A stretch of DNA of 32,852 nt from an uncultured beta proteobacterium (GTDB lineage Bacteria > Pseudomonadota > Gammaproteobacteria > Burkholderiales > Burkholderiaceae_C): contig CAJBMJ010000442.1 in assembly GCA_903954045.1 (NCBI GenBank), positions 1-32,852 on the forward strand, read 5' to 3'. How positions within the stretch are numbered: the stretch's first letter is position 1; each line of letters begins with the position of its first letter. Shown in pieces: positions 1-32,852 of this stretch. The translations under genes and the position numbers were made by a program. The notes under the pieces are model-generated. The model saw only the letters and a list, made by a program, of their open reading frames with translations. It had not been told where the DNA came from and ran no database searches.

Positions 1-516
1 GGTAAGTCTGGCAGTGCAGCGATGACAGCAGCTACTGCAAAGACATTTGCGCTTACTGGCTTGACGGCTTCGACCCAGTACACGATTTGTCTGATGGCTG
101 AAGATGCCTCTGGTAACAAGTCTTCTGTGACTTGCTATGACATCACCACCCAAGCAGTACCTGACACCACTGCGCCTACGACCAGCTCAGTAAGCGCCAG
201 CGCCACAGGTCAGACAACGGCCAATTTGCTAGGTACCTCCGATGAGGCAGCCACAGGCTACTGGGTAGTGTTGCCTGGCCCAAGTGCTACAGCACCGACA
301 GCAGTGCAAGTCAAAGCGGGGCAGAACAGCGTCGGCAGTGCCGTTGCCAGCGGCAAGTCTGGCAGTGCAGCGATGACAGCAGCTACCGCAAAGACATTTG
401 CGCTGACTGGCTTGACAGCGTCGACGACTTACACTATCTGTTTGATGGCCGAAGATGCTTCTGGCAACAAGTCTTCTGTGACCTGTGCAGACATCACAAC
501 GCAAGGGGTCAACGCT
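1..516 (+). repeat. 351-bp in-frame tandem repeat (Fn3-like module)
   Basis: Bases 1-165 match bases 352-516 with only scattered substitutions, giving a period of 351 bp (117 codons). More copies probably lie upstream of the window. Such near-identical modules can change copy number by recombination. Confidence 0.85.
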
Positions 517-1176
517 AATGGCGCTTGTGGCGGTGCCCAAGGCCAGGCGGTTTCCATTGCGCCAAGCCAGAACTTGTGCTCCACCGGCAGCGCAGGCTCA
601 GTGCTCTCGGCCAATGGTGGCTATAGCTGGAACTGCTCTGGTGTAGGCAGCGGTTCCCCCGCATCGTGTACGGCTCCAGGAGCTACAGCGCCAGGCAGCA
701 CAACGACCACCACCACGGAGCTTGTCAGCGGCACGGGTTGCCGGTTTAGCTCAGTCACCCCATTGGCTCCGCCGGCAGGTGGCCCTGGTGGAGGAGTGAC
801 CATGCCCTACGGTGTGGTGGACTTCACGCTGCTGGACTGCACGGCAGCGCAGGCCACAGTGCGCATGACCTACTCCGGTCCGGTGGGTGGCATGACGCTT
901 TGGAAATACGGCCCTTACCCCACCCCCACAAGTGCCGTGAGCTGGTATCAGCTCACAGGAGCCACGGTCAGTGGCAACTCCATCACCTTCACCATTGTGG
1001 ACAACGGTGTGGGCGATGCAGACCCGGCAACTGGTGTGATTGCCGACCCAGCGGGCCCGGGCAACGCGCCTGGCTCGGCGCAATCTATTCCCACCCTTTC
1101 CGAGTGGGGCCTGATCATCATGTCTGCCTTGCTTGCGCTGGGTACGCTGGTGGTCATGCGCAGACGCGAAATTTGA
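1..1176 (+). CDS. IPTL-CTERM surface protein with tandem Fn3-like repeats (5' end outside window)
   Basis: The reading frame is open from base 1, so the gene starts upstream and only its last 391 codons are visible. The visible protein has one partial and one complete copy of a ~117-residue Fn3-like module (TYTICLMAEDASGN core). Next come a Cys-containing linker and a choice-of-anchor U-like domain (roughly residues 245-350, with MPYGVVDFTL and a D-rich VDNGVGDADP stretch). It ends with IPTLSEWG, a hydrophobic helix and the basic tail MRRREI. That tripartite end is the IPTL-CTERM sorting signal. In other bacteria its assigned processing enzyme is exosortase H, which is not encoded in this window. 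The product is presumably exported and attached to the cell surface. Its ligand or role cannot be read from the sequence. An intrinsic terminator follows directly. Confidence 0.9.
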   Translation, partial: GKSGSAAMTAATAKTFALTGLTASTQYTICLMAEDASGNKSSVTCYDITTQAVPDTTAPTTSSVSASATGQTTANLLGTSDEAATGYWVVLPGPSATAPTAVQVKAGQNSVGSAVASGKSGSAAMTAATAKTFALTGLTASTTYTICLMAEDASGNKSSVTCADITTQGVNANGACGGAQGQAVSIAPSQNLCSTGSAGSVLSANGGYSWNCSGVGSGSPASCTAPGATAPGSTTTTTTELVSGTGCRFSSVTPLAPPAGGPGGGVTMPYGVVDFTLLDCTAAQATVRMTYSGPVGGMTLWKYGPYPTPTSAVSWYQLTGATVSGNSITFTIVDNGVGDADPATGVIADPAGPGNAPGSAQSIPTLSEWGLIIMSALLALGTLVVMRRREI

Positions 1177-1198
1177 TTTTCTAAGCCTGTCACACAAT

Positions 1199-1225
1199 GT
1201 GCCCACTTCGGTGGGCATTTTTTTT
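1199..1225 (+). terminator. Intrinsic terminator of the first IPTL-CTERM gene
   Basis: Stem GCCCAC (1201-1206), TTCG loop, GTGGGC (1211-1216), extended by a T-A pair and followed by a run of eight T. It lies about 25 bp after the stop codon at 1176. Confidence 0.9.
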
Positions 1226-1669
1226 GCGTTCACGGGCGACCAAAATTTGGTCACAAGCAATTGCATTTATTTGATGCCGAGAGACCAACACCGCCATATC
1301 ACCTCCACTTCATCCTCATGTCGCCACCAAAGCTGCGTGGAAACGCCAACGTTCTGCCGTCGATCACCATCAGACATCCCCAGCTCGAACCCATCGTCAC
1401 CGTTTTGCCAACGCCAAGTTGCCAATTCACGGCCCAATCAACATCGATAAGACGATAAGACGATAAGACGATAAGACGATAAAACGACGTCGTCCACACC
1501 ACTACGGTTTTCCTGCTGACCGTTCACCCCGGGTTGGGTGCTAGCCCCCCGTAAATACCTGCATTTTTTCGGACTCTGTGGCACCTTGGATGGAAAGGAG
1601 AAACTTTCCATGCCCCCACTTTCAAGGCCCATATCATTAGAAGAAATAATTAAATCTACACTTTATCAA
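1226..1669. other. Intergenic stretch between the surface gene and the mobilization region
   Basis: No convincing gene is seen. It holds the odd palindrome GACCAAA-A-TTTGGTC (1238-1252) and the octamer array at 1445-1484. Its right part leads into the putative oriT. Short open frames here lack ribosome-binding sites and recognisable protein features. Confidence 0.5.
1445..1484 (+). repeat. Octanucleotide tandem array (CGATAAGA)4 plus one variant unit
   Basis: Four perfect CGATAAGA units (1445-1476) are followed by CGATAAAA (1477-1484) and a partial CGACG. One related unit recurs at 17268-17278, preceded by the same CAATCAACA sequence. Candidates include a replication-slippage locus and an iterated protein-binding site. 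No open frame is clearly controlled by it. Confidence 0.85.
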
Positions 1670-1698
1670 GCGCACTTATGCATCGCCCCTTCGGGACA
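1670..1698 (-). other. Candidate origin of transfer (oriT), MobQ type
   Basis: Read on the minus strand, an imperfect inverted repeat TTGTCCC-GAA-GGGGCGA (1698 down to 1682, pairing with two G-T wobbles) is followed three bases later by TAAGTGCGC (1678-1670). RSF1010/R1162-type oriT sites have this same arrangement, an inverted repeat next to a TAAGTGCGCCCT nick region. The site lies about 190 bp upstream of a relaxase of the matching family. The match of the first nine core bases is seen; nicking here is inferred. Confidence 0.6.
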
Positions 1699-1726
1699 AA
1701 GCTTTAGCGCGCCACCTACCGCTGGA

Positions 1727-1745
1727 CCTGAACCCCTCTTTCAGG
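1727..1745. repeat. Short inverted repeat CCTGAA-N7-TTCAGG upstream of the relaxase gene
   Basis: A perfect 6-bp inverted repeat between the candidate oriT and the relaxase start. Two copies of GTCGAGGTCGCC follow (near 1757 and 1817). These could be accessory or autoregulatory sites for the mobilization protein, but nothing further supports that. Confidence 0.4.
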
Positions 1746-1890
1746 TTGTTTCTGTCGGTCGAGGTCGCCCGGCCATCACAAACCGCTGTCCTCATGTTCG
1801 CCCCATTCCCCTCTGTCGAGGTCGCCAGTCTGGTGAATGTGTCGTTCATTTCCAGGCGTGCCTTCCTGCCTTGGTCAGTGGAGGTGCCCT

Positions 1891-4107
1891 ATGAGCATCT
1901 ACCACTTCACCGTCAAGATGCACTCTCGTGCCAAGAACAAGAAACTCCGCGCCCTGCGTGCCTATGCCTACCGAGCTGGAACTCGTGTCGTGGACCCCAT
2001 CACCCAGGCTGTCTACAACAGCACAGCCAAGCGGCATGAGGTCATCCGCTGCAATACCATCACCCCGGACATCGGACCTGCCTGGAAGGACGATCCACTC
2101 GAGCTATGGCACCAGGTGCAGCAGATTGAGAAGCGCGTGGACGCGGGTCTCTTCAGAGAATTCGAATGTGCCTTACCTAAAGAGGTCGCCAGCGCACAAC
2201 ATCCCGAAGCCTGGGTTGCCCTGATAGAAGCATTCATTCGGGACCAGCTCACCCCCCATGGTGTCCTGGTGACCTACGCCATCCACAGCAAGCCGAGCAA
2301 CCCCCATGTCCACATGATGTGCACCACCCGCACCTGGGGTGACGACGGGTTTGGACTCAAGAACCGCAGCCTGGATACCTTCAAGATGCTCTACCAATGG
2401 CGGGCATCCTGGGCAGACCATTGCAATCAGGCATTGCAAACCGCTGGACGATTCGAGCGGGTCACCCACAAGTCCTATGCCGAACTCGGCATCAAGCGGG
2501 AAGCCACATCTCATGTCGGACCCGTTCACAGCGAACAGAGTGACCCTGGCTATGCCCAGAAGCGCCAGGAGGTCATCGCCAGCAACCGCAAGGTGCGAGA
2601 CCGAAACTTGCGCCGCAAACATGAACGACAGCGGCTGGCACAGGTGCATTGCCAGGCAGGCATTCATGCAGTCCAGATGGTGCGGACCGTCAAACCGTGG
2701 GTGCCATGGACAGCAACGGCACAGCCTTCGATACCAACACCCTTGCAGCCGACTGTAGCGTCCTACCCATTGGCGCATCGGGTGGTTCAGCTAGAACAAC
2801 CCGCAGCAACCATCCATTCCGTGGACGATACGGCGGAACACAGAGCGCGCCAAGAACTATTGAACGCATGGCCGGGGGCACTGGATGCCTTTGCCAAGCT
2901 CCAACGCTGGAGATCCACCATGGGCCGTACTTGGTCCTGGTCCATCTTCCTGGCGCAGTACCAGCGCATCAGCAAGACCCAGGACAACCCACTGGCAGAA
3001 CTCCTGACCAAAGAATTGATGTGGGTCGTGAGCCGTGCTCCACACAAGGTGGCTTCTTGCCTTCAGGCTGCTGACCCACCCGATCTGATTCGGGCAGCCA
3101 GCGCGGTACGTTCTTGGGCGATCAAGCACAAACCGCAGTGCCTACCGGCATTGGAAACTCTCATTGAATCCGCCCGTGCCACGCTACCGGAATTCCGGCA
3201 GCGTACAAGTCCCGTTGATCGTGAAGCTACGTCCACGAACAACGATGAGGCAAATCTGAACAACCGAGCAGACATTCCAACAGCAGACACAGACACCCCA
3301 AGCACTTTTGCCCAATCCTTGGCAGCGTTCCCGGAACTGGCACACCTAGTCCCGTTCCTGACGGACATCGTGGTGCCATGCCAGCGATTAGCCAAAGCCA
3401 TAGATAGGGCATTCACACCCGCAATCCTGTTCAAACGGCTTCAACGTTTGCAGGTCGAAGGGGTTCTTGACCCCAGAATCACCCTGGATTCCCTGGTTGA
3501 TGCCTTATTGACCAAAGACCTGGTGTTTGCCGCCAAGCGCAGACCGCATCGCCTGATGGATGCTTTGAAAGCCGTTCCACCATTACGCCGTACCCAGTTT
3601 GAATGCGTGGTCCGGGATGTTCTGGCAGGTACCGTCTATGAAGCCGGTCATGACAGAGCAGCCCAAGCCTTGTCGGAATTCCAGCAGCGTGAATTGCAAG
3701 CCCGATGGTCCATCGAGCAGGTGCTGACACAGCAGCAAATCGCCGACTTTGAACATCGTCGGGCATATCTGAACGCTTTGGGGCAGGAATATTCCTGGCA
3801 CGCATTTCAGAACGATATCAACCGGTATGCCCAGAGTGAGCAGGGATGGCAGCGGGCGTGGTGGGATGTGCAGGTTCAATCTGTAAACCCGAATGCATGG
3901 CAGACAGTCAGCCAGCACGTCCCGGCTTGGTATGTCGTACCCGACGAATTACGTCATCGATTCGAATCCCATGGCCAGGGCGGGATGGTGCAGACGGGGG
4001 AAGGGCGCCATGGTCAAACCACCGCATCCGCCGTCCACAAATATGCCCCCGAAGGGCACAGAAACGACCGTCATGACGCCAACTTTGATCGCTGTGACGG
4101 CAACTGA
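1891..4107 (+). CDS. MobA/MobL-family (MobQ) relaxase
   Basis: Predicted 738-aa protein. The N-terminal ~210 residues match the MobA/MobL relaxase domain: AYAYRAG (24-30), ECALPKE (92-98), the metal-binding region with H132, H139 and H141 in NPHVHMM followed by TTR, a WRASW...N..L stretch (170-181), and HKSYAELG (193-200). Such enzymes nick one strand at oriT, stay covalently bound to the DNA and lead it into a conjugation channel supplied by another element. The remaining ~530 residues are not assignable; MobQ proteins often carry an additional C-terminal domain. The start at 1891 is chosen because GGAGG (1880-1884) lies 6 nt upstream and the protein then begins MSIYHFTVK, as the family does. 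An in-frame start at 1837 would add 18 unlike residues. No type IV secretion genes are visible, so the element would be mobilizable rather than self-transmissible. Confidence 0.88.
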   Translation: MSIYHFTVKMHSRAKNKKLRALRAYAYRAGTRVVDPITQAVYNSTAKRHEVIRCNTITPDIGPAWKDDPLELWHQVQQIEKRVDAGLFREFECALPKEVASAQHPEAWVALIEAFIRDQLTPHGVLVTYAIHSKPSNPHVHMMCTTRTWGDDGFGLKNRSLDTFKMLYQWRASWADHCNQALQTAGRFERVTHKSYAELGIKREATSHVGPVHSEQSDPGYAQKRQEVIASNRKVRDRNLRRKHERQRLAQVHCQAGIHAVQMVRTVKPWVPWTATAQPSIPTPLQPTVASYPLAHRVVQLEQPAATIHSVDDTAEHRARQELLNAWPGALDAFAKLQRWRSTMGRTWSWSIFLAQYQRISKTQDNPLAELLTKELMWVVSRAPHKVASCLQAADPPDLIRAASAVRSWAIKHKPQCLPALETLIESARATLPEFRQRTSPVDREATSTNNDEANLNNRADIPTADTDTPSTFAQSLAAFPELAHLVPFLTDIVVPCQRLAKAIDRAFTPAILFKRLQRLQVEGVLDPRITLDSLVDALLTKDLVFAAKRRPHRLMDALKAVPPLRRTQFECVVRDVLAGTVYEAGHDRAAQALSEFQQRELQARWSIEQVLTQQQIADFEHRRAYLNALGQEYSWHAFQNDINRYAQSEQGWQRAWWDVQVQSVNPNAWQTVSQHVPAWYVVPDELRHRFESHGQGGMVQTGEGRHGQTTASAVHKYAPEGHRNDRHDANFDRCDGN

Positions 4108-4207
4108 CACCGCTGTGACGCAGACCAATGCCGTCGTGACGGAACCGGGTACATCCTTCAAAGCCAATATTGACGCGGGCTTCCAGGGGAAGGACGTTTT
4201 GATCTAA
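4010..4207 (+). CDS. Possible small protein overlapping the 3' end of the relaxase gene
   Basis: A 65-codon frame starts inside the relaxase gene, in another frame, and runs 100 bp past its stop. The ATG at 4010 is preceded by the purine-rich GGGGGAAGGG, a plausible ribosome-binding site. The product is Thr/Val/Pro-rich with no recognisable domain. The overlap and the ribosome-binding site favour a coupled gene. The repetitive TGTGACG/CGTGACG composition of the stretch argues for caution. No function is proposed. Confidence 0.35.
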   Translation: MVKPPHPPSTNMPPKGTETTVMTPTLIAVTATDTAVTQTNAVVTEPGTSFKANIDAGFQGKDVLI

Positions 4208-4548
4208 GACTGAACCAAGACCTGTTTAAGACAGGTCTATGGTTAGTGATCTGGTGATACTCGCCGCCGCCTGTGACGTCGCCGAGCATCACCGGGGGTA
4301 TGGTGAGTTGTATGTATGGGGTTGTGTCTTACCCTGGAATAGTGAGAGACGTATTAGCCAAGGGTTTGTGGGCGGGTGCGATGACGCTTGTGGGCCATTG
4401 CAGTCATTACGAATGACCGTTAAGGAGCGCCGGAAAACCGAGCATTTATGACCCAAGTGAGAGGCGTTCAAAAGTCGAGGTTGGGCCTGGAAGCTGTCAG
4501 ATCCTTTGCTCCATACCAGTCACTCACGATTTGGTTTAATGCGCTTGA
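4208..4548. other. Intergenic stretch after the mobilization unit
   Basis: About 340 bp. It begins with the hairpin at 4218-4238 and also contains the odd palindrome TCATT-ACG-AATGA near 4405. No convincing gene is seen on either strand; a 70-codon frame at 4239 has no ribosome-binding site or recognisable product. Confidence 0.5.
4218..4238 (+). terminator. Perfect 8-bp hairpin after the relaxase unit, no T-tract
   Basis: AGACCTGT (4218-4225), loop TTAAG, ACAGGTCT (4231-4238). It starts 11 bp after the stop of the small frame. The absence of a T-run makes it a weak candidate terminator; an operator is also possible. Confidence 0.4.
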
Positions 4549-5052
4549 ATGCGAAAGCCTCATGCCATACTGGCTCTAATGCGATTGAAATTCCTGACTG
4601 TTACGGCATCTTTTTTACTCGCCCGAGAAGTAGCCATTTGGCCTGCCTGTTTGATCACACTCGCAATAGTTGGGCTTGTGGCATGGCCCGCACCAATACT
4701 TGCAAACACCTTGACGCAGTTGCGCTGCCAAGTTCACTATGCTGGCGAAACCCGGACACTGAATTACCCGCCAGTTACCGATATTTACGTGGTGCCGGCC
4801 ATACCGATCGGCGAGACATTTCGGTTTAAGGTGGTAGTTGCAGGTGAAGTTGGACGTATCGACTATGTGGCGATTTACACCTACTCACAAACAGCCCCCT
4901 GGAACGAACTGCTGCACCAAGTCAAGTACCTGAAGCCCACTGCGACTGGCACGAAAGATCCGGCGGCACTCACGGGCCAAGTCTATGTGTACTCCCGTGA
5001 ACTCCATAGCGAATTGCAATATGGTTGCGCGATCGTAGAGGTATTGCCATGA
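4549..5052 (+). CDS. Hypothetical exported protein, coupled to a CapA-family gene
   Basis: Predicted 167-aa protein with a hydrophobic N-terminal segment (about residues 20-50, ending WPAPILANT) that looks like a signal peptide or membrane anchor, followed by a ~115-residue soluble domain. I do not recognise the domain. It is rich in beta-type sequence and has two Cys, near the start (QLRC) and the end (QYGC) of the mature part, which could form a disulfide. The stop codon overlaps the start of the next gene (ATGA at 5049-5052), so the two are translationally coupled and probably act in the same process. The start is uncertain: ATG at 4549 and ATG at 4579 are both possible and neither has a clear ribosome-binding site. 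Confidence 0.65.
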   Translation: MRKPHAILALMRLKFLTVTASFLLAREVAIWPACLITLAIVGLVAWPAPILANTLTQLRCQVHYAGETRTLNYPPVTDIYVVPAIPIGETFRFKVVVAGEVGRIDYVAIYTYSQTAPWNELLHQVKYLKPTATGTKDPAALTGQVYVYSRELHSELQYGCAIVEVLP

Positions 5053-6056
5053 GACGATTTACATGGCTTTCATCGTGGGTATGTTTCCTGCTGTGGCAGG
5101 GCAGCACTTCATTTGCCGAGCCCCCAGCGATCGAACCCACTGTATCTATCGCCTTTGTAGGCGACATCCTGCTCGACGATACGCCCGGCCGTGTGGTGAA
5201 GCGTGGGCGTGATCCGTTCGCTCCATTTGCAAAGATTCTCAGCAGCGCCGATATTCGTGTCGGGAATCTGGAATGCGTAATCGCAACCGTAGGAAAGGCT
5301 GATCCAGGCAAGCCGTTTTCCTTTCGTGCTCACCCGCGCACTGTCAGGGTGCTCAAGCGGCATTTTGATGCTGTGGCATTGGCTAATAACCACTCCGGAG
5401 ACTTTGGTCCGGCGGCATTTGTCCAGATGTTGGGCCTGTTGCAAGCCAGCGGCATTGGGTACTTCGGTGGCGGAAAAACGCTGACAGAAGCGCATCGTCC
5501 CCTGCTAATCGAGCGCAATGGTCTTAGGATAGCTTTGCTGGGCTACAACGAATTCTTTCCCCGCCGCTTTGAAGCTGACACGGATACACCCGGTATCGCT
5601 TGGAGCGAAGACGAACAAGTGATTCTCGACATCACCAATGCGCGGAAAATGTATTCGGCTGATCTGGTCATCCCGATGATGCATTGGGGCTGGGAGCACA
5701 AGCCCCTTGCAAGCGAGCGGCAGCGCCAACTTGCCCGCACGATGATCGACGCTGGTGCAGATGCCGTGGTGGGAGGCCATCCACACGTTACACAAGACAT
5801 CGAAACCTATCGCGGCAAACCCATAATTTATAGTTTGGGCAACTTTGTTTTTGATGGATTCAAGGACGAGGATAACAATACTGGCTGGCTACTGCGCATG
5901 GATCTGGACCGTCTTGGCGTACGTGCGTGGAATATCTACGTGGCCCGGATTGATCGTGAAGGCATCCCGCATCCAAAGACAGGGAAGCCTGGACTATGCT
6001 GGAGTCGTCACTCGGGGGCTAGGGTCGAATGCGAAGATGGCGAGCGTCTCCAGTAA
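5049..6056 (+). CDS. CapA-family (PgsA-like) exported protein
   Basis: Predicted 335-aa protein with a signal peptide (MRRFTWLSSWVCFLLWQG, likely ending near ...STSFA). The body has the hallmarks of the CapA/PGA_cap family, which has a metallophosphoesterase-like fold: FVGDILLDD near residue 38, GNLECVI, LANNHSGDFG, a central MHWGWE and GGHPHVTQ, then a conserved IIYSLGNFVFD. Members are linked to poly-gamma-glutamate capsule synthesis in Bacillus, but many proteobacterial homologues occur without the other capsule genes, as here, and their substrate is unknown. It overlaps the upstream gene by 4 bp (ATGA). Its position among surface-protein genes on an integrated element fits a role in the envelope. 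Confidence 0.85.
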   Translation: MRRFTWLSSWVCFLLWQGSTSFAEPPAIEPTVSIAFVGDILLDDTPGRVVKRGRDPFAPFAKILSSADIRVGNLECVIATVGKADPGKPFSFRAHPRTVRVLKRHFDAVALANNHSGDFGPAAFVQMLGLLQASGIGYFGGGKTLTEAHRPLLIERNGLRIALLGYNEFFPRRFEADTDTPGIAWSEDEQVILDITNARKMYSADLVIPMMHWGWEHKPLASERQRQLARTMIDAGADAVVGGHPHVTQDIETYRGKPIIYSLGNFVFDGFKDEDNNTGWLLRMDLDRLGVRAWNIYVARIDREGIPHPKTGKPGLCWSRHSGARVECEDGERLQ

Positions 6057-6234
6057 CCGTCTATTCGTGACCGGTAGGTAACGCGAAAACTCTGACAATA
6101 CCCTTGATTTAACACTGGTTAAACTAAGTCTAATTCAGTGAAAGTATTCGCGCTTTGCGGCGGCGGAAGTCTTGCTCTGTACAACCACCCGGACTGTGGG
6201 AACTGGAGGGGCCGGGGATTTGAAAAGAAACACC

Positions 6235-8322
6235 ATGTCCAACAACCGCATCACCCGCCTTACGCACAGGCTGTTTGTCTGCGCGCTCGCCACCCTGCTT
6301 TCATGTTCTTTAGCCCATGCAGCAACGATCACGGTAACCAGCACTGCGGACAGCGGGGCCGGGTCACTCCGCCAAGCCATTGCAGATGCCGCTGCCAACG
6401 ACACCATTGCCTTCAGCGGCAACGGCACGATTACATTGGCAAGTGAACTCGCCGTCAACAAAAACCTGAGCTTTGTTGGCAATGGCGTGGGCAACACCAT
6501 CATTGATGGTAACAACAGCGTGCGGCTATTCAGCGTAGATCGAAACATCACGGTAAGCTGGGCCGACATGACCCTGACCCGGGGACGCGCTAACGATGGC
6601 GGCTGTATATATGCCCTCAACCCATCTGTGGTGACCCTGACACGTGTGACCGCCAATGCATGTGCCGCAATTCTTAATCTTGGCGGCGCGATTCATGGTT
6701 ATTCAGTTAATTTGACGGACAGCACTATTAGCGGCAATAGCGCAACGTCCTGGGGCGGTGGCATTTTTGCCTTCGGTGATCTCATGGTATCCAATTCGAC
6801 GATCACAGCCAACAGCGTCGGAGCTCGAGGGGGTGGAATTTATTTCCAGCCAAGTTCTGGTAATGCGCTCACCATTCTTCATAGCACAATTTCTGGGAAT
6901 ACTGCGTCTGAAGGCGGTGGTATCTATGTTTTTCTTGCTCCTCCAATTTCCATCGGTCACACGGTACTTGCGGGTAACAACGCCAGCATATCCTCTCCCG
7001 ATGCGTATGGACCATTTGCCTCGACCGGTTACAACGTGATCGGCAATACCACTGGAATGACCATCACTGGCACCACAACAGGAAACATCATCAACGGTGC
7101 AGCTTCACCGCTCAGCCTCGGCCCATTGGCCGACAACGGTGGCCCCACCAAAACCATGGCGATCGGCGTGGACAGCGTGGCCTATAACGCGGGTGACCCT
7201 TCCTTTTCCGGATCACCGAGCACCGACCAGCGCGGCACAGCGCGGGTGAAGATGGGGCGCATCGACATTGGTGCGTACGAGAGCAGTGACCCCGTTGTTG
7301 CCATCACGCCGTCCACCCTCAACATTGCAGAGGGTTCTTCGGCCAACGTCACCCTCACGCGCACCGGCAGCACCGCGAGCGCACTCACCGTCAACCTGAG
7401 CATCACTCAGGGCACGGGTATCACAGGTGCTGACTACACCTTGTCGGGCGCATCCATCAGCGGCCAGAGCGGCAGCGTTACCGCCACCATTCCTGCAGGC
7501 AATTCCTCGGTCAATATCGCCGTGGCGGCTCAGAATGATGTGATACAAGAGTCCAGCGAAGTGCTCACGCTGACACTGGTTGACGCCCTCAGCTACGACT
7601 TGGGAGCCACCACGTCCAGCGCGGCCACACTGCTGGACAATGATTTTGTTCTGACGGTGACTACTGCTGGCACTGGAAGCGGCACCGTCGGTGGCAGCGC
7701 CGCCGGTACTTACAACGCGGGGAGCGCACTGACCCTGACCGCGACACCCGATACCGGCAGCACATTTTCTGGCTGGAGCACGGGTTGCAGTGCGTCGTTC
7801 AATATGCCATCCAGCGATCTGACCTGTACGGCGACCTTTGTACCGGCGACCACTTCGCGGTCTAGCATTTCGACAATTTCTAGCGGCGTGACTGCCACGT
7901 TGTCGGCAGCGGGTTGTAGTGCCGTTGACAGTGCAACTTTCATCGCGCCACCTGCCGGTGCGCCAAGCAACACGAGCTTCCCCTATGGATTGCTGGACTT
8001 CACCTTGAGTGGCTGCGCTGGCAGTGCGACAGTAACCGTGACCTACTCGCAGAACCTGCCAAGCGGTGCTACTTTCTACAAAATCAGAACAGGGACGTAT
8101 CAGACGTATACGGCCTCCGTGGGATTCAACAGCGTGACCTTCACACTGACAGACAACGATTCATGGGACGGCGATGGAGGGGCTGGTGTCATCAAGGACC
8201 CAGGCGGACTCGGATTTGGCAGCACCACCAGTATCCCAACCCTGTCTGAGTGGGGCATGATCATTCTGTCAGCGCTGCTTGCCCTGGGGTCATTCGGAGT
8301 TATGCGGCGCAGGCAGGTCTGA
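6235..8322 (+). CDS. IPTL-CTERM surface protein with beta-helix, Calx-beta-like and anchor U-like domains
   Basis: Predicted 695-aa exported protein. A signal peptide (MSNNRIT...SCSLAHA, about 29 residues) is followed by a parallel beta-helix region (about 30-300, repeated G-G-G-I-Y and S-T-I-S-G-N turns). Then come a choice-of-anchor Q-like NGGPTKTMA segment (~302), a Calx-beta-like domain (about 352-470), a small GWSTGC domain and a choice-of-anchor U-like domain (about 545-660). It ends with IPTLSEWG, a hydrophobic helix and MRRRQV. The layout implies export, proteolytic sorting at the C-terminus and surface display. Beta-helix proteins of this kind often act as adhesins or polysaccharide-binding proteins, but nothing here identifies the partner. 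The start at 6235 is preferred over 6172 because it gives a clean signal peptide, with AAAAGAAA upstream. Confidence 0.88.
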   Translation: MSNNRITRLTHRLFVCALATLLSCSLAHAATITVTSTADSGAGSLRQAIADAAANDTIAFSGNGTITLASELAVNKNLSFVGNGVGNTIIDGNNSVRLFSVDRNITVSWADMTLTRGRANDGGCIYALNPSVVTLTRVTANACAAILNLGGAIHGYSVNLTDSTISGNSATSWGGGIFAFGDLMVSNSTITANSVGARGGGIYFQPSSGNALTILHSTISGNTASEGGGIYVFLAPPISIGHTVLAGNNASISSPDAYGPFASTGYNVIGNTTGMTITGTTTGNIINGAASPLSLGPLADNGGPTKTMAIGVDSVAYNAGDPSFSGSPSTDQRGTARVKMGRIDIGAYESSDPVVAITPSTLNIAEGSSANVTLTRTGSTASALTVNLSITQGTGITGADYTLSGASISGQSGSVTATIPAGNSSVNIAVAAQNDVIQESSEVLTLTLVDALSYDLGATTSSAATLLDNDFVLTVTTAGTGSGTVGGSAAGTYNAGSALTLTATPDTGSTFSGWSTGCSASFNMPSSDLTCTATFVPATTSRSSISTISSGVTATLSAAGCSAVDSATFIAPPAGAPSNTSFPYGLLDFTLSGCAGSATVTVTYSQNLPSGATFYKIRTGTYQTYTASVGFNSVTFTLTDNDSWDGDGGAGVIKDPGGLGFGSTTSIPTLSEWGMIILSALLALGSFGVMRRRQV

Positions 8323-8373
8323 TTGCTGGCGGGGGGGCAAGCTCTCCTCCTTTCCATAAAATTATCATTCCTG

Positions 8374-8406
8374 ACAAAAAAAGAAACCCGACACATGGGC
8401 CGGGTT
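8374..8406 (-). terminator. Intrinsic terminator for the leftward gene ending at 8607
   Basis: On the minus strand AACCCG (8406-8401) pairs with CGGGTT (8390-8385) across a 10-nt loop, followed by a T-rich run (complement of the A-run 8376-8384). It lies about 200 bp beyond the stop of the leftward IPTL-CTERM gene. Confidence 0.65.
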
Positions 8407-8606
8407 GGAATCCTATTTGCGTCACACATCTAGGACCTGCTCAGGGAGGTAAAGCAGGAGGCTTGCGCCTGTAGGGAATTGTAGGATATTCGACTAAATC
8501 AGTGGGGTTGACTTGCAGACTTGATCTCATACCAGCATCCCCAACATCTTCGCTTAGAAAGCTCCTGTGCTTGGCAGCAAATACGATCTCGCCTCTAGCC
8601 CATTGA

Positions 8607-9563
8607 TCATCGTCGTGCAGCCCTAACCCGCGTCCATCCAATCAAAAGCATCAATAAAACCAACAATAGCTTACCCCACTCAGAGAGTGTAGGTATGCCG
8701 TTGATTTGGGTGACAGCAATGGTGCGATCGACATCTGGAGCAGCAAGAAAATTTGAGTCACCGATCTGGCTGGCACGGACCACGCAATTACCAGCCCCGG
8801 TCAATGTAAGTGTTGAGTTGGCAAGCGAACAAGGGCCGGAAACTACTGAGAACGTTACTGGGCTCGTTGAGCCACCGCCATTTGCAGAGAGGGTTAGTAC
8901 ATCACCCACAACTCCAGTACTCGGGGGATTGAAGGTAATGGCCTGACTTGATAACCAGATCGGATTATTGGTGTAACTCCATGCTTGCTGAATTAGGCTG
9001 TCGTTGCCAAGCAATACCTTTAGCCAAAGTTTAGATCCGTTCTCTCCTGGAAATTCAGCGCAAATGAAAGAATTCGGTGATGTGCTGAACGATCCGCTAT
9101 AGGCGGCATTCTCACACGTGCCGGGATCATTGTTGCCATCGATGCTTCCCACGCGGTAGGCCCAGAAGTTAAAGGTCCCCAACACATTGATCACGGTGGG
9201 GTTTGCTGGGCCAATAAGGCCAAAATGTGGTGTGGGTGTATCGGTGACTCTGATTGCCAATGAAATAAAACGTGCTGTTGCTGGTGTCAATATTTGCCAT
9301 CCACCGCAACCTGAACGGTATTCGGTGCTGGTACTGATCAAATCAGGACACGCTCTGACCTCACTTTTCGCGACGTTGCACAGAACAAGCCCGAAAAATA
9401 GCGTGGCGAGAATTCTTATAAATACAGGCACACGGGATTTGATTACGGTAACTGGACTGGCTTTTCGAATGGCGCCTAGCATCGGCAACCCAAAGGCTTG
9501 CGATGTTTCCCCAGACGCCATCGTGCAAACCAAATTTTGACGAGTGTATTCCTCGCTGCGCAT
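8607..9563 (-). CDS. IPTL-CTERM surface protein with Ig-like domain, leftward
   Basis: Predicted 318-aa protein and the only IPTL-CTERM gene here on the minus strand. A hydrophobic segment near residues 46-62 should drive export. The central part (about 65-205) is unrecognised, with Cys residues suggesting disulfides. An Ig-like module (about 205-285, ITFNPPSTGVVGD...TLTLTGAGNCVVRASQ) precedes IPTLSEWG, a hydrophobic helix and a basic tail (TRVRAARR). Unlike its neighbours it has no choice-of-anchor U domain. GGGAGA lies a few bases before the ATG at 9563, which supports that start, although a downstream ATG at 9482 would give a more typical signal peptide. It is the smallest of the cluster and is flanked on its 5' side by decayed DNA. 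Confidence 0.82.
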   Translation of the reverse strand: MRSEEYTRQNLVCTMASGETSQAFGLPMLGAIRKASPVTVIKSRVPVFIRILATLFFGLVLCNVAKSEVRACPDLISTSTEYRSGCGGWQILTPATARFISLAIRVTDTPTPHFGLIGPANPTVINVLGTFNFWAYRVGSIDGNNDPGTCENAAYSGSFSTSPNSFICAEFPGENGSKLWLKVLLGNDSLIQQAWSYTNNPIWLSSQAITFNPPSTGVVGDVLTLSANGGGSTSPVTFSVVSGPCSLANSTLTLTGAGNCVVRASQIGDSNFLAAPDVDRTIAVTQINGIPTLSEWGKLLLVLLMLLIGWTRVRAARR

Positions 9564-9641
9564 TTTTTCTCCCTATCCAAATGAGATTCGTTGAAAGTGA
9601 AATGTTAACGCCAACCATGAACATTTCTGATTAATCGAGCG

Positions 9642-9884
9642 TTACTGCCAAAGATTGAACCGTTGCAAACGTCGCATTTGACGTTTCACCAGGGCTAGCA
9701 GGTGCCCCATGTCGAAGGGGTGCTCGGTGATCAGTGCTTGGCGGGCATAGGCTCACTCTTCAGCATAATTTCTGTGCAGTTGGGCGGGACTTCTTCAACG
9801 GTGCTTAGAATGATCGGCAAACTTATCGAGTTGTAATTCAACTTGCATTCGAATGCTATGTCCACCATTAGGGATTTGTCGCCA
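9642..9884 (-). pseudogene. Decayed gene fragment with two in-frame TGA codons
   Basis: Read leftward from 9884, an 81-codon stretch is strongly protein-like, for instance QIPNGGHSIRMQVELQLDKF and EHPFDMGHLLALVKRQMRRL, and ends with TAA (9642-9644). It is broken by TGA at 9795-9797 and 9753-9755, which would be simple transitions from CGA (Arg) and TGG (Trp). No start or 5' part is identifiable. I do not recognise the family; the position beside inverted repeats suggests a mobile-element gene, which is inference. Confidence 0.45.
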
Positions 9885-10076
9885 TGCACTTGCAATTGAT
9901 CTACAAGTATTCAACCTGTGGTGATTGATTGCTTCCGCGCACACCGGTCACACGCAGCAGGCGCAATCAACCTCAGCTTAAGGGTGATGCAGTTATGAGT
10001 TTGGACGACCGGTGTGGGTCGAATGCAGGTCTGGGCCATTATGTGGAGAACTCAGTTATGAATAGCTCTGGCGTCA

Positions 10077-10107
10077 AAAAGCTGATTCGCCAAGGGGATC
10101 AGCTTTT
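10077..10107. terminator. Perfect 10-bp hairpin AAAAGCTGAT-N11-ATCAGCTTTT
   Basis: The arms at 10077-10086 and 10098-10107 pair perfectly and end in T4 on both strands, so it could terminate transcription in either direction. It lies inside the inverted-repeat pair. Confidence 0.5.
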
Positions 10108-10136
10108 CAAGGGTAAATGAGCTTTACATAATTTCA

Positions 10137-10298
10137 ATGAACGTGTTCAGTTATGAGTGCGACCTGCCAGACAGAATGGTCACCTCGCTTTTCCATCGCA
10201 ATCCTGAGCCGTTCACTCTTGTGGCGCCGTTGGAGCCTGATAGGTCCGACGCGACAGTTCAAGATGACTTGTCTGAACCGACGGTCATCAAAGTCTAA
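10137..10298 (+). CDS. Possible short gene or gene remnant inside the inverted-repeat pair
   Basis: A 53-codon frame begins MNVFSYECDLPDRM and ends with an acidic tail (DDLSEPTVIKV). Its composition looks more like real protein than chance, but there is no clear ribosome-binding site and no recognised family. It may be the 3' remnant of a larger gene. Confidence 0.2.
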   Translation: MNVFSYECDLPDRMVTSLFHRNPEPFTLVAPLEPDRSDATVQDDLSEPTVIKV

Positions 10299-10396
10299 CT
10301 ATTATGTAGAGAATTCATTCTGCTGAACACCCGCAGTTCTGAGGGGAAAACCGAGATCGGAACAGCCAACTCTGCATAACTGAGTCCTATACATAA

Positions 10397-10428
10397 TGGC
10401 CCTTATGGATAGCTATCCATAAGGGCCA
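10397..10428. repeat. Perfect 32-bp palindrome
   Basis: TGGCCCTTATGGATAG (10397-10412) is followed with no spacer by its exact reverse complement (10413-10428). It overlaps the end of the right inverted repeat by three bases. It could be a recombination site, a dimeric protein-binding site or a folded end of a mobile element. Confidence 0.9.
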
Positions 10429-10494
10429 GGAACGGTCTTTCCTGAGTGACAGGTTTGGAGCAATGAATCATTTCGCCACGACTAGGCCCGATAC

Positions 10495-10625
10495 CTAACA
10501 TTCTCTGCAGACTCCTTCGTGCGCCAAGCGGTCGTAATCGTCGATCAGCTGTTCGACTTACAGCTCACCTTATTTGCGCGTGGTTCCAGTCCGTAGATGT
10601 CTGTGTAAGGTTGAATCATGCTCAT
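10495..10625 (-). pseudogene. Decayed leftward gene fragment
   Basis: From ATG at 10625 the minus strand reads MSMIQPYTDIYGLEPRANK. After an apparent frameshift near 10565 it continues as VEQLIDDYDRLAHEG and ends with TAG at 10495-10497. Both pieces are protein-like, but neither is intact. Family not recognised. Confidence 0.3.
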
Positions 10626-10837
10626 GGTGACATTGAGTGACGACTGGTTTCCGTTAAAGCAATTCCAAACTTCGTTTTACGCGTAAATTGGCTCGCATGT
10701 GGCTCAATGGGTTTATCAGTCAATCCTTAGCAACACCCCGTCCAAATGGACGGGTGACTGGGCTGGCGCAAACCAATAACATCATTCAACGCCTTACCTG
10801 TAAATTTACGCCCAGTTTTTCTCAAAATGGCCTCACG

Positions 10838-13800
10838 ATGAAATCCGCTTCTCGCACTGCTGGTCTAGCCGCCTTCCTACTGCACTCAGGCCCCTCCCGC
10901 CGTATTTCGCTGTGGTTGGCCAGTGCATTTGCCCATCTAATGGTCGTTGCCTTGCTTTCACCTGCCACGGCTGCACCGCTGGTCATTAGTGATGGCGCGA
11001 CGGTCACGCTATCAACAAACACCAGCGGAACAGCAGGAACCAACGGTGTGACAGGTGCTACTGGCGCGGGCGGATCGGCAGGCGCAGACGGTAGCGTGGG
11101 CGCCACAGGGGCAGTCGGTGCCGCAGGCGTCGCAGGCACGAGCGGCACCGCAGGAAGCCCTAGCGGCAGTGGAGGTGCCAGCGGTGGAGTTGGCGGCACC
11201 GGTGCCACGGGTGGAAGCGGACTGACAGGTAGTAGCGGGGGCGCGGGGGGGTGGGGCGCGACAGGTACGGTGGGCGTCGAGGCCGTGAGCTACTCCGGTG
11301 TGGGGACTACCACTGCGGTACTCACCAACAGCGCGACGATTGAGGGCGGCAGTGGAGGACAAGGCGGAACCGGAGGCACGGGCGGCACAGGCGGGCAAGG
11401 CGGCAACGGCGCGACGGGCGGGTCCGGTGGCGTTGGAGGCCAAGGTGGTTCAGGTGGAGCTGGCTACAGCAACAATTCTGGCAATGGTGGCAATGGCGGT
11501 GCCGGTGGCAACGGTGGGGCGCCCGGTGCGGGTGGAGCCGGTGGCAATGGCGGTGTCGGTGGCAATGGCGGTGTCGGCGGCGCCGGTAGCACCGGTGGCA
11601 TTGGTGCAACCGGCATCCGCCAAGATGCAGGCAGTCTGCGCGTAATGAATCAGGGCAACCTATACGGCGGCGCGGGTGGGGCAGGCGGTACTGCCGGTGC
11701 TGGGGGAGCCGGCGGGACTGGGGGCACTGCCGGTGGTGGGGGCGCGGGCGGCCCGCTTGGTGGAGCCGGTGGAGCCGGTGGCGCCGGCGGCGCAGGGGGC
11801 AGCGATTCCAACTACATCGGATCTTCTACCGGTGGCAGTGGCGGCGCAGGTGGTCAGGGATTTAGCGGTGGCAATGGTGGACCCGGAGGGAGCGGCGGGT
11901 CGGCATATGCATTCGGTAACTTCGTGACGGCTGAAGGTGGCGCCGGCGGAATTGGGGGGCAGGGAGCGAACGGTGGTGCGGCTGGTTTTGGGGGTAGTGC
12001 TTCCGCGCAAGGAAATGATGTTACAGCAAACGGCGGGATGGGCGGGATGGGCGGGATGGGCAGTACTTCCGGAAACGGAGGGGCCGGTGGAAACGGAGGT
12101 GGCGCGAATTCGGCAGGGGTTCGTCCACGTGCCACCGGTGGCGCCGGCGGTAGCGGTGGCAGTGGCGGTGCCGGTGGTAGCGGCGGGTTAGCAGGCACCG
12201 CTAGCGCAATAGGGATCGACACCATTACCAATGCTGGTTCGGCTGGTGCAGCTGGGGCAACAGGCGGTTTCGCACCGACGACGTCGCCCGGTGCAAATGG
12301 TACGGCGGGCAACGGAGGGGGAGGCGGCTCGGCAGGAGGGTCGGGGTCAACCGGTAACACCGGAAACGGTGGTGCAGCGATCCTGAGTCAGGCTGGCAGC
12401 GTCCGTCTTGAAGTTCTCAACACTGGGGCAGGCATCATTCGTGGCGGAAGCGGCCTCAACGGTGGTGCGGGCATCCAATCGGCAGCCAGCACGCTTGTCA
12501 TCGAGAACCTTGCCGGCGGCAGCATTCTAGGTGGCGTCGGCAGCAATGCCTATGGCATTGACGTCACCGGCGGTATTCTCACCAGTCTGTCCAACACCGG
12601 AACCATCAGCGGAACTGGCAATGGCGCCGGGATTCACAATGCGGGCGCTATCACCACACTGACCAACCGGCAGGATGGCCTGTCCTACACCGGCACCGCT
12701 CCCGCCAACTATTACGTCGACATTGCCGGAACTACTGCGGGTCAGTATGGCACGTTGATAGTGAAGGACTCCCCCAACTGGAATATCAGTGCATTGAATT
12801 TTGGGGTTGCTTCCGGCTCGACCTTGGCCGAAGGCGTAATCTACCAAGATGTGATCCAGGGAAGCGGGACGACCAGTTTTAACAGCACGGCAAGCAAGAC
12901 TGGCAGCTTTGTTGCAGGCGGCACGACCTACAACTATTCTCTGGTCTATGACGGTAACAGTTGGGACCTGACGCTGGTCGGCATCTACACCGTCACCTTC
13001 GATGCCAACGGCGGAAGCGGCAGCATGAGCACGCAGAGTGGCAGCTACAACACCACCGCAGCGCTGACCAACAATGCTTTCACCCGCACCGGCTATACCT
13101 TTGCGGGCTGGAATGCGGTTCAAGGCGGAGGCGGTGCAGCCTATGCCAATGGTGGAAACTACACATTTACGGCCAGCAACACGCTGTACGCCCAGTGGAA
13201 CATCAACAGCTATGCCGTCACCCCCAACGCAGGCGCTGGCGGAAGCATCAGTCCCAGCGGCGCGCAAACAGTAAATCACGGTGGAACCACCAGCTTTACC
13301 GTCACACCCAATACGGGATACAGCATAGCCAGCGTGACGGGTTGCAGCGGCAATCTGAACGGAAATACCTACACCACAGCAGCAGTAACCGGGGCCTGCG
13401 CGGTGAGCGCAACCTTTAGTGCAAACACATCGGTCACCGGCTCCACCGCCGGTGGCTCGGTCACGGCAGCCATCACCGGCGGCACTTGCGCTGGTTTTGT
13501 CACTGGCAGTACCCAGTTTGCAGCGGGTAGCAATGCACCGGCAGGCCAGACCTTCCCCTACGGCAGCTTTGGCTTTACTGCCACGGGGTGCGGCACCAGT
13601 GGAGGCAGTGTGACGATCACCCTGAACTATCCGCAGGGCCTGCCAGCACAACCCAAGTTCTACAAACTTATCAGCGGCAACTGGGTGGATTGGACTAGCC
13701 GGGCTACCTTTGGCGCGAACACGGTGCAGTACACGGTGCAGGACAACCAATTGGGCGACAGCGATCCGGCAGCCGGCGTCATCACTGACCCGGTGGCGCT

Positions 13801-13936
13801 AGCGGCACCTGCCGAACTGGCCAGCATTCCTACGCTCAATGAATGGGCGTTGATGCTGCTGGCGAGCTTGATGTTGATGCTGGGGATGTGGCAGGTGCAG
13901 CGCCGTTCTGTCGTTGCCGGGGCGATGGAAATTTAA
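10838..13936 (+). CDS. Large glycine-rich IPTL-CTERM surface protein
   Basis: Predicted 1032-aa protein. A long signal sequence (about 46 residues, ending SPATAA) leads into a ~460-residue glycine-rich region (about 60-520) built of short G-G-X and G-A-X units, resembling PE_PGRS or collagen-like sequence. A less repetitive beta-rich part follows (520-710), then a Listeria-Bacteroides-type repeat (about 716-788, VTFDANGG...GYTFAGWN...LYAQWN), a second small repeat domain with GYSIASVTGCSG, and a choice-of-anchor U-like domain (about 885-988). The C-terminal signal is a variant, IPTLNEWA, then a hydrophobic helix and VQRRS. It should be exported and surface-attached. The low-complexity part could be a structural or adhesive stalk. 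The start is uncertain: ATG at 10838 gives the best signal peptide but has no clear ribosome-binding site; the frame is open from 10688. Confidence 0.85.
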   Translation: MKSASRTAGLAAFLLHSGPSRRISLWLASAFAHLMVVALLSPATAAPLVISDGATVTLSTNTSGTAGTNGVTGATGAGGSAGADGSVGATGAVGAAGVAGTSGTAGSPSGSGGASGGVGGTGATGGSGLTGSSGGAGGWGATGTVGVEAVSYSGVGTTTAVLTNSATIEGGSGGQGGTGGTGGTGGQGGNGATGGSGGVGGQGGSGGAGYSNNSGNGGNGGAGGNGGAPGAGGAGGNGGVGGNGGVGGAGSTGGIGATGIRQDAGSLRVMNQGNLYGGAGGAGGTAGAGGAGGTGGTAGGGGAGGPLGGAGGAGGAGGAGGSDSNYIGSSTGGSGGAGGQGFSGGNGGPGGSGGSAYAFGNFVTAEGGAGGIGGQGANGGAAGFGGSASAQGNDVTANGGMGGMGGMGSTSGNGGAGGNGGGANSAGVRPRATGGAGGSGGSGGAGGSGGLAGTASAIGIDTITNAGSAGAAGATGGFAPTTSPGANGTAGNGGGGGSAGGSGSTGNTGNGGAAILSQAGSVRLEVLNTGAGIIRGGSGLNGGAGIQSAASTLVIENLAGGSILGGVGSNAYGIDVTGGILTSLSNTGTISGTGNGAGIHNAGAITTLTNRQDGLSYTGTAPANYYVDIAGTTAGQYGTLIVKDSPNWNISALNFGVASGSTLAEGVIYQDVIQGSGTTSFNSTASKTGSFVAGGTTYNYSLVYDGNSWDLTLVGIYTVTFDANGGSGSMSTQSGSYNTTAALTNNAFTRTGYTFAGWNAVQGGGGAAYANGGNYTFTASNTLYAQWNINSYAVTPNAGAGGSISPSGAQTVNHGGTTSFTVTPNTGYSIASVTGCSGNLNGNTYTTAAVTGACAVSATFSANTSVTGSTAGGSVTAAITGGTCAGFVTGSTQFAAGSNAPAGQTFPYGSFGFTATGCGTSGGSVTITLNYPQGLPAQPKFYKLISGNWVDWTSRATFGANTVQYTVQDNQLGDSDPAAGVITDPVALAAPAELASIPTLNEWALMLLASLMLMLGMWQVQRRSVVAGAMEI
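11010..12390 (+). repeat. Glycine-rich low-complexity coding tract
   Basis: About 1.4 kb of GGC/GGT/GGN-dense codons encoding G-G-X units, with local near-identical blocks (GGTGGCAATGGCGGTGTCGG recurs around 11548-11580, and GGGATGGGC three times at 12035-12060). The tract produces long spurious frames on both strands. Confidence 0.85.
13210..13920 (+). repeat. Duplicated 3' segment, copy 1 (copy 2 at 16480-17170)
   Basis: The last ~700 bp of the 10838 and 13951 genes are close to identical over long runs, covering the GYSIASVTGCSG domain, the choice-of-anchor U-like domain and the sorting signal. The 5' parts of the genes are unrelated. Confidence 0.85.
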
Positions 13937-13950
13937 TAGAGAGAGACTTC

Positions 13951-16900
13951 ATGATGACCATCTTGTCCGACCGACTGCCTTCCTGGAAAAGCCTTGTTTT
14001 TGCTGTCGTCTGCCTGAACGCCTCGTTCATCGCCTGCGCTCAGAACATCACTGCGTTTAGCGGGGGCGGGCAACGTGCCCAGGTTGGCACAGCGTTTTCC
14101 AATCCGTTCGTGGCTGTGGTAACCAACACGAGTGGCGTACCCCAATCCGGACAGTCGGTTACTTTTTCCGGTTCGGGTCTGGATACCAATTACACCTACA
14201 CCGCCACGACAGACGCCAATGGCCGCGCATCCCTGGCGCTTTATGCAAACGCCACGGCTGGCGCTTACACGGTCACGGCAATACTCAACGGCGCCCATTC
14301 GGCCATGGCCACGTTCGGTGCGCGTCAGGGCACCAATGCCAGCTGTACTGCAAATATTTCCGTCACAAGCGGGAACGATGCGGGAGCGGGCACGTTGCGC
14401 GAGGCTGTCAACGAGGTGTGCGCTGGCGGGACGATTGATCTGACGCCATTGACATGTGGCAGCACCGTCACCCTGGCGAGTCGCCTGTATCTGGCGTCAG
14501 ATGTGACGATCAAAGGGCCGCCGAGCTGTGGCACCCCCGTAACGATCAGCGGCAACAATGTCACGCGACAATTTTTTGTTCAAGGTGGAGACGTCACGCT
14601 GCAGGACCTGACCCTGGCCAACGGGCGTGGTGCCGGTGGCAATGCAAGCCAAGCGGGCGCGGGTGCGGGCATGGGTGGTGCCATTTTTCAGAACGGTGGA
14701 CATCTGCGGCTGGTGAACGTAGCGCTGAATAGTAATGTGGCTCAGGGTGGCGGATGGGACGGCGGCACCGGCGCACCCGGCGGAGGCGGTTTTGGAGGTG
14801 ACGCCGTAGTGCTGCAGACCCAGGAGGCTTACGGTACTGGCGCTAACGGTGGCGATCTGGGAGGGGCTGGCGGCACTTATCCTAGATGGGTCTGTGGTGA
14901 CCGCAACGGTGGAGACGGTGGGGGCGGGGCGGCGGGCTCACTTTACTGCGGTGGTCAGGCCGACGGCGGGGCGGGGGGCTTCGGTGGTGGTGGTGGCAGT
15001 AGCAGTGGCGGTGGCACTTACTATGGCGGACGTGGCGGATTTGGCGGAGGCGGGGCCGCCGGAAACAATGCATTCCAATCCAGTAACGGTGGTTGGGGCG
15101 CCAACAAGGGGACCGGTTTGCCCAGTGGAACTGGTGCGGCAGCCGGGTTTGGGGGCGCAATTTTTGCGCGCAGAGGGCTGCTAGACCTGAGCAATGTCAG
15201 CTTTACCAGCAACGCGGCCTATGGGGGACGAAGCAACCCCAATTCTATGTACACCCAATACTACGGTCAGGGCAAGGGCGGGGCCTTGTTCGTCTATGAC
15301 GGTGCCCTGGTCAACGCGAGCAATGTCAGTTACTCGGGCAATATTGCGGCTGATGCCGGGGTGGCGGGTATTGGTGAGTCGCCCGCGCCGTACACCTTTG
15401 GCAGCACCTGTCCGGGAAGCGACACCGTTAACCTGTGCGGTACCGTCGTTATTGGCGGCAGTGTGGGGAGTGGCCATGTGCTGAACCTGACTGTGCAGGG
15501 CAGCGGAAGCGGAAGCGTCAGCTCGGGTGTGGTCGCTTTGAATGAAATCAATTGCCCGGGCATGTGCTCCAAATTCGGGAACGGCTCGGTGACGCTGACC
15601 GCCACTGCAGCGGATGGCAGCATGTTCACGGGGTGGGGTGGGGCGTGTAGCGGCACCGGGACATGTACCGTGTCCCTGGCGAGCGCGGATCAGGCAGTTA
15701 CAGCTACCTTTATTCCTGGCTTCACCCGCATTGGCAACGACGGCAACCCGACGAGCAGTACCACGCTGGGTACTGGCCCGACCGACTGGGCCTGTACACG
15801 CGATAACGCCACCGGCTTGGTCTGGGAGGTCAAGACGACCAGCGGGCTGCGCAGCCAGACTACGACCTATACCAACTACGACAGCAGTTACGGCACAACC
15901 GCGCAGATCAACGCCGCCACCAACAGCATGGGCTTTGCCAATGCGGTCAACGACACCGCCTTGTGCGGCTCGGCGCAGTGGCGTATGCCAACCGTGGCTG
16001 AACTGCAGGGCATCGTCAAGGCGGGAGCCACAAACCCGGCGATCGATACGACGTATTTTCCGAATACGCCTAGTTCGTACTTTTGGTCGGGTTCGCCCAG
16101 TATCATGAGCTACGCGTGGAACGTGAACTTTGGCGACGGAGTTGCCGCCAGCGGCGGCGTCCGCGACAGCGGCAGCGTTGCCGTTCGCCTTGTGCGTGGC
16201 GGACAGTCTTTTGCCACTTCTGCGCTTGACGTCACTGTGACCGGTGGTGGCGCGGGCAGTGTGACCACGGGCAACATCAACTGCACCCGCTCGGGCGGCA
16301 GCACCAGCGGCACCTGTTCCGAGGGCCGCGGCACCAACAGTGTGGTCACCCTCACAGCCACGCCAGTTACGGGCAGCACCTTTGCGGGCTGGGGCGGAGC
16401 CTGCAGCGGCAGTGCCAGCACTTGCAGCATCACCATGGATGCAGCCAAAGCAGTGTCGGCCAGTTTCAACCTCAACACCTACACCGTCACCCCCAGCGCA
16501 GTCACCGGCGGCACCATCAGCCCCAGCGGCGCACAAACCGTGAGCCACGGTGGAACCACCAGCTTTACCGTGTCGCCTAGCCCGGGTTACAGCATTGCCA
16601 GCGTCACGGGTTGCAGCGGTAACCTGAGTGGCAACACCTACACCACAGGGGCGATTACGGGCGCGTGCATCGTCAACGCCACGTTCAGTGCCAACACATC
16701 GGTGACCGGCTCTACAGCCGGTGGCTCGGTCACGGCAGCCATCACCGGCGGCACCTGCGCCGGTTTTGTCACCGGTAGCACCCAGTTTGCAGCGGGAAGC
16801 AATGCACCGGCAGGCCAGGCGTTTCCCTACGGAACCTTTGGGTTTACCGCTACGGGCTGCGGAAGCGGTAGTGGAAGCGTCACCATCACCCTGACGTATC

Positions 16901-17196
16901 CGCAAGCTCTCCCAGCACAACCCAAGTTCTACAAACTTATCAGCGGCAACTGGGTGGACTGGGCTAGCCGGGCTACCTTTGGTGCGAACACGGTGCAGTA
17001 CACCGTGCAAGACAACCAGGAGGGCGACAGCGATCCAGCCAACGGTGTGATCACAGACCCGGTGGCACTTGCAGCTCCTGCGGCGCTCACCAGCATCCCA
17101 ACCTTGAGCGAATGGGGTCTGATGCTGTTAGCGGGAATGATGTTGATGTTGGGGATGCGGCAGGCGCAGCGCAGAGTGGAGCGAGCATGCTCCTAG
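13951..17196 (+). CDS. Large IPTL-CTERM surface protein with Ig-like, beta-helix and DUF1566-like domains
   Basis: Predicted 1081-aa protein starting 15 bp after the previous stop, so probably co-transcribed. AGAGAGA lies upstream of the ATG at 13951. A signal peptide (to about residue 31, ...FIACA) is followed by an invasin-type Ig-like domain (about 33-128, PQSGQSVTFSG...TTDANGRASLAL), a beta-helix region with glycine-rich loops (about 138-520), a small GWGGACSGTGTC repeat, and a DUF1566/Lcl-like domain (about 590-750, ATGLVWEVKT...WRMPTVAELQGIV...YFWSGSP...VRLVRGG). Then come another GWGGACSGSASTC repeat, the shared GYSIASVTGCSG and choice-of-anchor U-like domains, and IPTLSEWG with helix and basic tail. 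DUF1566 modules occur in many secreted bacterial proteins, and some are lectin-like. The architecture suggests a surface adhesin; the ligand is unknown. Confidence 0.87.
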   Translation: MMTILSDRLPSWKSLVFAVVCLNASFIACAQNITAFSGGGQRAQVGTAFSNPFVAVVTNTSGVPQSGQSVTFSGSGLDTNYTYTATTDANGRASLALYANATAGAYTVTAILNGAHSAMATFGARQGTNASCTANISVTSGNDAGAGTLREAVNEVCAGGTIDLTPLTCGSTVTLASRLYLASDVTIKGPPSCGTPVTISGNNVTRQFFVQGGDVTLQDLTLANGRGAGGNASQAGAGAGMGGAIFQNGGHLRLVNVALNSNVAQGGGWDGGTGAPGGGGFGGDAVVLQTQEAYGTGANGGDLGGAGGTYPRWVCGDRNGGDGGGGAAGSLYCGGQADGGAGGFGGGGGSSSGGGTYYGGRGGFGGGGAAGNNAFQSSNGGWGANKGTGLPSGTGAAAGFGGAIFARRGLLDLSNVSFTSNAAYGGRSNPNSMYTQYYGQGKGGALFVYDGALVNASNVSYSGNIAADAGVAGIGESPAPYTFGSTCPGSDTVNLCGTVVIGGSVGSGHVLNLTVQGSGSGSVSSGVVALNEINCPGMCSKFGNGSVTLTATAADGSMFTGWGGACSGTGTCTVSLASADQAVTATFIPGFTRIGNDGNPTSSTTLGTGPTDWACTRDNATGLVWEVKTTSGLRSQTTTYTNYDSSYGTTAQINAATNSMGFANAVNDTALCGSAQWRMPTVAELQGIVKAGATNPAIDTTYFPNTPSSYFWSGSPSIMSYAWNVNFGDGVAASGGVRDSGSVAVRLVRGGQSFATSALDVTVTGGGAGSVTTGNINCTRSGGSTSGTCSEGRGTNSVVTLTATPVTGSTFAGWGGACSGSASTCSITMDAAKAVSASFNLNTYTVTPSAVTGGTISPSGAQTVSHGGTTSFTVSPSPGYSIASVTGCSGNLSGNTYTTGAITGACIVNATFSANTSVTGSTAGGSVTAAITGGTCAGFVTGSTQFAAGSNAPAGQAFPYGTFGFTATGCGSGSGSVTITLTYPQALPAQPKFYKLISGNWVDWASRATFGANTVQYTVQDNQEGDSDPANGVITDPVALAAPAALTSIPTLSEWGLMLLAGMMLMLGMRQAQRRVERACS
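16480..17170 (+). repeat. Duplicated 3' segment, copy 2 (copy 1 at 13210-13920)
   Basis: Matches copy 1 in the same frame and order. Long stretches, such as that around 16920-17010, are nearly identical at nucleotide level, including synonymous positions. This implies recent duplication or gene conversion. Confidence 0.85.
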
Positions 17197-17423
17197 CTCT
17201 GGATGGCATAAAGAACAGGTTTCAGGAAGCCAATAAATGTCGACTTTTTGGCGGCCAATCAACAGGTCGATAAGACGGAAATGGGTCGCCAGGAGCCTTC
17301 CAATCTGCACCCCCATTCCAGTTCTGCGCCCCCAACCTCCCTAAATTTCGCTGCTCAAAAAACAAGCACTCTTTCAGCCCACCCCGCCGCAACCCGCATA
17401 AACACTAGGGTTTGGTACCCCAC

Positions 17424-17450
17424 TTGACAAAGCGGGGGTCGATTTGTCAA
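17424..17450. promoter_or_regulatory. Putative operator, inverted repeat copy 1
   Basis: TTGACAAAGCG (17424-17434), five bases, CGATTTGTCAA (17440-17450): 10 of 11 positions pair. The same element with the same flanks (CAC before, TCTGGTT after) recurs at 19971-19997. It ends 30 bp before the ATG of the 669-aa gene. Confidence 0.75.
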
Positions 17451-17480
17451 TCTGGTTTCACACATAAAGGAACCATAGAC

Positions 17481-19490
17481 ATGACAAATAATCAAAACCC
17501 ACAGGGAACCAAAACCCAGACCCACACGGACCAATCAACTCCGTCAAACATCGCGGCGACCCAGCTTGCAACGGTTGCATCTACATCCGCCCGGCAATTG
17601 GACTTGAAACAACTCCAGACCTGGATGACCCGCGACTGCGCAGCCCAACTCCGTCAATTGGCAAAACACCAATGCGAGGTTCAGTTGGAATTCGTCGAAG
17701 ACACCGACACCTTAGAACCCATTCCAACCATTGGTATGGTGCACACGCCCAGCGCAGGCAAACCTAAGGACCCCCATCCAGCATTGGCACGCTGGCAAGT
17801 TCGCAGTGCCGTGTCGTACGTTGATGCCATCGACTCCATGGAAAAAGCCCAGGTCTTACTGCTCGATAGGTTGGAGCGCATGGTCCAGATTGCACCCGGC
17901 TTGGTGGCTTTCAGCAAGGTATTGGGCAAGTTGGACACTCAGAGCAAAGTCACTTGTGCCACAGCATTCATGCCCGACTTCAGCCCTGGTGTGATGGACC
18001 CCAGCGGAATGGAGCTGGTCTTGCAGCGTCTGGTACAAGAGCCGCTTGCCGATGATTTCGAAGGCAAGCGCTCCACACGCGAATGGATTTCCCTGGAAGA
18101 ATGGCTATCCGTTTGGATGAAGCTCTACCACAGGGAGTTGAAGTCCTTCAACCCTGTGGCAGGACGGCACTTTGTGGAACGTATCCGCAAGAACAGACCC
18201 GACCCCCAACAGCAGGCATTTCATTTCAAAGACAGGGATGCGACCTACAAGGGGACATGGAAATACTTCACCCGCAACAAGAAACCCATGGCCCAAGTCA
18301 AAGGCACAGTTCATGTTCCGATTGCCTGCCTGAACCCATGCAAGGATGAAGACCAGAATTTGAGCTTTTCAGGGCCAACCGTTGAACTGCACTTTGACGG
18401 GGTTGAATTTCTGTTTGACGTTGCTGCGTTCGGGTGGGACCAGACCCAGTGGAAGCCAGCCAGTATTGCTACCACCGACGCCGCTGGTGTTTTTGACTTG
18501 GATGACGACCAGTCCGACGCCAACCCCACCCCCGAGTTCAGTCCTGAAGATTTAGTCGAAGCCATTAATGCGCGCTTGTCAGCAGAACTGGCGGACGTAC
18601 TGGCAGATTTCCGGGCGGACGGATTGTGCGAAGTCTTGGCCATGCAAACGTCTCGCCCGTCCGGTTCACGGGGAAGGAATGCCGCAAATCAGTCAAATCT
18701 GGCGCTGGTCTTCTATGTGAACTCTGCTCAACCAGTCACTTACCACGCGGTGTACAAAGGTCCCGAATATCCCTGGGCAATGTGCCAGGTGATGGAGTCG
18801 GTGACATCCATGCAGGATTTTGAGCGTGCATTTGAATCAGTGGTTCACCGCTTACCCAAGATTCGCAGCAGTTTGCTGGGGCTCCAAAATCTGTTGGGCA
18901 GCATCGATAACTACGGCACCGCCTTGACGGTAGATGCTTTGTTGGAAAGTGCGGGTGGCTGGGTCGTCGATAACGGCGGGATGGGCTTGGTGGCGGGCAA
19001 ACATGTGCGAAGCAATTACGTTCGCATTTGGGACGATTGGACCCTACCCATCAGTGGCTCTACCGAGAACTACTTGGCACGTTGGTGCGATTCTGTAGCC
19101 ACCGTCAAGTTAGAGAGCACCCCAGAACCAGCTGGTGAGTTTTTGGACTATCTGGAATTCGACGAAGACGGCTCCTGGCTGTCGAAGTGGGCTGACAGAA
19201 CCATTCAGGGGACTTGGGCCTACGAGGTGACGCTCGATAAGCCGCATGTGGTTTTGAGCCACCGCCTGGAGTTTGGTCTGCCTTCTTTGGATATGGATGT
19301 TAGCCATCGTGTACCCCCGGTTGCCACCTGGCGAGTGAAAGCTCAGATGGTCATCGACGGTGTAACTTTGGTGGGCAGTGATGAAGCATTGACACTACGC
19401 ATGGTCGGCAATCTTCTACCCACTGCCGAACTGGACCGCAGCGTTTCATCCGGGATGGTGGAGGAGATTGAAGCGGAGATTTTTGGATAA
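17481..19490 (+). CDS. Uncharacterised 669-aa protein, first gene of an unknown three-gene module
   Basis: I do not recognise this family. The protein appears soluble and acidic, with no signal peptide or membrane segment. The N-terminal ~40 residues are Gln/Thr/Ser-rich and probably disordered. An Asp-rich linker (FDLDDDQSD) lies near residue 335. The C-terminal part is related to the 341-aa protein encoded at 20023: VTS-(M/I)-xxF...VV.RLP.IR..L..L...LG.IDN, then EP...EFL....D.DG.W, then a final W.....DG.TL stretch. AAGGA lies 9-10 nt before the ATG at 17481, which fixes the start; an in-frame start at 17412 would overlap the operator. The shared inverted-repeat operator and proximity to the integrase suggest an element-encoded function, such as maintenance, defence or control, but the sequence does not say which. 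Confidence 0.7.
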   Translation: MTNNQNPQGTKTQTHTDQSTPSNIAATQLATVASTSARQLDLKQLQTWMTRDCAAQLRQLAKHQCEVQLEFVEDTDTLEPIPTIGMVHTPSAGKPKDPHPALARWQVRSAVSYVDAIDSMEKAQVLLLDRLERMVQIAPGLVAFSKVLGKLDTQSKVTCATAFMPDFSPGVMDPSGMELVLQRLVQEPLADDFEGKRSTREWISLEEWLSVWMKLYHRELKSFNPVAGRHFVERIRKNRPDPQQQAFHFKDRDATYKGTWKYFTRNKKPMAQVKGTVHVPIACLNPCKDEDQNLSFSGPTVELHFDGVEFLFDVAAFGWDQTQWKPASIATTDAAGVFDLDDDQSDANPTPEFSPEDLVEAINARLSAELADVLADFRADGLCEVLAMQTSRPSGSRGRNAANQSNLALVFYVNSAQPVTYHAVYKGPEYPWAMCQVMESVTSMQDFERAFESVVHRLPKIRSSLLGLQNLLGSIDNYGTALTVDALLESAGGWVVDNGGMGLVAGKHVRSNYVRIWDDWTLPISGSTENYLARWCDSVATVKLESTPEPAGEFLDYLEFDEDGSWLSKWADRTIQGTWAYEVTLDKPHVVLSHRLEFGLPSLDMDVSHRVPPVATWRVKAQMVIDGVTLVGSDEALTLRMVGNLLPTAELDRSVSSGMVEEIEAEIFG

Positions 19491-19557
19491 AAATTCGGGA
19501 GTGGGTAGGAAACTTGCCCGCTTTCAGAAATCGCGCCCGGTGCGCAGAAAGGAAATC

Positions 19558-19926
19558 ATGGACATCGAGAACCCGATAACTGCCCTGTTGCTGTTTACAA
19601 CCATAGCTCAAACATCCCCCGATGCGGATGAAGTTCAGGAATATGCAGAACAGGCGCAAGTGATTATTGACACCTACAACCTCGATGAAGATGTCATTTC
19701 GTCAACCAGTGCGCTGTCAAAAAAGTTGATCGAACAGCACGAGAAAAAATTCTTCATTGAGGTCCATCTGGGTGACGGTTCAAAGGCGCTGGTTGGCTGC
19801 GACGACCAAGAGACCCTGAAAAACGGCTTGGTCAAGTTTCAAACTGAATACCCAGGGAGTGTTCAAATCAGTTTCCAGGAGGCGTACCCGTCGCTATGGA
19901 ATGCAATAGCGGAAGAACGAACCTAA
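19558..19926 (+). CDS. Uncharacterised 122-aa protein, middle gene of the module
   Basis: A small acidic protein with a helical N-terminal part (about 1-60) and a beta-type C-terminal part (FIEVHLGDGSKALVG, then VQISFQEAYPSLWNAI). No membrane segment or known domain is recognised. AAGGAA lies 6 nt before the ATG at 19558, which supports that start over the in-frame ATG at 19468, located inside the preceding gene. It starts 67 bp after that gene and has no inverted repeat of its own, so it is probably transcribed with it. It lies between two related genes and may interact with their products; this is inference. Confidence 0.65.
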   Translation: MDIENPITALLLFTTIAQTSPDADEVQEYAEQAQVIIDTYNLDEDVISSTSALSKKLIEQHEKKFFIEVHLGDGSKALVGCDDQETLKNGLVKFQTEYPGSVQISFQEAYPSLWNAIAEERT

Positions 19927-19970
19927 ACCGGATAGCGTCCCCAAGAATAGGCGTGGCACCCGCCCATCAC

Positions 19971-19997
19971 TTGACAAATCGCATCCCGATTTGTCAA
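19971..19997. promoter_or_regulatory. Putative operator, inverted repeat copy 2
   Basis: TTGACAAATCG (19971-19981), five bases, CGATTTGTCAA (19987-19997): a perfect 11-bp inverted repeat. It ends 25 bp before the ATG at 20023. Conservation of arms, spacer length and flanks with copy 1 points to one DNA-binding protein acting on both promoters. Confidence 0.78.
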
Positions 19998-20022
19998 TCT
20001 GGTTGGACAAGGGAGAAATCAC

Positions 20023-21048
20023 ATGCCAGCTATCAGTTCCAACAATAGACCAACCAGCCAAACCAATCCGCCTGTAAACACCCGCATATCTCAAATGCCC
20101 ATGGGCACTGCCAGAGACCCCTACATTGAAGCCCTGGATGCCCACATGCATGCCCAGTTCGCAAGCGCTGTAGGCGCATTTGAAGACGATGGGCATTGCC
20201 AGATACGTGTCATCGGATTGCATGCCTACGAAGGGGCGCCATGGTCACCTGGCTTGCTCATGAATTACCGATTGCCCAGTGGTCCCGTACCCGACGATGG
20301 ACCCCACTATTACAGACAGTGGGCGTTCCGGCTGGATTTGACGGATGTAACGTCCATCGGGCTGTTTCCTTCGGCCATGGCGATGGTCGTTCCCAGGCTG
20401 CCCAGCATTCGGCAAACTTTGATTGCCTTGCACCAAACCCTTGGATATATCGACAACCTTTACAACGAGGAAGCCTTCGAATCCCAAATCCGGGAGGATT
20501 ACCCCACGTTGACTGACGACTCTGGGCTCCAGTTTCTGTTGTGTCCGGTCAATGATGCCACCCAAGACCACACGCGATTGATACCGACCGACCCTGTGAC
20601 CGATGGGGGCATGGAAGATTGGATGTCGGACTGGTGCGTCTTTGCCCAGCATATGAAGACACAGGGCGAACCGGTACTGACGAGGGAATTTTTGGCATCA
20701 ATCCAACTGGCAGATACGGACGGCAACTGGTTCAGTGCCTATGGCAAGGAGATGCGTTTTATCCGACCACACCTGGAAGCACTGCCGGGTGGTCCTGTGC
20801 TGGTGATGGAGATGCAGACCAACCACTATTTGCCAATCTTCGACCTGGCGAGTCGGTTTCAGGAACGTGGGGGCATGTGGCCCCGCTTGGGACTCAAATT
20901 TGCGGATGCCGGGACGTTGGGGATGGAGCCGGGCTTATTTATGGCAGGGGTGAACATGGGGTGCAATCCGTTGCTGGTGAGTGCAAGACGGGACGCCGAG
21001 ATGGTCGCGGCCGCCACTGGGATTGGCGGGGATGTGTTTTGTGAGTGA
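20023..21048 (+). CDS. Uncharacterised 341-aa protein, paralogue of the 669-aa protein
   Basis: The family is not recognised. The protein is soluble, with a disordered N-terminus (about 1-30) and no signal peptide. It aligns by eye with the C-terminal half of the 669-aa protein: VTSIGLF...VVPRLPSIR..L..L...LGYIDN (about 107-147), then WMSDWC...EPVLTREFL...DTDGNW (about 200-238), then W...L.F.DAGTL (about 285-302). GGGAG upstream of the ATG at 20023 supports the start. It is controlled by the same inverted repeat as its paralogue. It is followed by the convergent integrase gene, with about 110 bp between the stops. Confidence 0.7.
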   Translation: MPAISSNNRPTSQTNPPVNTRISQMPMGTARDPYIEALDAHMHAQFASAVGAFEDDGHCQIRVIGLHAYEGAPWSPGLLMNYRLPSGPVPDDGPHYYRQWAFRLDLTDVTSIGLFPSAMAMVVPRLPSIRQTLIALHQTLGYIDNLYNEEAFESQIREDYPTLTDDSGLQFLLCPVNDATQDHTRLIPTDPVTDGGMEDWMSDWCVFAQHMKTQGEPVLTREFLASIQLADTDGNWFSAYGKEMRFIRPHLEALPGGPVLVMEMQTNHYLPIFDLASRFQERGGMWPRLGLKFADAGTLGMEPGLFMAGVNMGCNPLLVSARRDAEMVAAATGIGGDVFCE

Positions 21049-21159
21049 GTCAATGGCTCTTTCGAGCACATCGGGAGCCTTTCATTGGAGGAACTTGCAT
21101 CGGACCTCATTCGCACCGGCATTATCTGGAGGAATCCCAGATGCAGGTGTCTTCATACC

Positions 21160-22494
21160 TTAACGGAAAGCTTCATCAACAGAGGGGAGGGTGCGAACTT
21201 CCTCCACGAACTTTTTTGCGTCGGCAAGTCCTAGTACCTTGGTCAATGCGCTGATGCCCCGGTGCCGTACAGATCCGGAGTGCTCCACGAGCAGGGCATA
21301 GAGCTCTTCAACCTGGACGTCGAAATAGCGTCTATTCAGAACATCCAGACTCTTGTGGCCGGTTAGGCGACTTAACTCCATCGGGTTGTTGACCTTCTTG
21401 GAAAGATCCTTGGTGGCAATTTTTCTCAATGAGTGGAAAGTCAGTTTTTTAATTGGGGGGTCAGCTTTGGCACATGCAATAGAAAACGCACCTGTGACAG
21501 AGTTGATAGTGTTGGAAAAAATGAGCCCAGATTTCGTGGGGCTTGCTTCATAGAGCGGACGCAGTATGTCTTGCATCTCCGGTGTAAGAGGCACGGCACG
21601 GCCCAGGGATTGGGTCACACTTTTCGTGTGATCGTTTTTTTCTCGGGGCAGGGTAAGGATATTGTTGGCCCAGTCGATATCCTCCCAGCGCATACCGCCT
21701 GATTGTTCGCCGGTTATCTTGTCCTTTGCGCCTTGAACGATTTCGCTTCGACGAAAAGCCATCGCTAATGACAGCTTAACGATAGGAATCATCCAGGGAG
21801 AGTGCGCCTGGAGGGCTGCGATCAGGCGCTCGTACTCATTTCCAGACCATGACCGCTGCACATTGTTCTTGGGTTTGGGTAAGGAAATCCCGCTGGGTGG
21901 GTTGTCTACGGGATAAAGCCATTCATTGGCGGCATGGGAGTACAACGAGGTCAGAACGGTGAAGTAGTTGCGTACCGACGAAGCGGAATATTTTTCTTCC
22001 AGCAGCTTGTCTCGAAGTAGGATGTAGTCCTTCTTTTTCAGGTCGCGAAGTAGCTTGTTTTCTCCCAGCCACTCCGACAAATGATTCACCCGGTGTCCGA
22101 CCTCTCTAAACGAACTCTTTCCGGCGTAATGTTGGCCATGAAAACGCTTGAGTGCCTGTTTGATCGTGATGGTTTCGTATTCGGCAACAAAGCCACCGTG
22201 CTTGGTGCGAATTTTCTTGATTTCTTCCTCTTGAGACTTCGCCCAAGCATTTGCATTGTCAAGGGTGTCATGCGTGGCGGTTCTGACAACCAGATTTCCA
22301 TCGGCGTCTGACAACTTGATTTGCACCTCGAATGCTGTTTCCAGTTGCCTGAGGGCATTTTTCGGAAGGTTATGTGGGTCTGCATGCCCCTGACTGGCCA
22401 GGTAGGCAAGCGCTTTGGATTTGAGTCGGAACTTTTGCTCTGCCTGACCTTTTAGCTTGACTTGCCAGGGTGATCGGTTTGTGATGTTCGCCAT
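21160..22494 (-). CDS. int: Tyrosine recombinase (phage-type integrase) of the island
   Basis: Predicted 444-aa site-specific recombinase. The catalytic domain shows R248 (MAFRRSE), H354 and R357 (FHSLRK), H380 (LTGHKS) and the nucleophile Y390 (RRYFDV). The N-terminal ~200 residues would be the arm- and core-binding domains, including a SAM-like part around 110-195. It reads leftward, starting 200 bp inside the right boundary, beside the tRNA-Leu fragment that it presumably uses as target. It would integrate and, with a directionality factor, excise the element. The start at 22494 (MANITNRSPW) has AAGG ten bases upstream; the frame is open to 22518. No excisionase gene was recognised. It appears intact. 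Confidence 0.93.
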   Translation of the reverse strand: MANITNRSPWQVKLKGQAEQKFRLKSKALAYLASQGHADPHNLPKNALRQLETAFEVQIKLSDADGNLVVRTATHDTLDNANAWAKSQEEEIKKIRTKHGGFVAEYETITIKQALKRFHGQHYAGKSSFREVGHRVNHLSEWLGENKLLRDLKKKDYILLRDKLLEEKYSASSVRNYFTVLTSLYSHAANEWLYPVDNPPSGISLPKPKNNVQRSWSGNEYERLIAALQAHSPWMIPIVKLSLAMAFRRSEIVQGAKDKITGEQSGGMRWEDIDWANNILTLPREKNDHTKSVTQSLGRAVPLTPEMQDILRPLYEASPTKSGLIFSNTINSVTGAFSIACAKADPPIKKLTFHSLRKIATKDLSKKVNNPMELSRLTGHKSLDVLNRRYFDVQVEELYALLVEHSGSVRHRGISALTKVLGLADAKKFVEEVRTLPSVDEAFR

Positions 22495-22567
22495 GTCACA
22501 CATGCCTTCATGCAACACCCCGCCAAATTGAATTCGCGATGCTCACCGGAGGGCGGTATCTCCATTT

Positions 22568-22581
22568 CGAAAAATTTTTCG
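22568..22581. repeat. 14-bp palindrome CGAAAAATTTTTCG upstream of the integrase
   Basis: A perfect AT-rich palindrome 75 bp upstream of the integrase start, between it and the attachment site. It could be a regulator or bending-protein site. Confidence 0.5.
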
Positions 22582-22597
22582 TTTGACATTGTGACCG

Positions 22598-22621
22598 AGT
22601 TTGGGAAATAGTTTGGGAAAG
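22598..22621. repeat. Tandem 12-bp direct repeat AGTTTGGGAAA(T/G), candidate integrase arm sites
   Basis: AGTTTGGGAAAT (22598-22609) is followed directly by AGTTTGGGAAAG (22610-22621), about 70 bp from the attachment core. Short direct repeats in this position are typical of integrase or excisionase arm-type binding sites. Confidence 0.5.
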
Positions 22622-22693
22622 GTTAAAAATCACTATGAAAATTTCCAGTTTCTCCAATGAAAACGCAATTTTTATTTATGGAACAAATTTGGG

Positions 22694-22748
22694 TTTAGGT
22701 CCTGTCGGTAGCAATACTGTGCTGGTTCGAGTCCAGTCGGTCGCACCA
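22694..22748 (+). repeat. attR: 3' half of a tRNA-Leu(UAG) gene
   Basis: From the anticodon loop onward the sequence folds as a class II tRNA: loop TTTAGGT with anticodon UAG (22694-22700), 3' anticodon strand CCTGT, long variable arm CGGTA-GCAA-TACTG (22706-22719), T-arm GCTGG-TTCGAGT-CCAGT (22721-22737), acceptor strand CGGTCGC, A, CCA (to 22748). The bases before 22694 do not pair with the anticodon strand, so the tRNA identity ends exactly there and this is not a functional gene. It marks the right junction of the island; the intact tRNA should lie at the left junction, outside the window. Confidence 0.88.
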
Positions 22749-22758
22749 CCCTGAAATG

Positions 22759-22796
22759 GCTGAAACCCCAATGAAATCAAAGGTTTCGGCCTTTTT
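22759..22796 (+). terminator. Intrinsic terminator of the original tRNA-Leu gene
   Basis: GCTGAAACC (22759-22767) pairs with GGTTTCGGC (22782-22790) with one G-T wobble, followed by CTTTTT. It sits 10 bp after the CCA and probably belonged to the tRNA before integration. Confidence 0.75.
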
Positions 22797-22891
22797 CAGT
22801 ACCCAAGCTTGATTTCCAGCGCCAGCAAGGCTATTCTTGAGCCGGGCGAATGCCTCGCGCAATGAAAGCGTGCCCTGCACTCAGGGACTAA

Positions 22892-22914
22892 CCCGGCCTT
22901 ACCGCCGGGTTTTT
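22892..22914 (+). terminator. Intrinsic terminator CCCGGC-N6-GCCGGG-T5
   Basis: A perfect 6-bp GC stem (22892-22897 with 22904-22909) followed by five T on the plus strand. No plus-strand gene ends just upstream. The 90 bp between the two terminators show no gene. Confidence 0.7.
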
Positions 22915-22925
22915 CGTTTGTATCC

Positions 22926-23348
22926 TCATTCGCTAGTTGGATTGATGTCGCAACCCTCAATGCGTCTGACAAATTGAGGCCAAAGTCTCCAAAGTACAAC
23001 GGAAACCACCAAACCGGAAACAGTGTCAACCAGCCAATCAGTGATTGCCGCAGTTCGGTAAGGGAAGAAACTTTGGACGTATTCATCCAGAGCACCCATT
23101 GCCGCAACCGTTAGGATCGCAGTGAATGCACGCCTGGACGCCGCCCCAAAAGTGCCCACAAAAATCAGTGTGCTGATGACTGCGTAGGCAACCGAGTGCA
23201 AAACCAAGCCGGTCGCATAGTTGGCAATGTCCTGCCTAGCTCCGGGAATTGAGCCCACTGCCAAGATGAGCAGGTAAAAAAATATTCCTGCCCTGAAGCA
23301 AAAATGCTGAAAACCAGGGGAAATCAATGCTTTCGGCGAGATTCGCAT
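22926..23348 (-). CDS. VanZ-like membrane protein
   Basis: Predicted 140-aa protein with about four hydrophobic segments (near residues 18-36, 46-66, 72-90 and 108-122). It carries the VanZ-family signature around residues 85-115: DEYVQSFFPYRTAAITDWLVDTVSG, equivalent to the family's DE..Q.F.P.R....D...N..G pattern. VanZ was named for low-level teicoplanin resistance, but most members are uncharacterised inner-membrane proteins, and resistance should not be assumed here. It is the first gene on the chromosomal side of the island junction and reads toward it. No clear ribosome-binding site precedes the ATG at 23348. Confidence 0.8.
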   Translation of the reverse strand: MRISPKALISPGFQHFCFRAGIFFYLLILAVGSIPGARQDIANYATGLVLHSVAYAVISTLIFVGTFGAASRRAFTAILTVAAMGALDEYVQSFFPYRTAAITDWLVDTVSGLVVSVVLWRLWPQFVRRIEGCDINPTSE

Positions 23349-23412
23349 GGGTGCTTGGTAGGTACAAAACCCTGTACTGCAGTCTGTAAACAGTCTGTAT
23401 CAGCCAATAATG

Positions 23413-23447
23413 AAAAAACCCCGCTATATATTCAATAGCAGGGTTTT
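23413..23447 (-). terminator. Intrinsic terminator of tRNA-His
   Basis: On the minus strand CCCTGCTA pairs with TAGCGGGG (one wobble) across a 9-nt loop, followed by six T. It begins about 15 bp after the tRNA 3' end. The plus-strand side also ends in T4, so it may work both ways. Confidence 0.8.
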
Positions 23448-23458
23448 CAATGTTTACT

Positions 23459-23535
23459 TGGGGTGGCTGATGGGGCTCGAACCCACGACAACAGGAATCA
23501 CAATCCTGGACTCTACCAACTGAGCTACAGCCACC
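23459..23535 (-). tRNA. tRNA-His(GUG)
   Basis: A 77-nt cloverleaf. It starts with the extra G-1, which pairs with C73. The acceptor strands are GTGGCTG and CAGCCAC, the D-arm contains AGCTCAGTTGGTAGAG, and the anticodon loop is TTGTGAT with GTG. The T-arm is GTGGG-TTCGAGC-CCCAT, and CCA is encoded. Closely resembles the E. coli tRNA-His. Confidence 0.96.
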
Positions 23536-23598
23536 GTAGCACAAATTATATCGCAAGCAACTTTGCGCCGTCCCAAAGCAGCCAGGTCATTGGACTAT

Positions 23599-23629
23599 TT
23601 GACTGAGCGATACAGGAATAGGTTAAAAT
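23599..23629 (+). promoter_or_regulatory. Probable sigma-70 promoter of rpmE2
   Basis: TTGACT (23599-23604) and TAAAAT (23624-23629) with a 19-bp spacer, or TTAAAA with 18 bp. It lies about 65 bp before the start codon. Confidence 0.5.
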
Positions 23630-23694
23630 CGCGGGCTTAGCGAAAAGTACATTAGATTGGCTAATGCGGCTGACGCGCCTGATTGAGAAGATAT

Positions 23695-23952
23695 ATGAAA
23701 GAAGGAATTCACCCCAATTACCGTGAAGTGTGCTTCATGGACCTGTCCAACAATTTCAAGTTTGTTACACGTTCTTGCGCCAACACCAAGGAAATGATCA
23801 AGATGGAAGATGGCCGCAATCTGCCTCTCTACAAACTTGACACTTCTAGCGAGTCACATCCTTTTTATACCGGCACACAGAAGTCGGTCGATAACATGGG
23901 CGGCCGTGTAGAGAAATTCCGCAACCGCTTCGGCAAGACCGCTGCGAAGTAA
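23695..23952 (+). CDS. rpmE2: Type B 50S ribosomal protein L31
   Basis: Predicted 85-aa protein beginning [20 protein letters not shown] and ending in a basic tail ([11 protein letters not shown]), with the conserved [14 protein letters not shown] block. It lacks the CXXC zinc motif of type A L31, so it is the zinc-independent form (C-minus paralogue). This form is placed in the large subunit near the central protuberance and bridges to the 30S. In many bacteria it replaces type A under zinc limitation, but some betaproteobacteria have only this form. The start at 23695 matches the family; an in-frame ATG at 23683 is unlikely. It is a single-gene unit with its own promoter and terminator; no Zur box was recognised. 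Confidence 0.95.
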
Positions 23953-23985
23953 TTTGGTATCAGGTATTCACCTGAAATACTCTCA

Positions 23986-24019
23986 AAAGGCAGATCGGAT
24001 TTCCGAACTGCCTTTTTTT
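23986..24019 (+). terminator. Intrinsic terminator of rpmE2
   Basis: AAGGCAG pairs with CTGCCTT, with an inner TCGG-ATTT-CCGA stem, followed by seven T. It lies about 35 bp after the rpmE2 stop. Confidence 0.9.
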
Positions 24020-24042
24020 CTGGCAGAAGTAGCTGACTCCTA

Positions 24043-25746
24043 GTGAACCACCCCAATCCAGCCATCGTTTCAAAAGCGGCTGCCAGACGCCTGCCGCGTT
24101 TGGCTTTGATTTTGCTTTGTGTGGCTTATGTAATTCCGGGATTTATCGGGCGCGATTCCTGGAAAAGCGAGGACATGGCTGCTTTGGGTTTCGCGTGGGA
24201 ACTGCTTCAGGATAACGCGAATTGGTGGGCTCCAAGCCTCATGGGTCTACCCCCCGACAACCCGGCCTTGCTGCCGTACTGGCTGGGTGCATGGAGCATA
24301 AAGCTCACCCAGCCTTGGGTGCACACGGAGTTTGCTGTACGCATTCCGTTTGGGTTGCTTTTGTCGTTGACCCTGGTTTCAACATGGTATGCCGTCTACT
24401 ACCTGGGAAGAAGCCCCAAGGCCCAACCAGTTGCATTTGCCTTTGGTGGCGAGGCCCTGCCAACGGACTATGCGCGGGCCATGGCCGATGGCGGACTGCT
24501 TGCCGTCATCGCTTGTATGGGGCTTGCCCAGCTGTCGCACGAGGCGACACCGGCACTTGCCCAACTTGGGTTTTCGGCTCTGTTTTTCTTTGGGGCTTCT
24601 GCCCTGCCTTATTCCAGAATCCTGCCCTTGTTGGCAATTGGCCTGGGGCTCTTGGGAATGACCCTGTCAGGCGCGCCCGCCATTGCGGGTCTTTGGGCTA
24701 TTGGGGCCGCTCTCATTCACGTCCTGGATCGCTTTGAAATTCGGGAAGATGAAACAAGACTTGGTACCAAAACACTTGAGTCAGGGTTGGTGGTTTTGAT
24801 CGCTTTGGTCTGCGCGCTGGTTGCGCAGCAACTAGATCTTTGGAATTGGAAATTACAGCTTCCAAAAGCCAACTGGGTTGAATGGAGTGGTTTTGGTCAG
24901 CTCCTGATCTGGTTTACCTGGCCAACATGGCCGCTTGCACTCTGGACTCTCTGGCGCTGGCGACACCAGCTTTTCAGTCGACATATAAGCCGCCATTTGA
25001 CATTGCCTCTTTGGCTGTGCCTGGTTGCTGTTGCCGCCACGCTTCTCACAGGATCTTCAGATAGAACACTTCTCCTGGCACTTCCCGCCATGTCAGCGTT
25101 GGCTGCCTTTGCACTCCCTACTTTGAAGCGGCAAGTAGCCGCTTTGATCGATTGGTTTACCCTTTTATTCTTCACTGGTTGTGCCGTCATTATTTGGGTG
25201 ATCTGGATCGCCATGCAAACAGGCATCCCTAGCCAACCCGCAGCAAACGTGGCGCGACTTGCGCCGGGATTTGAAACTAGTTTTTCTGTATTGGCCCTTG
25301 CAATTGCCTTGTGCGCAACCACAGTCTGGGGTTGGCTGGTGCATTGGCGTGTCGGTCGCCATCGGGCTGCTATTTGGAAGAGCCTGGTGCTTCCCGCTGG
25401 TGGGGCGGCACTTTGCTGGTTGCTGCTGATGACACTTTGGATGCCACTTCTCAACTATGCACAGGGTTACAAATTGCTGGTTAACCGCGCATTGGCTCAG
25501 CTCACACCCGTTGGCTGCGTTGAGGTGGTAGGTCTGGGCCAGGGGCAGATAGCTGCTCTGAAGTTTTACGCAGATTTGCAAATGCAACCAATGCAGAACG
25601 AGCCTACCTGCCCATGGTTGATTGCTGAGTTGGGCCCAGATGGAAATGCGCCGTCAACGTTCTCAGTCAATGATTGGAACCTGGTATCTCCAATTCACCA
25701 CCCTACGGACCGAAACCAGTCCCTGTTGCTATTCAAACAAAAGTAG
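24043..25746 (+). CDS. Polytopic GT-C-like (ArnT/PMT-type) membrane glycosyltransferase, putative
   Basis: Predicted 567-aa protein with about 10-12 membrane segments. A first luminal-type loop after TM1 carries GRDSWKSEDM (about 36-45). The Asp/Glu positions and the adjacent WW and GLPPDNPALLPYW stretch resemble the catalytic loop of GT-C enzymes, such as ArnT and protein mannosyltransferases, which move sugars from polyprenyl-phosphate carriers. A soluble C-terminal tail (about 480-567) would be periplasmic. The fold-level match is moderate and the substrate unknown. The start is GTG at 24043, right after the rpmE2 terminator, with a poor ribosome-binding site. It is convergent with sixA, 41 bp away. 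Confidence 0.65.
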   Translation: MNHPNPAIVSKAAARRLPRLALILLCVAYVIPGFIGRDSWKSEDMAALGFAWELLQDNANWWAPSLMGLPPDNPALLPYWLGAWSIKLTQPWVHTEFAVRIPFGLLLSLTLVSTWYAVYYLGRSPKAQPVAFAFGGEALPTDYARAMADGGLLAVIACMGLAQLSHEATPALAQLGFSALFFFGASALPYSRILPLLAIGLGLLGMTLSGAPAIAGLWAIGAALIHVLDRFEIREDETRLGTKTLESGLVVLIALVCALVAQQLDLWNWKLQLPKANWVEWSGFGQLLIWFTWPTWPLALWTLWRWRHQLFSRHISRHLTLPLWLCLVAVAATLLTGSSDRTLLLALPAMSALAAFALPTLKRQVAALIDWFTLLFFTGCAVIIWVIWIAMQTGIPSQPAANVARLAPGFETSFSVLALAIALCATTVWGWLVHWRVGRHRAAIWKSLVLPAGGAALCWLLLMTLWMPLLNYAQGYKLLVNRALAQLTPVGCVEVVGLGQGQIAALKFYADLQMQPMQNEPTCPWLIAELGPDGNAPSTFSVNDWNLVSPIHHPTDRNQSLLLFKQK

Positions 25747-25787
25747 CTCTTTGTTGTGCCAATGTCGACGCTTGACGGCCCGGCAAT

Positions 25788-26249
25788 TTACAGGTGTTCT
25801 GGAGTTTGGACCGTCACAATATTCGTTTGAGCAACTTGATCCCGCTCACGATAGCGAAGCCACCAAATGGCTCCCTTTTTTACAGCGCACTCTCCCTCGC
25901 CAATACCTGTCAATCGTGCGATCACCCTGCCTAAAGTAGGTTGATGGCCTACAACGACATAACAGCCTTTTGCATGCGGCCATTGCACTAGGCTGAGTAA
26001 GTCATCTGCATTGGACAAGGGGGCCAGGGCCGAGCTGGATTTGTATTTCCTTCCCAAAGCCCTTGCTGTTTGATCCGCACGAACTGCCGTACTCGACAGG
26101 ACTTTGGCACCGTCTGGCAATTGACGGTCGAGCCACGCTGCCATACGCGCCGCTTGCTTTTCACCTCTGGGCGTGAGCGTACGCTCCATGTCGTCCCCCA
26201 CAAGTTCCAGGTCGATGGCCTCTGCATGCCGCCACAAAATCAAATCCAT
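25788..26249 (-). CDS. sixA: SixA-type histidine phosphatase
   Basis: Predicted 153-aa member of the histidine phosphatase superfamily, short SixA type. The catalytic motif is a variant RHA (R7, H8) rather than RHG, as usual for SixA. R57 in SSTAVRADQTA and H102 in VVVGHQPTLG complete the phosphate pocket. E. coli SixA removes phosphate from histidine phosphotransfer proteins, including the nitrogen PTS protein NPr. It lies 12 bp downstream of ppk1 in the same direction, a pairing that suggests co-expression under phosphate control. Confidence 0.88.
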   Translation of the reverse strand: MDLILWRHAEAIDLELVGDDMERTLTPRGEKQAARMAAWLDRQLPDGAKVLSSTAVRADQTARALGRKYKSSSALAPLSNADDLLSLVQWPHAKGCYVVVGHQPTLGRVIARLTGIGEGECAVKKGAIWWLRYRERDQVAQTNIVTVQTPEHL

Positions 26250-26261
26250 TTGACAAATTCC

Positions 26262-28346
26262 TTAACGCTGTTGAGATGAAACTCCGTACCGCCGCATGAG
26301 CGCGGCTTGCGCACCGTGTGCACTTTTTCTCCCCAAAGGCTTACACCGCGTGTACACCCCATCGGGGCCAAGATCCCAAGCGTCCACCGAGTCATGCAGG
26401 TAAGCAACCAGGCACTCATCGACCAGACGTTGGCGTTGATCGGCATCCAATACTGGCCAGGCGAGTTCGACCCTGCGAACCATGTTTCGATTCATCCAGT
26501 CGGCACTGGACAAATACAGGCTATCTGCGCTTCCCTCCCTGAAATAAAACACGCGGGAGTGCTCTAGAAAGCGGCCAATGATTGAACGCACCCGAATGTT
26601 GTCCGTTTGACCGGGCAGTTGCGCTGGCAGCATACAGGCGCCACGAACGATGAGGTCGATCTTCACGCCCTGTCGTCCGGCAAGCATCAGGCTTTGGATG
26701 AGTGCTTCGTCTGTCAGCGAATTCATCTTGGCAACAATTCTGCAGTCCTTGCCTTTGGCAGCGGCTTTTCCCAGTTCACCCATTTTTGAAATGAGATTGC
26801 TTTGCAAGTTGAACGGTGCTATCCACATTCTTGACAAGCGAGGCAAACGACTTTGACTGGCCAAGTGAACAAAGACATGCTCCATGTCATTGGTCAGTCC
26901 GATATTGGCAGTCAGGTGGCTGATGTCGGTATAGAGCGCTGCAGTTCGCGGGTTGTAATTGCCGGTGGACAAATGACCGTATCGCTTGAGCGACTTGCCT
27001 TCACGACGGGTAATTAGCATCATTTTGGCGTGCGTTTTCAGGCCTACTACGCCGTACACAACCTGAGCGCCGATGGACTCCAGCATTTCCGCCCAGTTGA
27101 TGTTGGCTTCCTCGTCAAAACGGGCTTTCAACTCCACAACTACCGTAACTTCCTTGCCGCGCCGAACGGCCTCCCGCAACAAGTCCATCAACTCTGAATT
27201 GCTGCCCGTGCGATAAATGGTTTGCTTGATCGCCAGCACATCAGGGTCATTGACAGCTGCGCGAAGAAAAGCCAGAACGCCGTCAAAACTCTCAAACGGC
27301 TGATGAAACACCAAATCGCCTTGTTTGAGTTGATCAAAAATTGAAGAATCTGCTGGAACCTGAATCGAGTGCGATGCCCGGTAAGCAGGAAAGCACAAAT
27401 CCGGCCGATGGGCCAAATCCACCAACTGCGTGAGACGCACCAGATTGACAGGGCCAGCCACCCTGAACAGAGATTCCTTGGGCAATTCAAACTGCTGCAA
27501 AAGAAAGTCGGCAAGAAAATCAGAGCAGCCCGACGAAACCTCAAGTCGAACCGCTTGGCCGAAGTGCCGGTGTACCAAGCCCTGGCGCAAGGCCATGCGA
27601 AGGTTCTTCACATCTTCCTCATCAACCGACAGGTCGGAATGCCGGGTAACCCGGAACTGCGAAAACTGACCTACATGTCGACCCACAAATAGTTCACCCA
27701 AATGGGCGCGAATCACGCTGGAAATTGAAACAAACAAAACCCGTGAGCCGGACACTTTCTCAGGCAATCGAATGAATCGCGGCAGAACACGCGTGACCTT
27801 AACAATTGCAATTTCATTTTCCCGTCCGAAAGCATCTTTGCCTCCCAGTCGTACGATGAAATTGAGTGACTTGTTCGCCACTTGGGGGAAGGGGTGAGAA
27901 GGGTCCAGACCCACTGGAACCAGCAAAGGGCGGACTTCTCTTTCAAAGTACTGCTTGACCCATGTACGTTGAACAGAGTTACGTTCTCCGTGTGAAATAA
28001 CTTTGATTCCCTCTTTTTCGATCGCTGGCATCAATTTGTCGTTGTACAGGTTGTATTGCTTGTCAACCAAGGTTCTGAGGGCCAGCGATAGTTTGTCAAA
28101 TGACGTGACCGAATAGCTACCCTTCTGTTCCCCGGCGAGTTTCGCTGACAGGTGCGGTTCGATTCGCACCTCAAAGAACTCATCCAGATTGGAGGACACA
28201 ATGCACAAATAGCGCAATCGCTCCATCAGGGGCACGTCAGATCTAACGGCCCAATCCAGCACCCGTTCATTGAAAGCCAGAATACTGTGATCGCGGTCTA
28301 ACAGCGCTGGGGGTTTCAAGTGGCTTGATGTCTCCGAAATATTCAT
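26262..28346 (-). CDS. ppk1: Polyphosphate kinase 1
   Basis: Predicted 694-aa protein, the full family length. It makes inorganic polyphosphate from ATP reversibly, acting as a membrane-associated oligomer. Visible hallmarks are the N-terminal LAFNERVLDWA and SSNLDEFFEVR, the phospholipase-D-like core with YGHLSTGNYNPRT (its His, near residue 455, is the autophosphorylated one), and a second conserved region, SSADWMNRN, near the C-terminus. ATG at 28346 (MNISETSS) is preferred over the GTG at 28397, because a Pho box lies directly upstream of the latter and the transcript would begin inside the extended frame. No clear ribosome-binding site is seen. sixA follows in the same operon. Confidence 0.96.
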   Translation of the reverse strand: MNISETSSHLKPPALLDRDHSILAFNERVLDWAVRSDVPLMERLRYLCIVSSNLDEFFEVRIEPHLSAKLAGEQKGSYSVTSFDKLSLALRTLVDKQYNLYNDKLMPAIEKEGIKVISHGERNSVQRTWVKQYFEREVRPLLVPVGLDPSHPFPQVANKSLNFIVRLGGKDAFGRENEIAIVKVTRVLPRFIRLPEKVSGSRVLFVSISSVIRAHLGELFVGRHVGQFSQFRVTRHSDLSVDEEDVKNLRMALRQGLVHRHFGQAVRLEVSSGCSDFLADFLLQQFELPKESLFRVAGPVNLVRLTQLVDLAHRPDLCFPAYRASHSIQVPADSSIFDQLKQGDLVFHQPFESFDGVLAFLRAAVNDPDVLAIKQTIYRTGSNSELMDLLREAVRRGKEVTVVVELKARFDEEANINWAEMLESIGAQVVYGVVGLKTHAKMMLITRREGKSLKRYGHLSTGNYNPRTAALYTDISHLTANIGLTNDMEHVFVHLASQSRLPRLSRMWIAPFNLQSNLISKMGELGKAAAKGKDCRIVAKMNSLTDEALIQSLMLAGRQGVKIDLIVRGACMLPAQLPGQTDNIRVRSIIGRFLEHSRVFYFREGSADSLYLSSADWMNRNMVRRVELAWPVLDADQRQRLVDECLVAYLHDSVDAWDLGPDGVYTRCKPLGRKSAHGAQAALMRRYGVSSQQR

Positions 28347-28403
28347 GTTCAGTCGATTGCTGTTTCGTGTAGTCGGAGTTGCGCACAAATTGTTCACATT
28401 TTC

Positions 28404-28422
28404 AGTGACTGATTTATGACAA
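28404..28422 (-). promoter_or_regulatory. Pho box (PhoB-binding site) upstream of ppk1
   Basis: On the minus strand TTGTCATAAATCAGTCACT matches the PhoB consensus (CTGTCATA-AT-rich-CTGTCAC) at nearly every position. A candidate -10, AACAAT, follows about 9-10 bp downstream, the usual distance when the Pho box replaces the -35. This predicts induction of ppk1-sixA by phosphate starvation. Confidence 0.8.
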
Positions 28423-28631
28423 CACAGTTAAGGGTAGTAGCCCGAGAATAACCCAGCCATAGCCTGGCCACAATGAGGTGTGAGCCTGAGCGGCGGGCGG
28501 CGCTCACGAGAAAATTCAGACACTGTTTGGTCAGATCGAAACCTACAGAGTCGATGTCCTGCGGCTATACCAGAACGGCCCACCCCAGGGCGATCCAAAC
28601 TCCTTCCCGTAGGCTGTCAGATTGCTGGAGC

Positions 28632-30095
28632 TCAGCGACCAGCAGCCTTGCGCTGTGCCCGCTCCACATACCAGTGAGCTGCCTTTTCAGCCAAAGCCTG
28701 CACTCGCCCAACCAGCCCTTGTCCTGGCGCCGTTGTCGCGTGCATATCCATGTCTTGCCCACCCGCCTGGTACATCTGTGCAAACATGTCCAACACTTTC
28801 TGGCGCACCATTCCTCGCATTGGAAGATGACTCATCATTCCATACGTTGCGGCACTGCCCGCGCTGGCCAGCGTCGGATCGGCCTTCACCGTGGCCACCG
28901 CATCTCGCAGGTCTTTCAGGTACTCGTCCACGACCTCCAGATGACCGGCAGTAATCATGGCGTGCAAACCGTCCGGGTTCTGCAGTCGGTTGACCTTCCA
29001 GCCCTTGGCATCCATCTGGTCGCCCACTGCATAAATGTTGACCTCGGGATCACGTGAACCATAGGCCAATAAAGGTCCGCTGGGATCGCCCATGACGTAC
29101 AACTCCGGTATGGCAAGCACACCTTTGCGCATGGTTGTGAACGCCTGGATCGTGCGCCGCGCAAGATCGCGATATCCCGTCTTGCCGAAATACTGCATGG
29201 CCGCCCAGGCAGCAGCGTAGGCACCGCCAGGACGTGTCCCCAGCAACGCAGGGGAAGCAAATACTCCACCTGGCCAGTCTTGTTGCACAAACATCTGGTG
29301 CTTGAGGTAGTCCAAATTACGGTAGGTGATGGTAGAGGCACCCTTGGACGCAAAGCCGTACTTGTGAATGTCTGCAGAGATGGATGTCACCCCCGGCACG
29401 CGGTAGTCCCATAGCGGCAACTTTTGTCCATTCATCTCCATGAAAGGCAGAATGAACCCGCCCACACAGGCGTCAACATGCAACGGCACACGGTTCTTCT
29501 GTGCAATTTCTCCAAACGCCTCGATCGGGTCAATAGTGCCATGCGGGTACTCCGGTGCCGAACCCAGAATCATCACGGTGTTTCGGTTGATCAGGCGCGG
29601 CAGTTTGCGCACATCGGCGCGCAAATCTTTGTCCAGTGGCAACAGACGCACCTTGACATCAAAGTACTCGGACGCTTTGAACCAGGCGACATGGGCTGTG
29701 ACAGGCAATACCATCTCAGGTCGCTTTACGCCTCGCGCACGAGCCATATCGCGGTAGGTTTTGACCGCCAGAAGGCAACTCTCGGTACCACCTGATGTCA
29801 CAACGCCGCATACCTCGGGGGTGCCATGCAGCATCTCCGACACGCCCGTGATGATCTCGGTCTCGAATTGTTTGAGGCTTTTGAAAGCGGTTGGGTTCAG
29901 CCCATTGGCGGATGAAAATGCCTGGTAGGCTTCGGCCTGAAAGGCTGTGTACTCTTCATCCAGGTAGTACACCAGACTCCACAAGCGACCGGATTTGTAG
30001 TCCGGATCGTGCGCGCCATAGGATTGCAGGTCTGCCAGAACATCCGACGTGGCGCGACCCTTGCGTGACAGCGCAGTTTTTTTCATGGTTTTCAT
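28632..30095 (-). CDS. PLP-dependent lyase/decarboxylase, sphingosine-1-phosphate-lyase-like
   Basis: Predicted 487-aa fold-type I PLP enzyme. TSGGTES (100-106) binds the cofactor phosphate, H135 would stack on the ring, D208 (HVDACVGG) contacts the ring nitrogen and K245 (ADIHKYGFASKG) forms the Schiff base. The HKYGF...KG arrangement is closest to sphingosine-1-phosphate lyases, which cleave phosphorylated long-chain bases to an aldehyde and phosphoethanolamine. Glutamate decarboxylase-like enzymes are the alternative. No N-terminal membrane helix is present, unlike the eukaryotic lyase. The ATG at 30095 overlaps the stop of the DedA gene (ATGA), and AGGAAA lies upstream, so translation is coupled to dedA. 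The frame is open further upstream only because it runs antiparallel through dedA in another frame. Confidence 0.88.
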   Translation of the reverse strand: MKTMKKTALSRKGRATSDVLADLQSYGAHDPDYKSGRLWSLVYYLDEEYTAFQAEAYQAFSSANGLNPTAFKSLKQFETEIITGVSEMLHGTPEVCGVVTSGGTESCLLAVKTYRDMARARGVKRPEMVLPVTAHVAWFKASEYFDVKVRLLPLDKDLRADVRKLPRLINRNTVMILGSAPEYPHGTIDPIEAFGEIAQKNRVPLHVDACVGGFILPFMEMNGQKLPLWDYRVPGVTSISADIHKYGFASKGASTITYRNLDYLKHQMFVQQDWPGGVFASPALLGTRPGGAYAAAWAAMQYFGKTGYRDLARRTIQAFTTMRKGVLAIPELYVMGDPSGPLLAYGSRDPEVNIYAVGDQMDAKGWKVNRLQNPDGLHAMITAGHLEVVDEYLKDLRDAVATVKADPTLASAGSAATYGMMSHLPMRGMVRQKVLDMFAQMYQAGGQDMDMHATTAPGQGLVGRVQALAEKAAHWYVERAQRKAAGR

Positions 30096-30706
30096 ACCGA
30101 GTTTCCTTTTGTTAAGCGACGGCGATATAGCCATAGAGCCAAAGCCACCAGCACTGCTGCGGGCACCAGGTAGCTCTGCATTTGCTGCATAGCTGCCAGA
30201 ATTTCCTGCCAACGTCCTCCTACGTAACGAACGCCATAGACCAGTAGAGGCAACTCGACTGCCGCAGCGAGTCCGTCGTATACAAACAAATGCCTGTAGG
30301 GCATGCGTGACATGCCCGCCACCAGAAAAAGCGGTGTGCGAATGCCAGGCAAGAATCGCACCACGAAGATGTACGCCGGACCATAGTGAGTCATGGTTGC
30401 CTGCATGGACTGCAGTCGTTTCTCGGGCAACATGCGCGCGAAAAACTTCCTGCGCAGCAGTTGTGCACCGTAGCGGTACCCCCAATGAAAGATCAGCGCG
30501 TCACCCGCCAGCAAGCCAAACCAGGCCACAACCATCAATGGGCCGGGGTCCATGATCCCTTTCAGGGTAAGGGCCGCTGCTGCCAACAGAACGATGTCTT
30601 CGTTCATGGGCAAGCCAATGCCACAGCCAAATAGCAGGGCAAACATCAGGGCATAGGCCGGAAAGCCCTGCAGTGATTGCAGGACAGGCCAAACGGTATC
30701 CATCAT
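30092..30706 (-). CDS. DedA-family membrane protein
   Basis: Predicted 204-aa inner-membrane protein of the DedA (SNARE-associated/VTT) family. It shows FGCGIGLPMNEDIVLLAAAA (family G..(I/L)P.E..LL.AG-type region with an acidic residue in a membrane segment) and the diagnostic FVVRFLPGIRTPLFLVAGMSRM. Four to five hydrophobic segments are visible and the C-terminus is basic. Members are thought to act as lipid scramblases or flippases; some move undecaprenyl phosphate or phosphatidylethanolamine. GAGGAG lies 9 nt before the ATG at 30706. It is coupled by an ATGA overlap to the S1P-lyase-like gene, which suggests a shared role in lipid handling. A divergent AraC-type regulator is next to it. 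Confidence 0.9.
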   Translation of the reverse strand: MMDTVWPVLQSLQGFPAYALMFALLFGCGIGLPMNEDIVLLAAAALTLKGIMDPGPLMVVAWFGLLAGDALIFHWGYRYGAQLLRRKFFARMLPEKRLQSMQATMTHYGPAYIFVVRFLPGIRTPLFLVAGMSRMPYRHLFVYDGLAAAVELPLLVYGVRYVGGRWQEILAAMQQMQSYLVPAAVLVALALWLYRRRLTKGNSV

Positions 30707-30842
30707 GGGCAAGCTCTCCTCAATATGTGCAGCAAGCATTCGTGGCCTGCCGGTCTCTCAATGCCGAGTTTGTACAAAATTGGGCAAGAAATCTTGACAT
30801 TACCGGACAAACATTTGACTTTTGTGGACAATGGGTAGCTCC

Positions 30843-31844
30843 ATGACAGATCTTATTCGTGCCGCTGCGCTGCAAGGCTTTGACACCGCTTCCCGCAGTG
30901 TTCGTGTGTCTCCACTGGCGCAGTTGCGCAAGGCCGGACTCCCGGTGAACTGCCTTAAGGAGCCAGACACCTTTCTTTCGTACCACGCCTTTATCCGCCT
31001 GCTTGAAGACACAGCGATGGTGGGCCAGTGTTCCGACTTCGGCATGCGCCTGGCACAGCACCAGCAGTCCTATCTGGAAGGGCCACTCACCCTATTGATG
31101 CGCCATGCTTCTAGCTTGAATGAAGCTTTGTCGCTGGGTGCGCAATACGGATATGTGTTCAGTCCGGTGATGCGTGCATCGCTGGTCCCGGTTGCCGAGA
31201 AGCCCGACTTGGTGGACGTGACCATGATCGTCAGTGATGGTGCAGCAGGCGCCTTCGCCCAGACCACGGAATTTGTACTGTTGGGCATCCTGCATGTACT
31301 GCGCTGGCTTACGGATGGTCAGGTTCGCCCGGTACTGCTGCAACTACCACACGCTGCGATCAATACCCCCGAAACCTATTCGCGCTATTTCGCCTGCGAA
31401 TGCCGCTTTGAGACCAGCTTTGCCGCTGTGCGTATGACTCTGGCAGATCTGGCAATGGAGCTACCCGCGCGAAATGCCTTGCTGCTGCAAATGGCGCGAG
31501 GCTACATTGAGCACCGCTATGGCTCGTCGAGGCAACTGTTGTCAGATCGAGTTCGCATTCTGTTGCGTCAGCGCATGGCCATGGGGAGAGTGGTGCAGGC
31601 TGATATTGCCGCAGCGCTGGCCTTACACCCAAAAACCATGCAACGCCGGCTGCTACAGGAAGGCCAACGCTTTGATGCTCTGGTCGATGAGGTGCGGCGT
31701 GAACGCACTTTGGAGCTTTTGGCCCAGCCCACGCGCCCCTCTATGGCCCAAATTGCACTGATGGCGGGCTATTCGGAGCAGTCCGCACTGGCACGCAGCT
31801 GCAAGCGCTGGTTTGGATGCAGCCCCAGTGCGTTACGGCATTAG
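30843..31844 (+). CDS. AraC-family transcriptional regulator
   Basis: Predicted 333-aa regulator. The N-terminal ~200 residues match the Arabinose_bd-type (PF12625-like) sensing domain found in OruR/ArgR-like AraC proteins (LRKAGLP...F..LLEDTA...FGMRLA...G.L..LMRHA.SL.EAL). The C-terminal ~100 residues are the double helix-turn-helix: DIAAALALHPKTMQRRLLQEG and the family signature IALMAGYSEQSALARSCKRWFG. It is transcribed divergently from dedA and the S1P-lyase-like gene, its likely targets, with about 135 bp between. The ATG at 30843 is chosen; the ATG at 30831 is also possible. A TTGACA at 30794 could be part of a promoter in the shared region. Confidence 0.88.
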   Translation: MTDLIRAAALQGFDTASRSVRVSPLAQLRKAGLPVNCLKEPDTFLSYHAFIRLLEDTAMVGQCSDFGMRLAQHQQSYLEGPLTLLMRHASSLNEALSLGAQYGYVFSPVMRASLVPVAEKPDLVDVTMIVSDGAAGAFAQTTEFVLLGILHVLRWLTDGQVRPVLLQLPHAAINTPETYSRYFACECRFETSFAAVRMTLADLAMELPARNALLLQMARGYIEHRYGSSRQLLSDRVRILLRQRMAMGRVVQADIAAALALHPKTMQRRLLQEGQRFDALVDEVRRERTLELLAQPTRPSMAQIALMAGYSEQSALARSCKRWFGCSPSALRH

Positions 31845-31973
31845 GAGTTGGGTAGATGATAGATGCAGTACAACTGCATCAAGCGACGTATCCGCTCTCT
31901 GCCGACCCGGTGGCCACGTGAACATTGGAGTAGCATTCAGGCTATTGCGCCATTCTGGTGCCAAGGCGAACCT

Positions 31974-32852
31974 ATGACCGGCACCAAGAAGCCCCGTAAA
32001 GCAAAAGGGCCGGAGCAGACCTTGCTGCAGGTGACCTTCCCCATTGTTGGCATCGGGGCCTCGGCCGGCGGCCTGGCGGCGTTTGAAGCATTCTTTGCGG
32101 CCTTGCCCGCAGATGCACCGCCGGGCATGGCATTTGTGCTGGTGCAGCACCTGTCGCCGGACCACAAGAGCCTGCTTCCGGAACTGATCCGGCGCTTCAC
32201 GCATTTGCAGGTGCTGGACGTTGACGACGGCATGGTGGTGCAAGTCAACTGCATCTACGTCATCCGGCCCGGCTACGACATGGCGCTGCTCAACGGTACG
32301 CTGCATCTGCTCGAACCAACGGCGCCGCGTGGGCAACACCTGCCGATTGACTTTTTCTTCCGCTCACTGGCGCTGGACCTCGGAGCCAGGGCCATAGCCA
32401 TCGTGCTCTCGGGCAGCGGCAGTGATGGTGCTCTGGGTGTGCGTGCCGTCCATGAGGTCGGCGGCATGGTCATGGTGCAAAGCCCCGCCAGTGCCGAGTT
32501 TGACGGCATGCCGCAGGCCGCCCTGGACTGTGGCGTGGCGGACTTTGAGTGCGAACCCGCCCAGATGCCAGCGCAACTCGCCAGCTACGTGGCGCAAGCC
32601 CACGTCGACCGGCGCCGCCTGCCTGATGCGCCGTTGCCACTGAGTGATTCGGCGATGAACAAAATCTTCGTCGTACTGCGGGCCCAAACCCGGCACGATT
32701 TTTCACTCTACAAGCCCGGCACGATTCAGCGACGCGTCGAGCGGCGCATGGCGCTCAACCGAATCGACGAGGGCGATCAATATGTCAAGCTGCTGCAAAA
32801 GGGCAACACTGAGGCCCAGGCTCTGTTCAACGACTTGTTGATTGGCGTGACA
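31974..32852 (+). CDS. CheB/CheR fusion chemotaxis-type protein (3' end outside window)
   Basis: The frame runs off the right edge; 293 codons are seen. Residues 22-200 are a CheB methylesterase domain with the catalytic S30 (GIGASAGG), H59 (LVQHLSPDHKS) and D151 (SGSGSDGALG). From about 225 a CheR methyltransferase N-terminal domain begins (MNKIFVVLRAQTRHDFSLYKPGTIQRRVERRM). There is no receiver domain before CheB. Such CheB-CheR fusions usually continue into PAS and histidine-kinase domains and exceed 900 residues. They are thought to adjust chemoreceptor-like methylation or act as sensory hybrids. The ATG at 31974 gives a natural N-terminus, though AAGGCGAAC is a modest ribosome-binding site. 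It begins 130 bp after the AraC-type gene, with no terminator seen between. Confidence 0.92.
   Translation, partial: MTGTKKPRKAKGPEQTLLQVTFPIVGIGASAGGLAAFEAFFAALPADAPPGMAFVLVQHLSPDHKSLLPELIRRFTHLQVLDVDDGMVVQVNCIYVIRPGYDMALLNGTLHLLEPTAPRGQHLPIDFFFRSLALDLGARAIAIVLSGSGSDGALGVRAVHEVGGMVMVQSPASAEFDGMPQAALDCGVADFECEPAQMPAQLASYVAQAHVDRRRLPDAPLPLSDSAMNKIFVVLRAQTRHDFSLYKPGTIQRRVERRMALNRIDEGDQYVKLLQKGNTEAQALFNDLLIGVT

Follow-up and report, generated by a model that had tools for sequence, protein, structure and literature searches.

A probable mobilizable island at the anticodon loop of tRNA-Leu(UAG) and its displaced 3' tRNA half in an uncultured beta proteobacterium

The stretch of DNA analysed here (32,852 nucleotides, hereafter the window) carries the 3' half of a leucine tRNA gene directly beside a tyrosine integrase gene. 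This raises the question of whether the fragment marks the end of an integrated element and, if so, where that element recombined with its host and what lies beyond it. We consider it very probable (roughly 93%) that window positions 1-22691 are the right-hand part of an integrative, relaxase-bearing (mobilizable) island at the anticodon loop of tRNA-Leu(UAG), with the 3' half of that gene displaced to 22692-22749. The whole island is probably at least 40 kb in size. This reading is supported by the two copies of the repeat, by sister islands of which both ends are in view, by empty sites and by a sister crossover located within TTTAGGTCCTGACG.

The tRNA fragment and its intact counterpart

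No tRNA was called at 22694-22748 by ARAGORN or Rfam, and the only complete tRNA that they found in the window was the tRNA-His listed in Table 1. When the genome from which the window derives was searched with window positions 22500-22800, the stretch 22692-22749 proved identical at 58/58 positions to the minus strand of contig C494 (G000:C494:3044-3101). The C494 copy is the 3' part of an intact tRNA-Leu gene with anticodon UAG. The repeat is composed of GG, the 7-base loop TTTAGGT, everything from there through CCA and one C. Its core is present in two copies only in the assembly, one in the window and one on C494, and the number of matches expected by chance, with up to three mismatches allowed, is 0.00.

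The window copy retains an intact variable arm and T arm and lacks the 5' half. The initial annotation had called this sequence tRNA-like only from the anticodon loop to CCA, with the class II variable arm kept and the 5' half missing, and the 58-bp identity bears this out. It had also predicted a direct repeat of about 55 bp starting in the loop. The repeat does begin near the loop, but it is 58 bp long, extending from 2 nt ahead of the loop to 1 nt beyond CCA. The sequence shared in sister islands begins only at the initial base of the loop, and the two extra G of our repeat are therefore probably a chance match. The integrase gene lies directly inside the boundary as claimed; it begins 198 bp inward of the repeat. 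The proposed check, a search for an intact tRNA-Leu(UAG) whose 3' half is identical, found one on the separate contig C494, with island genes after it.

Table 1. Positions of the features discussed, numbered along the window.
Feature	Position	Strand	Remark
Island interior in the window	1-22691		Relaxase, PGA_cap protein, five IPTL-CTERM proteins, unknown genes, integrase
MobQ/MobA_MobL relaxase	1837-4107	+	58-60% identical to the G604 island relaxase
Tyrosine integrase (Phage_integrase, PF00589)	21160-22494	-	444 aa from ATG 22494
Two TTTGGGAA repeats, 12 bp apart	22600-22619	+	94 and 82 bp before the loop
attR core, right copy of the 58-bp repeat	22692-22749	+	tRNA-Leu(UAG) from anticodon loop to CCA
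Anticodon loop TTTAGGT	22694-22700	+	5' limit of the sequence shared in sister islands
Stem-loop with T run	22750-22796	+	81-88% identical to the left-end terminator of sister islands
VanZ-like gene	22926-23348	-	Outside the repeat
tRNA-His	23459-23534	-	Outside the island; host flank, rearranged neighbourhood

Sister islands, empty sites and the crossover

Orthologues of the integrase are rare. Four others were found at E<=1e-30 in 401 genomes of the family (85, 82, 66 and 55% identical), with further orthologues in Acidovorax facilis (84%, from a contig scan) and in genome G604 (83.6%). Two other hits of the contig scan seem to repeat genomes already counted. In every orthologue examined (55-85% identical), a 3' fragment of tRNA-Leu(UAG) lies about 200 bp upstream of the integrase gene. 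In four of the five orthologue loci (UBA2334/G461, A. facilis, G471 and G372) the fragment is followed by tig, the trigger factor gene.

In A. facilis and G604 the intact tRNA gene and its cognate 3' fragment lie on one contig in the same orientation; in our genome they are on separate contigs. The island of A. facilis DSM 649 measures 13,064 bp from core to core, and the order is tRNA-Leu(UAG), a HTH_17 protein (54% identical to ours), ArdC (31%), relaxase (38%), integrase (84%), fragment and tig. The G604 island spans 20.5 kb between tRNA-Leu(UAG) and the fragment on a single 4.97-Mb chromosome contig. Its backbone consists of a HTH_17 protein (52%), ArdC (62%), p196, p401, ParB/MT-A70, RepC, relaxase (60%) and integrase (83.6%), and its cargo of sugar ABC transporter genes, named from sequence without a family search. 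Both sister islands have in common with ours the integrase (about 84%), the att site, the HTH_17 protein (52-54%), ArdC and the relaxase, but our cargo differs; no IPTL-CTERM protein is among the listed open reading frames of the G604 island.

Genomes without the island have the order RND, intact tRNA-Leu(UAG), tig. We rebuilt the empty site of A. facilis by joining its two flanks at the shared sequence and searched for it in 48 genomes of the genus. It was recovered as one continuous match in 43, split in two places in four (A. facilis, G604, G594 and G609) and absent from one. The stretches read in G594 and G609 were without this integrase. The comparison with island-free strains that had been suggested thus gave an unbroken site, as a single match, in congeners of the A. 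facilis sister.

Other sequences were also seen at this site. In G594 (L186, 10789-10875) and G025 (L148, 2530-2616), tRNA-Leu(UAG) is followed by neither TTTGGGA arms nor a tig leader. Because these genomes carry a different sequence after the tRNA, elements of other kinds may use the same site.

The variable arm located the crossover. The native tRNA has CCAGCAATGG in 28 of the 30 congener loci read. The displaced fragment of A. facilis keeps this native arm whereas its intact tRNA has GTAGCAATAC, and the crossover therefore lies 5' of the variable arm. Differences between attL, attR and attB of A. facilis confine it to the 14 bp TTTAGGTCCTGACG. This interval is the anticodon loop plus the 3' strand of its stem, and from some point within it onwards, in the 3' direction, the sequence was replaced by that of the element. 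The earlier claim of a crossover at the anticodon loop is upheld in this sister island, where the exchange maps to the loop or 3' stem. A crossover in the T loop is ruled out by the native variable arm of the displaced A. facilis fragment. Anticodon-loop att sites are the class of 2083 of the 3919 Islander islands (PMC4383910). Cleavage by the SSV1 integrase falls at the anticodon-loop edges; the loop and the palindromic stem around it correspond to the canonical core site (PMC8371274).

Extended to our genome, the tyrosine integrase would have recombined the circular form (attP) with the single tRNA-Leu(UAG) gene at its anticodon loop. The host 5' half and the element's own 3' half would then make up the functional tRNA on C494, and the former 3' half would have been pushed to the other end as the fragment at 22692-22749. 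The probable relic terminator described below suggests that this displaced half came from an island that preceded ours and not from the original host gene.

The right flank, the host tRNA and competing explanations

Beyond the repeat our sequence departs from that of empty sites, in which the tig leader directly follows the tRNA. The own right flank is not tig; that gene lies on contig C340, behind a gene with a beta-lactamase-like product, and a tRNA fragment was looked for before it and none found. Positions 22750-22796 form a stem-loop (z -3.9) that is 81-88% identical to the sequence after tRNA-Leu(UAG) in G046, G031 and G022, and they are also similar to the post-tRNA sequence in G117, G093 and G055. 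The alignment scores of 35-61 compare with shuffle maxima of 20-23. In G031, G117 and G055 the terminator stands at a sister island's left end and is followed by arm repeats and a HTH_17-type protein, and in G046, G022 and G093 the contigs end soon after it. It was absent from the empty sites compared. Judged by this sequence similarity, the block probably remains from an element that was here before.

Further right, the VanZ-like gene had no match in 128 relatives (E 1e-10) in a search for the pre-insertion flank. The proximity of tRNA-His to rpmE2 was not seen in the relatives read, in which the two lie apart; in several of these relatives tRNA-His is near tRNA-Val. On these grounds, a VanZ-like gene without relatives and two neighbours that are not neighbours elsewhere, the right side is rearranged. 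What had been annotated as the right boundary of an island therefore stands as the island's right end, but it is probably not a clean host junction, given the probable terminator relic, the rearranged flank and the location of tig elsewhere.

A dispersed element of about 80 nt, ending in a terminator, was also noticed in this flank (22838-22915, plus strand). Further copies lie elsewhere in the same genome and in relatives (L151, 3671-3769; L056, 1653-1734, minus strand; L039, L040 and L038), several of them near tRNA genes. They have a common fold of three hairpins and a terminator, weak covariation and only sub-threshold Rfam matches. We regard the element as a candidate small RNA family.

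The state of the flank points to a refinement of the main reading towards which we incline: that the fragment is the border between two islands, the present one having inserted before an earlier element whose remainder was deleted or rearranged. With that order of insertion, the 3' half seen in the fragment may have come from the earlier element. The border reading is favoured by the 47 bp next to the repeat, which match the left-end terminators of G031, G117 and G055 and three contig ends, by the absence of the terminator from empty sites, by the detached tig and by the unique VanZ-like gene. Against it, a single terminator-like block is all that is left; neither arm repeats nor an integrase nor a third copy of the core comes after it, and the terminator could have reached the host lineage by another way.

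Among the tRNAs detected in the genome, the tRNA-Leu(UAG) on C494 is the only one of its kind, and it differs from the common form of relatives at 11 positions. It still folds as a cloverleaf. Changes at positions 4, 5, 6 and 28 of the 5' half pair with changes at 80, 79, 78 and 44 of the 3' half, by which three pairs are kept and one is created. The best full-length match to the repeat among 198 relatives reached at most about 89% identity. A search for the own tRNA variant in phages and plasmids returned only distant tRNA-Leu genes, the best at 83% over the full length. The four paired changes would fit co-adaptation of host and element. A bolder extension, that successive islands rewrote this essential single-copy tRNA into a mosaic of co-adapted host and element halves, with the fragment as the border between two island generations, seems to us rather doubtful. 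Alternatively, ordinary drift of the whole tRNA-Leu(UAG) gene may explain its differences.

The two ends of our island lie on separate contigs of a 605-contig assembly, and the linkage between them is therefore drawn from synteny. Along the tRNA strand, C494 reads RND pump C-terminus, tRNA-Leu(UAG), the HTH_17 protein (274 aa; a weak match of 8.5e-6, just under the curated cut-off), an XRE regulator and, on the opposite strand at the contig end, the C-terminal part of an ArdC-like protein. Contig C452 carries the N-terminal part of ArdC, p201, p404, ParB/MT-A70, a RepC-like gene and, last, a 1083-aa IPTL-CTERM protein. The G604-type backbone thus runs from the rest of ArdC to RepC on C452 and includes the relaxase and integrase of the window. 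Together, C494, C452 and the window make up about 39.8 kb of island, and gene order across them matches the single 20.5-kb G604 island. From this order we infer that C494, C452 and window positions 1-22691 are one element. Similar repeated motifs at the contig ends L003 (1-130) and L210 (1-125) interrupt ArdC; the break is possibly an insertion sequence inside the island.

With ends on different contigs, the left end on C494 and the right end in the window could instead belong to two different islands arrayed in tandem at the same tRNA, and Islander holds 125 such arrays at tRNA genes (PMC4383910). This is improbable, as only two core copies are present in the assembly and the backbone over the three contigs follows the order of one sister island. 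Still less probable is a misassembly that joined the integrase piece to unrelated chromosome at the tRNA repeat. The assembly is fragmented, the right-flank neighbours are unusual and assemblers can err at a repeated tRNA half, but on the integrase side the conserved attP arm reaches the loop, just as it does in every relative, and the flank would need another core copy to begin in, which no other contig has. Finally, tRNA fragments can come about by other routes, but a degenerate tRNA pseudogene or chance repeat unlinked to the integrase is contradicted by the exact 58-bp identity, the fragment beside the integrase in every orthologue and the empty sites in the sister's congeners, and its likelihood is negligible.

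Attachment-site anatomy, island contents and known systems

The integrase start was set by orthologue alignment within an open frame at 21160-22518. The protein matches PF00589 (9.6e-12) and a PHROG integrase (1.5e-38), and its catalytic Arg, HxxR, His and Tyr positions are conserved in the orthologues. No match to it was returned by a PDB sequence search, nor by IMG/VR scans with the integrase and with part of the core. In plasmid searches the matches listed were 23-29% identical for the integrase and 27-32% for the relaxase, none reaching 60%.

The 7-bp loop is likely the strand-exchange region, and the integrase would be expected to cleave at its edges. In the right arm, TTTGGGA stands 94 and 82 bp before the loop in our island, in L025, L026, L030 and L028 and in A. 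facilis, and 93 and 81 bp before it in L027; several right arms have a third copy at -112. In all sister right ends the TTTGGGAA repeats recur at these distances, give or take 1 bp. In five of the six left arms read, TTTGGGA starts at +117 after CCA (our own copies are at 117, 128, 137 and 146), preceded by TTTCA-type repeats. The number of TTTGGGAA copies in the window is unremarkable (22600, 22612 and one opposite-strand copy at 26051), being reached in 16 of 100 shuffles. Their conserved position is the evidence that the TTTGGGA repeats are putative integrase arm sites. The HTH_17 protein at the left arm would be the best candidate for an excision factor, and the predicted circle junction (attP) would read GGAACAAATTTGGG-TTTAGGT-CCTGTCGG...CACCAC-TAGAAATCG. 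This arrangement resembles a lambda-type attP in its 7-bp overlap core with flanking inverted stem and in the TTTGGGA boxes at fixed distance in both arms. It differs in that no curated arm-binding domain was found in the own integrase, and the arm sites are putative.

Island insertion into a tRNA gene with restoration of the 3' half is a well-known kind of event. Sublocation classes for islands in tRNA genes were reportedly set out by Williams in 2002. Our island does not differ in principle from Islander class 'A' islands, sharing the tyrosine integrase, an intact tRNA at one end, a displaced 3' fragment at the other and the anticodon-loop crossover. In the literature searched we found no description of either the RND - tRNA-Leu(UAG) - tig locus of Burkholderiaceae/Comamonadaceae or this integrase branch. 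Exact ends are now fixed for a mobile island family in several genera of these groups; its attB is in hand, its attP arms have been deduced and one complete chromosomal copy serves as a reference. Direct tests are now possible of the island boundary, of the IPTL-CTERM cargo and of what a 3' half supplied by an element does to the only tRNA gene of its kind. The full set of comparisons, the pattern of arm sites, the tRNA with its compensated changes and what is probably left of an earlier island lend the case modest additional interest.

In gene content the island resembles integrative mobilizable elements (IMEs), with an integrase, a MobQ-type relaxase and an ArdC anti-restriction protein; the sister island and C452 each also carry RepC-like and ParB/MT-A70 genes. 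It differs from them in its cargo of IPTL-CTERM surface-sorting proteins. The relaxase matches MobA_MobL (2.1e-40) and, at 149 bits, falls under the 200-bit cut-off of the MobQ model. No other transfer genes were among the island proteins scanned, in an island that is split over contigs and may be incomplete.

A pair of proteins (17412-19490 and 20023-21048) is mutually similar (26%, E 3e-16), with no matches in Pfam, NCBIfam, PHROG or PADLOC. An analogous pair, again mutually similar (24%, E 6e-14), is present in the G604 island, and no significant match linked the two sets when they were compared. A full-text search returned a single open paper in which the term IPTL-CTERM is used. IPTL-CTERM proteins are encoded in the window at 22-1176, 6172-8322, 8607-9563, 10688-13936 and 13843-17196, and a sixth on L210 (10658-13909); five of the six have a choice-of-anchor U domain. 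Inside the island, Rfam also places an anti-hemB RNA at 8377-8461 (minus strand), at 50.5 bits just above the threshold of 49.5.
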